From an uncultured Sphingomonas sp. (GTDB lineage: Bacteria; Pseudomonadota; Alphaproteobacteria; Sphingomonadales; Sphingomonadaceae), in NCBI RefSeq assembly GCF_937871615.1, contig NZ_CALMPA010000027.1, positions 1 to 54,602 on the forward strand: a stretch of 54,602 nt of DNA. Direction: 5' to 3'. Made by a program: the position numbers and the translations under genes. The notes under the pieces are model-generated. The model was not told the DNA's origin. It was given only the letters and a program-made list of their open reading frames with translations, and searched no databases. Numbering within the stretch: the first letter of the stretch is position 1; the number at the start of each line of letters is the position of its first letter. Below, piece after piece: positions 1-54,602 of this stretch.

Positions 1-232
1 GCAGCCGCGCGCCAAGCCGCACGGCCTGCGCCTCGCGCACCGCCGGGGCGCCGCTCGTTAGCTGCACGGTCAGCCGCCCGGCGAGCGATCGCTCCAGCGT
101 CGTCGCGGCGTTGCGCGTCGCCAGCCCCATCGCGGCGGCGAGCACCGTCAGGAACAGCATGATCGCGATCACCCAGATCATCGCCCGCCCGTCACGCGCG
201 TCGTCGAGCAGCCTGGCCGTGGAATGCGCCAT
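1..232 (-). CDS. ftsX: Cell division protein FtsX, N-terminal part (runs off the window)
   Basis: Membrane subunit of the FtsEX transporter-like complex, which links the divisome to septal peptidoglycan hydrolysis. The start is the ATG at 232-230, two bases after the ftsE stop, so the pair is one operon read leftward. About 77 residues are visible: a short basic cytoplasmic lead (MAHSTARLLDDARDGRA) and then one strongly hydrophobic segment (about residues 18-38, IWVIAIMLFLTVLAAAMG). That matches the first membrane helix of FtsX, followed by the start of the periplasmic loop. The call rests on ftsE next door and this topology; the C-terminal permease domain lies outside the window. A generic ABC permease is the alternative, but the position directly behind ftsE makes FtsX the best reading. 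Confidence 0.75.
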   Translation of the reverse strand, partial: MAHSTARLLDDARDGRAMIWVIAIMLFLTVLAAAMGLATRNAATTLERSLAGRLTVQLTSGAPAVREAQAVRLGARL

Positions 233-234
233 CG

Positions 235-942
235 CTATTGCCGCCTTCCGGGCGGCGGATGCCGCAACGCGCCGGTCGGATCCTGTAGCCGCCCCTTGTC
301 GAGCCGCATCATCTGCGCATCGGGCACGCGGCTCAGCAGATGAAGGTCGTGCGTCGCGACCAGCACGGTCGTCCCCAGCCGGTTGAGCGAATCGAACAGC
401 AGCAGCAGCCGATCCGCCATTTCGGGATCGACGTTCCCGGTCGGCTCGTCGGCGACCAGTATCTCCGGGCGCCCGATCACCGCGCGCGCGATCGCGACGC
501 GCTGCTGCTCGCCGCCCGAAAGCGTCGCGGGGCGCGCCATGCCGCGATCGCCCAGCCCCACCCAGGCGAGCATCTCGTTCACCGGCCCCGCGACATCCGC
601 TTCGGGCATCCCCGCCACGCGCAGCGGCAGCGCGATATTGTCGGCGATCGACAGATGCGGGATCAGCCGGAAATCCTGAAACACCACGCCGATCCGCCGC
701 CGGAAGCCGGGCAGCCGCCCGCGCGGCATCGTCACCGCATCCTCGCCGAACAGCCGGATGATCCCCCGGCTCGGGCGCTGCGCGAGGTAAAGCAGCTTGA
801 GCAGGGATGTCTTGCCCGCGCCGCTCGCCCCGGTCAGGAAATAGAAGGCGCCGCTCGCCAGCGTGAAGCTGAGATCGGATAGCGTCTCCTGGCCCGTGCC
901 GTAGCGCAGCCCCACATTCTCGAACTGCACGATATTCGCCAT
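235..942 (-). CDS. ftsE: Cell division ATP-binding protein FtsE
   Basis: ATPase of FtsEX, a cytoplasmic membrane-associated ABC protein acting at the division septum. About 235 residues from the ATG at 942 (MANIVQFENVGL). Walker A GASGAGKTS is at residues 38-46, the Q-loop at VVFQD, the signature LSGGEQQ at 141-147, Walker B ILVADEP at 161-167 and the H-loop ATHD near 196. FtsE is normally about 220-235 residues, so it is complete. A longer reading to 990 adds 16 poorly conserved residues and was not used. It ends two bases before ftsX. It diverges from the zinc-ribbon gene at 1137 across a 194-bp spacer that must hold both promoters; no clear promoter stands out there. A LolD-like transporter ATPase is less likely given the ftsX partner. 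Confidence 0.9.
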   Translation of the reverse strand: MANIVQFENVGLRYGTGQETLSDLSFTLASGAFYFLTGASGAGKTSLLKLLYLAQRPSRGIIRLFGEDAVTMPRGRLPGFRRRIGVVFQDFRLIPHLSIADNIALPLRVAGMPEADVAGPVNEMLAWVGLGDRGMARPATLSGGEQQRVAIARAVIGRPEILVADEPTGNVDPEMADRLLLLFDSLNRLGTTVLVATHDLHLLSRVPDAQMMRLDKGRLQDPTGALRHPPPGRRQ

Positions 943-1136
943 CGGCGGCGCCGCTGCCTTCACCCCACGCTTGGTTTCCCGCCATCGCACGAGCCGGGCC
1001 TCCGCTTCAAGGGCGGCGCGGCGGGGTGGCGCGAGTCGGTCGCCACTTCGCTGCTTGCCAGCCGGGCGTCGGGCGTGCTTAGATTCACGGATTCAGGCCC
1101 TTCGCCTGAAAGCCTCGTGCCAGCGTGTGTTGCGAC

Positions 1137-1913
1137 ATGATCCTTGAATGCCCCGAATGCCGCACCCGCTATCTCGTCCCCGACAGCGCGATCGGGGCTG
1201 ACGGACGGGTGGTGCGCTGCGCCAATTGCCGGCATAGCTGGTTTCAGGATGCCGACGCGCGCGTCGTCGAGCCGGTGGGGGCCGCGCTCGTCGCCGAGCC
1301 GGCCCAGGCGGAAACGCCGCCCGCCGCTGCGCCGGTGGCGCCACCCAACGCACCCGCCCCCCGCACTGAAACGCCGCTCGCCCCTGCTCCCGTCCACGCG
1401 GAGCCGCTGGCGGACGGCCCCGCGCAAACCGCGATCGGGCCGGATTACGATGCGTTCGCGCATCGCCCGCCGTTCCGCCCGCGCCGCGATCAATCGCGCC
1501 GCTGGACGATCGCGGCGGTGGCCGCCGGGGTGCTGATGCTGGTCGCGGTGGCGGCGATCATCTGGATGAGCGCGCCGGGGCTGGCGCAGCAACTGGGCCT
1601 CTCGTTCGGCCCCGCCGAATCGCCGCTCAGGCTGGTCGACAATCCGATCGAGCGGCGCGAGATGGCTAATGGCAGCGAATTGTTCGCGGTATCGGGCAAG
1701 GTGCTCAACCCTTCCAGCACGCGCCAGCGGGTGCCCGATATCCGCGCCGATCTGCGCGATGCGCAGGGGCGGATCGTCTATAGCTGGACGATCACGCCGC
1801 AGCAGCGCTCATTGGGGCCGAAGGGCGCGATCGACTTCAATTCGGCCAAGCTCGACGTGCCGGCGAATTCCAAGCGGCTGGAACTGAGCTTCGCGGGCGA
1901 AAGCACGAAATAA
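1137..1913 (+). CDS. Zinc-ribbon (MJ0042-type) and DUF3426 membrane protein
   Basis: 258 residues. The N-terminus is a classic MJ0042 zinc ribbon with Cys5, Cys8, Cys28 and Cys31 (CPEC...CANC). A Pro/Ala-rich linker follows (about 45-120), then one membrane helix at about 123-144, then a C-terminal domain with the DUF3426 pattern (an extracytoplasmic beta-rich module, here VSGKVLNPSSTRQRVPDI). The ATG at 1137 puts the first zinc pair next to the start; the earlier codon at 1125 adds only MCCD. Proteins of this architecture are widespread in proteobacteria next to ftsE/ftsX or ribosome maturation genes. Their function is unknown, so none is assigned. It is transcribed away from ftsE. Confidence 0.8.
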   Translation: MILECPECRTRYLVPDSAIGADGRVVRCANCRHSWFQDADARVVEPVGAALVAEPAQAETPPAAAPVAPPNAPAPRTETPLAPAPVHAEPLADGPAQTAIGPDYDAFAHRPPFRPRRDQSRRWTIAAVAAGVLMLVAVAAIIWMSAPGLAQQLGLSFGPAESPLRLVDNPIERREMANGSELFAVSGKVLNPSSTRQRVPDIRADLRDAQGRIVYSWTITPQQRSLGPKGAIDFNSAKLDVPANSKRLELSFAGESTK

Positions 1914-1935
1914 GCCGGGCATCGCACAAGGGGCA

Positions 1936-1964
1936 TTGCCAGCCCGCAAGTGCTTTGCTAGGGG
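1936..1964 (+). promoter_or_regulatory. Candidate sigma-70 promoter for tRNA-Leu
   Basis: TTGCCA (1936-1941) and TAGGGG (1959-1964) are separated by 17 bases. Predicted initiation near 1970 would be about 37 bases before the tRNA 5' end. The same -10 style (TAGG) is seen upstream of rho. Visual match only. Confidence 0.35.
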
Positions 1965-2007
1965 CGCCGTCCTGCCAATCGCCGGGCCAGCCCGGTGGAT
2001 ATCACGT

Positions 2008-2094
2008 GCGGTCGTGGCGGAATTGGTAGACGCGCAACGTTGAGGTCGTTGTGTCCGAAAGGACGTGGAAGTTCGAGTCTTCTCGACCGCACCA
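2008..2094 (+). tRNA. tRNA-Leu (anticodon GAG)
   Basis: A complete class II tRNA. The acceptor stem GCGGTCG (2008-2014) pairs with CGACCGC (2084-2090), followed by discriminator A and an encoded CCA (2091-2094). The anticodon stem CAACG/CGTTG holds loop TTGAGGT with anticodon GAG at 2042-2044. The long variable arm (TGTCCGAAAGGACGT) is typical of leucine tRNAs, and the T-loop GTTCGAGTC is present. It reads CUC/CUU codons. Confidence 0.96.
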
Positions 2095-2104
2095 TAAAGC
2101 CCCC

Positions 2105-2143
2105 TGGCGGGGCCTGACCGGCTGAAACACCGGCCCGTTTTTT
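2105..2143 (+). terminator. Candidate intrinsic terminator behind tRNA-Leu
   Basis: GGGCC (2110-2114) can pair with GGCCC (2132-2136), followed directly by a run of six T (2138-2143). An alternative CCGG/CCGG pairing also fits. The stem is short, so the T-run is the main evidence. Confidence 0.5.
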
Positions 2144-2226
2144 CCCGATGAACCACTGCAAAGTGTGCCTGACTGTTGCGGCACGGTCGACGCGATCCGC
2201 GCGGCGCGGTCGCGCTCGAAAGGTTT

Positions 2227-2242
2227 TTGTTAACCATCGTCG
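2227..2242 (+). promoter_or_regulatory. CtrA-like half site (GTTAACCAT) upstream of the PEP-CTERM gene
   Basis: The sequence TTTTTGTTAACCAT sits in the 298-bp spacer between tRNA-Leu and the PEP-CTERM gene. TTAACCAT is a known half-site form for CtrA-family regulators of alphaproteobacteria. It is a single short match, so it is only a candidate. Otherwise the spacer holds the tRNA terminator and the ribosome binding site of the next gene. Confidence 0.25.
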
Positions 2243-2392
2243 GCCTATCCCGGTGCGCTGGCAATGCCGCGGCTGCGGCCCTGCCGCGATAAAGTGTCGC
2301 TTTTCAGGACAGATTTCGCTAAGGGTTTTGATCGGGGACAAGCATTGGTTTTCCCGATGTGATAGAATTGGCGTTCCGCAAAGGGGGAGTCC

Positions 2393-3022
2393 GTGCTTCC
2401 GAAAGTTAGCCGCATGAAGATCGGTGCAAGAGGCAAGAGGCTGGTTGTTCTGGGGTTGTTCGCGGCATCTGGCGTCGGCTCGGGCTATATCGCGCTTGAT
2501 CGCAGCGGCGCCGGTATCGGCGGTGCGAAGGCCGCGGTGATGGCCGCGCTGGCCGATCCGCTGGCGATGTTCACCGATCGCTCGCCCGGCGCGCGCGGCG
2601 CCGGCGCGCTGACGCAGACGAAGGAGCGCCGCGAGCGCGTCGCCAGCAACGAGCGCAGCCGCCCCGAGCCGAAAGCGGCGCCCAAGCCACTCACCCCGGT
2701 CGAACGCGTGCTCACCTCGGTGCGCGAGCGCCCGCCGTTCGTCGATGAAGGCGGCCTGCCCTTCGCCGACAGCGCCGGCCCGATCATGCCCCCGGTCGAT
2801 TTCGCGGGGCCGGGGCAAACGCCGTTTGGGCCGTCGATCCCGCCTTTCGTCCCGCCGCTTGGCGGAAACCCCACGCCGCCGATCAACCCGCCGGTCAACC
2901 CGCCCACCGGCGCCGTTCCCGAGCCGGCGACATGGGGCATGATGCTGATCGGCTTCTTCGCCGTCGGGGCAGCGCTGCGTCGCCGCCGTGGCGCTCTGGC
3001 GGCGGCGGTCGGCAATCGCTGA
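2393..3022 (+). CDS. PEP-CTERM sorting-domain protein, proline-rich
   Basis: 209 residues. It begins at a GTG with a strong ribosome binding site (GGGGGAG, five bases upstream); an ATG at 2414 has none. The order is an N-terminal hydrophobic signal/anchor (about 17-33), a charged middle, a Pro/Gly-rich linker with PPINPPVNPP repeats, then the tripartite sorting signal. That signal is PEPATWG at about 176, a hydrophobic helix (MMLIGFFAVGAAL) and an RRRR cluster. PEP-CTERM signals are recognised by exosortase/EpsH-type transpeptidases, so export and processing at the cell surface are expected. No exosortase gene is in the window. Ten residues follow the arginines, encoded in DNA shared with the next gene. 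The molecular function of the body is unknown. Confidence 0.78.
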   Translation: MLPKVSRMKIGARGKRLVVLGLFAASGVGSGYIALDRSGAGIGGAKAAVMAALADPLAMFTDRSPGARGAGALTQTKERRERVASNERSRPEPKAAPKPLTPVERVLTSVRERPPFVDEGGLPFADSAGPIMPPVDFAGPGQTPFGPSIPPFVPPLGGNPTPPINPPVNPPTGAVPEPATWGMMLIGFFAVGAALRRRRGALAAAVGNR

Positions 3023-3671
3023 GAGCTATGCACGACGGCTGAGGCGCGGGCTTTCGCACGCCGCATTGCCGCTCGCGCTCGCGGCCACCGCGATCACCAT
3101 CGCGGCGGCGGTCACGCGGCATCACGCCGATCAATATGTCCCCGATCCGCCCGCGCGGCAGATCGAGGATGGCCCGCGCCTGTGGTATCCCGTCGGGCAA
3201 TATCCCCAGCTCAGCCTGCCCGATGGCGAGCACAAGGCGGTGAAAAGCGTGCTCAACGTCCGCCAGACGATGCACTTCGGCGATTATGTGTGGGATGACA
3301 AGCATATCCCCGGCGGCGGCGAGATATGGGTGCGGATTGATCTCCGGCGCCAGTTATTGTCGGTATTCCGCGGCGGGCATGAAATCGGCTCGGCGGTGAT
3401 CCTCTACGGCACCGACGGCAAACCCACGCCAACCGGCGTCTTTCCGATCATGGAAAAACGTGAGGAGCACCGTTCATCGCTCTATGATGCCGAAATGCCC
3501 TATATGCTGCGGCTGACCGGCGATGGTGTCGCGATCCACGCCAGCAACGTGCGGCGCGGCTCCGCCACGCACGGCTGCATCGGGGTGCCGCCATCCTTCG
3601 CCGCCCTGCTGTTCGCGGCGGTGAAACCCGGCGATACGGTGGCGATCATGCCCCCGGCGACTAAATCGTAG
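2988..3671 (+). CDS. L,D-transpeptidase (YkuD family)
   Basis: 227 residues, anchored by one N-terminal hydrophobic segment (about 23-42) and otherwise periplasmic. The YkuD catalytic motif is clear: His184 (IHASN) and THGC with the catalytic Cys197, in a good HX(10)(S/T)HGC arrangement. Such enzymes form 3-3 peptidoglycan cross-links or attach proteins to meso-DAP. The start is a GTG inside the last 35 bases of the PEP-CTERM gene, and no in-frame ATG lies near it. Translation is therefore probably coupled to the upstream gene. A muramoyl-peptide carboxypeptidase role cannot be excluded. The following CAP and penicillin-binding genes fit a wall-related neighbourhood. Confidence 0.85.
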   Translation: MALWRRRSAIAESYARRLRRGLSHAALPLALAATAITIAAAVTRHHADQYVPDPPARQIEDGPRLWYPVGQYPQLSLPDGEHKAVKSVLNVRQTMHFGDYVWDDKHIPGGGEIWVRIDLRRQLLSVFRGGHEIGSAVILYGTDGKPTPTGVFPIMEKREEHRSSLYDAEMPYMLRLTGDGVAIHASNVRRGSATHGCIGVPPSFAALLFAAVKPGDTVAIMPPATKS

Positions 3672-3687
3672 TTAGCCTAAAACTAAC
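3671..3687. promoter_or_regulatory. Inverted repeat GTTAG-N7-CTAAC
   Basis: Five-base arms (3671-3675 and 3683-3687) separated by seven bases, starting at the last base of the transpeptidase stop and about 70 bases before the CAP gene. The geometry resembles an operator (it also resembles a degenerate TTAA-N7-TTAA CtrA site). It could equally be chance. Confidence 0.25.
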
Positions 3688-3755
3688 CAGCCCTTTCAAT
3701 CGCGTGCTGACCGCTTGGTGCGAAGATCGGCCCATTCTTCGGAATGGACCTGCTC

Positions 3756-4280
3756 ATGTCGCACAAACGACTGACATCGCTGTTCGCGGGTATCGCGTTG
3801 CTTCCGGCAGTTCCGTTGCTGGTCGGCGCGACCGATACCTCGTCGAACTTCGCCGATCGTTTGCTTGCCCGCCACAACAGCGAGCGGGTGGCGATGGGCA
3901 TCGCCCCGCTCAAATGGGATGAGCGCCTCGCCGGGCGCGCGCAGCGCTGGGCGAATTATCTCGCGGCCACCGGGCGCTTCGAACACGCGCCCGAGCGGCA
4001 GGACGAGCCGGAGGGCGAAAATCTCTGGGCCGGCACCAGGGGCGCGTTCACGCTGGAGCGGATGGTCGACGCGTGGATTCGCGAGAAACGCTATTTCACG
4101 CCGGGGCTGTTCCCCAACAACAGTTCCACCGGCAACGTCAGCGATATCGGCCATTACACCCAGTTGATGTGGCGCGAGACGGGCGAGGTCGGCTGCGCGA
4201 TCGCGCGCGGGCGCGAGGAAGACGTGCTCGTCTGCCGCTACAGCGATGCGGGCAATTATATCGGCGAGCGCCCGTTCTAG
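3756..4280 (+). CDS. CAP (SCP/PR-1-like) domain exported protein
   Basis: About 174 residues with a Sec signal peptide (MSHKRLTSLFAGIALLPAVP). The CAP fold signatures are all present: a first helix with ARHNSERVAMGIAPLKWD, then the HAPE segment, GENLW, HYTQLMWRETGEVGCA (the CAP1-like motif) and a terminal CRYSDAGNY. The conserved histidines of the CAP cavity are therefore kept. Bacterial CAP proteins are secreted and mostly of unknown biochemical role, some linked to the cell wall or lipids. I chose the ATG at 3756 because the signal peptide then starts cleanly; ATG 3744 adds MDLL. A paralogous CAP lipoprotein lies at 48540-49115. Confidence 0.82.
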   Translation: MSHKRLTSLFAGIALLPAVPLLVGATDTSSNFADRLLARHNSERVAMGIAPLKWDERLAGRAQRWANYLAATGRFEHAPERQDEPEGENLWAGTRGAFTLERMVDAWIREKRYFTPGLFPNNSSTGNVSDIGHYTQLMWRETGEVGCAIARGREEDVLVCRYSDAGNYIGERPF

Positions 4281-4317
4281 GTTGACGGCAATCGCGGCTC
4301 GGCAGAGATTCGGGCGC

Positions 4318-4713
4318 ATGGAACGCTTCGATCTATCCGAGTCCGAATGGCGCCGGCGGCTGACGCCCGAGCAATATCATGTTCTGCGCGAAGCGGGGAC
4401 GGAGCGCGCTTTCGCCGGGAAATACAATAACAACAAGGCCGATGGCATCTATCACTGCGCGGCGTGCGAACTTGCGCTGTTCGATTCGGCGGACAAATAT
4501 GATTCGGGCTCGGGCTGGCCGAGCTTCACCCGCCCGCTGTCGTCCGAAGCGGTGACCGATCACACCGATACCAGCCACGGCATGACGCGCACCGAAACGC
4601 GTTGCGCGCGCTGCGACAGCCATCTCGGCCATGTCTTTCCCGATGGCCCGCCGCCGCTTGGCACGCGTTATTGCATGAATTCGGTCAGCCTCGATTTCCA
4701 GCCGCGGCGATAA
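4318..4713 (+). CDS. msrB: Peptide-methionine (R)-S-oxide reductase MsrB
   Basis: 131 residues, the usual size for a free-standing cytoplasmic MsrB, which reduces methionine-R-sulfoxide in proteins. Two CXXC zinc-binding pairs are visible (Cys47/50 in HCAAC and Cys96/99 in RCARC). The catalytic Cys119 lies in RYCMNS, and the substrate-pocket motifs SGWPSF and HLGHVF are conserved. The position often occupied by the resolving cysteine in the DSG-X-GWPSF loop is Ser66 here, so recycling must use another thiol or thioredoxin directly. Start: ATG 4318, giving the normal MsrB N-terminus. It lies 37 bases after the CAP gene. Confidence 0.93.
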   Translation: MERFDLSESEWRRRLTPEQYHVLREAGTERAFAGKYNNNKADGIYHCAACELALFDSADKYDSGSGWPSFTRPLSSEAVTDHTDTSHGMTRTETRCARCDSHLGHVFPDGPPPLGTRYCMNSVSLDFQPRR

Positions 4714-4738
4714 TGCGCATGGCGCGAACGCCGGCTTG

Positions 4739-4753
4739 TTAAGCGCCGGCTAA
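4739..4753 (+). promoter_or_regulatory. CtrA-like site (TTAA-N7-CTAA) upstream of the class A PBP
   Basis: TTAA (4739-4742), seven bases, then CTAA (4750-4753), one mismatch from the CtrA full site TTAA-N7-TTAA. It is 26 bases before the ATG of the penicillin-binding protein gene. This would fit cell-cycle control of wall synthesis, but it is a short motif found by eye. Confidence 0.3.
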
Positions 4754-4778
4754 GCCTCTATTCGCTTAAGCCGATCCG

Positions 4779-6926
4779 ATGGCCCGCGCCCCCCGTCCCC
4801 GTTCGCCCTGGCGCCGCCGCCTCTCGCTTGCGATCAAGCTTCTGGTCGTGCTCGCGATCCTTGGCCTCGGCGCGCTCGTCACCGCGGTTTACGTCACCCG
4901 CGCGCAGCTCCCTAGCTTCGATCAGCTCAAATCCTCGCCCAACGGCCAGATGATCCGCGTCCATGCCGCCGATGGCACGGTGATCGTGTCGATCGGGCCG
5001 AGCTATGGCGAATGGCTGTCGGCGGATCGCATTCCAAAGGTGATGCGTGATGCGACGGTGGCGGTCGAGGATCGCCGCTTCTACAGCCATCTGGGCGTCG
5101 ATCCGATCGGCGTGGCGCGATCGGTGAAGGTGCGGCTCGATCGCGGGCGCTGGGTGCAGGGCGGCTCGACGATCACGCAGCAGCTTGCCCGCAACGTGTT
5201 CCTCAACAATCAGAAGAAGTTCGGGCGCAAGTTCCGCGAGTGGATCCTCGCGCTCGCGATGGAGCGCAAGTTCAGCAAGGACGAGATCCTCGAACTCTAT
5301 CTGAACAAGGTTTATTACGGCGGCGGCGCCTATGGCATCGACGCGGCCTCGCGCAAATTCTTCGGGCATGGCGCGGATCACCTGTCGCTCGCGGAGGCCG
5401 CGATCATCGCCGGGCTGGTCAAGGCGCCGTCGAATTATTCCCCCACCGCCGATGCCGCCGCCGCGGTGGGCCGCGCGTCGGTCGTGCTTCAGGCGATGGA
5501 AAACAACGGGGTGATTACCGCGGCGGAGGCGCGCGCCGCCGATCCCAAATCGGTCGCGCTCGCGCCGGAGCCGAAGCAGAACAGCGTGCGCTATTTCACC
5601 GATTGGGCGCTGCCCCAGCTCGAAATGCTGATCGACGAGACCGAAAAGCCGCTGGAAGTGTGGACGACGCTCGATCTCAACATGCAGCGCGATGCCGATG
5701 CCGCGATCCGGGCGAACGCCCCGCCCGGCGCGCAAGGGGCGCTCGTCGCGCTCGATCGCGATGGCGCGGTGCGCGCGATGGTCGGCGGCAAGGATTATGT
5801 TTCCTCGATCTACAACCGCGCCACGCAGGCAGAGCGCCAGCCCGGCTCCGCGTTCAAGCTGTTCGTCTATCTCGCCGCGCTCGAAGCCGGGAAAACCCCC
5901 GAATCGACCGAGATCGACGAGCCGGTGACGATCGACGGCTGGAGCCCGCGCAACGATTCGCGCCGCAATTCGGGGCAGGTGACGTTGCGCACCGCCTTCG
6001 CCTATTCGCTCAACACGATCGCCGCCAAGCTTGGCCAGCAGGTCGGCTTCGCCACCGTGGCGGATATGGCGCGGCGCTTCGGCATCACCACCACGATCAA
6101 CACCCATCCCTCGATGGTGCTCGGCACGTCCGACGTGCGGCTGATCGACATGACGCGCGCCTTCGCCAGCGTCGCCAATCAGGGCGTGGCGGTGACGCCT
6201 TATGGCATCACCAAGGTGACGACCAACGGGCAGACGATCTATCAGCATGAGGTGGATCGCAGCCGCGTGCTCGTGGCCCCGCAGGTCGCCGCCCAGATGA
6301 TCGACCTGCTGCAGACTGCGGTGAACACCGGAACGGGGCGCGCCGCGCAGATCGGCCGCCCGGTCGCGGGGAAGACCGGCACGACCAGTTCGTCGCGCGA
6401 CGGGTGGTTCCTCGGCTTCTCCTCCGGGCTAACCACCGGCGTGTGGATGGGGCGAGACGATGCCAGGCCGATCGCCGGGCTGCACGGCGGCACCGCCCCG
6501 GCGCGCGCCTTCCACGATTTCATGATCCGCGCCATCGCTAACCGCCCGATCGAGCAGTTCGATACGCAGGTGACCCTGCCCGAGGCCCAGTTGGAGCCGG
6601 ATGCGGAGAGCTATTATGGCGGGCCGGACAATGCGATGTTCGTCGATCCGGATGGCAATCCGATCGGCGCGATCCCCGGCTATCCCGATGCCGGCCAGCC
6701 GCCCGCGCCCGATCGCGCGGCGCCGCGCCCTGACCGGCCACAGGTGGATGACGACGGCAATGCCATCCCCCCGCCGCAGGAGCGGCTCGATCAGAACTGG
6801 ATTGATCGCGTCACGGGTCGCGATCAGCGCCGCCCGAATGCGGCGGCGCCGGCCCCAAATCAGCCAGCCAACCGCCCGCCGCCGCCGCCGCTGATCCACT
6901 CGTCGGAACCGCGCCCGAACCAGTGA
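4779..6926 (+). CDS. mrcA: Class A penicillin-binding protein (PBP1A family)
   Basis: 715 residues. Bifunctional peptidoglycan synthase of the inner membrane. After a basic lead comes one membrane helix (about 18-40). The glycosyltransferase 51 domain follows, with EDRRFYSHLGVD (catalytic Glu97), GGSTITQQLARN (128-139) and ELYLNKVYYGGGAYGI. The transpeptidase domain has SAFK with nucleophile Ser357, SLN at 410-412 and KTGTT at 532-536. All catalytic motifs are intact. The last 65 or so residues are low-complexity and Pro/Asp/Arg-rich (PPPPP near the end), probably a disordered periplasmic tail. The final 67 bases overlap the convergent ygjP-like gene. A candidate activator lipoprotein of the LpoA type is at 50523-51713. 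Confidence 0.93.
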   Translation: MARAPRPRSPWRRRLSLAIKLLVVLAILGLGALVTAVYVTRAQLPSFDQLKSSPNGQMIRVHAADGTVIVSIGPSYGEWLSADRIPKVMRDATVAVEDRRFYSHLGVDPIGVARSVKVRLDRGRWVQGGSTITQQLARNVFLNNQKKFGRKFREWILALAMERKFSKDEILELYLNKVYYGGGAYGIDAASRKFFGHGADHLSLAEAAIIAGLVKAPSNYSPTADAAAAVGRASVVLQAMENNGVITAAEARAADPKSVALAPEPKQNSVRYFTDWALPQLEMLIDETEKPLEVWTTLDLNMQRDADAAIRANAPPGAQGALVALDRDGAVRAMVGGKDYVSSIYNRATQAERQPGSAFKLFVYLAALEAGKTPESTEIDEPVTIDGWSPRNDSRRNSGQVTLRTAFAYSLNTIAAKLGQQVGFATVADMARRFGITTTINTHPSMVLGTSDVRLIDMTRAFASVANQGVAVTPYGITKVTTNGQTIYQHEVDRSRVLVAPQVAAQMIDLLQTAVNTGTGRAAQIGRPVAGKTGTTSSSRDGWFLGFSSGLTTGVWMGRDDARPIAGLHGGTAPARAFHDFMIRAIANRPIEQFDTQVTLPEAQLEPDAESYYGGPDNAMFVDPDGNPIGAIPGYPDAGQPPAPDRAAPRPDRPQVDDDGNAIPPPQERLDQNWIDRVTGRDQRRPNAAAPAPNQPANRPPPPPLIHSSEPRPNQ

Positions 6927-7576
6927 AGCGCCGCGCCATGCGCGCGTAGCCAGCCCCGCTCGGGCGCGGGATCGCGGCCATAAAGTGCGGCGACCAGCGC
7001 ATGAAACGCCGCGCTGTGATTCATGTGCAGGCGATGCGCCACCTCATGCGCGGCGGTCGCGCGGCGCACCGCGCGCGGGGCGAGCGCCAGCCGCCAGTTA
7101 TAGCGGATCACCCCCGATGCGGCGCAACTGCCCCAGCGACCGCGCGCATTGCCGATCGCGACCTTCATCACCTTCACGCCCGCCTGTGCGGCATAATGCG
7201 CGGTATCCTCGCTCAGCAGCCGCAGCGATTCGCGTTTGAGCCATGCTTCCACCCGGCGCCCCACCGTTTCGATCGGGCCGCCCAGAACCAGCCGGTCGCC
7301 ATGGCGCGTCACGCGGCGCGATGCGGCTTCGTCCCAAGAGATAACCAGCGTCGCATCGTCGAACGGCAATGCGGCGCCGTCGACGAACGGTCGCTCCTCC
7401 GGAAGCGCGGCGCGTTGCCGCGCGAGCCATTCGCCCTGCGTCGCGGCCCATGCCAGCGCCGCTTTCGCGGAAGCGCGCGGCGGAATCACCAGCCGCGCCC
7501 GCCCGCTCGCCGGATCGAGCGACAGCTTCGCCCGCCGCGCGCGCGGATGCCGCACGACCTCGATCCCGTCGGTCAC
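6860..7576 (-). CDS. ygjP: YgjP-like (DUF45) zinc metallopeptidase-fold protein
   Basis: 238 residues. The zinc motif is AAHEVAH with His177, Glu178 and His181, followed by HMNHSAAFH whose His187 or His192 is a likely third ligand. The family signature GRWGSC (147-151) and the N-terminal HPRARRAKLSL segment identify the SprT/YgjP group. Substrate and role are not established. Its start overlaps the ycgN-like gene by four bases, so it is the last gene of a SCO-ycgN-ygjP operon. Its C-terminal 22 residues (GSDEWISGGGGGRLAG at the end) are encoded opposite the penicillin-binding protein tail and may be a recent extension past the usual C-terminus. Confidence 0.85.
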   Translation of the reverse strand: MTDGIEVVRHPRARRAKLSLDPASGRARLVIPPRASAKAALAWAATQGEWLARQRAALPEERPFVDGAALPFDDATLVISWDEAASRRVTRHGDRLVLGGPIETVGRRVEAWLKRESLRLLSEDTAHYAAQAGVKVMKVAIGNARGRWGSCAASGVIRYNWRLALAPRAVRRATAAHEVAHRLHMNHSAAFHALVAALYGRDPAPERGWLRAHGAALHWFGRGSDEWISGGGGGRLAG

Positions 7577-8004
7577 AACACCCGGTCAACGATATGATGT
7601 TCGAACTCGCCCGCGTCATCCTCGCTGATCGTCCAGCCGCGCACCGACTGGCCGGCGCGATGCACCGCCTCGGGATCGCCGCACACCAGATAATGCCATT
7701 CTGGCAGCGGCTCGCCCGCCGCGCGCAGGCGATAGGCGCAGGTCGAGGGCAGCCAGTCGATCTGGCGCACGTTGCGGATGGTGAGCCGCACGCATTCGCT
7801 GACAAAGGCGTGGCGGTGGCGATAATCCGAACACCGCCCGCTGCGCCGATCGAGCAGGCGGCAGGCCACGTTGGTGGCGACCAGTTCGCCGGTCTCCTCA
7901 TCCTCCAGCTTGTGGATGCAGCATTTGCCGCAGCCGTCGCACAACGCCTCCCATTGCGCGCGATCGAGCTTTTCAAGCGGCGTATCTTCCCAGAATCGCG
8001 TCAT
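7573..8004 (-). CDS. ycgN: YcgN/UPF0260 family cysteine-cluster protein
   Basis: 143 residues. The family is recognised by FWEDTPLEKLDRAQWEALCDGCGKCCIHKLEDEET at the N-terminus (residues 4 onward). The cluster Cys22, Cys25, Cys28 and Cys29 is followed by further conserved cysteines (NVACRLL, GRCSDY, SECVRL, STCAYR, VCGDP). Such spacing suggests a zinc or Fe-S binding protein (CxxCxxxCC family), but the biological role is unknown. It overlaps both neighbours by four bases and sits between the SCO copper chaperone and the zinc peptidase-like gene. A metal-related function is a reasonable inference and nothing more. Confidence 0.88.
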   Translation of the reverse strand: MTRFWEDTPLEKLDRAQWEALCDGCGKCCIHKLEDEETGELVATNVACRLLDRRSGRCSDYRHRHAFVSECVRLTIRNVRQIDWLPSTCAYRLRAAGEPLPEWHYLVCGDPEAVHRAGQSVRGWTISEDDAGEFEHHIVDRVL

Positions 8005-8579
8005 TTCGCCCAGCGTTCGATATCGTCGGCGATGCCGCGCGGCGGCCCTTCCTGCGGCAGCAGCGCCAGCGGCTTGCCCTCCGGCGACATCAGATAGGCG
8101 GCGCGGCTGTGATCCATCATATAGCCGCCGGGGCCGCCCTTTCCGCGCGCATAATAGACGCCATATTCCTTCGCGATCGCCGCGATCTGCGCCGGGGTTC
8201 CGGTCAGCCCCACCATGCGCGGGTGAAACGCGCTGACGAACTGTTTGAGCACCGCCGGATTGTCCCGCGCCGGATCAATCGTCACGAACACCGGCACGAC
8301 GCGGGCGCCAAGCGCCGGCTGCTCCTTCTCGACGATCTTCAGCGCCGCGCCGATATGCTGCACGTCGAGCGGGCAGACATCGGGGCAGAATGTATAACCG
8401 AAATACATGATGCGATATTTGCCCGCGAAATCCCGCTCGGTCACGGATTTGCCGTTCTGGTCGGTCAGCGTGAACGGGCCGCCGATGCGCGCGCCTTCCA
8501 GCGGCGGGCGCTCCGCCGGCTTGGAGGGCGAGCAGGCCGCGAGCGCGACGGGGACGAGAAAGGCGATGCGCAGATTCAT
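8001..8579 (-). CDS. SCO1/SenC family copper chaperone lipoprotein
   Basis: 192 residues. A lipoprotein signal (PVALAAC, lipidated Cys16) places it at a membrane facing the periplasm. The copper/thiol motif is FCPDVCP (Cys65 and Cys69) with the third ligand His157 in MMDHS. These are the three conserved SCO ligands, so it is probably functional in CuA-site assembly of cytochrome oxidase or as a thiol-disulfide factor. No oxidase genes are in the window. It is the first gene of a three-gene leftward operon. It diverges from the ankyrin gene at 8642 over about 60 bases. Confidence 0.9.
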   Translation of the reverse strand: MNLRIAFLVPVALAACSPSKPAERPPLEGARIGGPFTLTDQNGKSVTERDFAGKYRIMYFGYTFCPDVCPLDVQHIGAALKIVEKEQPALGARVVPVFVTIDPARDNPAVLKQFVSAFHPRMVGLTGTPAQIAAIAKEYGVYYARGKGGPGGYMMDHSRAAYLMSPEGKPLALLPQEGPPRGIADDIERWAK

Positions 8580-8641
8580 GGTGCCGCCAGAGATGATCTG
8601 TTAGAGCCGCAATCGCAACCTGTGTGGAATTTCGACCGCCG

Positions 8642-9238
8642 ATGAAGCGTTTCCTTTTCGCCGCCGCGATCCTTGCCGGCGCATCCGCGCTGCCCGCTCA
8701 TGCGCAGCAGCAATCCCAGAGCTACAAATTCCTTCAGGCCGTGAAGGACGCCAAGGGCGACGAGGTGACCAAGATCCTCGACCAGCCCGGCCAGCGGATC
8801 ATCAACACCCGCGACGTGACGACCGGCGACGGCGCGCTGCACATCGTCATCAGGCGCGGCGACGATAGCTATCTGCGCTATCTGCTGTCGCGCGGAGCCG
8901 ATCCCAATCTGCGCAACGGCAAGGGCGATACGCCGCTGCTGATGGCGGTCCAGCTCGGGCAGAACAATCTGGTCGATACGCTGCTGCTGGTGAAGGCCAA
9001 TCCCAATCTCGCCAATTCGGCTGGGGAGACGCCGCTGATCCGCGCGGTGCAGCGCCGCGATCTGCCGCTGGTGCGCGTGCTGCTCAACGCCGGGGCCGAT
9101 CCCGATCTCACCGACAATATCGCCGGCATGTCCGCGCGCGATTATGCCCATGCCGATTCGCGATCGCCCGCGATCGCCAAGGTGATCGACGAAAAGCCCA
9201 AGACCGCGCCGCGCGCCGTCGCCGGCCCGAAGATGTGA
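8642..9238 (+). CDS. Exported ankyrin-repeat protein
   Basis: 198 residues with a clear Sec signal peptide (MKRFLFAAAILAGASALPAHA, cleavage after AHA). About four ankyrin repeats follow: TGDGALHIVIRRGDDSYLRYL, GDTPLLMAVQLGQNNLVDTLL, GETPLIRAVQRRDLPLVRVLL and a weaker last copy. Ankyrin repeats mediate protein binding, so a periplasmic adaptor is likely, partner unknown. ATG 8642 was chosen because it gives the signal peptide; a GTG at 8624 adds six residues. It is convergent with mmcB, with a hairpin between. Confidence 0.85.
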   Translation: MKRFLFAAAILAGASALPAHAQQQSQSYKFLQAVKDAKGDEVTKILDQPGQRIINTRDVTTGDGALHIVIRRGDDSYLRYLLSRGADPNLRNGKGDTPLLMAVQLGQNNLVDTLLLVKANPNLANSAGETPLIRAVQRRDLPLVRVLLNAGADPDLTDNIAGMSARDYAHADSRSPAIAKVIDEKPKTAPRAVAGPKM

Positions 9239-9249
9239 TGTAGCATCCG

Positions 9250-9280
9250 GCCGGGCTTGCGTTCAGAACGCCGGCCCGGC
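9250..9280. terminator. Nested hairpin between the ankyrin gene and mmcB
   Basis: GCCGGGC (9250-9256) pairs with GCCCGGC (9274-9280), and inside it GCGTT (9259-9263) pairs with AACGC (9267-9271). The structure lies between two convergent genes and overlaps the mmcB stop. It lacks a T-run, so a bidirectional terminator is likely but not certain. Confidence 0.5.
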
Positions 9281-9757
9281 TTCCGGATCGCTCGCCGCGA
9301 TCAGCCGCCGCGCCGCGCGCCGCGCGAACGCCAGCGTGCAGCGTTTGCGCGCATGGCTGGAAAGCGGATCGCTCCGCGCCTCGCGCAGCACCGCCGCGTC
9401 ATAACGGTCGGCGACGATCAGCCCGGTCCGCTCCGGCAGGAACGCCTCGGTCTCGATCGGCGAGACATCGAATCCCGCCGGCACCGCCCAGAAGAATCGG
9501 TCGCAATGATCGAGATAATCGCGCCATTTGGCGTCGCCCAGCAGATCGGCGCGCGACACCTTGATCTCGACGATCGTGATCCGCCCGCGCGCATCGAGCG
9601 CCATCAGATCGGCGCGGCGCCCGCCTTCCAGCGGCACTTCGGGAATCGCGACCAGCTCATGCCGCAACAGCATCCGCGTCACGCCGCGCGCCACGTCCAG
9701 CGCCACCAGCGGCGACGGCGAATCCGCCGGATGCGAAACGGGCGAGGTGATGCTCAC
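9263..9757 (-). CDS. mmcB: MmcB family DNA repair protein (putative nuclease)
   Basis: 164 residues, cytoplasmic. The core EGGRRADLMALDARGRITIVEIKVSR (about residues 44-69) has the D...EIK pattern of PD-(D/E)XK-type nuclease folds. It is the hallmark of MmcB, a mitomycin C resistance protein characterised in Caulobacter. The GTG at 9757 gives MSITSPVSHP. A textbook alphaproteobacterial SOS box lies 13 bases upstream (9770-9784), in agreement with SOS control of the family. No partner gene is adjacent: it lies between convergent or independent genes. Confidence 0.88.
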   Translation of the reverse strand: MSITSPVSHPADSPSPLVALDVARGVTRMLLRHELVAIPEVPLEGGRRADLMALDARGRITIVEIKVSRADLLGDAKWRDYLDHCDRFFWAVPAGFDVSPIETEAFLPERTGLIVADRYDAAVLREARSDPLSSHARKRCTLAFARRAARRLIAASDPEAGPAF

Positions 9758-9769
9758 CCCGCCCGCTTA

Positions 9770-9784
9770 GAACATCTAGTGAAC
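9770..9784 (-). promoter_or_regulatory. LexA (SOS) box GTTC-N7-GTTC upstream of mmcB
   Basis: Read on the minus strand: GTTCACTAGATGTTC, an exact match to the alphaproteobacterial LexA operator GTTC-N7-GTTC. It is 13 bases before the mmcB start, where bound LexA would block transcription or initiation. Confidence 0.78.
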
Positions 9785-9794
9785 GAAAAAAAGA

Positions 9795-10436
9795 TCAGCG
9801 ATAGAAAACGTGGTTGCCGATCGCCGCCACCTTCACCCGGCCCCAGCCCGGCGCGGCGCGGCGGGCGTGGAAATAGAGCGCGTCGCCGACCGAGCCGTCC
9901 CATTCGTCGTTCAGCGCCACCTTGGCGACCGCAAGCGCGGTGCGCCACGCCGGGCGCGACTGATCGACGCCGGGCACGCGACCACCGCGAACGAACGAGA
10001 ACTGGCCCGGCTGGGTGACGACTTCGCAGATCGACTGGCCGAAGCGGCCATTGTCGGCGCGGTTGAGGATCACTTCCGCCACCGCGAGCTGGCCCGCGAG
10101 CGGCTCGCCCTTGGATTCGTAATAGATCGCGCCGGCCAGGCAGCGCAGATTCTCGTCGATCTCGCCCCTGGTCTGCTGCGCGGCCACGGCGGCGGCGAGC
10201 GTGGGATAGGCGACGACATCGTCCTGCTGCGCTTCGGCGGGCGCGGCCTGGGTCGGCGCGGGGGCGGGAAGGGAATTTGGCACGGAATTCGGCATCGCCG
10301 GCACGGAAACCGGCTGGATCGCGGCGATCGTGGCTGGCGCTGTTTCAGCGGCCATACCGGCGCTGCTTCCAGCAGCGAAACCGACGATCGAAAAGGTCAC
10401 AGCCGCGGCAGCCGCGACCCGGGAAGAAAACGACAT
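9795..10436 (-). CDS. SleB-like cell wall hydrolase
   Basis: 213 residues. An N-terminal signal (MSFSSRVAAAAAVTFSIVGF) is followed by an Ala/Pro/Gln-rich linker (about 30-90). The C-terminal Hydrolase_2 (SleB/CwlJ) domain follows: LAGAIYYESKGEPLAGQLAVAEVILNR, then ICEVVTQPGQFSF and GDALYFHA. The catalytic Glu is that of YYESKGE. Family members are lytic transglycosylase-like enzymes; in non-sporulating alphaproteobacteria they remodel peptidoglycan. It is monocistronic by spacing. The 159-bp upstream spacer (10437-10595) shows no promoter I can define. Confidence 0.87.
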   Translation of the reverse strand: MSFSSRVAAAAAVTFSIVGFAAGSSAGMAAETAPATIAAIQPVSVPAMPNSVPNSLPAPAPTQAAPAEAQQDDVVAYPTLAAAVAAQQTRGEIDENLRCLAGAIYYESKGEPLAGQLAVAEVILNRADNGRFGQSICEVVTQPGQFSFVRGGRVPGVDQSRPAWRTALAVAKVALNDEWDGSVGDALYFHARRAAPGWGRVKVAAIGNHVFYR

Positions 10437-10595
10437 TCAACATCAGACATGGGCGGTTGGGACGCGGATGCGCGATCGTAGAGTTACACGACCGGCCGGG
10501 TTCCCCCCCGACTGCGTCACCGAACGGATCGCACCCGCACTCGGCACAACGCTAAAATATGAACGTGGGTTTACTGTTTTTGCAGCGCAACAGAG

Positions 10596-10925
10596 TCAAT
10601 CGTCGCAGATCGTTTCAGCGGCGAACCGTTTCGCCTGCGGGATATCCAGAGCCACCACCCACAGATCGGGATCGCGCTGGCGCCGGCGCTGCCAGTAATC
10701 ATCGAGCGATTCCGCGCGCCCCGCCGCCGGCCCCGACTCGATCAGCGCGGGCCTGCCGTCGGGGCCGATTCCACGCTCCAGCACCAACGATTCCCGCTCG
10801 TCGAGCAGCAGGATCGCGCCCGCCTGGCGATCGCCGCGCGCGCGCACCACGGCGATTCCCCCGGCATCGTTCACGCGTTGCAGCAACGCGCCGACCAGGA
10901 TGTGCGCCGGCAACCGCGCGCTCAT
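10596..10925 (-). CDS. DUF1491 family protein
   Basis: 109 residues, cytoplasmic, no membrane segments. The pattern RLPAHILVGALLQRVNDAGG ... ESLDDYWQRRRQRDPDLWVVALDIP is characteristic of DUF1491, a small alphaproteobacterial family with no known function. It overlaps the thioesterase gene by four bases and is the last member of the long leftward operon beginning at ppsR. Confidence 0.82.
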   Translation of the reverse strand: MSARLPAHILVGALLQRVNDAGGIAVVRARGDRQAGAILLLDERESLVLERGIGPDGRPALIESGPAAGRAESLDDYWQRRRQRDPDLWVVALDIPQAKRFAAETICDD

Positions 10926-11386
10926 GGCGCGCGATATCCCGGCAGCCCGGCGAGCGCGATGCGGCTGCGCATGAAGGTGCCGGTGCCGCGCGCCACCTCC
11001 TCGCCATGCGCGTCGATCAGCCGCGCGTCGCCGACGAAGACGCGGCGGTGCCCGCTGATCCAGCGCCCCTCCGCCACCACCGGCCCTTCGGGCAGCGGGC
11101 GGGTGAACAACAGGCTGAATTGCGTGGTGAGCAGGAAACGATCGGTCACCAGGCTGTTGCAGGCATAGAAAGCGGCATCGTCGAGCATCTTGAAATATGC
11201 CGTGCCGTGGGTCGCCCCGCCGGCGTGGAAATGCCGCTGATCCACCGTGAAGCGGATTCGCGCCACCCCGGCTTCGGGAATCTCCAGCGCCGAATCGAAG
11301 AAACGGTTGATCGGCGCGGCCGCATAGAGCGATTCCAGCGCGCGGAAATGCGCCGCCGCGCCCTCAGGATGCTTCACGCGCCTCAT
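10922..11386 (-). CDS. PaaI-type hotdog-fold thioesterase
   Basis: 154 residues. Single hotdog domain: the central helix motif HFHAGGATHGTAYFKMLDDAAFYA corresponds to the HGG...D active-site region of PaaI/YigI acyl-CoA thioesterases. The catalytic acid is probably one of the Asp pair in MLDD. The substrate cannot be told. The ATG at 11386 makes a 23-base overlap with ptsN; a GTG at 11377 would shorten it. Its operon position behind ptsN suggests translational coupling. Confidence 0.8.
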   Translation of the reverse strand: MRRVKHPEGAAAHFRALESLYAAAPINRFFDSALEIPEAGVARIRFTVDQRHFHAGGATHGTAYFKMLDDAAFYACNSLVTDRFLLTTQFSLLFTRPLPEGPVVAEGRWISGHRRVFVGDARLIDAHGEEVARGTGTFMRSRIALAGLPGYRAP

Positions 11387-11834
11387 CCGCCGCGAGCAAG
11401 GCGTAAAAGGCGTCGAGCGACCCGGCGCCGCGCAGCTTTTCGACGAACGCGCGATCGCGGAACCGGCGGGATACGCGCGCCAGCGCCTTCAGATGCTCCG
11501 CGCCAGCGTCGAACGGCGATACCATCGCGACGACGATATCCACCGGCACGTCATCCACCGCGGCGAAGTCGATCGGCTTCGCCAGCCGCGCGATCAGCAC
11601 CGCGATGCGCGGCACATGGCTCACCCGTGCGTGTGGAATGGCGACGCCGCCGCCGAATCCCGTCGAGCCGAGCCGCTCGCGCTCGGAAAGCGCGGCGGCC
11701 AGCGCGGCGGGATCGAGCGAAAGCGCTTCCCCCATCACGGCGGCGATATGCTGGAACAGGGCCTTCTTGCTCGACGCGACGACGTCGACCAATATCAGGT
11801 CGTGCGACAACAGGTCGCTCAGATCACTGGTCAT
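11364..11834 (-). CDS. ptsN: PTS IIA-like nitrogen-regulatory protein PtsN
   Basis: 156 residues. EIIA(Ntr) accepts phosphate from the nitrogen PTS (PtsP/NPr) and tunes metabolism and potassium handling. The phosphoacceptor His68 lies in GGVAIPHARV, preceded by the typical ERERLGSTGFGGG loop. It directly follows hpf with a 19-base gap, the same pair as in the rpoN-hpf-ptsN loci of other proteobacteria, but rpoN is not here. HolA and PpsR also lie in the window; ptsO and ptsP do not. Confidence 0.93.
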   Translation of the reverse strand: MTSDLSDLLSHDLILVDVVASSKKALFQHIAAVMGEALSLDPAALAAALSERERLGSTGFGGGVAIPHARVSHVPRIAVLIARLAKPIDFAAVDDVPVDIVVAMVSPFDAGAEHLKALARVSRRFRDRAFVEKLRGAGSLDAFYALLAADEAREAS

Positions 11835-11853
11835 GTCGAAATAATACTTCCCC

Positions 11854-12438
11854 TCAGCGCGCTCGCTGCGGCTCCACCCAGCCGATCGTGCCGTCTCCGC
11901 GACGATAGACCATATTATACGCGCCCGTCCCCGAATTCCGGAACAACAGCGCCTGGGTATCGCGCAGATCGAGCATCATCACCGCATCGGAAACGCTGGC
12001 ATCGGGCACATCGACCCGCGTTTCCGCAACGATCAGCGGCGCATCAACAACTTCGTCCTCCACCGCGATTTCGGCGAACAACGTATAGCCGGCATTGTCA
12101 TAGCCATTGGCCTCGGCGATTTCGAGTGCCTTGTCGGCCTGGCGATCCTTCAGCCGGCGCATATAGCGGCGCAACTGCTTTTCGATCCGGCCCGCCGCCC
12201 CGTCGAACGCCAGATGCGCATCCTGCGCGTCATGCCGCCCTTTCAGCACCAGCCCGCGCATCACATGCGCGACGATATCGCATTTGAACCCGATTTCGCG
12301 CGGGCCTTTGCCGAAGGTCACTTCCGCGGAGAGCGCGCGTGAGAAATATTTGTCCGCAATACTCTGGAGGCGATCCTCGACGCGATTGGTGAGCGCTTCG
12401 CCGGTGGCTACCTGGTGACCAGAAACGCGGATATCCAT
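11854..12438 (-). CDS. hpf: Ribosome hibernation promoting factor, long form
   Basis: 194 residues. The N-terminal S30AE domain (MDIRVSGHQVATGEALTNRV ... KCDIVAHVMRG) binds the 30S subunit. The C-terminal extension (about 130-194, ALLFRNSGTGAYNMVYRRGDGTIGWVEP) is the dimerisation module of long HPF, which drives 100S ribosome formation. The ATG at 12438 has a GGAGAG binding site. The open frame continues upstream into dnaQ but without homology. It lies 56 bases behind dnaQ, upstream of ptsN. Confidence 0.94.
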   Translation of the reverse strand: MDIRVSGHQVATGEALTNRVEDRLQSIADKYFSRALSAEVTFGKGPREIGFKCDIVAHVMRGLVLKGRHDAQDAHLAFDGAAGRIEKQLRRYMRRLKDRQADKALEIAEANGYDNAGYTLFAEIAVEDEVVDAPLIVAETRVDVPDASVSDAVMMLDLRDTQALLFRNSGTGAYNMVYRRGDGTIGWVEPQRAR

Positions 12439-12494
12439 CGTCTTCTCTCCACTTAAATCGGCGGCGGGCCTGATCCCCACGCGCCGAAACTGCA

Positions 12495-13187
12495 TCACGC
12501 GGATGCATCGCTCCCCCAAACCGGATTCTTCACCTTCTCCATGAACGCAGCATGGGCGGCTAGTTCCGCCTCGCTTGCAGAAAAAATCCGCGCCGGGCGC
12601 ACGGTGGCGGGCGCCTGCGCGTGCGCGGGCCGGGCAACCTCCGCCCCGCCGTCGCTCACCAGCCCCAGCCCGATCTGGCGCCCGCCGCACAATTCGACAT
12701 AGACCTGCGCCAGCAATTGCGCGTCGAGCAGCGCGCCGTGCAGCACGCGATGCGAACGATCTATGCCGAAGCGCGAGCAGAGCGCATCGAGCGTATGCTT
12801 GGCGCCGGGATGGCGCGATCGCGCGATCGTCAGCGTATCGACCATCCGCGCGGTGTTCACGATCGCGCGCCCGCATTGCTTCAGTTCGCCGTTGAGGAAG
12901 CCGAAGTCGAATCCCGCATTGTGCGCGACGAGTGGCGCATCGCCGATGAATTCGAGCAGCGCCTCCACATTATCGGCGAAGCGCGGCTTATCCGACAGAA
13001 AGGCATCGGACAGGCCATGCACCGCGAACGCCTCCGCCGGCATCGCGCGATCGGGATTGTAATAAGCGTGGAAGGTGCGCCCGGTCTCGACCCGGTTGAC
13101 GATCTCGACGCATCCGATCTCGACCATGCGATCCCCACCGGAAAAGCTGAGCCCGGTGGTTTCGGTATCGAACACTATCTCCCGCAT
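12495..13187 (-). CDS. dnaQ: DNA polymerase III epsilon subunit (proofreading exonuclease)
   Basis: 230 residues. DEDDh 3'-5' exonuclease of the replicative polymerase. Exo I is FDTETTG at residues 5-11, Exo II is AHNAGFDFGFLNGEL, and Exo III is HRVLHGALLDAQLLAQVY with the catalytic His and Asp. The C-terminal 55 residues are the alpha-subunit binding tail. ATG 13187 (MREIVFDTETTG) is standard. It sits 16 bases after coaE. The ppsR-maf-aroE-coaE-dnaQ order next to the origin is conserved in alphaproteobacteria. Confidence 0.95.
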   Translation of the reverse strand: MREIVFDTETTGLSFSGGDRMVEIGCVEIVNRVETGRTFHAYYNPDRAMPAEAFAVHGLSDAFLSDKPRFADNVEALLEFIGDAPLVAHNAGFDFGFLNGELKQCGRAIVNTARMVDTLTIARSRHPGAKHTLDALCSRFGIDRSHRVLHGALLDAQLLAQVYVELCGGRQIGLGLVSDGGAEVARPAHAQAPATVRPARIFSASEAELAAHAAFMEKVKNPVWGSDASA

Positions 13188-13203
13188 AAGGCCGTTATCG
13201 GCC

Positions 13204-13788
13204 TTACGCGCGCGACAGGCAAGCGATGACAGCACGCACCGCGGCGCGGGTTTCCTCCAGCGGGACATCGGTGGGGATGATGAAATCGGCGCGCGCGCGC
13301 TTTTCCGCGTCGGGCGTCTGCCGGGCGAGGATCGCGTCGAACTTCGCGGGCGTCATCCCCGCCCGCTCGAGCGTGCGCGCGCGCTGCACATCGCTCGCGG
13401 CGGATACCACCGCCACCTTGTCCACCGCGCGCTCCCCGCCGGTTTCGAACAGCAAGGGGATATCGAACAGCACGATTTGCGCATCGGCATGATCGGCAAG
13501 GAAACGCGCGCGTTCCGCCCTGACGGCGGGGTGGACGATCGCTTCCAGCGCCTTCATCGCCGCATCGTCGCCCAGCACCGCCGCGCCAAGCTTCTGCCGA
13601 TCGACCCCGCCGGCCCCGGTCGTGCCGGGAAAGCGCGCCTCGATCGCGGGAACCACCGCGCCGCCCGGCCCTTGCAAGCGATGAACGGCGGCATCGGCAT
13701 CGAACACCGGCACGCCCTCTGCGGCGAACATCGCCGCCACGGTTGATTTGCCCATCCCGATCGAGCCGGTGAGGCCGAGGCGGATCAT
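13204..13788 (-). CDS. coaE: Dephospho-CoA kinase
   Basis: 194 residues. Last step of coenzyme A synthesis: phosphorylates the 3'-OH of dephospho-CoA. The P-loop GLTGSIGMGKST starts at residue 5. FDADAAVHRL is the acceptor-binding DAD motif, and IPLLFETGGE and the lid RxxxQ (LARQTPDAEKRARADF) are present. It overlaps aroE by four bases. Full length for the family. Confidence 0.96.
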   Translation of the reverse strand: MIRLGLTGSIGMGKSTVAAMFAAEGVPVFDADAAVHRLQGPGGAVVPAIEARFPGTTGAGGVDRQKLGAAVLGDDAAMKALEAIVHPAVRAERARFLADHADAQIVLFDIPLLFETGGERAVDKVAVVSAASDVQRARTLERAGMTPAKFDAILARQTPDAEKRARADFIIPTDVPLEETRAAVRAVIACLSRA

Positions 13789-14597
13789 CGCGTCAGCAAC
13801 GCGCGCAGCGCCTCATCATGCTCGCGCGGGGCGGGCTGGCCGAAGAACAGCTCGAACGCCATCGCCGCCTGGCCGATCAGCATCTCCAACCCGTCGATCG
13901 TCTCCAGCCCGCGCGCCTCGGCCTGTCGCAACAGCGCGGTCTCCAGCGGGGCATAAACGATGTCATAGACGATCGCGTCCTCGGGCAGCGGCGTGAGATC
14001 CACCTCAAGCGGCGGCTGCCCCTTCATGCCGAGCGCGCTGGTATTGACGACGAGCGCCGCCGGGGGGAGCGGGGCGGTGAGCGGCAGCGCATCGCCCTTC
14101 AGCCCGAACCGCGCGAGCAGTGCGGCGCCCTTCAACGGGCTGCGGTTGAGGATCGTCACCCGCCCGACGCCGGCGCGGGCAAGCGCGAACAGCACCGCGC
14201 GCGCCGCGCCGCCCGCCCCGATCACCACCGCCGGGGCGCCCGCCAGATCGACCTCGCTGAGCGGGGCGTAGAATCCTGCCGCATCGGTGTTGGTGCCGAA
14301 AACGCGGCCTTCCGCGTCGCGCACGATCGTGTTCATCGCGCCGATCGAGTTGCGCACATCGCCCGGATCGTCGACCAGATCGAGCATCGCGATCTTGTGC
14401 GGGATCGTCACGTTGCACCCGCGCCACGCGGGATCATCACGCCGCTCGGCGATAAACCGCGCGAGATCGTCCGGCATCACATGCGTGGCGCGGTAATCGG
14501 CGGCGATGCCCAGCTTCTCCAGCCAGAATCCATGGATCGCCGGCGATTTGGAATGCGCGATCGGATCGCCGATCACCTCGGCATAGGGACGATTCAT
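13785..14597 (-). CDS. aroE: Shikimate dehydrogenase (NADP+)
   Basis: 270 residues. Reduces 3-dehydroshikimate in the aromatic amino acid pathway. Substrate motif DPIAHSKSPAIHGFW is followed by NVTIPHK (catalytic Lys) and GTNTDAAGF (catalytic Asp). The NADP fold has GAGGAARAV and the NRSPLKG loop whose Arg favours NADP. The start at ATG 14597 overlaps maf by four bases; the open frame upstream lies within maf and is not used. Confidence 0.95.
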   Translation of the reverse strand: MNRPYAEVIGDPIAHSKSPAIHGFWLEKLGIAADYRATHVMPDDLARFIAERRDDPAWRGCNVTIPHKIAMLDLVDDPGDVRNSIGAMNTIVRDAEGRVFGTNTDAAGFYAPLSEVDLAGAPAVVIGAGGAARAVLFALARAGVGRVTILNRSPLKGAALLARFGLKGDALPLTAPLPPAALVVNTSALGMKGQPPLEVDLTPLPEDAIVYDIVYAPLETALLRQAEARGLETIDGLEMLIGQAAMAFELFFGQPAPREHDEALRALLTR

Positions 14598-15184
14598 ACC
14601 AGCAACACCCCGCGTTCGCGCAGATAGGAAAGCACCGGCAGCAGCGGCATCCCGAGCACGGTGAACTGGCTGCCCTCGATCCGGCTGAACAATTGCACCC
14701 CCGGCCCCTCGACCCGGTAACAGCCGACGCAGCCGGCGATCGCCGGCCATTCCACGTCGAGATAGGCCTCGATAAACGCCGCCGTCAGCGGGCGGACGAA
14801 CATCCGCGCGCGATCCACCTGCCGCCACACCGGGCGGCCACCTTCGGCGATCACCGCCGCGCTCACCAGATCGTGGCGCTTGCCCGCCATCAGCGTCAGA
14901 TGCTCGGCGGCCTGTTCGCGCGTTTCGGGCTTGTCGAGGATCGTGCCGTCTTCCAGCACCGCGAGCGAATCCGATCCCAGCACCAGCGCCTGCGGATCGC
15001 GCTGCGACACTTTCAGCGCCTTCAGTTCGGCCAGCGCATCGGCGAGATCGCGCGGGTGTCGCCCGGCCAGCGCCGCCTTTGCCGCCGCCTCGTCGACATG
15101 GGCCGGCTGCGCGGTGAACGGCACGCCCGCCGCCTCCAGCATCGCGCGGCGCGAGGCGGATTGCGAGGCGAGGATCAGCTTCAT
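14594..15184 (-). CDS. maf: Maf-type nucleoside triphosphate pyrophosphatase
   Basis: 196 residues. Maf proteins hydrolyse dTTP/UTP or modified nucleotides (house-cleaning) and are tied to septum control. LILASQSASRRAMLEAAGV is the N-terminal nucleotide-binding signature, GSDSLAVLEDGTILDKP holds the catalytic Asp region and GKRHDLVSAA follows. The second motif GSDS rather than GADT suggests the YceF-like subgroup (7-methyl-GTP), but that is a guess. Four-base overlaps on both sides. Confidence 0.92.
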   Translation of the reverse strand: MKLILASQSASRRAMLEAAGVPFTAQPAHVDEAAAKAALAGRHPRDLADALAELKALKVSQRDPQALVLGSDSLAVLEDGTILDKPETREQAAEHLTLMAGKRHDLVSAAVIAEGGRPVWRQVDRARMFVRPLTAAFIEAYLDVEWPAIAGCVGCYRVEGPGVQLFSRIEGSQFTVLGMPLLPVLSYLRERGVLLV

Positions 15185-16011
15185 GCCTCGCCGCCCCCCG
15201 GATTACCGCGCCGTTCATGGTATAAGGAGATGATCGCCGCCGCGGTTTCCTCGATCGAGCGCCGCGTCACGTCGATCACCGGCCAGCCATGGTCGGTGAA
15301 CATGCGCCGCGCGAACGCGATCTCCTTCGATACCGAATCCTGATCGACATAAGCGGTCGCGGGCGCCTGATTGAGCGAGAGCAGCCGGTTGCGCCGCACC
15401 TGGATCAGCCGGTCCGCGCTGGTGGTGAGGCCGACGATCAGCGGATTTTTCAGCGTATAGAGCGATGGCGGCGGCGGGCTTTCCACCACGATCGGGATAT
15501 TGGCGACCTTGAAGCCGCGATTGGCGATATAGATGGAGGTCGGCGTCTTCGATGAACGGCTCACCCCGGCCAGCACGATATCGGCCTTCTCCCAATCCTC
15601 GTGCCCGATGCCGTCGTCATGCGCGATGGTGAACTGGATTGCATCGACCCGCTCGAAATAGGCCGCGTCGAGCGCGTGCTGGCGGCCCGGCCGCCCCTTG
15701 GCCTGTTGCCCCAGCAGATCGGACAATGCATCGGTGACGCGATCGAGCGGCGCGACCATCGGCAGCCCGAGTTGCTGGCAGCGTTGCTCCAGCGCGCCGC
15801 GCGTCGCGGCATTCACCAGCGTATAGATCACCAGCCCCGGATTCTGCGCGATTTCCTGAAGGATGCGGTCAAGATGCGCCTCGGTGCGCACCATCGGCCA
15901 GAAATGGCGCACCGTTTCGACATCATCGAACTGCGCGAGCGCGGCCTTGGCGATATTCTCCAACGTCTCGCCGGTCGAATCCGACAAAAGGTGCAGGTGA
16001 AGCCTCACCAT
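15181..16011 (-). CDS. ppsR: Pyruvate,phosphate dikinase / PEP synthase regulatory protein (DUF299)
   Basis: 276 residues. Bifunctional ADP-dependent kinase and Pi-dependent phosphorylase that switches PPDK or PEP synthase off and on. The fold signature is LHLLSDSTGETLENIAKA at the N-terminus and the P-loop GVSRSSKTPTSIY in the middle. It is the first gene left of the origin (start 16011), the position of RP001-type genes beside hemE in Rickettsia and Caulobacter. It heads the leftward operon. Confidence 0.94.
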   Translation of the reverse strand: MVRLHLHLLSDSTGETLENIAKAALAQFDDVETVRHFWPMVRTEAHLDRILQEIAQNPGLVIYTLVNAATRGALEQRCQQLGLPMVAPLDRVTDALSDLLGQQAKGRPGRQHALDAAYFERVDAIQFTIAHDDGIGHEDWEKADIVLAGVSRSSKTPTSIYIANRGFKVANIPIVVESPPPPSLYTLKNPLIVGLTTSADRLIQVRRNRLLSLNQAPATAYVDQDSVSKEIAFARRMFTDHGWPVIDVTRRSIEETAAAIISLYHERRGNPGGGEA

Positions 16012-16026
16012 TCAGCGGGACAAGCC

Positions 16027-16046
16027 TGTGGATATCATGTGGACAA
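16027..16046 (-). promoter_or_regulatory. Pair of DnaA boxes (one mismatch each)
   Basis: On the minus strand these read ATATCCACA (16027-16035) and TTGTCCACA (16038-16046) against the consensus TTATCCACA. They are same-oriented and two bases apart. The first lies 15 bases upstream of the ppsR start. Confidence 0.7.
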
Positions 16047-16089
16047 GCGCTAGCGTAACGCCGCCCGCACGCCAACCCGGATCGGGCGG

Positions 16090-16098
16090 CGTGGATAA
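16090..16098 (-). promoter_or_regulatory. DnaA box (one mismatch)
   Basis: Minus-strand TTATCCACG, differing from consensus only at the last base. Same orientation as the neighbouring strong boxes. Confidence 0.68.
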
Positions 16099-16149
16099 CG
16101 TCTGATTCGTCCACAAACCCGTCCACGATCGCGAAGTTCCTCCACAGGC

Positions 16150-16167
16150 TGTGGATAACGTGGACAA
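16150..16167 (-). promoter_or_regulatory. Perfect DnaA box with adjoining weak box
   Basis: Plus-strand TGTGGATAA at 16150-16158 is an exact complement of TTATCCACA. It is directly followed by CGTGGACAA (16159-16167), a two-mismatch copy, giving tandem same-oriented boxes with no gap. Confidence 0.82.
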
Positions 16168-16317
16168 GGATTCCCGAATCGTCGCGATTCCCCCGAATGC
16201 CGCGCGGTCAAGCTGTTGGCATTTCCGGCAACCATGCATAAGCCCCGCAACCCACGCGCCAACCACATCAACAACATTCTTGAATCTCTTATTCTGGTAG
16301 AAGGACGCGCAACCCTG

Positions 16318-17337
16318 ATGACCAAGGCCCTGCTCAACGTCCTGAACGGCGATCGCCCCGCCACCCCGCCGATGTGGCTCATGCGGCAGGCCGGGCGCTA
16401 TCTCCCCGAATATCGCGCGCTGAGAGCGGAAAAGGGCGGATTCCTCGCGCTCGCGACCGACCCGCACGCCGCCGCCGAGGTGACGTTGCAGCCGATCCGC
16501 CGCTTCGGCTTCGATGGCGCGATCCTGTTTTCCGATATCCTGATGGTGCCCTGGGCGCTGGGGCAGGAGCTGACGTTCGGGCCGGGCGAGGGGCCGCGCC
16601 TGTCGCCGCCGCTGGTCGATCATCCGCTGGGCGACTTGCGGCGCGCGGCGGATCGGCTCGATCCGGTCTATGCCACGGTGCGCCGGGTGAAGGCCGATCT
16701 GCCCGCGGACGTGACCTTCCTCGGTTTCGCGGGCAGCCCGTGGACGGTCGCCACCTATATGGTCGCAGGGCATGGCAGCCGCGATCAGGGCGAGACGCGC
16801 GGTTTCGCCTATCGCTCCCCCGCCGCATTCGAGGCGATCGTCGAGGCGATCGCGGCGATGACGGTCGATTACCTCTCCGGCCAGATCGAGGCGGGGGTGG
16901 AGGCGGTGCAATTGTTCGATAGCTGGGCGGGCAGCCTTTCGCCCGAACAGTTCGATCGCTGGGTGATCGCGCCCAATACGCGGATCGTGAAGGCGCTGAA
17001 GGCGCGGCATCCGCACGTGCCGGTGATCGGCTTTCCGAAGGGCGCGGGCGGCAAACTTGCCGCTTACGCCACGCAAACCGGGGTCGATGCGATCGGGCTG
17101 GACGAAACTGTCGATCCGGTGTGGGCCGATGCGGTGCTGCCCAAGGGGATGCCGGTGCAGGGCAATCTCGATCCGCTCGCGCTGGAGGCCGGCGGCGATG
17201 CGCTGGCGCGCGGCGCGGACAGGGTGCTTGCGGCGTTCCGCGATCGGCCGCACATCTTCAACCTCGGGCACGGCATCGGCCAGCACACGCCGATCGCGCA
17301 TGTCGAGCAACTGGTGGCGCGGGTGAGGAGGAACTGA
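16318..17337 (+). CDS. hemE: Uroporphyrinogen decarboxylase
   Basis: 339 residues. Converts uroporphyrinogen III to coproporphyrinogen III in heme synthesis. The N-terminal signature PPMWLMRQAGRYLPEYR (18-34), the catalytic region FSDILMVPWALG, GFAGSPWTVATYMVAG and the DSWAG motif are all present. ATG 16318 gives the normal family start; an upstream in-frame ATG at 16216 would push translation into the origin. The closest ribosome binding site (AAGGA near 16300) is rather far. The stop overlaps the hemJ start (TGATG). Confidence 0.96.
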   Translation: MTKALLNVLNGDRPATPPMWLMRQAGRYLPEYRALRAEKGGFLALATDPHAAAEVTLQPIRRFGFDGAILFSDILMVPWALGQELTFGPGEGPRLSPPLVDHPLGDLRRAADRLDPVYATVRRVKADLPADVTFLGFAGSPWTVATYMVAGHGSRDQGETRGFAYRSPAAFEAIVEAIAAMTVDYLSGQIEAGVEAVQLFDSWAGSLSPEQFDRWVIAPNTRIVKALKARHPHVPVIGFPKGAGGKLAAYATQTGVDAIGLDETVDPVWADAVLPKGMPVQGNLDPLALEAGGDALARGADRVLAAFRDRPHIFNLGHGIGQHTPIAHVEQLVARVRRN

Positions 17338-17795
17338 TGGAGCCGGGATTCCTGGGCGTCGCTTATGGCTGGGTGAAGGCGGCGCATGTGATCTTCGTCA
17401 TCTTCTGGATGGCGGGGATGTTCATGCTGCCGCGCTATCTGGTCTATCACCAGGAAGGGCTGGGCGATCCCGCCGATGCCGCGCGCTGGGTGGAGCGCGA
17501 ACGCCGGCTGCGCCACATCATCCTGACGCCGTCGATGATTCTGGTGTGGGTGATGGGGCTGCTGCTCGCGGTCAATATCGGCTTGCTGGCGGGAACGCCG
17601 GGGCTGGGCTGGCTCCATGTGAAGCTTGCGGTGGTGGTGCTTCTTTCGGCCTATCACGGCTGGGCGGTGGGCTATTCGAAGAAGCTCGCGCGCGGGCAGG
17701 TGACGGTCAGCAACCGCGCCTTGCGGATGATGAACGAGATTCCCGCGCTCGCCGCCACCTTGGCGGTGATTCTGGTGATCGTGCGGCCGTTCTGA
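17337..17795 (+). CDS. hemJ: Protoporphyrinogen IX oxidase HemJ
   Basis: 152 residues with four membrane helices. Catalyses the oxygen-linked step protoporphyrinogen to protoporphyrin in bacteria lacking HemG/Hem[23 protein letters not shown] carries the conserved His in helix 1, [10 protein letters not shown] and [10 protein letters not shown] the other family residues. It is translationally coupled to hemE by a one-base overlap with GAGGAG before the ATG. HemE and HemJ in one operon and HemW at 49128 give three heme-related genes in the window. Confidence 0.92.
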
Positions 17796-17817
17796 GGCCT
17801 GGCCGGCGTGCGCGCGC

Positions 17818-17846
17818 TTGACTTGGCGCGGCGCGCTTTCTAGGTC
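17818..17846 (+). promoter_or_regulatory. Candidate sigma-70 promoter of rho
   Basis: TTGACT (17818-17823), 17-base spacer, TAGGTC (17841-17846). Initiation near 17853 would leave a leader of roughly 105 bases before the rho ATG, enough for the autoregulatory leader usual for rho genes. Confidence 0.5.
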
Positions 17847-17958
17847 GGCACAACGGTGGGGCTTATTCTGCGCCATCGCCTCCTTACAGCTTTGTTCGCC
17901 AGCGTTATCCGCCGTCCGAGCTGAACTCCCTTACCGATCCCATCGGGACACGACAGAT

Positions 17959-19215
<1,257 letters not shown>

Positions 19216-19225
19216 CCAAGTGCGG

Positions 19226-19246
19226 CCTGCCGCGCATCGCGGCAGG
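19226..19246. repeat. Hairpin downstream of rho
   Basis: CCTGCCGCG (19226-19234), loop CAT, CGCGGCAGG (19238-19246): a perfect nine-base-pair stem starting ten bases after the rho stop. No T-run follows; it may act with the next hairpin. Confidence 0.5.
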
Positions 19247-19290
19247 ACTCGCACAGGTTCGGCCGGCGGTGCGCACCGGCGCACCGACCG

Positions 19291-19321
19291 ACGGCGCGGC
19301 TTTGCCGCGCCGTTTGCTTCT
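19291..19321 (+). terminator. Intrinsic terminator behind rho
   Basis: Perfect ten-base-pair stem ACGGCGCGGC (19291-19300) / GCCGCGCCGT (19304-19313) with loop TTT, followed by TTGCTTCT. The T tract is broken by G and C, so its strength is uncertain. Confidence 0.6.
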
Positions 19322-19423
19322 CAGCGGTATCTCCTTTCCCGAAGCGAAGGATAGGCCCAGCCGTGCCGTTTGCCTTTCCCCGCACAACCCCTATCCCCTT
19401 CCCCAAAACGAGGGAGAGGTTCG

Positions 19424-20575
19424 TTGCTGCAAGGCATCCGCGTCGTCGAGCTTGCCACCTATGTCGCCGCGCCCGGCGCGTGCGCCCAGCTTGCCGATTG
19501 GGGGGCGGAGGTAATCAAGGTCGAGGCGCCGGGGGGCGATCCATACCGCCAGTTTTTCGGATTCACCGGCGATGAGATCGCGGAAAACCGCGTGTTCGAT
19601 CTCGAAAATCGCGGCAAGCAATCCATCGTCCTCGATCTGGAACGGGAAGACGAGCGCGCCACGCTGCGCGAACTGATCGCCACCGCCGACGTGTTCGTCA
19701 CCAACACGCGTGCGGCAAGCCTCGCGCGGCTGGGGCTGGGGTGGGAGGAGCTGAAGGCGATCCGCCCCGATCTGATCTACGTCCATTTCAGCGGCTATGG
19801 CGCCAGCGGGCCGGATGCGGCCAAGCCGGGCTTCGATCTCACCGCTTTCTGGGCGCGTTCGGGGTTGTGTTCGCTCGCCACGGTGAAGGGTGGGGAGCCG
19901 CCGCTGTTGCGCACCGGGATCGGCGATCACAGCGCCTCGCTCGCGCTCACCTCGGGGATCATGGCGGCATTGTTTCATCGCGAGCGCACCGGGGAAGGGC
20001 AGAAGATCGAGGGATCGCTGCTGCGCGTCGGCGTGTTCATCGGCGGGGCGGAACATGCCATCCAGCTCCAGCTTGGCCGCCTTGCCTCACCCCGCCCGCG
20101 CCAGCAGGCGATCAATCCGCTCAGCAATTTCTTCCGCTCTGGCGACGGGCAATGGTTCATCATCGTGCCGCGTTCGGGCGGGGATGGGGATTGGCCGGCG
20201 ATCGCCCGCGCCGCGCGGCGGCCCGAGCTGCTCGATGATCCGCGCTTTGCCGGGGTGCGGGCGCGGCGCGAGCATGTCGGGATATTGGTCGCGCTGCTCG
20301 ATGCCGGTTTCGGCGCGATGACATGGGATGAGGCGCGCACGGCGCTGGCGGCGGAGGATCTGATCTTCGCCGCCGTGCAGAGCGTCGCGGATGCCACGCG
20401 CGATCCGCAGGCGATCGCCGCCGGCTGCTATGCGCCGTTCGCGGGGGAGGCGGCGCTATTGCCCGCCCCGCCGCTCGATTTCGGCGTTCCGGTGGCCGCG
20501 CCGCGCCGCGCCCCCGCGCTCGATGCCGATGGCGCGGCGATCCGCGAAATGCTTGGCGCGCGCCGCCCGCTATAG
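19424..20575 (+). CDS. CaiB/BaiF family (class III) CoA-transferase
   Basis: 383 residues from a TTG at 19424 with GGGAGAGG four bases upstream. The N-terminus LQGIRVVELATYVAAPGACAQLADWGAEVIKVE is the family signature, and the catalytic Asp is Asp168 in GIGDHSASLA. DLENRGKQSIVLDL and GEGQKIEGSLL also match. It moves CoA between carboxylic acids via an anhydride intermediate; the substrate pair is unknown. The sequence upstream of the TTG (19370-19423) looks like a degenerate PLPLPQNEGE-type non-coding repeat, so a longer start is unlikely. Stands alone between rho and terC. Confidence 0.88.
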   Translation: MLQGIRVVELATYVAAPGACAQLADWGAEVIKVEAPGGDPYRQFFGFTGDEIAENRVFDLENRGKQSIVLDLEREDERATLRELIATADVFVTNTRAASLARLGLGWEELKAIRPDLIYVHFSGYGASGPDAAKPGFDLTAFWARSGLCSLATVKGGEPPLLRTGIGDHSASLALTSGIMAALFHRERTGEGQKIEGSLLRVGVFIGGAEHAIQLQLGRLASPRPRQQAINPLSNFFRSGDGQWFIIVPRSGGDGDWPAIARAARRPELLDDPRFAGVRARREHVGILVALLDAGFGAMTWDEARTALAAEDLIFAAVQSVADATRDPQAIAAGCYAPFAGEAALLPAPPLDFGVPVAAPRRAPALDADGAAIREMLGARRPL

Positions 20576-20663
20576 CCGCCGGCGGCGCGGGCTTGTAACA
20601 CGCGAACGCAACCGAGACGGCGGCCCGGTCGTTCGCTTCGGTCTAACGCCGGGAGTTATCGCG

Positions 20664-21383
20664 TTGATTCTTACATTACTTGCCGCTGTGGCCGCCGTTG
20701 CCGGCCCCGGATCGCTTGGCGATATCTGGCAGCATATCGTCGCCGATTTCTCGAATATCACCGAGCCGGCGGCGCTGGCCGCGTTCGGGCAGGTGTTGAT
20801 GATTGATCTGGTGCTGGCGGGCGACAATGCGATCGTCGTCGGGGCGCTGGCCGCCGGGCTGCCAGCCGATCAGCGCAAGAAGGTGATCCTGATCGGCATC
20901 GTCGCGGCGCTGGTGCTGCGCATCATCTTCGCGCTGATGGTCACCTGGCTGATGGGGATCGTCGGGCTGATCTTCGCCGGCGGCCTGCTGCTCTTGTGGG
21001 TCAGCTGGAAGTTCTGGCGCGAGATCAGGAGCGGCGGGCACGGGGCGGACCTTGCCGACGACAGCCAGCAATCGGGCCTGTCGCCCGCGCGGAGCTTCGC
21101 TGGCGCCGCCTGGGCGGTCGCGGTGGCCGATGTGTCGATGAGCCTTGATAACGTGCTGGCGGTGGCGGGCGCGGCGCGCGAGCATCCGGGGATTCTGGTC
21201 GTCGGCCTGATCCTGTCGGTCGCGCTGATGGGGCTGGCGGCCAACTGGATCGCGCGGATCATCGATCGCTATCGCTGGATCGCCTATGTCGGGCTAGCGG
21301 TGATCCTCTTTGTCGCGCTCAAGATGATGTATGAAGGCTGGATCGGCACGGAAAGTACGCTGGGGTTGATGTCATTGTTCTGA
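20664..21383 (+). CDS. TerC family integral membrane protein
   Basis: About 239 residues, seven hydrophobic helices. The two conserved acidic membrane motifs are MIDLVLAGDNAIVVG and VADVSMSLDNVLAVAG. TerC proteins are thought to export manganese or other divalent metals, in some bacteria supporting exported metalloenzymes. No ATG lies before the first motif; the TTG at 20664 has GGGAG eight bases upstream and is preferred. A central polar loop (GGHGADLADDSQQSGL) separates the halves. A yybP-type manganese riboswitch, often found before such genes, is not seen. Confidence 0.85.
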   Translation: MILTLLAAVAAVAGPGSLGDIWQHIVADFSNITEPAALAAFGQVLMIDLVLAGDNAIVVGALAAGLPADQRKKVILIGIVAALVLRIIFALMVTWLMGIVGLIFAGGLLLLWVSWKFWREIRSGGHGADLADDSQQSGLSPARSFAGAAWAVAVADVSMSLDNVLAVAGAAREHPGILVVGLILSVALMGLAANWIARIIDRYRWIAYVGLAVILFVALKMMYEGWIGTESTLGLMSLF

Positions 21384-21399
21384 ACCGTGGGTTCACGGT
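21384..21399 (+). terminator. Small hairpin after terC
   Basis: ACCGTG (21384-21389), loop GGTT, CACGGT (21394-21399), directly at the terC stop. Six base pairs and no T-run: a weak terminator candidate. Confidence 0.35.
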
Positions 21400-21402
21400 G
21401 CA

Positions 21403-21418
21403 TTCAACGCGCGTTGAA
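21403..21418. promoter_or_regulatory. 16-bp perfect palindrome upstream of lolA
   Basis: TTCAACGCGCGTTGAA, perfect two-fold symmetry, 34 bases before the lolA start. It looks like a dimeric repressor operator. One such palindrome is expected by chance in roughly 65 kb, so context is the only support. Confidence 0.35.
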
Positions 21419-21451
21419 GATAACCGTAATCATGGACATTGGAGAATCGGC

Positions 21452-22054
21452 GTGAAATTCCTCCTGCCGCTCGCGGCCATCGTGACCGCCGCCCCGGCCC
21501 TCGCGCAGACCGGCGATCTGGCGCAGGTGCAGCGGCATCTCGCGGCGGTGACAAGCATGACCGCCGCGTTCAGCCAGACGGATCGCAACGGCAAGGTGCT
21601 CAACGGCACATTGACCTTGAAGAAGCCCGGAAAGATCCGCTTCCAATATGAAAAGGGCGTGCCGATCCTGATCGTCGGCGATGGCAAGGCGCTGACTTTC
21701 ATAGATTATTCAGTGAAACAGGTGCAGCGTTGGCCGATCGGCAACACCCCGCTTGGCGTGCTGATAAATCCGAACAAGGATATCAGCGGCTATGCCAAAA
21801 TCGTGCCCTCCGCCGATCCGCGCGTGCTGTCGGTGGAAGGCTATGATCCGAAGCATCCGGAATATGGCCGGATCACATTGGTGTTCGCGCGCGACGATTC
21901 CGCGCCGGGCGGGCTGATGCTGCAAGGCTGGGTGATGCTCGACAGCCAGGGCAACCGCACGACGATCCGCCTGTCGGATCAACGCTTCAACATGCCGGTG
22001 GACGACGGAACGTTCCGCTGGAACGACCCGCGGAGGAACCCGGCGCACAGCTAG
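21452..22054 (+). CDS. lolA: Outer-membrane lipoprotein carrier LolA
   Basis: 200 residues from a GTG with GGAGA seven bases upstream. Signal peptide (VKFLLPLAAIVTAAPALAQ, cleavage after ALA), then a periplasmic chaperone that ferries lipoproteins from LolCDE to the outer membrane. Family pattern: HLAAVTSMTAAFSQTDRNGKVLNGTLTLKKPGKIRF and a later DPKHPEYGRITLVF. No lolB or lolCDE in the window. LptE, SCO and LpoA-like lipoproteins elsewhere in the window would be cargo if outer-membrane located. Confidence 0.9.
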   Translation: MKFLLPLAAIVTAAPALAQTGDLAQVQRHLAAVTSMTAAFSQTDRNGKVLNGTLTLKKPGKIRFQYEKGVPILIVGDGKALTFIDYSVKQVQRWPIGNTPLGVLINPNKDISGYAKIVPSADPRVLSVEGYDPKHPEYGRITLVFARDDSAPGGLMLQGWVMLDSQGNRTTIRLSDQRFNMPVDDGTFRWNDPRRNPAHS

Positions 22055-22201
22055 CGGCGTTTTCTTACAATCGTTCACCGCAGCGACAGGTTTACGCGTG
22101 TAGAAGATCAAGGTGGACGCGGGGCTCCGGGATTTTCCCCCTGTTGCTCGGACAACCCTGCTCCCCCTGCGTGACGAACGTCAGGCTGGCCCTCGCTCCA
22201 A

Positions 22202-22218
22202 GCCCCCGGAGCGGGGGC
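22202..22218. terminator. GC-rich hairpin between lolA and ribA
   Basis: GCCCCC (22202-22207), loop GGAGC, GGGGGC (22213-22218), in the 174-bp spacer of two convergent genes and followed on the plus strand by CTTAGCATTTCT. Probable bidirectional terminator. The rest of the spacer is GC-rich with no gene. Confidence 0.5.
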
Positions 22219-22228
22219 CTTAGCATTT

Positions 22229-23278
22229 CTAGAGCTGGTGGCCGGTGCGATCGCGCTTGGTGGCGAGATAGCGCGCGTTGTGCGGATTGGGCGGCAGTGC
22301 GTGCGCCACACGCTCGGTGACGCTGATTCCGGCGGCTTCGAGCCCGGCGACCTTCGCGGGGTTGTTGGTCATCAGCCGCACCCGATGCTGGCCGAGCAGC
22401 GCCAGCATCCGCGCCGCCACCCCGAAATCGCGCGCGTCGATCGCAAAGCCGAGCCGGGTGTTGGCGTCCACCGTATCATGCCCCTGATCCTGGAGGGCGT
22501 AGGCACGCAGCTTGTTGACCAGCCCGATTCCACGCCCCTCCTGCCGCAGATAGAGCAGGATGCCCCAGCCACTCGCCTCGATCGTCCTGATCGCCGCGTC
22601 GAGCTGTGGGCCGCAATCGCATTTCAGGCTGCCCAGCGCGTCCCCGGTCAGGCATTCGCTGTGCAGCCTTACCAGCGGCGGCTGGCCGTTCGGTGCGCCG
22701 ATCACCAGTGCGACATGCTCGCCGGGCGATTCGGGCGTGCGGAAGGCGACGATCTCCGCATCCTCGGCGTGCGCGACGGGCAGGCGCGCGCGTGCCGCGA
22801 TCGTCAGCCGGATCGCATCCTCGTGCGCGTCGATATCGGCGGGGGTGATCGTCACTTCACCCGCGCCATCGGGCAGCACGAAAAAGGCGGGGAGCAGCCC
22901 CGCGATCCGCGCGAGCCGCAGTGCCGCCGCGGCGTCTTGCGGGTGATCGAGATGGATAGCGCGGAACGGCCCCTTGAGCGGAGTCGCGAGATCGAGTTGC
23001 GGATCGGCCAGCGCGGTCGCCGCCGCGAAATCGAGCCAGGGCGCGCGATCGACCAGCACCGGCGCGTCGGGGACCGCCGCTTCGAGTTGGTTGGCGAGTT
23101 TCAGCGTCACCGCCCGCCCCGCCGACAGCAATACGGGCGCGTTGTCCGCCGCATCGAACGCCGCGAGCCGCACCGCGTCCGCCGTCTCGATCGGCAACAG
23201 CGCCAGCGCGCCGATGCGGATCGGCCAGCCGCGCCGCAGTGCGTCGATCGCCCGCGCGGCCTGGCGCGGATCGCTCAA
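22229..23278 (-). CDS. ribA: GTP cyclohydrolase II with N-terminal extension
   Basis: 349 residues against about 200 for stand-alone RibA. The C-terminal half is the riboflavin-pathway enzyme: zinc cysteines Cys209, Cys220 and Cys222 (SECLTGDALGSLKCDC), LRQEGRGIGL (244-253) and MTNNPAKV. It opens GTP to the diaminopyrimidine precursor. The first 160 or so residues show no DHBP-synthase acidic motif, so this is not a plain RibBA fusion; their function is unknown. Start: TTG 23278, overlapping the xthA stop as TTGA; no ATG or GTG lies nearby. Confidence 0.87.
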   Translation of the reverse strand: MSDPRQAARAIDALRRGWPIRIGALALLPIETADAVRLAAFDAADNAPVLLSAGRAVTLKLANQLEAAVPDAPVLVDRAPWLDFAAATALADPQLDLATPLKGPFRAIHLDHPQDAAAALRLARIAGLLPAFFVLPDGAGEVTITPADIDAHEDAIRLTIAARARLPVAHAEDAEIVAFRTPESPGEHVALVIGAPNGQPPLVRLHSECLTGDALGSLKCDCGPQLDAAIRTIEASGWGILLYLRQEGRGIGLVNKLRAYALQDQGHDTVDANTRLGFAIDARDFGVAARMLALLGQHRVRLMTNNPAKVAGLEAAGISVTERVAHALPPNPHNARYLATKRDRTGHQL

Positions 23279-24078
23279 AAATCGAACTCGGTCATGATCG
23301 GCACATGGTCCGATGGCTTTTCCCAATTGCGACATGCCTCGAACACATGGTGCGACCGAGCCGTTTTCGCCACCTCGCCGGTCGCCCACATATGATCGAG
23401 CCGGCGGCCGCGATCGTTCTTGGTCCAATCGGGTGAACGATAGCTCCACCAGGTATGGAGTCGCGCCGGGGCGGGATGGAAATGTCGCCCGAGATCGACC
23501 CAGTCGTTCGACGCCTTCAGTCGATCCAGCGACTCCACCTCGATCGGCGTGTGGCTGACGACCTTGAGCAGCGCCTTGTGGCTCCAAACGTCGCTGGGCA
23601 GCGGGGCGATGTTGAAATCGCCGGTCAGGATCGTCGGGCGATCGAGCTTTTCCGACCAGTCGGTCATGCGCTGGACGAAATCGAGCTTCTGCCCGAATTT
23701 CGCGTTCACCGCGCGATCGGGCACGTCGCCGCCGGCGGGGACATAGACATTTTCCAGCCGCACGCCATTGGCGAGCCGCACGCCGATATGCCGGGCCTCG
23801 CGATTGGCCTGCCAATCGAGCCGGTCGTCCTCCACCAGCGGCACGCGGCTGATGATCGCGACGCCGTGGTGCATCCGCTGGCCGTGGACGAGGATGTGCT
23901 CATAGCCGAGCGCGCGGAACGCATCTGCCGGGAAATCGGCGTCGATCACCTTGGTTTCCTGCAGGCACAGGATATCGGGCGCCGCCTCACGCAGGAATTG
24001 TTCGACGATGGCGATGCGGAACCGCACCGAATTGATGTTCCAGCTGACGATTTTCACGCGATCGCGTGTAACCGCCAC
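23275..24078 (-). CDS. xthA: Exodeoxyribonuclease III
   Basis: 267 residues. AP endonuclease / 3'-5' exonuclease of base-excision repair. VSWNINSVRFR, LQETKV (catalytic Glu41), GDFNIAPLPSDVW and the C-terminal RRLDHMWAT...PSDHVPIM hold the metal and catalytic residues (final His pairs with Asp). GTG 24078 is used; a GTG at 24057 (VKIVSWN) is the alternative. It starts seven bases after the HAD gene and overlaps ribA, so all belong to one operon with yggS. Confidence 0.93.
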   Translation of the reverse strand: MAVTRDRVKIVSWNINSVRFRIAIVEQFLREAAPDILCLQETKVIDADFPADAFRALGYEHILVHGQRMHHGVAIISRVPLVEDDRLDWQANREARHIGVRLANGVRLENVYVPAGGDVPDRAVNAKFGQKLDFVQRMTDWSEKLDRPTILTGDFNIAPLPSDVWSHKALLKVVSHTPIEVESLDRLKASNDWVDLGRHFHPAPARLHTWWSYRSPDWTKNDRGRRLDHMWATGEVAKTARSHHVFEACRNWEKPSDHVPIMTEFDF

Positions 24079-24085
24079 GAAGGCG

Positions 24086-24748
24086 TCAGTCGAGCAGGCG
24101 CGCTACCTCACCAAAATCATGGGCGATTGCCTGCACGCCAAGCGCGCGGAGCCGTTGGGCATGATCCGGCGCGCAATGGCTACCCGCGCAAAGCCCGATG
24201 ACATGGCCGCCCGAGGCCACCGCCCCGGTCGCGCCGACGGGCGAATCCTCGATAATCGCGCAGCGTTCGATCGGCACCCCCAAACGATCTGCGCCATAGA
24301 GATACAGATCGGGGGCGGGCTTGCCGTTGGCGACATGTTCGCGACCGGAATAAACGTGGTCGCCGAACGCGCCGGCCAGCCCGATATGATCGAGGTGGCG
24401 GCGAATCCACCGTGTCGAACTGGAGGAGACGATCGCGCGCGGCAGATCGGCGGGAAGCGATTCAACGAACGCGACCGCGCCGGCCACCGCCTCTATCCCC
24501 TCGGCCATCACGCGCGCATCCTCCGCCTCGCGTGCCGCGTAAAAATCGTCCGGGATCGGGCGGCCGATCCACTTTTCGATCCGCTTCAGAAAATCGGCGC
24601 CGGACAAGCCCATGAAATTTGCCATGGATTGCGCGGGGGTCGTCGGGTGGCCGATCGAGGTGAGATAGTCGGCGATCTGGCGGTTGCCGACCGCTTCGCT
24701 CTCGATCAGCACCCCGTCGAAATCGAAAAGGATCGCGTCGAACTTCAT
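24086..24748 (-). CDS. HAD-superfamily hydrolase (phosphatase-like)
   Basis: 220 residues. Motif I FDFDGVLIESE (nucleophile Asp9, acid Asp11), motif II IVSSSST, motif III Lys in NGKPAPDLYL and motif IV IIEDSPVGATGA, so it is catalytically complete. The alpha-helical cap after motif I puts it in subfamily IA. Related enzymes are phosphoglycolate phosphatase or beta-phosphoglucomutase; the substrate is not predictable. ATG 24748 overlaps the yggS stop by four bases. Confidence 0.88.
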   Translation of the reverse strand: MKFDAILFDFDGVLIESEAVGNRQIADYLTSIGHPTTPAQSMANFMGLSGADFLKRIEKWIGRPIPDDFYAAREAEDARVMAEGIEAVAGAVAFVESLPADLPRAIVSSSSTRWIRRHLDHIGLAGAFGDHVYSGREHVANGKPAPDLYLYGADRLGVPIERCAIIEDSPVGATGAVASGGHVIGLCAGSHCAPDHAQRLRALGVQAIAHDFGEVARLLD

Positions 24749-25425
24749 TTCGAGGCTCGCGCGCCGAACAATGCGCTGCCGACACGGATGTGGGTCGCGC
24801 CGAGCAGCACGGCGGTTTCGAAATCGCCGGACATGCCCATGCTGAGCCCGGCAAGGCCATGATCGCGTGCCAGCTTGGCGAGCAACGCGAAATAGGGTGC
24901 CGGCTCCACATCGGCGGGGGGCAGGCACATCAGCCCGGCGAGCGGCAGCTCCGCCACGCGCGCTGCGGCGAGCAGCGCGGGCAATTCCTCGATCGCGCAG
25001 CCGCCTTTTTGCGGCTCGGCGCCGATATTGACCTGGATGAAGCACGCCGGGCGCTTGCCTTGCGTGTCCATCGCTTTTGCCAGCGCGGAGACCAGCGACG
25101 GGCGATCCACGGCATGGATCGCATCAGCGAGCGTAACGGCTTCCGCCGCCTTGTTCGATTGGAGCTGGCCGATCAGGTGCAGCCGCGTCTCAGGCCATTG
25201 TTCGCGCAGCGCCGGCCATTTCTCCTGCGCTTCCTGCACGCGATTTTCGCCGAAATCGCGCTGGCCGGCGGCGAGCAGCGGGGTGATCGCATGGGCGGGG
25301 TGCGTTTTGGATACGGCGATCAGCGTGACATCGGCGGGTGAGCGGCGCGCTGGTTTGGCGGCATGTGCGACGCGCTCCTGAATCGAGGCGAGGCGCGCGG
25401 GCGGAGACATCTCGGCGGAAGGCAT
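24745..25425 (-). CDS. yggS: YggS family PLP-binding protein (PLP homeostasis)
   Basis: 226 residues. Fold type III, no known enzyme activity; keeps pyridoxal phosphate available and balanced. The PLP lysine is Lys40 in LIAVSKTHP, followed by FGENRVQEAQEKW, HLIGQLQSNK and the phosphate-binding LSMGMSGDFETAVLLGATHIRVGSALFG. First gene of the yggS-HAD-xthA-ribA operon. Divergent from the TenI-like gene. Confidence 0.93.
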   Translation of the reverse strand: MPSAEMSPPARLASIQERVAHAAKPARRSPADVTLIAVSKTHPAHAITPLLAAGQRDFGENRVQEAQEKWPALREQWPETRLHLIGQLQSNKAAEAVTLADAIHAVDRPSLVSALAKAMDTQGKRPACFIQVNIGAEPQKGGCAIEELPALLAAARVAELPLAGLMCLPPADVEPAPYFALLAKLARDHGLAGLSMGMSGDFETAVLLGATHIRVGSALFGARASK

Positions 25426-25447
25426 GTGCCGCGCTATAGGAAGCGCG

Positions 25448-25957
25448 ATGCCTCCCCGCCACCCCGTCCCGCGCCTTTGGCTGATGACCGACGAGCGCGT
25501 CGGCGATCGGCTGTGGGTGGCGGTGCGGCGTCTGCCGCGCGGTTCGGGGATCGTCTTTCGCCACTATGTCACGCCCGAGGCCGAGCGGCGGCGGTTGTTC
25601 GCGCGGCTGTTGCGGATCGCGCGACGGCGTGAACTGGTGCTGGTGCGCGCCGGGCCGACGCGGTTCGCGGGTGAGATGGGGACGCATGGCCGGCGCGGGG
25701 CGGGGCTAACCACCTGGCCGGCGCACTCCCGACGCGAGGCGGCAACAGGCGTTCGTCACGGGGCGGCGGTGCTGTTCATTTCGCCGGTATTTGCCACGCG
25801 CTCGCATCCCGGCGCGGTCGTGCTTGGGTCGCGGCGGGCGGCGGCGATCGCGCGCGGGATGCCCGCACGGTGCATCGCGCTTGGCGGGATGGATTGCGCG
25901 CGCTTCACCCGCCTTACCGGATTCGATGGTTGGGCGGCGATCGACGCCTGGCTGTGA
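25448..25957 (+). CDS. TenI/ThiE-like protein, probably not a thiamine-phosphate synthase
   Basis: 169 residues, shorter than ThiE (about 210). Fold clues: PRLWLMTDER at the N-terminus, TWPAHSRREAATGVRHGAAVLFISPVF in the middle and GGMDCARF near the end. The ThiE motif DGVHLG is replaced by EMGTHGRR, and SPVFATRSHPGA resembles the TenI subgroup. It may be a thiazole tautomerase or a relative without thiazole function. ATG 25448 has AGGAAG just upstream. No other thiamine genes are near. Confidence 0.75.
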   Translation: MPPRHPVPRLWLMTDERVGDRLWVAVRRLPRGSGIVFRHYVTPEAERRRLFARLLRIARRRELVLVRAGPTRFAGEMGTHGRRGAGLTTWPAHSRREAATGVRHGAAVLFISPVFATRSHPGAVVLGSRRAAAIARGMPARCIALGGMDCARFTRLTGFDGWAAIDAWL

Positions 25958-26029
25958 CAATGAATTTGGTGAGGTTCGAAAGCGCCGATCACACGGCACG
26001 TTCAAACGATACGAAAAGACGCCCGCGCG

Positions 26030-26758
26030 TCAGAAACGGAAGGCGGTGCCCACATAAACCGCCTGGCTGTCGCGGCGATCGTCGGTGAACTGCGTCAGCC
26101 GCTCCCGCTCGCTCTTGTACCGAACGCCTGCGGTCAGATCTATGTTACGGGTCAGCGAATAGGAGCCGCCGACATCAATCGCATAGCTCGAATTATTGTC
26201 GATCGCCTTGGGTGCGCCGGCCAGCGGGCGATCGGCGGTGGCCTTCACGCGACCCGTGAAGCGATTGAGCGAATAGCTGACCGCAACATCCGCCGATTCG
26301 CGGCTGCCTGGCTGCGGCCCGACATCGACGCGTGAGATATCGCCCGAGACGGCGAAGCGCTGCCAGCCGATCGCCGCGCCGAGATTATAGGCGATCGGCG
26401 CGATTCCCACGGTGGCCGCATTGGCGGCGAAGCGAGTCGTTCCGTCACCCGTGCGAGTCGAACGGGCGCGTACCGCGACGGTGACAGCGCGATTCCCCTG
26501 CCGTGTTTCCGCCGGCGTGAAGCGGAACTCGCCGACATCGGCGCCATCGAGCCCGCCGCGCGCGAATACGGCGGCGAGCCTGGGATCAGCGGCGGACGGC
26601 GTGAAGCTGCTGGAAAAGCGGGCGGTTGCGGCTGCGGCAGCCACTTTCTTCGCCGTGCGTTGACCCACTTCGGTGGCCCCGATCGCGGGCGCGACGGCGG
26701 CAGCCGCGGCGACGAGCGCCACGATCATTCCGCCAGCAATCGCGCGTGCAGCGACCAC
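26030..26758 (-). CDS. Small outer-membrane beta-barrel-like exported protein
   Basis: About 242 residues. Hydrophobic Ala-rich signal (ARAIAGGMIVALVAAAAAV, cleavage near AIGA), then alternating polar/hydrophobic strands such as GSYSLTRNIDLTAGVRYKSE and a terminal AVYVGTAFRF. A C-terminal phenylalanine is the usual signal for BAM-dependent barrel insertion. No enzyme motif; function unknown. GTG 26758 has GGAG six bases upstream; a GTG at 26770 adds four residues and no better site. Divergent from the DUF3576 gene. Confidence 0.6.
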   Translation of the reverse strand: MVAARAIAGGMIVALVAAAAAVAPAIGATEVGQRTAKKVAAAAATARFSSSFTPSAADPRLAAVFARGGLDGADVGEFRFTPAETRQGNRAVTVAVRARSTRTGDGTTRFAANAATVGIAPIAYNLGAAIGWQRFAVSGDISRVDVGPQPGSRESADVAVSYSLNRFTGRVKATADRPLAGAPKAIDNNSSYAIDVGGSYSLTRNIDLTAGVRYKSERERLTQFTDDRRDSQAVYVGTAFRF

Positions 26759-26778
26759 GAGTTTCTCCACAACCCAAA

Positions 26779-26814
26779 CCGGATCGAAAATGCGCCTAAC
26801 ATGATTCGATCCGG
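26779..26814. promoter_or_regulatory. 10-bp inverted repeat in the divergent promoter region
   Basis: CCGGATCGAA (26779-26788) and TTCGATCCGG (26805-26814), perfect arms, 16-base spacer. It lies about 20 bases upstream of the barrel gene start and could be an operator or a leader hairpin. Confidence 0.4.
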
Positions 26815-26944
26815 ACGCACCATCTATAGAGTCGCTTTATTGCTAAGTGTTGCATCAGGCCCACATACCGGCCCCGCTTGCGGGCGGCGGGGTGCGTCTG
26901 TAGAGGTTGCGGCTGCTGTTTCCCTCGCTTTCAGGACGATGCCG

Positions 26945-27379
26945 ATGTTCCGCCCGTTGCGTCTCGCGCTAGCCGTTGGCGCTGCCCTCGCCCTTACCGC
27001 GTGCGGGCACAATCGTGCCCGCCCCGAGGCCGATCTCGCCGCGTCGAAGATCACCACGATCGGCGTCAATTCCTATCTGTGGCGCGCGACGCTCGACACC
27101 TTGTCGTTCATGCCGCTGCTCCAGACGGATTCGAACGGCGGCGTCGTCGTGACCGACTGGTACGTCAACCCGCAGGTGCCGACCGAGCGGATGAAGGTGA
27201 CCGTCTCGATCCTCGATCAGGATTTGCGCGCGGATGCGCTGCGCGTCGCTGCGCTGCGCGAGGTGAATCGCGGCGGCCAGTGGGTATCCGCGCCGGTCGC
27301 GGCATCTACCACGCAGAAGCTGGAAGACATCATCCTGACCCGTGCGCGCGATCTGCGGCGCGCTTCGATCACCGGCTGA
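26945..27379 (+). CDS. DUF3576 lipoprotein
   Basis: 144 residues. Lipoprotein signal with lipobox LTAC (lipidated Cys about 19). Body: SKITTIGVNSYLWRATLDTLSFMPLLQTDSNGGVVVTDW, then MKVTVSILDQDLRADALRV, typical of DUF3576, an alphaproteobacterial family regularly upstream of leuS. Role unknown; location next to lptE suggests outer-membrane biogenesis. ATG 26945 has AGGA eight bases upstream; ATG 26939 is too close to it. Lies 42 bases before leuS. Confidence 0.83.
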   Translation: MFRPLRLALAVGAALALTACGHNRARPEADLAASKITTIGVNSYLWRATLDTLSFMPLLQTDSNGGVVVTDWYVNPQVPTERMKVTVSILDQDLRADALRVAALREVNRGGQWVSAPVAASTTQKLEDIILTRARDLRRASITG

Positions 27380-27421
27380 CGCGCGGGTGATCCCGTGCGC
27401 CGCCCGACCGACAAGAGATAA

Positions 27422-29922
<2,501 letters not shown>

Positions 29923-29926
<4 letters not shown>

Positions 29927-30423
29927 CGCGGCTCGCCGCCTTGCTCGCGCTGGCGCTCTCGCTCGGCGGATGCGGGCTTCAGCCGCTCTACACGGCGGGA
30001 GGCTCGGGGCCGGTGGCGCAGGCGCTCGGTCAGGTCGAGGTGGCGCCGATCGAGGGCAAATCGGGCTGGCTCGTCGCCAATGCGCTCCGCGATCGGTTCG
30101 GTGAAAGCGGTGCGCAAACCGCGCGCTATCGGCTCGACGTGAAGCTCGACGACAAGATCATCGGCCTTGCGGTGCGCAGCGACAACAGCGTCACGCGAGA
30201 GCGGCGGACGTTGCGCGCGCGCTATCAGCTTGTCGCGCTCGATACGGGCACGGTGGTGCTCGACGCCACCGCCGGATCGGATGCCGGCATTGATGTCGTC
30301 ACCTCCGAATATGCCACGATCGCGGCGGAGAGCACCGCGCTGGAGCGGCTGAGCGATATCGTCGCCGATCAGATCGTCGCGCGTGTCGCGCTCTATGCGA
30401 GGAATGAGACGGCGCCGAAATGA
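29923..30423 (+). CDS. lptE: LPS-assembly lipoprotein LptE
   Basis: 166 residues. Lipobox LGGC (lipidated Cys about 17) then [10 protein letters not shown], the conserved start of mature LptE. With LptD it forms the outer-membrane lipopolysaccharide translocon. The pattern [11 protein letters not shown] and the C-terminal [16 protein letters not shown] fit the family. leuS-lptE-holA order as in E. coli supports the call. Four-base overlaps on both sides. Confidence 0.9.
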
Positions 30424-31445
30424 AGGCCAGCGAGACGCGGATCAAGGCAGCGCTCGATCGGCCATCGGCGGATATCCGGCTATACCTGCTCTACGGTCCT
30501 GACGAATCCGGCGCGACCGCGCTCGCTGACCGGCTTGGCCGCGCGATGGGGCCAGAGGCTGAGCGGGTGGATTTCGATGGCGCGGCGCTCAAGGCGGATT
30601 CGGCGCGCCTCGCTGACGAGGCGGCGTCGCTCTCGCTGTTCGGTGGTGCGCGCTATATTCGGGTGACCGGCGCGGGCGATGAAACCACCGCAGCGGTTGA
30701 AGCATTGCTAAGCGCCGAGCGCGCCGGAAACCCGGTCGTGATGATCGCGCCGTCGCTCAAGGCGACCAGCCGGCTGGTGAAGCGCGCGCTGGAGGCGGAT
30801 ACGGCGCTGGCGGCGGCCTGCTACGCCCCGGTGGGCGAGAGCGCGGAGGCGCTGGCGGCGCAACTCGCACGCGAACACGGGTTGCGCATGATGGGCGGTG
30901 CTGCGCGGCGGCTCGTGCAGGCGGCTGGCGGCGATCGCGCGGTGATGGCGCGTGAACTGGAGAAGCTGGCGCTTTTTCTTGATGCTGGCCTGGATCGTCC
31001 GCAGCAACTGGACGACGCGGCGCTTGACGCGGTGGGCGCGGATCTGGGCGAATCGGAAATGTCCGAGATCGTAGAGGGAGTGATTGCCGGGCGTACTGCG
31101 GAGCTGGGTGCCGGGTTATGTAGGATGAGCGAGGGCGGCGGGTCGCCGATCCCGTGGTTGCGCCAGCTTGCGCGGCGGCTGGGCGGGCTGGCGGAGATGC
31201 GCGCCGACGTTGCGGCGGGCGGCGATATCGGCGCGGTTATCAAGCGTCACCGCGTGTTTTTCCGTGAGGAAGCGGCCACCGCCGCCGCGCTGCGTCGCTG
31301 GACGCCCGAGGCGCTGGTGGAGGCGCAGCGGCGCGTGCGGCGGATAGAGCGCGCGCTGATGGCGGGCGGAACGGCGGGGGTGGTGCTTGCCGATCAGGGG
31401 ATGCTGGGAATAGCGGAGCGCGCGCGCCGCCAGGAGCGGCGCTGA
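30420..31445 (+). CDS. holA: DNA polymerase III delta subunit
   Basis: 341 residues. Clamp-loader subunit that opens the beta clamp. LYLLYGPDESGATALADRLG (degenerate P-loop), FGGARYIRVTGAG and DRAVMARELEKLALFLD match HolA. The C-terminal collar helices end in a basic tail (ERARRQERR). Convergent with parB, stops four bases apart. Confidence 0.93.
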   Translation: MKASETRIKAALDRPSADIRLYLLYGPDESGATALADRLGRAMGPEAERVDFDGAALKADSARLADEAASLSLFGGARYIRVTGAGDETTAAVEALLSAERAGNPVVMIAPSLKATSRLVKRALEADTALAAACYAPVGESAEALAAQLAREHGLRMMGGAARRLVQAAGGDRAVMARELEKLALFLDAGLDRPQQLDDAALDAVGADLGESEMSEIVEGVIAGRTAELGAGLCRMSEGGGSPIPWLRQLARRLGGLAEMRADVAAGGDIGAVIKRHRVFFREEAATAAALRRWTPEALVEAQRRVRRIERALMAGGTAGVVLADQGMLGIAERARRQERR

Positions 31446-31449
31446 GCGA

Positions 31450-32346
31450 TCAGATTCGTTCCCCGCTCAGCCGCTGACACACCATATCGAGTTGATCGAG
31501 CGTCGAATAATCCAGCGTGATGGACCCGCCACGCTCACCGTGCTGGATGCGCACATTGAGGCCGAGCAGATCGGACAATTGCCGTTGCAGCGCCATGATA
31601 TCGGCATCCGGCGAATCCTGCCGATAAGCCGCCATTCCGCGCGAGCCACGCTGCGTATCGGGCTTGGCCGCGCTCGCCAGCCGCTCGGTCTGCCGGACGG
31701 ACAACCCCTTTTCGATCACTTCCTGCGCCAGCGCCGCCGGGCTGGGCGCACCGATCAACGCGCGGGCATGGCCCATCGACAGCTTGCCATCGACGACGAG
31801 CGCCTGAACGTCGTGAGGAAGATCAAGCAATCTCAGCAAGTTGGCGATATGACTGCGCGATTTGTGGACGATCTTCGCCAGCGCTTCCTGGGTATGGCCG
31901 AATTCCTCGGCGAGCCGGTGATAGGCTTCGGCCTCCTCGATCGCATTTAGATCCTGGCGCTGGATGTTTTCCAGCAACGCGATCTGCAACGTGTCGCTAT
32001 CGCTATAATCGCGGACGACGACGGGCACTTCGTGCAGCCGCGCGCGTTGCGCCGCGCGCCAGCGGCGCTCGCCCGCGACGATCTGGTAATCATGGCCGTG
32101 CGGACGGACGATGATCGGCTGGATCAACCCGCGTTCAGCGATCGACGCGGCAAGCTCGGCCAGCGCGGCTTCATCGAAATGCCGCCGCGGCTGGCCGGGG
32201 TGAGGGGCGATCGAGCTGACCGGGATCAGCCGCACGCCGGTGGCCGAATGCCCCTCGTTCGCGGTTTCCGCCTCGTCGCGCGCGAAATCGCCGAGCAAAG
32301 CGTTGAGCCCGCGGCCAAGGCCGGGGCGGGGGCGACGATCGGTCAT
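31450..32346 (-). CDS. parB: Chromosome partitioning protein ParB
   Basis: 298 residues. CTP-dependent DNA clamp that loads at parS and spreads. N-terminal GLGRGLNALLG (ParA-interacting), CTPase motif GERRWRA at 92-98 with GQPRRHF before it, central helix-turn-helix (HTQEALAKIVHKSRSHIANLLRLL) and C-terminal dimer domain. Operon with parA (four-base overlap). Two parS candidates lie at 33180 and 35438, upstream in the same transcription unit. Confidence 0.96.
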   Translation of the reverse strand: MTDRRPRPGLGRGLNALLGDFARDEAETANEGHSATGVRLIPVSSIAPHPGQPRRHFDEAALAELAASIAERGLIQPIIVRPHGHDYQIVAGERRWRAAQRARLHEVPVVVRDYSDSDTLQIALLENIQRQDLNAIEEAEAYHRLAEEFGHTQEALAKIVHKSRSHIANLLRLLDLPHDVQALVVDGKLSMGHARALIGAPSPAALAQEVIEKGLSVRQTERLASAAKPDTQRGSRGMAAYRQDSPDADIMALQRQLSDLLGLNVRIQHGERGGSITLDYSTLDQLDMVCQRLSGERI

Positions 32347-33125
32347 GCGGCGGCCTCTTTCATGCGGGGAAGCCGCGCGATCAATTCCCGTGCCAGCGCG
32401 ATATACGCTTCCGATCCGCTGCAGCGATGATCGTAGATCAGCGCGGGCAGGCCGTGGCTCGGCGCTTCGGAAAGCCTGACGTTGCGCGGGATAACGGTGT
32501 CGAACACGACACGGCCCAGCACCGCGCGAACATCAGTCGCGACCTGTTCGGTCAACCGATTGCGGCGATCATACATGGTGAGCGCGACGCCCATGATCGA
32601 CAGAGACGGATTGAAGCGCGCGCGAATCCGCTCGACCGTGCTCAGCAACTGGCTCAACCCTTCGAGCGCGAAAAATTCGCATTGCAGCGGGACGAGCAGC
32701 GAATCCGCAGCGACCATCGCGTTGATCGTCAGCAGCCCGAGCGAGGGCGGGCAATCTATCAGCACGATATCCCAGCGCGGGCCACATGCTTCGATCGCGC
32801 GAAGCAGACGGTGCGTGCGCGCCTCTAGCTCGACAAGCTCGATTTCCGCGCCGGACAGATCCACTGTCGCGGGCAGGATCTCCAGCCGGGGAATGCCGCT
32901 GCCGATCACACCATGTTCGATCGGAGTGCCATCAACCAGCACGTGATAACTCGACACGGTGCGCAGCCCGTGTTCGATCCCCAGCCCGGTGGAAGCATTG
33001 CCCTGTGGATCGAGATCGATCAGCAACACGCGCTTGCCGGTCGCGGCGAGCGCGGTCGCGAGGTTGATCGCGCTGGTCGTCTTGCCAACGCCGCCCTTCT
33101 GGTTGGCCACCGCGATACAGATCAT
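32343..33125 (-). CDS. parA: Chromosome partitioning ATPase ParA
   Basis: 260 residues. Deviant Walker A KGGVGKTT at 10-17, A' motif LLIDLDPQGNASTGLG and Walker B IVLIDCPPSLG. Moves ParB-parS complexes by binding the nucleoid as an ATP dimer. Overlaps rsmG by four bases. C-terminus lies four bases inside parB. Confidence 0.97.
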   Translation of the reverse strand: MICIAVANQKGGVGKTTSAINLATALAATGKRVLLIDLDPQGNASTGLGIEHGLRTVSSYHVLVDGTPIEHGVIGSGIPRLEILPATVDLSGAEIELVELEARTHRLLRAIEACGPRWDIVLIDCPPSLGLLTINAMVAADSLLVPLQCEFFALEGLSQLLSTVERIRARFNPSLSIMGVALTMYDRRNRLTEQVATDVRAVLGRVVFDTVIPRNVRLSEAPSHGLPALIYDHRCSGSEAYIALARELIARLPRMKEAAA

Positions 33126-33736
33126 CGGATGCGAACCTTTTCTGCGATGAGAATCCCCGATTCCGCATCGGTGATACTTGGTTCCACGTGGAACAATCCG
33201 TGCCAGCCCTGACGCGCGCTTTCAAGCTCGACGTGCACCGATCGTCCGCGCGGCAGGATATAACGTGTGGATATGTCGGCAACATGCCGCGTGGCGCGGA
33301 ACAGATCATAGACGGGGGCAACCGCGCGCGCGGTGACGATCCGTTGCGGCTCGACCGATATCGCCTCGACTTTTGCGGTGAGGACGACGGCATTCGCCGC
33401 ATCGGCGAGTGCTTCGGCGAGAAAATCAGCGCGGCGCCGACGGGGCTCGACCAAAGTTACTCTGGCATCGGTCAGCAGCGCCACGATCACGCCGGGGAAT
33501 CCAGCGCCTGAACCAATATCGAGCCAGCGCGTGTCAGCGCCGATCGTACCGGCAAGCGGGATGAGTTGTGCGGAATCGAGCAGGTGGCGCGACCAGATTG
33601 TGTCGAGCGTCGATCGTGCGATCAGATTCTGCCGCTCGCTTTCGCGGATCACCTGCTCCGCAAAGCGCGCGACCCGCGCGGTAGCCTCCAAGCCAAAGCG
33701 CTGCTCGATCCACGCGCGTGCGTCAGATTCGGTCAT
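33122..33736 (-). CDS. rsmG: 16S rRNA (guanine527-N7)-methyltransferase RsmG
   Basis: 204 residues. SAM-binding WLDIGSGAGFPGVIVALL and the family LVEPRRRRADFL. Methylates G527 of 16S rRNA. ATG 33736 overlaps mnmG by four bases. The segment HGLFHVEPS near the C-terminus is encoded by a parS-like site (33180-33195), so the DNA serves two purposes. Confidence 0.95.
   Translation of the reverse strand: MTESDARAWIEQRFGLEATARVARFAEQVIRESERQNLIARSTLDTIWSRHLLDSAQLIPLAGTIGADTRWLDIGSGAGFPGVIVALLTDARVTLVEPRRRRADFLAEALADAANAVVLTAKVEAISVEPQRIVTARAVAPVYDLFRATRHVADISTRYILPRGRSVHVELESARQGWHGLFHVEPSITDAESGILIAEKVRIR
33180..33195. promoter_or_regulatory. parS-like site inside rsmG
   Basis: GGTTCCACGTGGAACA, one mismatch from the palindrome TGTTCCACGTGGAACA; core GTTCCACGTGGAAC is perfect. 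It encodes FHVE in rsmG. Distance to oriC about 17 kb. Confidence 0.82.
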
Positions 33737-35454
33737 GCACTGGCCTTCGCGTAGAGCCATAACGCGGTGAGCGCGGCGGGGGTGACGCCGCGCACCCGGG
33801 AAGCTTCGTCGAGCGTATGGGGATTGGCGATTTGCAGTCGTTCACGCATTTCGTTCGACAGCCCGTTGACGTGGACCAGCGCATCGCCGCGCGGAATTGC
33901 GATCGTCGCGTCACGCCGCATTCGCTCGATCTCGTCCGCTTGCCGCTCCAGATACGGGGCGTAACGCGCGTCCTCCTCGGCCTCGCGCAGCAGATCGGCA
34001 TCGACGCCGCAATGCTCGCCGCGCGCGATGGCCTCGCGCTGACGCGCTCTGGCGGCGACATGCGCGCGCCGCGCCGCGCCGAGCAGGGCGTGTTCATCTG
34101 CGATCGTGGATAGTCGCGTCTCCGCATTGTCGGCGCGCAACGCCAGCCGATATTCGGCGCGCGCGGTGAGCATCCGATAAGGTTCGGTCACGCCCTGAAG
34201 AACGAGATCGTCGATCATCACCGCGAGGTAACTGGTTGCGCGATCGAGCAGCAGCGGCGCGAGATCGAGTGCATGGGCGGCGGCGTTCGCGCCCGCGACG
34301 AGCCCTTGCGCGCCCGCTTCCTCATAGCCGGTGGTGCCATTGATCTGCCCGGCGAGAAACAGCCCCGGCATCGCCCCGAGCGCGAGCCGATGATCGAGCG
34401 CGCGTGGATCGACATGATCGTATTCCACCGCATAGCCGGGGGTGACGATCACGGCGTCGGCCAGGCCGGGGATCGAGCGCACGAGCGCGATCTGAACGTC
34501 CGTTGGCAGTGAGGTGGAGATGCCGTTGGGATAGACCAGCGGATCATCCAGCCCCTCAGGCTCAAGGAAAACCTGATGCCCGTCGCGATCGCCGAAGCGG
34601 CGAATCTTGTCTTCGATCGAGGGGCAATAGCGCGGGCCACCCGCCTCGATCGCGCCGGTGTGCAGTGGGGAGCGATGCAGGTTATCGCGGATGATCGCGT
34701 GGGTTCGCTCGGTGGTGCGGGAAATCGCGCAGGCGAGCTGGGGGAGCGGGCGGCCACGCGACATCGGCGACATCGTCCATTCATCGACATCCGATGGCTG
34801 GGGGGTGAGGGCGGCCCAGTCGATCGTTCGCCCATCGAGGCGCGGGGGAGTCCCGGTCTTCAGGCGCCGGATCGGCAGGTCCAGCGCGCGAAGCTGCCGG
34901 GCGAGCTTTGTCGCGCCGGCCTCGCCGATACGGCCGCCTTCCTCCTGTTCGTCACCGCGAAAAATCCGCCCGCCGAGAAAAGTCCCGGTCGCGATAACGA
35001 TTGAACGCGCGCGAATTTCGCTTGCGTCGGCCAGGACGACACCCGCGACCGCTCCCGATTCGACGATCAGCGCAACCGCTTCGCCTTCGATGATCGCGAG
35101 TTGCGGTTGCTGGCTGAGCTGGGCTTGTATTGATCGCGCGTATCGCGTGCGGTCTGCCTGGATGCGGGGGCCTTGCACCGCGAGCCCCTTGCTCCGGTTG
35201 AGCATCCGATGATGGATCGCCGCAGCGTCCGCGGCGCGTGCCATCAAGCCGTCGAACGCGTCAATCTCGCGGACGAGATGCCCCTTGCCGAGCCCGCCGA
35301 TCGACGGATTGCACGACATCACGCCGATGCGATCGCGGCGGTGTGAAAGCAGCGCGGTGCGCGCGCCGCGTCTTGCGGCGGCGGCGGCGGCTTCGGTGCC
35401 GGCATGGCCGCCGCCGATCACGATCACGTCATAAACTTGTTCCACGTGAAACAT
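33733..35454 (-). CDS. mnmG: tRNA uridine-5-carboxymethylaminomethyl(34) synthesis protein MnmG
   Basis: 573 residues, clearly shorter than the usual 610-630. FAD-binding protein that with MnmE modifies U34 of tRNAs. VIVIGGGHAGTEAAAAAARRG, CNPSIGGLGKGHLVREIDA (redox cysteine), GTFLGGRIFRGDE and the C-terminal NGLSNEMRERL are all present. The shortening is one gap near residue 480 (about 34010) in the helical region before ARYAPYLERQADEIERM. ATG 35454 overlaps the mnmE stop (TGATG); a GTG at 35457 is possible. The first codons contain a parS site (FHVEQ). Confidence 0.94.
   Translation of the reverse strand: MFHVEQVYDVIVIGGGHAGTEAAAAAARRGARTALLSHRRDRIGVMSCNPSIGGLGKGHLVREIDAFDGLMARAADAAAIHHRMLNRSKGLAVQGPRIQADRTRYARSIQAQLSQQPQLAIIEGEAVALIVESGAVAGVVLADASEIRARSIVIATGTFLGGRIFRGDEQEEGGRIGEAGATKLARQLRALDLPIRRLKTGTPPRLDGRTIDWAALTPQPSDVDEWTMSPMSRGRPLPQLACAISRTTERTHAIIRDNLHRSPLHTGAIEAGGPRYCPSIEDKIRRFGDRDGHQVFLEPEGLDDPLVYPNGISTSLPTDVQIALVRSIPGLADAVIVTPGYAVEYDHVDPRALDHRLALGAMPGLFLAGQINGTTGYEEAGAQGLVAGANAAAHALDLAPLLLDRATSYLAVMIDDLVLQGVTEPYRMLTARAEYRLALRADNAETRLSTIADEHALLGAARRAHVAARARQREAIARGEHCGVDADLLREAEEDARYAPYLERQADEIERMRRDATIAIPRGDALVHVNGLSNEMRERLQIANPHTLDEASRVRGVTPAALTALWLYAKASA
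35438..35453. promoter_or_regulatory. parS site overlapping the mnmG start
   Basis: Plus strand TGTTCCACGTGAAACA, one mismatch from TGTTTCACGTGAAACA. It forms codons 1-6 of mnmG (MFHVEQ) and is about 19 kb from oriC. Confidence 0.88.
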
Positions 35455-36731
35455 CACTTCCCGATGCAGAAGCGCGCGAACAGCGCATCGAGCATCGCCT
35501 CGGTCGCGTCCGCGCCAACGATGCCCGCCAATTGCCGCATCGCATAGCGCACTCCCTCCGCGCGCACCAAGAGATCAATCGCAAGCCCGTCGCTCGCCAC
35601 TGCATCGCGCGCCGCGATGATCGCCGCGCGCTGTTGCTCGCGCAGCGACGCACCATCGGTGGCGAGCAATGATCCGGTCCGAGCCTCGATCTCGCGCCAG
35701 ACCCGATCTAGCGTGGCGAGATCGTCGCGCGATACGGCGATACGGCCAGGCGGCGGCGATGTCCGTTCGGGCAGATCGCACCGCGGATGAAGCGCGATGG
35801 CCGGCCAGCCGGGCGGTGCGGGGGTGTCGTCCAGCCACAGCACGATATCGGCGGTATCGGCGGCGCGGCGGGCGCGCTCGATGCCGATCAGTTCGACCGG
35901 ATCGGTGGTAGCGCTGGCGAGGCCCGCGGTATCGACCAGGGTGAACAACTGGCCGTTGCGAACGACACGGGTTTCGAGAACGTCCCGCGTGGTGCCCGCG
36001 ATCGGCGTTACGATCGCCGCGTCGCGCTCAATCATCGCGTTGAAAAGAGAAGATTTCCCCGCGTTTGGCGATCCGGCGAGCACGATCCGGTGCCCTTCGC
36101 GCAGCCGCTCCACGGTTGGGCGCGCGAGAATGGCGTCGAGATCGCCAAGCCACGCACGGATGGTTTCATCGAGCATCGCGGCGTCGGCGGCGTCGACATC
36201 ATCCTCATCGCTGAAATCTATCATCGCCTCGATTCGCGCGGCGATCGTGGCGAGTGTCGCCAGCCAGCGCGCGACGGCGCGGCTGATCTCGCCGTCGACG
36301 CTCGCTATCGCGGCGCGGCGCTGCATCTCGGTTTCGGCTTCGAGCAGATCGGCAAGGCCTTGCGCCTGCGCCAGATCAATCCGCCCATTCTCAAGCGCGC
36401 GCTGCGTAAACTCACCGCCACGCGCGCGGCGCAATCCGGGTCGCGATGCGAGCGCCCGTTCCACCGCGGCGACGGTCGCGATGCCGCCGTGGAGGTGAAA
36501 CTCGGCCAGATCCTCGCCGCTCGCGCTGTTCGGACCGGGGAACCAGAGCACCAGCGCGTCATCGAGCAACGCGCCATCGTGATCGCGCAATCGGCGCAAT
36601 GTGGCGCGGCGAGGGGGAGGCAGCGCGCCAGCCAGCGCTTCGATCGTGGCGCGGGTTTGCGCGCCGCTGATCCGCAGCACCGCGATGGCCGCCGGCGGCT
36701 GGCCGCTTGAAACGGCGAAAATCGTATCCAT
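35454..36731 (-). CDS. mnmE: tRNA modification GTPase MnmE
   Basis: 425 residues. N-terminal tetrahydrofolate-binding domain (DTIFAVSSGQPPAAIAVLRISG), helical domain, inserted G domain with G1 GSPNAGKSSLFNAM, G2 TTRDV and G3 DTAG. The G4 motif NKXD is replaced by PRCD (ALHPRCDL). C-terminal CIGK carries the modification-essential cysteine. Its partner mnmG follows with a one-base overlap, and DUF6489 precedes it, also by one base. Confidence 0.94.
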   Translation of the reverse strand: MDTIFAVSSGQPPAAIAVLRISGAQTRATIEALAGALPPPRRATLRRLRDHDGALLDDALVLWFPGPNSASGEDLAEFHLHGGIATVAAVERALASRPGLRRARGGEFTQRALENGRIDLAQAQGLADLLEAETEMQRRAAIASVDGEISRAVARWLATLATIAARIEAMIDFSDEDDVDAADAAMLDETIRAWLGDLDAILARPTVERLREGHRIVLAGSPNAGKSSLFNAMIERDAAIVTPIAGTTRDVLETRVVRNGQLFTLVDTAGLASATTDPVELIGIERARRAADTADIVLWLDDTPAPPGWPAIALHPRCDLPERTSPPPGRIAVSRDDLATLDRVWREIEARTGSLLATDGASLREQQRAAIIAARDAVASDGLAIDLLVRAEGVRYAMRQLAGIVGADATEAMLDALFARFCIGK

Positions 36732-36964
36732 CAGCCGCCCGGCTTTGTCCCCGCTTCGAACAGGCGCTGCCAGAAGGAAAGGCCGGCTTCCCCTATCGGC
36801 GTCCAGTTCTTCACCATATTCTCCACCATCTCAGGCCTGACCCCGGCATCCATCGCTTCTTTCATCCTGGCGATATAGGCTTCGTGGATCGAGGTGAGAT
36901 CGGGTAGCCCCATCAGCCGCCGCGCCTCCTCCGGGGTGCAATCGACCTCGACGTTCACTTTCAT
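36731..36964 (-). CDS. DUF6489 family small protein
   Basis: 77 residues, MKVNVEVDCTPEEARRLMGL at the N-terminus and EMVENMVKNWTPIG near the C-terminus. AAGGAG eight bases before the ATG. Small soluble protein, function unknown. First gene of the mnmE-mnmG-rsmG-parAB unit, stop overlapping the mnmE start (TGATG). Divergent from ogt, 51 bases apart. Confidence 0.82.
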   Translation of the reverse strand: MKVNVEVDCTPEEARRLMGLPDLTSIHEAYIARMKEAMDAGVRPEMVENMVKNWTPIGEAGLSFWQRLFEAGTKPGG

Positions 36965-37015
36965 TTCGAAGCACTCCTTGAGCGGCGCGACATCGCGCGA
37001 TAGCGTCCCGCCGAG

Positions 37016-37468
37016 ATGTATGCCCGCGATTCCACCGTTATCGCAACGCCAGTCGGCCATGTCCTGATCGAAGGGGCAGAGGTCGTGACGGGGATCACGA
37101 TCGGTGTCGATGATGCGCCACGGCGCGCGAATGCGGATATACTACGTGCCGCGGCGGAACAACTTGAGGCCTATTTCGCCGGTGAGCGCCGCGATTTCGA
37201 CCTGTTGCTCGCGCCCGCGTCGACTCAGCGCGGCGGCGTACTGCGCGCGGCGATCGAGGCGGTGGGCTATGGCAAGACCGCGAGCTATGGCGAGGTTGCG
37301 CGTGCGATCGGATCGAGCGCACGCGCGCTTGGCCAGGCCTGTCGCCGGAATCCGTTTCCGATCGTCGTCCCGTGCCACAGAATCATCGGTGGAGCGGGGC
37401 ATTATTCTGCCGGGGACGGGCTTTCGACCAAGAACTGGCTGCTGAACCATGAACGTGACTGGAGTTGA
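37016..37468 (+). CDS. ogt: Methylated-DNA-[protein]-cysteine S-methyltransferase
   Basis: 150 residues. Suicide repair of O6-methylguanine; acceptor Cys in IVVPCHRII. Helix-turn-helix RARALGQACRRNPFP and the C-terminal HYSAGDGLSTKNWLLNHE are standard. No AdaA domain, so it is the free form. Followed at two bases by the dienelactone hydrolase gene. Confidence 0.93.
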   Translation: MYARDSTVIATPVGHVLIEGAEVVTGITIGVDDAPRRANADILRAAAEQLEAYFAGERRDFDLLLAPASTQRGGVLRAAIEAVGYGKTASYGEVARAIGSSARALGQACRRNPFPIVVPCHRIIGGAGHYSAGDGLSTKNWLLNHERDWS

Positions 37469-37470
37469 AA

Positions 37471-38172
37471 ATGGGTGAGATGATCGACGTCGAAACGCTG
37501 GACCATAATGGGAGCTTTGGCGCCTATGTCGCGAAACCGGCGGGAGCGCCGAGCGCGGCGATCATCGTGATTCAGGAAGTGTTCGGTGTGAACAAGGGCA
37601 TTCGCCGCAAATGCGATCGGCTCGCCGAACAGGGTTACCTCGCGATCGCGCCGGACCTGTTCTGGCGGATGGAGCCGGGAATCGAGCTTGACCCCGACGT
37701 TCCCGCTGAATTGCAGCGCGGCCTGGAACTGTTCGGGAAATTCAACCAGGACGCCGGGATTCGCGATATCGAGGCGACGATCCGCAAGGCACGCGAACTG
37801 CTCGGCAATGGCGGCAAGATCGGCTGCGTCGGCTATTGCCTCGGCGGGCGGCTCGCATTCATGACCGCGTGCCGCACCGATATCGACGCATCGGTTGGAT
37901 ATTATGGCGTCGGGATCGACGGGCTGCTTGGCGAGAAACACGCGATCGCGCGCCCGGTGATGCTCCACGTCGCGGGCGAGGACGGCTTTGTCGACAAGGC
38001 GACGCAGCAGCGGATGCACGAAGGGCTGGGCGATCTGCCGCGCGTGACGATCCACGATTATCCCGGCGAGGATCATGGCTTCGCGACCGAGATGGGCGAA
38101 CGCCGGTCCGAGAAAGCCGCCGATCTCGCGGATGAGCGGACGGCGGCTTTCTTCAAGGAAAATCTTGCTTAA
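37471..38172 (+). CDS. Dienelactone hydrolase family protein
   Basis: 233 residues, alpha/beta hydrolase. Nucleophile Cys in GCVGYCLGGRLA (G-X-C-X-G), acid Asp in VAGEDGFVD, His in PGEDHGFA: the complete DLH triad. VVIQEVFGVNKGIRRKCDRLAEQGYLAIAPDLF fold marker at the N-terminus. Without degradation genes nearby, a general carboxymethylenebutenolidase-like role is only inferred. ATG 37471 has GGAG six bases upstream. Confidence 0.88.
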   Translation: MGEMIDVETLDHNGSFGAYVAKPAGAPSAAIIVIQEVFGVNKGIRRKCDRLAEQGYLAIAPDLFWRMEPGIELDPDVPAELQRGLELFGKFNQDAGIRDIEATIRKARELLGNGGKIGCVGYCLGGRLAFMTACRTDIDASVGYYGVGIDGLLGEKHAIARPVMLHVAGEDGFVDKATQQRMHEGLGDLPRVTIHDYPGEDHGFATEMGERRSEKAADLADERTAAFFKENLA

Positions 38173-38180
38173 ATAATGGC

Positions 38181-40481
38181 TTAAATAGGATGTCCGTCGG
38201 CGTCGCGCAGCACTTCGCGGCGACCGACGTGATCCGGGCGGCCGACGATGCCGTCTTTTTCCATCCGTTCGATCAGGCGCGCGGCGCTGTTGTAGCCGAT
38301 GCGCAACTGCCGCTGGAGCCAGGAGGTCGATGCCTTCTGGCTCTCGCACACCAATTGGATCGCGGCGCGATATTGCTGATCTTCCGCCGAATCCTCGCCC
38401 GTCGGCGCGCCTTCGAGATCGAAGCTCTGTTCCGGCTCCTCGGTGACCGAGGTGATGTAATCGGGCGTTCCCTGCGCGCGCCAGTGATCGGTGACGGCGC
38501 GTACCTCATCATCCGACACGAACGGGCCGTGGACGCGGACGATGCCCTTGCCGCCGGGCATGTAGAGCATATCGCCCTTGCCCAGCAGTTGCTCCGCGCC
38601 TTGCTCGCCCAGGATGGTGCGCGAATCAATCTTCGAGGTGACGTGGAAGGAAATGCGGGTCGGCAGATTCGCCTTGATAACGCCGGTGATGACATCGACC
38701 GACGGGCGCTGTGTCGCCATGATGAGGTGGATACCGGCGGCGCGTGCCTTTTGCGCCAGTCGCTGGATGAGGAACTCGACCTCCTTGCCCGCGGTCATCA
38801 TCAGATCGGCCAGCTCATCGACGATCACGACGATCTGCGGCAACACCTGATAATCGAGTTGCTCCTCCTCATAGACCGGCTGGCCGTTCTCGCCGAACCC
38901 GGTCTGCACGCGGCGGCCGAGCGGCGTGCCCTTGGCGCGCGCGGCGCGCACCTTGTCGTTGAAGCTGCCGAGCGAGCGGACGCCGAGCGAGGACATCTGG
39001 CGATAGCGATCCTCCATCTGCTCGACCGCCCATTTGAGCGCGCGGACCGCCTTTGCCGGATCGGTGACGACGGGGGAGAGCAGATGCGGGATATCGTCGT
39101 ACATCGACAATTCCAGCATCTTGGGATCGATCATAATCATGCGGCACTGATCGGGCGTCAGCCGGTAAAGCAGCGACAGGATCATGCCGTTGAGCCCGAC
39201 CGACTTGCCCGATCCGGTGGTGCCCGCGACGAGCAGGTGCGGCATGGGCGCGAGATCGGCGATCACCGGATCGCCCGCGATATTCTTGCCGAGGATCACC
39301 GGAAGCTGCGCCGATTGATCGTCAAATGATTGCGATCCCACGAGTTCGTGGAGCGATACTGTTTCGCGTTTGGCGTTGGGCAGTTCGATGCCGATCACGG
39401 TGCGCCCCGGAATCGTCGCGACGCGCGCCGAGACGGCGGACATGTTGCGCGCGATATCGTCGGCAAGGCTGACGACGCGGGTGGCCTTGATGCCGGGCGC
39501 GGGCTCCAGTTCGTACATGGTGACGACCGGGCCGGGGCGGACCTCCTTGATCTCACCGCGCACGTTGAAATCGTCGAGCACGGTTTCGAGCAGCCGCGCG
39601 TTGCGCTCCAGCCCGGCCTTATCGATCACGTTGTTCTGCGATGGCGGCGCGGGCGTGAGCAGATCGAGCGGCGGCAGCACATAATTGTCACGCAGATCGA
39701 GTTGCTGTTGCGATTTGGTGCGCGCGGCGGACGGCGCGAGCGCGCGTTCGCTGATTACCGGGCCGGGGCGCGGATCGGGCTGCGCCACCGGACGCGGGGG
39801 AACCGGGCGGCGCACCAGTTCCAGCGGGATATCTTCATCGTCGATCGCCGCGGGGCGCTCGCGGCGACTGCGCCAAGCGCGCGGCAGGGCGATGTCGATG
39901 CTGCGCCCCCATAGCGCCGCGCCGGCGATCCCTGTGACGATGCCGAGCGCGATCACCGCCCAATAGCTGATCGCCGGATTGCCCGCGAAAGATAGCGCCC
40001 AGCGCGCCGCCGCGACGATGCCGAGCCCGATCGCGCCGCCCCAGCCAAATGGCAACGCCGGCACCGCGCCATTGGCGACGCAGCCCAGCGCGGTCGCCAT
40101 CAGGGATACGCCAAGCGCGGCATTGCGCAGCATCCGCCCCCATTCGCCCGCCGGCTGATCGCGCCACAGCCGCAGCGCGACGATCGGCGCGATCGGGAGC
40201 AGCAACGCTACCGCGGGACCGAATATCGTAAGGGCGATATCGGCGAACCACGCCCCCGGCGCGCCGGCGAGATTGTGTAGCCCGTCACCCGCGGCGGTGT
40301 TGAGCGCGGCATCGCCTGGCGAATAGCTTCCCAGCGCCAGCGCCATCAGCACGGTTGCCATCAACAAGGCGAGCGCGATGACCAGTGCGCCGCTGCGCAC
40401 AGCGCCTGCCTTCACCGTCTCGCGCCACAGCGATGCGTCCGCCCGGCTCGCCATTGCCTTAAAATCCCCCAACGATTTCAT
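38181..40481 (-). CDS. ftsK: DNA translocase FtsK
   Basis: 766 residues. N-terminal four membrane helices (about 27-200) anchor it to the septum. A Pro/Arg linker with PVPPRPVAQPDPRPGP follows. The motor has Walker A GTTGSGKSVGLN and Walker B IVVIVDELADLMM. The C-terminal gamma winged helix (QKASTSWLQRQLRIGYNSAARLIERMEKDGIVG) reads polar KOPS motifs to move dif sites for XerCD. The XerC-like gene at the right edge is its likely partner. ATG 40481 has no clear ribosome binding site; ATG 40454 is an alternative. Confidence 0.95.
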   Translation of the reverse strand: MKSLGDFKAMASRADASLWRETVKAGAVRSGALVIALALLMATVLMALALGSYSPGDAALNTAAGDGLHNLAGAPGAWFADIALTIFGPAVALLLPIAPIVALRLWRDQPAGEWGRMLRNAALGVSLMATALGCVANGAVPALPFGWGGAIGLGIVAAARWALSFAGNPAISYWAVIALGIVTGIAGAALWGRSIDIALPRAWRSRRERPAAIDDEDIPLELVRRPVPPRPVAQPDPRPGPVISERALAPSAARTKSQQQLDLRDNYVLPPLDLLTPAPPSQNNVIDKAGLERNARLLETVLDDFNVRGEIKEVRPGPVVTMYELEPAPGIKATRVVSLADDIARNMSAVSARVATIPGRTVIGIELPNAKRETVSLHELVGSQSFDDQSAQLPVILGKNIAGDPVIADLAPMPHLLVAGTTGSGKSVGLNGMILSLLYRLTPDQCRMIMIDPKMLELSMYDDIPHLLSPVVTDPAKAVRALKWAVEQMEDRYRQMSSLGVRSLGSFNDKVRAARAKGTPLGRRVQTGFGENGQPVYEEEQLDYQVLPQIVVIVDELADLMMTAGKEVEFLIQRLAQKARAAGIHLIMATQRPSVDVITGVIKANLPTRISFHVTSKIDSRTILGEQGAEQLLGKGDMLYMPGGKGIVRVHGPFVSDDEVRAVTDHWRAQGTPDYITSVTEEPEQSFDLEGAPTGEDSAEDQQYRAAIQLVCESQKASTSWLQRQLRIGYNSAARLIERMEKDGIVGRPDHVGRREVLRDADGHPI

Positions 40482-40573
40482 GAAATCTGCCCGGTGGAAT
40501 CATCTGCCTGCCTCGGTCCCGCGTCAAGTCGCGGCGATTGGCAGCGCGCCGGAACGCGGATAGAGCGTGGCGG

Positions 40574-41788
40574 ATGGATCACGCTGATGTTCTAATCCTT
40601 GGCGGCGGGCTGGTTGGCGCGACGCTGGCGCTGGCGCTGGATCGCCATGGCCTGCGCACGATCGTTGTCGATCCCGCCGATCCGACGATCACGCTTTCCG
40701 TCGGCTTCGACGGGCGCGCCTCCGCCATCGCCAGTGCGAGCCACCGGATGCTGGAGGCGATCGGCGTGGCAAACGGCCTTGCGGGGCATGGCTGCGAGAT
40801 CCGGCATATCCGGGTGAGCGACGGCCTTGCGCCGGGGAAGCTCGATTTCATCCCGGATCCGGAAGATGGCCCGCTCGGCACGATGTACGAGAACCGGCGT
40901 TTGCGGCTCGCGCTGGGTGAGGCGCTGGGCGAATCGACCGTCGATCTGCGGATGAAGACGCGCGCAACCCGGGTCGAGCGCGGCCCGCGCGGCGTTACCG
41001 CGACACTATCGTCGGGCGAGACGGTTACCGCGTCGCTGCTCGTCGCGGCGGAGGGGCGCAATTCGCCAACTCGCGCGGCGGCGGGCATTGAGGTCGCGCG
41101 CTGGAGCTACGATCACAGCGCGATCATCTCCGCCTTTCATCACGAGCGGTCGCACGGGGCGACGGCGTATGAAATCTTCTACCCTGCTGGCCCCTTCGCG
41201 CTGCTGCCGCTGGTCGATGACGAGATCGGCCACCGTTCCGCGATCGTCTGGACGGTGAAGGGGGCTGACGCGCCCGCGATGCTGAAGCTCGGGGATCGCG
41301 CCTTCCTCGCGGAGGCGGAAAAGCGGATGGGCGGCTTCCTCGGGCCGCTCTCTGCCGCCAGCGCGCGATCGAGCTATCCGCTGGGCTTTCATCACGCGGC
41401 GACGATCACCGCCGAACGGCTCGCGCTGGTCGGCGATGCGGCGCATGGCATTCACCCGATCGCGGGGCAGGGGCTCAATCTCGGCTTCCGTGATGTCGCC
41501 GCGCTGGTCGAGGTGCTGGTCGAAGGCCGGCGGCTTGGGCTGGAGGCGGGCGATGCGCAATTGCTCGATCGCTATCAACGCTGGCGCGGCCTCGACACGC
41601 TGATGGTGGCGGGCGCGACCGATACGCTCACGCGATTGTTTGGCGTGCCCGGTCGTGCGGCGAGCGCGATACGGCGGTTCGGGATATCCGCTGTCGATCG
41701 CATCGGGCCGCTGAAAGAGCGTTTCATGGCCGAAGCCCGCGGCGAGAGCGGGGCGCTCCCCAAGCTGTTGCAGGGCCTGACCGTTTAA
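40574..41788 (+). CDS. ubiH: UbiH/UbiF/COQ6 family FAD-dependent monooxygenase
   Basis: 404 residues. Ubiquinone ring hydroxylase. Dinucleotide motif ADVLILGGGLVGATLALAL, DG-type ASAIASASHRML and second FAD motif LVGDAAHGIHPIAGQGLNLGFRD. Specific ring position not predictable (UbiH, UbiF or UbiI role). ATG 40574 from MDHADVLIL. Divergent from ftsK, convergent with pdeM seven bases away. Confidence 0.9.
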   Translation: MDHADVLILGGGLVGATLALALDRHGLRTIVVDPADPTITLSVGFDGRASAIASASHRMLEAIGVANGLAGHGCEIRHIRVSDGLAPGKLDFIPDPEDGPLGTMYENRRLRLALGEALGESTVDLRMKTRATRVERGPRGVTATLSSGETVTASLLVAAEGRNSPTRAAAGIEVARWSYDHSAIISAFHHERSHGATAYEIFYPAGPFALLPLVDDEIGHRSAIVWTVKGADAPAMLKLGDRAFLAEAEKRMGGFLGPLSAASARSSYPLGFHHAATITAERLALVGDAAHGIHPIAGQGLNLGFRDVAALVEVLVEGRRLGLEAGDAQLLDRYQRWRGLDTLMVAGATDTLTRLFGVPGRAASAIRRFGISAVDRIGPLKERFMAEARGESGALPKLLQGLTV

Positions 41789-41795
41789 GAGCGCT

Positions 41796-42458
41796 TCACG
41801 CCGCGAGCGGAAAGCGCAACAGGCGATCGTCGAGCGGCACCAGCGCCTCCGCCGCATCGCCCATCGCCCGCGCGATTTCCCGGTGGGTCGCGTCCAGCCC
41901 GCCGGTCAGTGCGCCGAACGCCGGCAATATCAGCTTGCGCCGGCTCGCGACGAAACAGCGCCGCGATACCAGCCGATCGCGTACCCGGACGCGCAATCGG
42001 GGGTGGAAATGGCCTGAAAGTTCGGGGCGCTGTTCGGCGGGATCGGCTTCGTGGCGCAGGATCAGCCCGTCAACCGATGCCTCGTCCATCACCGCGCCAC
42101 CGCAGCGATCGGCATAGATGCGATCGTGATTGCCGGTGATCCATGTCCAGCGCACCCGCGCCACCAGCGCCGCCAGCAACCCCTGCGCCGGTGCCGGGAG
42201 ACGCTCGCTGCCGGTGATATCATGGAAGCTGTCGCCAAGGCACCAGATCTCCCGCGCATCGGTCGCGTTCGCCAGCGCGGTGAGATCGCTGAGCGTCGCG
42301 ATCGAATCATAGGGCGGCAGCATCTGGCCGGTGCCGGCGAAAAAGCTCGCTTTCTCCAGATGCAGGTCCGCGATGAGCAACGCCTGTCGCGCGGGCCAGA
42401 ACAGCGCGCCCTCGGGCAGCGCGATCAGCTCATGGCCTGCGAACGAAAAGGGAACCAT
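41796..42458 (-). CDS. pdeM: Ligase-associated DNA damage response endonuclease PdeM
   Basis: 220 residues. Calcineurin-like metallophosphoesterase: IADLHLEKASFFA (metal Asp-X-His), WCLGDSFHD, WITGNHD, and HFHPRLRVR. PdeM is found in the DEXH helicase / exonuclease / DNA ligase clusters of alphaproteobacteria and other bacteria. Here the helicase is in the same direction at 44997 but two peptidase genes lie between, and ligase and exonuclease are not in the window. ATG 42458 chosen; a TTG at 42476 adds six residues. Confidence 0.85.
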   Translation of the reverse strand: MVPFSFAGHELIALPEGALFWPARQALLIADLHLEKASFFAGTGQMLPPYDSIATLSDLTALANATDAREIWCLGDSFHDITGSERLPAPAQGLLAALVARVRWTWITGNHDRIYADRCGGAVMDEASVDGLILRHEADPAEQRPELSGHFHPRLRVRVRDRLVSRRCFVASRRKLILPAFGALTGGLDATHREIARAMGDAAEALVPLDDRLLRFPLAA

Positions 42459-42518
42459 TGCGCCGCAATGCCGCAAGCCGGCGGCGCGATCAACCGGGGT
42501 GGATCAACGTCTGGCTCC

Positions 42519-42543
42519 GGCGGACCGCAAATGGCGGCCCGCC
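42519..42543. terminator. Stem-loop between the M20 peptidase and pdeM
   Basis: GGCGGACCGC (42519-42528), loop AAATG, GCGGCCCGCC (42534-42543): ten pairs with one mismatch. It may end the upstream transcript or limit read-through into pdeM; no T-run seen. Confidence 0.4.
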
Positions 42544-42555
42544 GCATCTCCCGTC

Positions 42556-43953
42556 CTAGCCGGCATAGGCCTTGACCAGATCGAACAGGTAATCACGCCC
42601 CTGATAGAGCGCGGATGCGCGAATCCGTTCGTCCAGCCCGTGGATGCCGTTCATATCCGGTTCGAGGACGATGCCCGGCGCGCCATAGATCGGCATCCCG
42701 ATCTTGCCGAAGAATACAGCGTCGGTCGCGCCGGTCGACATCATCGGCAGCATCGGCGTGCCGGGAAAATATTTCGCCGCGATCGCCTTCATCGGGCCGA
42801 CGATCTTCGGATCGAGCACCGGGGGCACCGCGACGGGACGGATAGGCTGGTTGGCGGTGACGGTTACCTTTGGCCCGGCCAGTTCCTTCAGCTTGGCGAG
42901 CGTGCCATCCACGGTCTCGCCGGGGAAAATGCGGCAGTTGACGTTGGCGGTGGCGCGTTGCGGGAGCGCATTCTCGGCATGGCCGGCATTGACCAATGTG
43001 GCGACGCAGGTGGTGCGCAGCGTGGAGTGCAGCAGCTTGTCCTGGCTGACGATCGCATCGGCCTGCTTGTCCGCGGGGTTGGCGAGCAAGCGGGTGATCG
43101 CATCCGCAACCGGCGCGGGCACCGCCTGCTTGGTCGCGGTGAAGAAGGCGCGGGTCGTATCGGTGAACTTCACCGGAAAATCATAACCCTGCACCGCGCG
43201 TAGCGCGTCATCGAGTTCGTAGATCGCGTTGTCCGGCGTCGGCGCGGAGCTGTGGCCGCCGGGGTTGGTGGCGGTGAAGGTGAAGTTCTGCGCCGCTTTC
43301 TCGCCGACCTGCACCGCGAGCAGTTCCGGCTTGCCGTTGGCGCCGAAGCGCCCGCCACCGCCCTCGTTGAGCCCGAATTCGCCGCTCACCAGATCGGGGC
43401 GATTGTCCGTCAGCCATTGCGCGCCGTTGAAGGCATAGGTGGTTTCCTCGCCGCAGGTCAGCGCCATCTTGATCGTGCGCTTGGGGTGAAAACCCTGTTG
43501 CTTGAAGCGGATCATCGAATCCGCCCACACCGATGACATCGCCTTGTCGTCAACCGTGCCGCGCCCGTAGTAAAAGCCGTTTTCTTCGATCAGCTTGAAC
43601 GGATCGCGCTTCCAGTCCTCACGCTTGGCGGCGACAACGTCGATATGGCCGAGCAGCAACATTGGCTTGGCTTTCGCGTCCGATCCCTTGAGGATCGCGA
43701 CCACGCCGCCGTCTTCGGGGTGCTCGGGAACCGAGAACAAGGTGATATCGGCATCGCTGTAACCGGCGGCCTTCAGCCGCGTCGCGATCTGGCTGGCGGC
43801 CTTGGTGCAACTTCCGACGCCAACGACCGTGTTGGTTTCGACCAGTTCCTTGTAGAGTGAGAAGAACGTCTTCTGATCGGGGCGATCCTGCGCTTCAGCA
43901 ATAGCCGGGGCAAAACCCAGCGCCGCGATTCCAGCCAACAGCACAGCCCGCAT
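42556..43953 (-). CDS. Exported M20 family metallopeptidase/amidohydrolase
   Basis: 465 residues. Signal peptide MRAVLLAGIAALGFAPAIAEA. Zinc residues: LLLGHIDVV, GRGTVDDK, CGEETTYAF (catalytic Glu pair). A dimerisation domain is inserted between, and the C-terminal PMMSTGATDAVFFGKIG follows. Related to carboxypeptidase/dipeptidase-like M20 enzymes of the periplasm. GGAGAG before the ATG at 43953. Lies between the aspartic protease gene and pdeM. Confidence 0.9.
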   Translation of the reverse strand: MRAVLLAGIAALGFAPAIAEAQDRPDQKTFFSLYKELVETNTVVGVGSCTKAASQIATRLKAAGYSDADITLFSVPEHPEDGGVVAILKGSDAKAKPMLLLGHIDVVAAKREDWKRDPFKLIEENGFYYGRGTVDDKAMSSVWADSMIRFKQQGFHPKRTIKMALTCGEETTYAFNGAQWLTDNRPDLVSGEFGLNEGGGGRFGANGKPELLAVQVGEKAAQNFTFTATNPGGHSSAPTPDNAIYELDDALRAVQGYDFPVKFTDTTRAFFTATKQAVPAPVADAITRLLANPADKQADAIVSQDKLLHSTLRTTCVATLVNAGHAENALPQRATANVNCRIFPGETVDGTLAKLKELAGPKVTVTANQPIRPVAVPPVLDPKIVGPMKAIAAKYFPGTPMLPMMSTGATDAVFFGKIGMPIYGAPGIVLEPDMNGIHGLDERIRASALYQGRDYLFDLVKAYAG

Positions 43954-44015
43954 TCATTCTCTCCACAACGATCAGAAGCCGATCGTTGCAGCGAAAGTTG
44001 CGTCGCGCAACTGTT

Positions 44016-44954
44016 TCAACTCGGCTGCGCGTTACGCGGCATGATGAAACGCACCTCGCGGTTGGCGAAGTCGATATCAATCCGCCGGAACAGCCTGAGC
44101 GCGTCCATGCCCAGCATCAGCGCCGGGCGCTTATCCAGCCCGAACGCCTTGAACGGCGGCGCGTCATTCTCGGCATAAGCGATCGGCATGTCGTTGATCG
44201 TCATGGAGCCGAGCTTGATCGTGTTGAGCGCGGTATAATTCACCGTCAGCGTCTCGCCCGTCACGCCGGTCAGCGTGATCGGAATGCCCTGCTTTCCATG
44301 GCGCATCACGGCGCGTTGCAGCGCATGATTGCCCATCGTCACCGCCGATCCGGTATCAATGATTACGCGCACACGTTCCCTCCCGACGGCGGCCTCGGTC
44401 ACGACAAGCTGCCCCAGCAGGCTACGTGCCCGGACGACGATCTCATCGGGGTCGCGCGATTCGAACGAAGGGCGTCGCCGCGCAGGCGAGACGACCATCG
44501 ACTGTTTGTCGAAATCAATCGCGAGCGTGTGTCCCTGCAGCGAATCGATCCCGAGCATTCCGGGCGCGCCAAGGAACCGCCCTTCGAGCGCGGGGGCCTC
44601 GATCCGTTCGCCGCCCAGCGCGCCGACCGTGATCGAAGGGATGACGACGGTGGAAACCTCGCTCACCCCGGTCATCGCCGTAACGCGCACGATCGGCCCG
44701 GCGGTAAGCCGCAGGAGGCCCGCAAGTTCGCGGCTGACCACGGTGCGCTGCGCCCCGGTGTCGATGATGAAGCGATACGGGCCGGCGCCGGCGATATGGA
44801 CGGGAACCGTCATGCGTTCCCCGTTCGCGCCAAAGCTGAGCAGATCGCCCAGCGGCGGAACCGTTTCCGCCGGGGGGGTGGCGGGAGCCGGCTGCTGCAC
44901 CGGGGATTGCGCCGCGAGGAGCAGCAGGAACGGCATGGCGAACATGCGTTTCAT
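44016..44954 (-). CDS. Exported retropepsin-like aspartic protease with two DTG motifs
   Basis: 312 residues. Signal peptide (MKRMFAMPFLLLLAAQS). Two related halves: half 1 with FIIDTGAQRT (Asp65) and half 2 with VIIDTGSAVT (Asp200), each followed by hydrophobic-Gly motifs (GAPGMLGID and PALMLGMD). The arrangement is pepsin-like from two retropepsin domains. ATG 44954 used; the longer start at 44990 lacks a signal at its N-terminus. Same strand as helicase (42 bases upstream) and M20 (62 bases downstream). Confidence 0.82.
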   Translation of the reverse strand: MKRMFAMPFLLLLAAQSPVQQPAPATPPAETVPPLGDLLSFGANGERMTVPVHIAGAGPYRFIIDTGAQRTVVSRELAGLLRLTAGPIVRVTAMTGVSEVSTVVIPSITVGALGGERIEAPALEGRFLGAPGMLGIDSLQGHTLAIDFDKQSMVVSPARRRPSFESRDPDEIVVRARSLLGQLVVTEAAVGRERVRVIIDTGSAVTMGNHALQRAVMRHGKQGIPITLTGVTGETLTVNYTALNTIKLGSMTINDMPIAYAENDAPPFKAFGLDKRPALMLGMDALRLFRRIDIDFANREVRFIMPRNAQPS

Positions 44955-44996
44955 AAGAGGGAGGGTGCGCCCGATTCGGGCCTTTCGCAAGCGAAT

Positions 44997-47414
44997 TCAC
45001 GCGATCCGCATCGCATCCCGCGCAAGCGTTTCCGCCTCCAGCAGCAGCGCGTCGTCGGCATGGCCCGTCGCCACCAGTTCGCGTCCGATCAGCACGAGCA
45101 CTGGTACGGCGAGGGGGGAGACGTGGGGCAATTGGACATGGAGCATCGTGGTGGGGGTGCGATTTAGGAGTGCGGCGAGGCGGCCTATATCGGACATTCG
45201 GGTGCGGGCGTCGGCCCAGGCGGCTTCCAGCAGGACATGTTCCGGCTCGTAGCGGCGGAGCACGTCGTAGATCAGGTCTGTGGAAAAAGTTACCTGTTTT
45301 CCGGTCTTTCGCTTGCCGGGATGCTGGCGCTCGACCAGCCCGCCGATCACCGCGACTTCGCGGAAGGCGCGCTTCAGCATGTGCGATCGCGAGACCCATT
45401 CGGCGAATTCATGTTCGAGGATATCGGGCGAGAACAGCGCCGCCGGATCGGCGACCGGATCGAGCGAATAGCACGCCAGCGCATAATCGGAAGCCACGAA
45501 TCCCAATGGCTTAAGCCCCGCGCTCTCCATCCGCCGCGTGACGAGCATCCCAAGCGACTGGTGCGCGTTCCACCCTTCGAAACCATAAGCGACCAGATAA
45601 TGCCGCCCTTCATGCGGGAAGGTTTCGACGAGGAGCTGATCGGGGCGGGGAAGCGCGGAGCGGCGGGCTTGGATTTCGAGCCACGTCCGAACATCTTCAG
45701 GGAAACGGTGCCATTCATCGCGCGTCGCGAGCAGCGCACGGACCCGTTCAGCGAGGTTCGTGGACAATGGCATCCGGCTGCCCCCGTAAGTGGGGATGCG
45801 CGCGGGCCGCGCGGTGGCGCGCACGACGAGATCCTCGCCCTCGATCTTCTCCACCTCAAGGCTCAACCCCGCGAAGAAGAACGTATCCCCCGGCGAGAGC
45901 GTGGCGGCGAACCCTTCCTCCACCCGCCCGAGCGCGCGCCCGTTCCTGAATCGCACGCTGAGCATCGTCGCCTCGACGATGATCCCGGCGTTCAGGCGAT
46001 GCTGCGCGACGAATTTCGGATGCGCGACCCGCCAGCGCCCGCCCGGCTCCTTCGCCAGCCGGCGGAAACGATCATAAGCGCGCAGCGCATAGCCGCCATC
46101 GCTGACGAACGCGATCACCCGCGCGAAGGCGTCGGCATCGAGCGCGGCATAGGGCAATGCCGAGCGCACCTCATCGAGCAACGCCGCCTCATCGAACGGC
46201 GCGGCGCAGGCGCAGGCCATGATATGCTGCGCCAGCACGTCGAGCCCACCCGCGCGGAACGGCTCGCCATCCAGTTCCCCCGCCGCCACCGCGTCGATCG
46301 CGGCGCGCGCCTCAAGATATTCGAAGCGATTGCCCGGAACGATGATCGCCTCCGACGGCTCATCGAGCCGGTGGTTGCTGCGCCCGATCCGCTGGAGCAG
46401 CCGCGACGAGCCCTTGGGCGCCCCCATCTGGATCACGCAATCGACATCGCCCCAATCGACCCCGAGATCGAGGCTGGCGGTGGCGACGAGCGCGCGCAGC
46501 CGCCCGGCGGCCATCGCCCCCTCCACCTTCGCGCGCGCCTCTTTCTCAAGGCTGCCGTGGTGGATGCCGATCGGCAGCCGGAGCGCATTTTCCTTCCACA
46601 GATCCTGAAAGATGAGTTCGGCGAGGCTGCGCGTGTTGCAGAAGACGATCGTGGTGCGGTGCGTTTCGATCTCGGCCATCACCTGCCGCGCGGCATAGCG
46701 GCCCGAATGCCCCGCCCATGGCACCTCATCCTCGGGCAGCAGGATCGCGATATCGGGATCGGCGCCCATATCGCCCTTCACCAGCGCCACCGCGCCGATA
46801 TCGCCATCGGGGGCGAGCCACGCGCGATAATCATCCGGCGCCGCCACCGTGGCGGAGAGCGCGACGCGGCGGCAATCGGGCGCGATCCGTTGCAGCCGCG
46901 CCATCGCCAGCGCGAGCAGATCGCCGCGCTTGCCGCTGGCGAAGGCGTGAACCTCGTCGATCACGATCGTCTTCAGCCCGGCGAACATCAGGAAACTGTC
47001 TGGATAGGAGAGCAGGAGCGAGAGCGATTCGGGCGTCGTCAGCAGAATTTGCGGCGGGCGCACGCGCTGCCGCGCCTTGCGATCCGACGGCGTATCCCCG
47101 GTGCGCGTTTCGACGCGGATATCCAGCCCCATTTCGTCGATTGGCGTCATGAGATTACGCTGGATATCGACCGCGAGCGCCTTCAGCGGGGAGACATAGA
47201 GCGTGTGCAGCCCGTCCGCCGGATGCTCGATCAGCTCGGCGAGCGTCGGCAGGAACCCCGCGAGCGTCTTGCCCGCGCCGGTCGCCGCGACGAGCAGCGC
47301 ATGGCGCCCGGCGCGCGCCGCCGCCAGCATCGCGCGCTGATGCCGGCGCGGCGCCCAGCCACGACGGGCGAACCATAAGGCGAGCGGGGCGGGGAGGGCG
47401 GGGGAATCGACCAC
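44997..47414 (-). CDS. Ligase-associated DEXH-box (Lhr-like) helicase
   Basis: About 805 residues. SF2 helicase. Walker A ATGAGKTLAGFLP, motif Ia YVSPLKALAVD, motif II DEVHAF, motif III LSATV, IV FCNTRSLAE, V VATASLDLGVDWGDVD, VI QRIGRSNHR. Lhr-type winged-helix and beta-rich C-terminal domains follow. Members of this subfamily pair with PdeM and an ATP-dependent DNA ligase in damage response. GTG 47414 is the only reasonable start near the conserved N-terminus (VVDSPALPAPLALWFARRGW); no clear ribosome binding site. Confidence 0.9.
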   Translation of the reverse strand: MVDSPALPAPLALWFARRGWAPRRHQRAMLAAARAGRHALLVAATGAGKTLAGFLPTLAELIEHPADGLHTLYVSPLKALAVDIQRNLMTPIDEMGLDIRVETRTGDTPSDRKARQRVRPPQILLTTPESLSLLLSYPDSFLMFAGLKTIVIDEVHAFASGKRGDLLALAMARLQRIAPDCRRVALSATVAAPDDYRAWLAPDGDIGAVALVKGDMGADPDIAILLPEDEVPWAGHSGRYAARQVMAEIETHRTTIVFCNTRSLAELIFQDLWKENALRLPIGIHHGSLEKEARAKVEGAMAAGRLRALVATASLDLGVDWGDVDCVIQMGAPKGSSRLLQRIGRSNHRLDEPSEAIIVPGNRFEYLEARAAIDAVAAGELDGEPFRAGGLDVLAQHIMACACAAPFDEAALLDEVRSALPYAALDADAFARVIAFVSDGGYALRAYDRFRRLAKEPGGRWRVAHPKFVAQHRLNAGIIVEATMLSVRFRNGRALGRVEEGFAATLSPGDTFFFAGLSLEVEKIEGEDLVVRATARPARIPTYGGSRMPLSTNLAERVRALLATRDEWHRFPEDVRTWLEIQARRSALPRPDQLLVETFPHEGRHYLVAYGFEGWNAHQSLGMLVTRRMESAGLKPLGFVASDYALACYSLDPVADPAALFSPDILEHEFAEWVSRSHMLKRAFREVAVIGGLVERQHPGKRKTGKQVTFSTDLIYDVLRRYEPEHVLLEAAWADARTRMSDIGRLAALLNRTPTTMLHVQLPHVSPLAVPVLVLIGRELVATGHADDALLLEAETLARDAMRIA

Positions 47415-47568
47415 GAAGCCGCAATATGGCGCCGACCGGACAGCGAGCGCCAGAGGGGAGGGCGAAGCGGTTGGGCGAGGTTCGGCATGATCGGCGCGGG
47501 GATGCGATATCGGCGGCGGCGGACGGCGCTTCGCTACGCCTGAAACGGGGTGGCCTGCGGCGCGGCGC

Positions 47569-48489
47569 TCACTCCGCCGCGCGTGGCGCCTCCAATGGCA
47601 TCCACGGCAGCGCATGGCCCGCGGCGCGCTCGGCGTGCTTGCGTTGTTCGCGCACCTCCAGCCCCAGCGTGAACAGCATCGTCGGGGTGTCGCGAAAGCG
47701 GCTGGGCGGCATATCGAGGAACGTGCGGAACTCGCGGTTGAGATGCGAGGCGTCGTAGAAGCGCAGCAGCGCCTGTTCGCCGTCCGCCGCCGGGCACAGG
47801 CCGCGCAGCATCGCGGCCATGTCGAGAAAGCGGCCACGGCGCAGGATCGTCTTGGGCGGGTGGCCGAAATGCGCGCGGACGTGGCGATCGAGCCGGCGCG
47901 GGAGCATCCCCAGTTCGCACGCGATATCGTTGACCGCGCGAGACGGATCGAGCCGGCTGATCGCCTCGAACCGCTCAAGCGCGGGGTCGATCGTCACCGC
48001 GCGTTCACGGATGCGATCGCGCACCACCTGTTCGAGCCGCGCGAATGTCTGCTCGGTCTGGTAAATGTCCTCGCACGCCCAGCGCAGCGCCTCGCCCCAG
48101 GCGCCGTCGATCGGATCGAGCCGATCCGCGACGCAATGCGCGGGCACGTCCGAAAAGGCGAACCATGCCGCCGGGCGCATCGCGAAGCCCGCGACGATGA
48201 TCGGGCCGGTGCAGCGCACCGGCAAACACCGGCGCTGCGCCCCGAAGATCAGCGGGCCTTCGCACGGGGTCCATTGGCCGCCGGCCTGGCTTTCCCACCG
48301 GCCGACCACCGGCACGCGGATATAGCCGGTTTCCTGGAGCAGGAAGCTTTCGAATGGCGAATCGTCCGCGCGCTCGATGATGAGCAGGAAAAACCGCGCG
48401 ACGAACCGGGCGAGATCGGCGGGCGGGGTCCGGCTGAGCAACAGCGGATGCCCGTCATGCGAAGTGGCGGTGCGCGGGTTGCGACCCAT
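47569..48489 (-). CDS. AraC family transcriptional regulator
   Basis: 306 residues. N-terminal sensing domain (about 1-180) and C-terminal HTH_18 type domain: RAVNDIACELGMLPRRLDRHVRAHFGHPPKTILRRGRFLDMAAML is the first helix-turn-helix, then YDASHLNREFRTFLDMPPSRFR the second. Effector and targets unknown; nothing points to a neighbour. 154 bases separate it from the helicase gene, which it precedes in the same direction. Confidence 0.88.
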   Translation of the reverse strand: MGRNPRTATSHDGHPLLLSRTPPADLARFVARFFLLIIERADDSPFESFLLQETGYIRVPVVGRWESQAGGQWTPCEGPLIFGAQRRCLPVRCTGPIIVAGFAMRPAAWFAFSDVPAHCVADRLDPIDGAWGEALRWACEDIYQTEQTFARLEQVVRDRIRERAVTIDPALERFEAISRLDPSRAVNDIACELGMLPRRLDRHVRAHFGHPPKTILRRGRFLDMAAMLRGLCPAADGEQALLRFYDASHLNREFRTFLDMPPSRFRDTPTMLFTLGLEVREQRKHAERAAGHALPWMPLEAPRAAE

Positions 48490-48539
48490 GCTTCAATCAC
48501 TATGCTTTTTTCCCGTGTGCGGCAATCGGGTGCGCGCGC

Positions 48540-49115
48540 TCAATAAGCCGTCTGCCCCACCACATTGCCGGGCGGCCAATAGCGGCAGGCGAGGAAATCA
48601 TCGCGGCGGTTTGACGCCATGGCGCAGCCGATCCGGCGTGTCCCGCGCCAGACGATCTGGCTGTAGTGCGATGCGTCCTGCCAGCGCCCGGTGGTGCTGA
48701 AGCCGGGGGTGGCGGCGTTGACGTAGTAACGGCGCTCGCCCAGCCAATGGCCGAGCATCTCGTCATAGCGATAGGCCGCGCGCGTGCCGGTCCACAGATT
48801 CTCGCCCTGCCGCCCCGGCCCCTGCGGCTGTTCGGCATGGGCGAAGCGCCCGGTGGCCGCCATTTCATTGGCATAGCCGCGCGCGGCGGCGGCGAGATCG
48901 TCGTCCCACACCAATGGCGGCAGGCGAAGCGCGGCGCGTTCCCGATTGTGCCCGCCCAGCATCACGGATTTGAGCAGCGCCGGCCCGCGCTCGGCGGGAA
49001 CGTCGGAAATGCGCGGCTCCACGATGCGCGGCGGGCGATGATCGCAGGCGGCGAGCGCGAGGGCGAGCAGCAGGGGGAGCGCGAAAAGGTGGCCTTTGGC
49101 TGGCATCATCGCCAT
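48540..49115 (-). CDS. CAP-domain lipoprotein
   Basis: 191 residues. Lipobox LALAAC (lipidated Cys about 24). CAP signatures: LGGHNRERAALRLPPLVWDD, GRFAHAEQPQGPGRQGENLWTG, HYSQIVWRGTRRIGCAMA, CRYWPPGNVVGQ. Paralogue of the CAP protein at 3756. Start among ATGs 49115, 49109 and 49106; divergent from hemW, 12 bases apart. Confidence 0.85.
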   Translation of the reverse strand: MAMMPAKGHLFALPLLLALALAACDHRPPRIVEPRISDVPAERGPALLKSVMLGGHNRERAALRLPPLVWDDDLAAAARGYANEMAATGRFAHAEQPQGPGRQGENLWTGTRAAYRYDEMLGHWLGERRYYVNAATPGFSTTGRWQDASHYSQIVWRGTRRIGCAMASNRRDDFLACRYWPPGNVVGQTAY

Positions 49116-49127
49116 ATCGCCCCGCGC

Positions 49128-50279
49128 ATGGCCGACGACAACTCCCTCGCGCTTTACGTCCACTGGCCGTTCTGCGTTTCCAAATGCCCTTATTGCGATT
49201 TCAACAGCCATGTCCGCGCACGCGTGGATCAGGCGGCATGGCGCGCGGCGCTGCTCGCCGATCTCGCGCATGAGGCGGCGGCATTGCCGGGGCGGCGCGT
49301 CAGCTCGATCTTCTTCGGCGGGGGCACGCCATCGCTGATGCCGCCCGAAACGGTGGCGGCGGTGATCGACGCGGCGGACGCGGCATGGGGGCTGGAGGCC
49401 GACGCGGAGATCACGCTGGAGGCGAACCCCTCATCGGTGGAGGCGGCGCGGTTCGGCGATATCGCGCGCGCCGGGGTCAATCGCGTCTCGCTCGGGCTGC
49501 AGGCGCTCGATGATGCGGCGCTGCGTTTCCTCGGACGGGCGCATGACGTGGACGAAGGCCTCAACGCACTCGATACCGCGCAGCGCGCGTTCGCGCGGGT
49601 GAGCTTCGATCTGATCTATGCCCGGCCGGGGCAGGGGATGGACGAATGGGCGCGCGAACTGGCCCGTGCGCTCGCCTTCGGCACCGAGCATCTCTCGCTC
49701 TATCAGCTCACGATCGAGCCGGGGACGCGCTTCGCGACCGAAGCGGCGGCAGGGCGGCTGACGATCCCCGATGGCGATGCGGCGGCGGACCTTTATGACC
49801 TCACCCGCGCGCTGACCTCCGCCGCCGGGCAGCCCCCTTACGAAATCTCGAACCACGCGCGCGCCGGGGCTGAGAGCCGCCACAATCTCGCTTACTGGCG
49901 CTATCGCGATTACGCGGGAATCGGGCCGGGCGCGCACGGGCGGCGACTGGGCACCGCGACGCAGCGGCGGCGCAAGCCCGAGAACTGGCTCACCGCGATC
50001 GCGCGCAACGGCCATGGCATCGAACAGGAGGAGGCGCTCCCCCCCGCGATCCAGGCGCAGGAGGCGCTGCTGATGGGGCTGCGGCTGGCGGAAGGGGTGG
50101 ACCTCGCCCGCATCGCGCGGCTGGGCGGGCGACCGATCGCGGAACTGGTCGATCTGGACGCGGTGGCGCGGCTGGCGGGGATGGTGGCGCATGAGGGCGA
50201 CCGGCTGGCCGTGCTGCCGGCGGGCATGTTGCTGCTCGACGCGATCCTGCCCGCGATCGTGCGCGCGGGGGAGGCCTGA
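49128..50279 (+). CDS. hemW: HemW, radical-SAM heme chaperone
   Basis: 383 residues. [4Fe-4S] cysteines Cys16, Cys20 and Cys23 in CVSKCPYCDF, GGGTPSLM, EANPSS and LGLQALDDAALRFLGRAHD. The HemN-like C-terminal domain follows. Once called oxygen-independent coproporphyrinogen oxidase; the short form lacking the fourth HemN cysteine region is HemW, a heme-delivering chaperone. ATG 49128. Convergent with the LpoA-like gene across 243 bases. Confidence 0.92.
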   Translation: MADDNSLALYVHWPFCVSKCPYCDFNSHVRARVDQAAWRAALLADLAHEAAALPGRRVSSIFFGGGTPSLMPPETVAAVIDAADAAWGLEADAEITLEANPSSVEAARFGDIARAGVNRVSLGLQALDDAALRFLGRAHDVDEGLNALDTAQRAFARVSFDLIYARPGQGMDEWARELARALAFGTEHLSLYQLTIEPGTRFATEAAAGRLTIPDGDAAADLYDLTRALTSAAGQPPYEISNHARAGAESRHNLAYWRYRDYAGIGPGAHGRRLGTATQRRRKPENWLTAIARNGHGIEQEEALPPAIQAQEALLMGLRLAEGVDLARIARLGGRPIAELVDLDAVARLAGMVAHEGDRLAVLPAGMLLLDAILPAIVRAGEA

Positions 50280-50522
50280 GCGCGCGCCTCGCCATTGGAC
50301 CCGTGCCAGCCCGCAAATGGCGGCTTTTCGTGTTTCTGATGTGTCGCGAACCGGGGCCGCGAGAAGCCACCGCTTTCGGCGCGATCCGGCCCGAACGCGA
50401 CCGGCCCCAGGGGTCGGGCGAATTGCCCCCGGCCTTGTGCCGCGCGCCGCAGACGCGGTGCCTGCCCCGCCCGGCGGCACCGGCCCTAGGCCAGAGGAAG
50501 CGGGTGGCGCGGATCGGTGCGC
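50280..50522. other. Convergent spacer with hairpin
   Basis: 243 bases between hemW and the LpoA-like gene, no reading frame with family features. CGGTGCC (50456-50462) can pair with GGCACCG (50476-50482) across 13 bases. Probably transcription ends here from both sides, but no T-rich tract is visible. Confidence 0.4.
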
Positions 50523-51713
50523 TTATTTGTCGAAGCCGGTGGGCGCGGGCGAGACGACGATCGTGCCGCCGTCCTTGATCTCCTGCACCTCAAGCGCGCG
50601 ATCCGCCACGCCATCGCGCCCGAAGCGGAAGGCGCCGTCGATCCCGGCATAGCCCTCGCCCGAGCGCAGCCGCGCTTCGGGGAAGGGCGCGCCGATCCGC
50701 CAATCCCGCGCGATCCGCACCGTGAGCAGCACCGAATCATAGCCAAGGCTCGACAGGCGATACGGCGCGGTGCCGAAGCGCGCGCGATATTTGGTGGCAT
50801 ATTGGCGATACAGCCCGTTCGACACGCTGGCGAACCACGCGCCATCCAGCCCGCCGCGCCCGGCGAGGCCATTGTCGGAATTCCACAATTCGGTGCCGAG
50901 GATGCGCACCGACGGGCTTTGCCGGCGCACCAGCGGCGCACCGGCGGCGGCGGCGTTGCCGCTGTCGGCGATCAGCACCGCATCGAACGGCGCATCCTTC
51001 GCCATCCGCCCCACCGCCGCCGTCATCGCCGCGCCCGAGCGATCATAGGTTTGCAGCGAGAGCACCTTGCCGCCGCTGCTCTCCACCGCGCGCAGGAAGG
51101 TGGTGGAAGCGCGCGTGCCGTAAAGCGAATTGGGGATCAGCCCGCCGAAATTGGTGACGCCGCGGCTGCGCGCATAAGCGACGACGCGCTCGATCGACTG
51201 GCCCGGTGTATAGCCCATCAGATAGACGCCATCGCCCGCCACCGAGACATCGTTGGAATAGGACAGCACGGGGATTTTCGCCGCGCGCGCGATCGGGGTG
51301 ATCGCGCGCACATCCTCCGCCAGCAGCGGGCCGAGGATGAGCTGCGCGCCATCGGCGATCGCGCGCCTGGCGGCATTGGCGGCGCCGGTCGCGGTATCGT
51401 AACTGGTGATCCGCACCTTGTCGTTGCGCGAATCGAGCAGGGCGAGCTGGGTGGCGTTGGCAAGGCTCTTGCCCACGCCCGCGTTGGTGCCGGTGAGCGG
51501 CACGAGCAGCGCGACGCGATTGCGCGCGGTGTCATGCGGAAGCCCGGCCTGCACCTCGGTTTCGGCAGGCGGCGGCGGGGCCTTTTGCACCGGCGGCGGG
51601 GCGGGGCCGCGCGGCACCACCGTCTGGCACGCGCCGAGCAGCAGCGCGCCGGCAATCGCCGCCACGCGGAATATGCCGCGTGCCCGTTGCGGCATGGTCA
51701 TCGCTTCTGCCAT
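50523..51713 (-). CDS. LpoA-like penicillin-binding protein activator lipoprotein
   Basis: 396 residues. Lipobox LLLGAC (lipidated Cys 29), Pro-rich linker (about 34-50), then a periplasmic-binding fold: RVALLVPLTGTNAGVGKSLANATQLALLD, QLILGPLLAEDVRAI and LSYSNDVSVAGDG. The family includes LpoA activators and amino-acid-binding-like lipoproteins. The class A PBP at 4779 is a possible client. GAGGGG before ATG 51713. The start shares the bases CATG with the divergent rsmI start. Confidence 0.82.
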   Translation of the reverse strand: MAEAMTMPQRARGIFRVAAIAGALLLGACQTVVPRGPAPPPVQKAPPPPAETEVQAGLPHDTARNRVALLVPLTGTNAGVGKSLANATQLALLDSRNDKVRITSYDTATGAANAARRAIADGAQLILGPLLAEDVRAITPIARAAKIPVLSYSNDVSVAGDGVYLMGYTPGQSIERVVAYARSRGVTNFGGLIPNSLYGTRASTTFLRAVESSGGKVLSLQTYDRSGAAMTAAVGRMAKDAPFDAVLIADSGNAAAAGAPLVRRQSPSVRILGTELWNSDNGLAGRGGLDGAWFASVSNGLYRQYATKYRARFGTAPYRLSSLGYDSVLLTVRIARDWRIGAPFPEARLRSGEGYAGIDGAFRFGRDGVADRALEVQEIKDGGTIVVSPAPTGFDK

Positions 51714-52554
51714 GAAACCCCTCGTGAATTCACTATCCCCCGGCCTCTACATCGTCGCGACCCCGATCGGCAATCTTGCTGACCTATCCCCGCGCGCCGC
51801 GCAGGTGCTGGCGCAGGCCGATCTGATCGCGGTGGAGGATACCCGCGTCACCGCCACGCTGTTGCGCCATATCGCGGCGAAGCGCCCGATGCAGGCCTAT
51901 CACGATCACAATGCCGATGCGGTGCGCCCCGCGCTGATCGCGCGGATGGGGCGCGAGGCGATCGCGCTGGTTTCCGACGCGGGGACGCCGTTGATTTCCG
52001 ATCCGGGATACAAATTGGTGCGCGATGCGCGCGCGGCGGGGCATCAGGTGGTGACGATCCCCGGCCCGTGCGCCGCGATCGCCGCGCTGACGCTGGCCGG
52101 GCTGCCGACCGATCGCTTCCTGTTCATGGGCTTCCTCCCCGCCAAACAGGGCGCGAAGGCGGCGGCGATCGCGGAGGTGGCGGCGATCCGCGCGACCTTG
52201 GTGTTCTACGAAAGCGGGCCGCGCCTCGCCGCGACGCTCGCCGCGCTGGCCGACGGATTGGGCGATCGCGAGGCGGCGGTGACGCGCGAGATCACCAAGA
52301 AATTCGAGGAAGCGGTGACGGGCACGCTCGCCACGCTCGCCGCGCGTTATGCCGATGCCCCGCCCAAGGGCGAGATCGTCATCGTCGTCGGCCCGCCGGG
52401 CGAGGCGCCGCCCGCGAGCGCCGAAGATGCCGATGCCGCGCTGGCCGAGGCGCTGACCCGCCTGCCGGTATCGAAGGCGGCGGGGGAAGTGGCGAAGCGG
52501 CTCGGGCTGGATCGCAAGGCGCTTTATGCGCGGGCGATGGAGCTTAAAGGGTGA
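51712..52554 (+). CDS. rsmI: 16S rRNA (cytidine1402-2'-O)-methyltransferase RsmI
   Basis: 280 residues, tetrapyrrole-methylase fold. LYIVATPIGNLADLSPRAAQVL, AVEDTRVTATLL, LVSDAGTPLISDPGYKLV and FYESGPRLAATL are family motifs. ATG 51712 overlaps the start of the divergent LpoA-like gene; a GTG at 51724 could be used instead. Overlaps yraN by four bases, in the usual LpoA-like/rsmI/yraN arrangement of proteobacteria. Confidence 0.95.
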   Translation: MKPLVNSLSPGLYIVATPIGNLADLSPRAAQVLAQADLIAVEDTRVTATLLRHIAAKRPMQAYHDHNADAVRPALIARMGREAIALVSDAGTPLISDPGYKLVRDARAAGHQVVTIPGPCAAIAALTLAGLPTDRFLFMGFLPAKQGAKAAAIAEVAAIRATLVFYESGPRLAATLAALADGLGDREAAVTREITKKFEEAVTGTLATLAARYADAPPKGEIVIVVGPPGEAPPASAEDADAALAEALTRLPVSKAAGEVAKRLGLDRKALYARAMELKG

Positions 52555-52907
52555 GCGACACGCGCGCCGCCGCCGAGGCCGCCGGGCGGCGTGGGGAGCG
52601 GCTGGCGGCGTGGTGGCTTCGCCTCAAGGGCTGGAAAGTGGTGGCGCGGCGCGTGCGCACCCCGGCGGGGGAGGTCGATCTGGTGGCGAAGCGCGCGGGC
52701 CTTGTCGCCTTCGTTGAGGTGAAGATGCGGGCGCACGCCGCCGATCTCGATTTCGCGATCGACGCACGGCGGCTGGCGCGGGTGGCGGCGGCGGCGGAAT
52801 ATCTGATGCCGGCCTATGCCACCGATGGCGAGGATATCCGCGTCGACGTGATCCTCCTCGCGCCGGGGCAACGGCCACGGCATATCGAGAATGCGTGGAT
52901 CGGGTGA
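52551..52907 (+). CDS. yraN: YraN/UPF0102 nuclease-fold protein
   Basis: 118 residues. RGERLAAWWLRLKGWKVVARRVRTPAGEVDLVAKR and VAFVEVKMR give the E...D...EVK pattern of Holliday-junction-resolvase-like folds. Function unknown. GTG start within the rsmI stop (GTGA). Confidence 0.92.
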   Translation: MSDTRAAAEAAGRRGERLAAWWLRLKGWKVVARRVRTPAGEVDLVAKRAGLVAFVEVKMRAHAADLDFAIDARRLARVAAAAEYLMPAYATDGEDIRVDVILLAPGQRPRHIENAWIG

Positions 52908-52920
52908 GGCGCAGGCGGCA

Positions 52921-52943
52921 CGCGGATAGCAAGGCTATCCGCG
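52921..52943. terminator. Hairpin behind yraN
   Basis: CGCGGATAGC, loop AAG, GCTATCCGCG: a perfect ten-pair stem 14 bases after the yraN stop. No T-run; probable end of rsmI-yraN transcription or an RNA-stability element. Confidence 0.5.
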
Positions 52944-52961
52944 AGACCGCCCAGCCCGGCC

Positions 52962-53005
52962 GGCGGATCGCGCCAGCGAACCCGTCCGACGACGCGGGCT
53001 TCGCC
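52962..53005 (+). repeat. 44-bp direct repeat, copy A (upstream of gshB)
   Basis: Matches 54078-54121 over 44 ungapped bases with four mismatches (mismatches at positions 6, 13, 33 and 41), including an exact 19-base core at 52975-52993. It lies in the 180-bp gap before gshB. Confidence 0.8.
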
Positions 53006-53087
53006 CGCGGCGGGGCGCCATGCGGGGTGACGCAGAGGATCAGACTGCCTACATCGCCCTTCGCCCGCAGCTCATTGGGATAATCGC

Positions 53088-54038
53088 ATGACCCTCACCG
53101 TCGCCGTCCAGATGGACCCCATTGAAACGATCAATATCGCGGGCGATTCGAGCTTCGCGCTGATGCTCGCCGCGCAGGCGCGCGGGCACCGTGTGTTTCA
53201 TTATGCGCCGGGCGATCTCAACTGGTCCGACGGGCATTTGTGGACGCGCGCCCGCCCGGTGACGGTGCAGCGCGTGGTGGGCGATCATTTCCGCTTCGGC
53301 GAGCCTGTGCGGCTCGATCTGGGGGAGGAGGCGGATGTGGTGCTGATGCGGCAGGATCCGCCGTTCGACCTTGGCTATATCACCGCGACGCATCTGCTCG
53401 ATCGGATCGCCGGGCGCACCTTGGTGGTCAACGATCCGGCGAGCGTGCGCAATGCGCCCGAAAAGCTGTTCGTGCTCGATTATCCGCAATTCATGCCGCC
53501 GACGCTGGTGACGCGCAGCCTGGATGAGGCGCGCGCCTTCCTTGCCGAACATGGCGAGATCGTCATCAAGCCGGTCCATGGCTTCGCCGGATCGGCGGTG
53601 TTCCGCATCGGGCGCGACGCGGGCAATCTCGCCGCATTGGTCGAATTGTTCGGGCAAAGCTGGCGCGAGCCGTTCATCGTGCAGGCGTTCCTCCCGGCGG
53701 TTTCGGGGGGCGACAAGCGGATCGTGCTGGTCGATGGCGAAGTCGCGGGCGCGATCAACCGGCTGCCGGGCGCGGGCGAGTTCCGCTCGAACCTTGCCGC
53801 CGGGGGCACCGCGGCGCGGACCGAACTGACACCGCGCGAGCGCGAGATCTGCGCCGCGCTCGGGCCGGAGCTGAAGAAGCGCGGGCTGATCTTCGTCGGC
53901 ATCGACGTGATCGGCGGCGAATGGCTGACCGAGATCAACGTCACCTCGCCGACCGGGATCGTCGCGATCGAGCGATTCGACGGGACGGACGTGAGCGCGA
54001 TGATCTGGGACGCGATCGAGCGCAGGCTCGCCCGCTGA
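53088..54038 (+). CDS. gshB: Glutathione synthetase
   Basis: 316 residues. ATP-grasp ligase adding glycine to gamma-glutamylcysteine. VAVQMDPIETINIAGDSSFALMLAAQARGH at the N-terminus, MRQDPPFD, NDPASVRNAPEKLF, IVIKPVHGFAGSAVFRI and the metal/ATP EINVTSPTG. gshA is not in the window. ATG 53088 has a short upstream AATCGC, no strong binding site. Flanked by the two 44-bp direct repeats. Confidence 0.96.
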   Translation: MTLTVAVQMDPIETINIAGDSSFALMLAAQARGHRVFHYAPGDLNWSDGHLWTRARPVTVQRVVGDHFRFGEPVRLDLGEEADVVLMRQDPPFDLGYITATHLLDRIAGRTLVVNDPASVRNAPEKLFVLDYPQFMPPTLVTRSLDEARAFLAEHGEIVIKPVHGFAGSAVFRIGRDAGNLAALVELFGQSWREPFIVQAFLPAVSGGDKRIVLVDGEVAGAINRLPGAGEFRSNLAAGGTAARTELTPREREICAALGPELKKRGLIFVGIDVIGGEWLTEINVTSPTGIVAIERFDGTDVSAMIWDAIERRLAR

Positions 54039-54077
54039 AGCGCGAGCTGGTGCTCGATCGCGGCGCTCGATCCGGAC

Positions 54078-54121
54078 GGCGGGTCGCGCGAGCGAACCCG
54101 TCCGACGACACGGGCTTGGCC
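54078..54121 (+). repeat. 44-bp direct repeat, copy B (downstream of gshB)
   Basis: 40 of 44 bases identical to 52962-53005; core 54091-54109 is exact. An inverted fragment of the core recurs at 54287-54297. The rest of the 294-bp spacer holds the REP-like pair. Confidence 0.8.
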
Positions 54122-54156
54122 GCGTCGGGCCACCGCCAGACCGCCACGCCCCTTCA

Positions 54157-54254
54157 CCGTCATTCCCGCGAAGGCGGGAATCCATTCATACTGGCCCTGG
54201 CGATAGAGTCGCCGCGATAGCGCATCTGGATTCCCGCCTTCGCGGGAATGACGG
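54157..54254. repeat. REP-like inverted pair (28-bp arms) between gshB and xerC
   Basis: Left arm 54157-54184 and right arm 54227-54254 are perfect reverse complements of 28 bases, separated by 42 bases. Each arm is itself a hairpin with ATTCCCGC-GAAG-GCGGGAAT symmetry. This ATTCCCGCCTTCGCGGGAAT element is a widespread dispersed intergenic repeat in alphaproteobacteria. It may also end transcription of the convergent gshB and xerC genes. Confidence 0.85.
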
Positions 54255-54332
54255 CGGAGCCTTGGCCCGCCGCGGCGAAGCCGCGCCGTCGGACGGGCGC
54301 GGGACGCCCGCCGGCCGGGGCGGACGCTGCGC

Positions 54333-54602
54333 CTAGGGCGCATCGGCCCGGTCGTTAACGACCAGGCCTGCGTCCGCCCGTGGGTGCGCATTCCGGTACA
54401 CATCGAGCAGATGCGCGGCATCCACGGCGGTATAAACCTGCGTCGAACTTAGGCTCGCGTGGCCGAGCAGCTCCTGCAGCGCGCGCAGATCGGCGCCGCG
54501 CCCGAGCAGATGCGTCGCGAAGCTGTGGCGCAGCGCGTGCGGCGTGGTGCGTTCCGACAGCCCGAGCCGCCCGCGCGCCGCGCGCACCGCGACGCGGACG
54601 AC
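54333..54602 (-). CDS. xerC: Tyrosine recombinase XerC/XerD, C-terminal part (start outside window)
   Basis: About 89 visible residues. Catalytic domain motifs: [18 protein letters not shown] (Arg/His of the active site) and [17 protein letters not shown] with the nucleophilic Tyr. The [10 protein letters not shown] form is typical of XerC/XerD rather than phage integrases. Acts with FtsK to resolve chromosome dimers at dif. The stop TAG is at 54333; the gene continues past the window. Confidence 0.8.

What the first reader, a model, noticed from the sequence alone, without database searches (positions are those of the whole stretch)
16012..16317. Likely chromosomal replication origin between ppsR and hemE
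A 306-bp divergent spacer carries a perfect DnaA box, three one-mismatch boxes and weaker copies, mostly in one orientation, plus an AT-rich stretch beside hemE (28 of 42 bases at 16261-16302). In Caulobacter and Rickettsia oriC lies at this same gene junction. The whole window is therefore origin-proximal.
Basis: partly seen in the sequence, partly recalled or inferred. Interest (0 to 1): 0.75.

Follow-up and report, generated by a model that had tools for sequence, protein, structure and literature searches.

The report
Sphingomonas chromosome replication origin (oriC)
The 306-base gap between ppsR and hemE is very probably where this Sphingomonas-like chromosome starts copying itself; such bacteria are already predicted to have their origin there, so it is an ordinary but well-supported find.

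Summary
In detail: the 306-bp ppsR/hemE spacer holds one perfect and three one-mismatch DnaA boxes (4 seen, 0.04 expected in shuffles) and an AT-rich 42-mer (28/42), the third least stable peak of the window. The junction and its boxes are conserved in relatives. parAB and a parS site lie in the window; parS was found in 16 of 20 genomes, every site near ppsR. GC skew is lower left than right of the junction in 14 of 14 single-contig relatives, but three differences are tiny and only 9 change sign. Against: same-genus G091 has its GC-skew switch about 45 kb away, though its KOPS polarity fits the junction. Added detail: GANTC (CcrM-type) sites are about threefold enriched over shuffles (464 against 152 in 98 spacers), an IHF-like core is conserved, and CtrA boxes are nearly absent. 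An origin close to hemE is already predicted for most Sphingomonadaceae in DoriC (PMC4741004, passages), so this is a new member of a known kind. Firing of the origin is not shown.

The parts
16012..16317 (.). oriC spacer (306 bp) between ppsR and hemE
15181..16011 (-). ppsR (Kinase-PPPase PF03618), left flank, stop codon included
16318..17337 (+). hemE (uroporphyrinogen decarboxylase PF01208), right flank, stop codon included
   Evidence: start codon chosen by the hemE matches of relatives
16027..16035 (-). DnaA box, one mismatch (ATATCCACA)
16038..16046 (-). DnaA box, one mismatch (TTGTCCACA), 11 bp from the previous one
16090..16098 (-). DnaA box, one mismatch (TTATCCACG)
16107..16115 (+). 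weak DnaA box, two mismatches
16138..16146 (+). weak DnaA box, two mismatches, in a conserved TCCACAG block
16150..16158 (-). perfect DnaA box, in a strongly conserved block
16159..16167 (-). weak DnaA box, two mismatches, directly beside the perfect box
16104..16108 (.). GANTC (CcrM-type) site
16169..16173 (.). GANTC site
16176..16180 (.). GANTC site; by eye a GANTC is at this place in 17 of 18 aligned sequences (one shifted by a base), middle base A or C
16186..16190 (.). GANTC site
16282..16286 (.). GANTC site inside the AT-rich element
   Evidence: 45 of 59 anchored spacers have a GANTC on this side
16208..16218 (+). IHF-like site TCAANNNNTTG, in a conserved GTCAAgcTGTTGGCA block
16239..16247 (+). 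conserved TAAnCCCCG element, 31 bp from the start of the IHF-like site in 43 of 59 anchored spacers; role unknown
16261..16302 (.). AT-rich stretch, candidate duplex unwinding element
35438..35453 (.). parS site (one mismatch to TGTTTCACGTGAAACA)
31450..32346 (-). parB
32343..33125 (-). parA

Best explanation
This is oriC of the main chromosome of a Sphingomonas-like bacterium. DnaA-ATP binds the perfect box at 16150 and the weaker boxes to its left. A bend at the IHF-like site (16208) brings bound DnaA towards the AT-rich stretch next to hemE (16261-16302), which melts and is loaded with the helicase. Forks leave in both directions, co-oriented with the nearest genes (ppsR and the four genes behind it on the left, hemE-hemJ-rho on the right). 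ParB on parS near 35.4 kb segregates the new origin. Shown: the anatomy, its conservation, and strand-composition and parS evidence in relatives. Inferred: DnaA, IHF and CcrM binding, melting, and firing.
For: DnaA-box cluster far above chance: 239 boxes with up to one mismatch in 98 distinct spacers (96 of 98 have at least one) against 5.4 in shuffles. Divergent hemE/ppsR junction with a spacer in 103 of 110 loci examined, the window's own included; the other 7 lacked ppsR (6) or hemE (1) in the fetched stretch. GC skew of the window is -0.044 left and +0.030 right of the spacer, cumulative minimum in the 2-kb step 15001-17000. In 14 of 14 sampled single-contig relatives skew is lower just left than just right, with a true minus-to-plus change in 9. 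G071 is the cleanest: -0.036 to +0.067, GGGNAGGG 0 forward/9 reverse to 5/1 in the 20 kb on each side. Over the 14 relatives GGGNAGGG is 27/94 left and 61/42 right. parS: 16 of 20 genomes have a site with up to one mismatch; the 25 sites of the 15 relatives all lie 5.8-11.0 kb from ppsR, the window's one at 19.4 kb; the backwards control gave 0 in all 20. DnaA, GcrA, a RAMA-domain (CcrM-like) protein and four IHF/HU-family genes are in the genome. Published prediction close to hemE for most Sphingomonadaceae in DoriC (PMC4741004, passages).
Against: G091 (same genus, single contig) has positive GC skew on both sides of the junction; its switch is near 2.160 Mb, about 45 kb away, although GGGNAGGG polarity (1/11, then 3/1 in the two adjoining 20-kb pieces) and its DnaA boxes fit the junction. 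No true sign change near the junction in G094, G047, G026, G053 and G091; the left-right differences in G047, G053 and G091 are under 0.01, and in G094 the outer samples run the wrong way. GGGNAGGG polarity fits on both sides in only 8 of 14; in G036 the right side is opposite (3/11) and in G089 the left side is (3/1). In 6 of 14 the junction has no more boxes with up to one mismatch than the best other place within 20 kb. Skew at the left end of the window (1-6 kb) is near zero. The own genome is a draft. A second small cluster (two perfect boxes and one with one mismatch in 203 bp) lies on contig C66.
Confidence: 0.95

Rival explanations
1. The boxes only regulate ppsR and hemE transcription (DnaA as transcription factor) or titrate DnaA, and replication starts elsewhere nearby.
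For: The spacer is a divergent promoter region; GC skew of G091 switches about 45 kb away.
Against: Skew and parS evidence in most relatives centres on this junction. The spacer has an AT-rich element and conserved structure. No sigma-70-type promoter match was found in 15900-16420, weak evidence for alphaproteobacteria.
Confidence: 0.04
2. The box cluster on contig C66 (15463-15665) is the true or a second origin.
For: Two perfect boxes and one with one mismatch in 203 bp; the open-frame list shows no obvious gene over about 1.1 kb there (no family search made).
Against: Fewer boxes than the spacer (3 against 4 with up to one mismatch); no parS with up to one mismatch on any contig but C27. 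Its skew was not tested.
Confidence: 0.01

Closest known systems
Caulobacter crescentus Cori (hemE/CC0001 junction)
   Same: Same flanking genes (hemE and COG1806/DUF299), DnaA boxes, an AT-rich region of 40 bp, an IHF site (PMC1914354 passages); several GANTC motifs are reported in the C. crescentus origin and in closely related species (PMC3973325 passage).
   Different: Cori has five CtrA sites; the window spacer has none, not even TTAA, and 2 of 98 spacers have a full TTAA-N7-TTAA (0.2 in shuffles).
Predicted oriC of Sphingopyxis and other Sphingomonadaceae (Ori-Finder/DoriC)
   Same: Predicted close to hemE, with conserved gene order, DnaA boxes and a putative unwinding element (PMC4741004 passages).
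   Different: Different species. The passages seen do not mention GANTC sites or an IHF-like site; its supplement with the alignment was not seen.
Rickettsia prowazekii origin (hemE/RP001)
   Same: Same two flanking genes (PMC1914354 passages).
   Different: Very AT-rich spacer (82.55% AT in that paper's table) against about 42% AT here.

Membership tests
Alphaproteobacterial hemE/COG1806 oriC | Spacer between divergent hemE and ppsR/COG1806 orthologues | tested here: met
Alphaproteobacterial hemE/COG1806 oriC | Cluster of DnaA boxes above chance | tested here: met
Alphaproteobacterial hemE/COG1806 oriC | AT-rich unwinding element | tested here: met
   (28/42 AT, third least stable peak of the window); melting itself not tested
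Alphaproteobacterial hemE/COG1806 oriC | GC-skew minimum at the site | tested here: inconclusive
Alphaproteobacterial hemE/COG1806 oriC | parS/parAB nearby | tested here: met
Alphaproteobacterial hemE/COG1806 oriC | IHF site | tested here: inconclusive
   A TCAA-N4-TTR core is in the window (p 0.04 by shuffling) and in 53 of 98 spacers against 6.3 in shuffles; the full consensus WATCAANNNNTTR (recalled) is in 0 of 98
Caulobacter-type CtrA-silenced origin | CtrA boxes TTAA-N7-TTAA (consensus recalled) | tested here: not met
   0 in the window, 2 of 98 spacers; degenerate sites not tested
Functional oriC | Initiates replication (read-depth peak, autonomous replication) | not testable with these tools
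   needs reads or bench work

The most novel reading that the evidence does not exclude
Sphingomonad origins have replaced direct CtrA silencing by a CcrM/GANTC-methylation (possibly GcrA-read) switch. GANTC sites are in 98 of 98 spacers and about threefold enriched over shuffles, one of them often on the AT-rich side, while CtrA boxes are almost absent; hemimethylated origins would then be held off from re-firing, in the manner of Dam/SeqA. Against it: an influence of CtrA on replication is reported for Sphingomonas melonis (PMC8116508, passage), and three of 14 relatives show no GANTC enrichment at the junction.
Probability: 0.12. Interest if true: 0.55.

Novelty: new member of a known kind. 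Interest (0 to 1): 0.22.

Why it matters
It fixes the origin, and so gene dosage and fork direction, for this genome, and adds evidence that the hemE/ppsR origin rule holds in Sphingomonadaceae. The side result, GANTC enrichment with almost no CtrA boxes, makes a testable prediction about replication timing in bacteria where ctrA can be removed without harm to growth (reported for Sphingomonas melonis in PMC8116508, passage, which also says CtrA does influence replication there).

Tried and rejected
A genome-wide GGGNAGGG map of G091 by pattern search: the listing stops after the first 100 places, all forward, so it says nothing about polarity; the counts (388 forward, 360 reverse) are below those of the backwards control (503, 458). 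Rfam on the window found only a tRNA, given as tRNA-Leu by ARAGORN. The inversion seen in the window (about 21.3-38.2 kb) does not explain the G091 skew, because hemE-rho, outside it, carry the odd skew too. The IHF-like block as a sigma-70 promoter: no match by the scan; a weak TTGGCA-N17-TAAGCC reading by eye was not pursued. DnaA-trio elements were looked for by eye only; one search listed one paper, on epsilonproteobacteria, not opened, so no claim is made. An earlier count said GANTC ranks top in 10 of 14 genomes; one search shows 9 of 14, and 9 is used here.

Full report
What was checked. The window is the whole of contig C27 of a draft genome of 3,992,794 bases in 71 contigs. The nearest of the 80 named loci kept by a hemE search are titled Sphingomonas, the closest S. 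lycopersici (hemE 85%, ppsR 91% amino-acid identity); genus membership is inferred from that. The 80 are mostly Sphingomonadales by title, with a few odd or distant titles (for example L011, L049, L079-L082). dnaA lies on another contig, C45; in Sphingomonadales dnaA is reported not to be conserved close to the origin (PMC8116508, passages).

The observation. ppsR (PF03618) and hemE (PF01208) diverge from a 306-bp spacer, 16012-16317. DnaA boxes: one perfect (16150) and three with one mismatch (16027, 16038, 16090), all on the minus strand, plus three with two mismatches, two of them on the plus strand. Four boxes with up to one mismatch were seen against 0.04 in shuffles of the spacer. The window has 8 such boxes in all; the genome has 8 perfect ones, against 10 for the backwards control pattern, so it is the clustering that counts. 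The stretch 16261-16302 has 28 of 42 A or T and is the third least stable peak of the window, after 38147 and 9767.

Conservation. 110 loci were examined (80 brought in by hemE, 30 by ppsR, the window's own among the latter). 103 have hemE and ppsR divergent with a spacer between; seven were dropped, six without ppsR and one without hemE in the fetched stretch. Without three distant loci the spacers are 280-976 bp long, median 323, 86 of 100 within 280-370. Removing duplicates leaves 98 distinct spacers, the window's included. These hold 239 boxes with up to one mismatch (96 of 98 spacers) against 5.4 in shuffles. Alignments (85 spacers of 270-380 bp, 18 chosen ones) show conserved blocks at about 16025-16033, 16122-16129, 16140-16160 (with the perfect box), 16207-16221 (GTCAAgcTGTTGGCA), 16239-16247 (TAAnCCCCG) and 16259-16280.

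Skew. In the window GC skew is -0.044 left and +0.030 right of the spacer, with the cumulative minimum in the step 15001-17000 and near-zero skew at 1-6 kb. Fourteen of the 16 single-contig family members with ppsR (G038 and G096 were not sampled) were sampled beside the junction. The left piece has lower skew than the right in all 14, but the difference is under 0.01 in G047, G053 and G091. A true minus-to-plus change is seen in 9 (G095, G036, G033, G015, G078, G088, G092, G071, G089), not in G094, G047, G026, G053, G091. Outer samples run the same way in 13 of 14 (not G094; in G089 the difference is 0.001). G071 is the clearest. GGGNAGGG (KOPS; motif recalled from E. coli) is mostly reverse on the left in 12 of 14 and mostly forward on the right in 10 of 14, both in 8 of 14; G036 (right 3/11) and G089 (left 3/1) go against; summed 27/94 left, 61/42 right. 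In the window it is 1/1 left and 6/1 right. Because the nearest genes point away from the junction, part of the skew may come from transcription.

The exception. In G091 the skew is positive from about 2.160 Mb through the junction at 2.2087 Mb and onwards, and negative for some way before. GGGNAGGG polarity turns at the junction (1/11, then 3/1). No parS with up to one mismatch was found in G091. I have no explanation; a recent rearrangement or an origin shift of about 45 kb in that species are both open.

parS. A site with up to one mismatch was sought in 20 genomes: 16 have it, four do not (G091, G038, G094, G027). The 25 sites of the 15 relatives lie 5.8-11.0 kb from ppsR, the window's one at 19.4 kb. 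The backwards control pattern gave 0 in all 20. parB, parA, rsmG, mnmG and mnmE lie at 31.4-36.7 kb of the window.

Additional sequence features. GANTC: 5 in the window spacer against 1.23 expected (p 0.0045 by shuffling); 464 in 98 spacers against 152 in shuffles, at least one in each. Against real sequence it is less special: two other places in the window (about 10.5-10.7 and 26.2-26.3 kb) also reach 5 in 306 bp; in the 40 kb around the junction it is the densest place in 9 of 14 single-contig relatives, is equalled by a few windows in G095 and G036, and is not enriched in G088, G089 and G091. GANTC is reported as enriched in intergenic regions of most alphaproteobacterial chromosomes (PMC8116508, passage) and present in the C. 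crescentus origin (PMC3973325, passage), so this extends known facts. The IHF-like core TCAA-N4-TTR is in 53 of 98 spacers against 6.3 in shuffles, but the full recalled consensus is in none; 59 of 98 could be anchored on TCAANNNNTTGG with up to one mismatch. CtrA full sites are in 2 of 98 and not in the window. The genome has a GcrA match (profile positions 93-152 of 155; that family also rings in Sulfolobus among 14 controls), a RAMA-domain protein (the link to CcrM is recalled; of the 14 controls only Caulobacter rings) and four IHF/HU-family genes.

Published state. PMC4741004 (passages) puts the Sphingopyxis TFA origin close to hemE, as predicted for most Sphingomonadaceae in DoriC, with conserved boxes and an unwinding element. 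PMC1914354 (passages) describes the hemE/COG1806 junction in Caulobacter and Rickettsia. Searches for oriC with hemE and Sphingomonas, GANTC or CcrM with oriC or Sphingomonas, and CtrA with oriC and Sphingomonadales listed no paper whose title or seen passages describe GANTC conservation in sphingomonad origins; most listed papers were not opened, and most subscription papers are not held. PMC8116508 (passage) says loss of ctrA does not harm growth of S. melonis but that CtrA does influence replication there, which counts against reading the lack of CtrA boxes as lack of CtrA control.

Verdict. The spacer is very probably oriC. It is ordinary for the group; the methylation-site pattern and the G091 exception are the parts most likely to interest a specialist.

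Noticed in passing
window 21300-38200: A segment of about 17 kb, with the parB-parA-rsmG-mnmG-mnmE operon, is inverted relative to G091, G071 and G053, where rho is followed by mnmE-mnmG-rsmG-parAB. By ParB position and strand against the hemE coordinates (taking the contigs to be the same ones), 4 of 15 relatives (S. lycopersici, S. phyllosphaerae, S. endophytica, S. citricola) look like the window, 10 look non-inverted, and in Sphingomonas sp. Leaf412 parB lies about 47 kb on the other side of the origin.
   Followed up: partly
G091:C1 2160000-2209000 (L146, L147, L120): GC skew is opposite to that expected for the replichore, while GGGNAGGG polarity is as expected.
   Followed up: partly
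L113:2464-2666 (G000 C66:15463-15665): Two perfect and one one-mismatch DnaA boxes in 203 bp, where the open-frame list shows no obvious gene and Rfam none at gathering score; could be a DnaA-titrating or reactivating site.
   Followed up: partly
window 16047-16058: CGCTAGCGtAAC, or near it, is kept in many of the aligned Sphingomonas spacers but not in the Sphingobium, Novosphingobium or Erythrobacter ones (18-sequence alignment); role unknown.
   Followed up: no
window 19355-20572: An open frame that reads like a CoA-transferase (by eye, not searched) sits right after rho; no match in the fetched flanks of three of the four relatives compared, only a distant one in G089.
   Followed up: no
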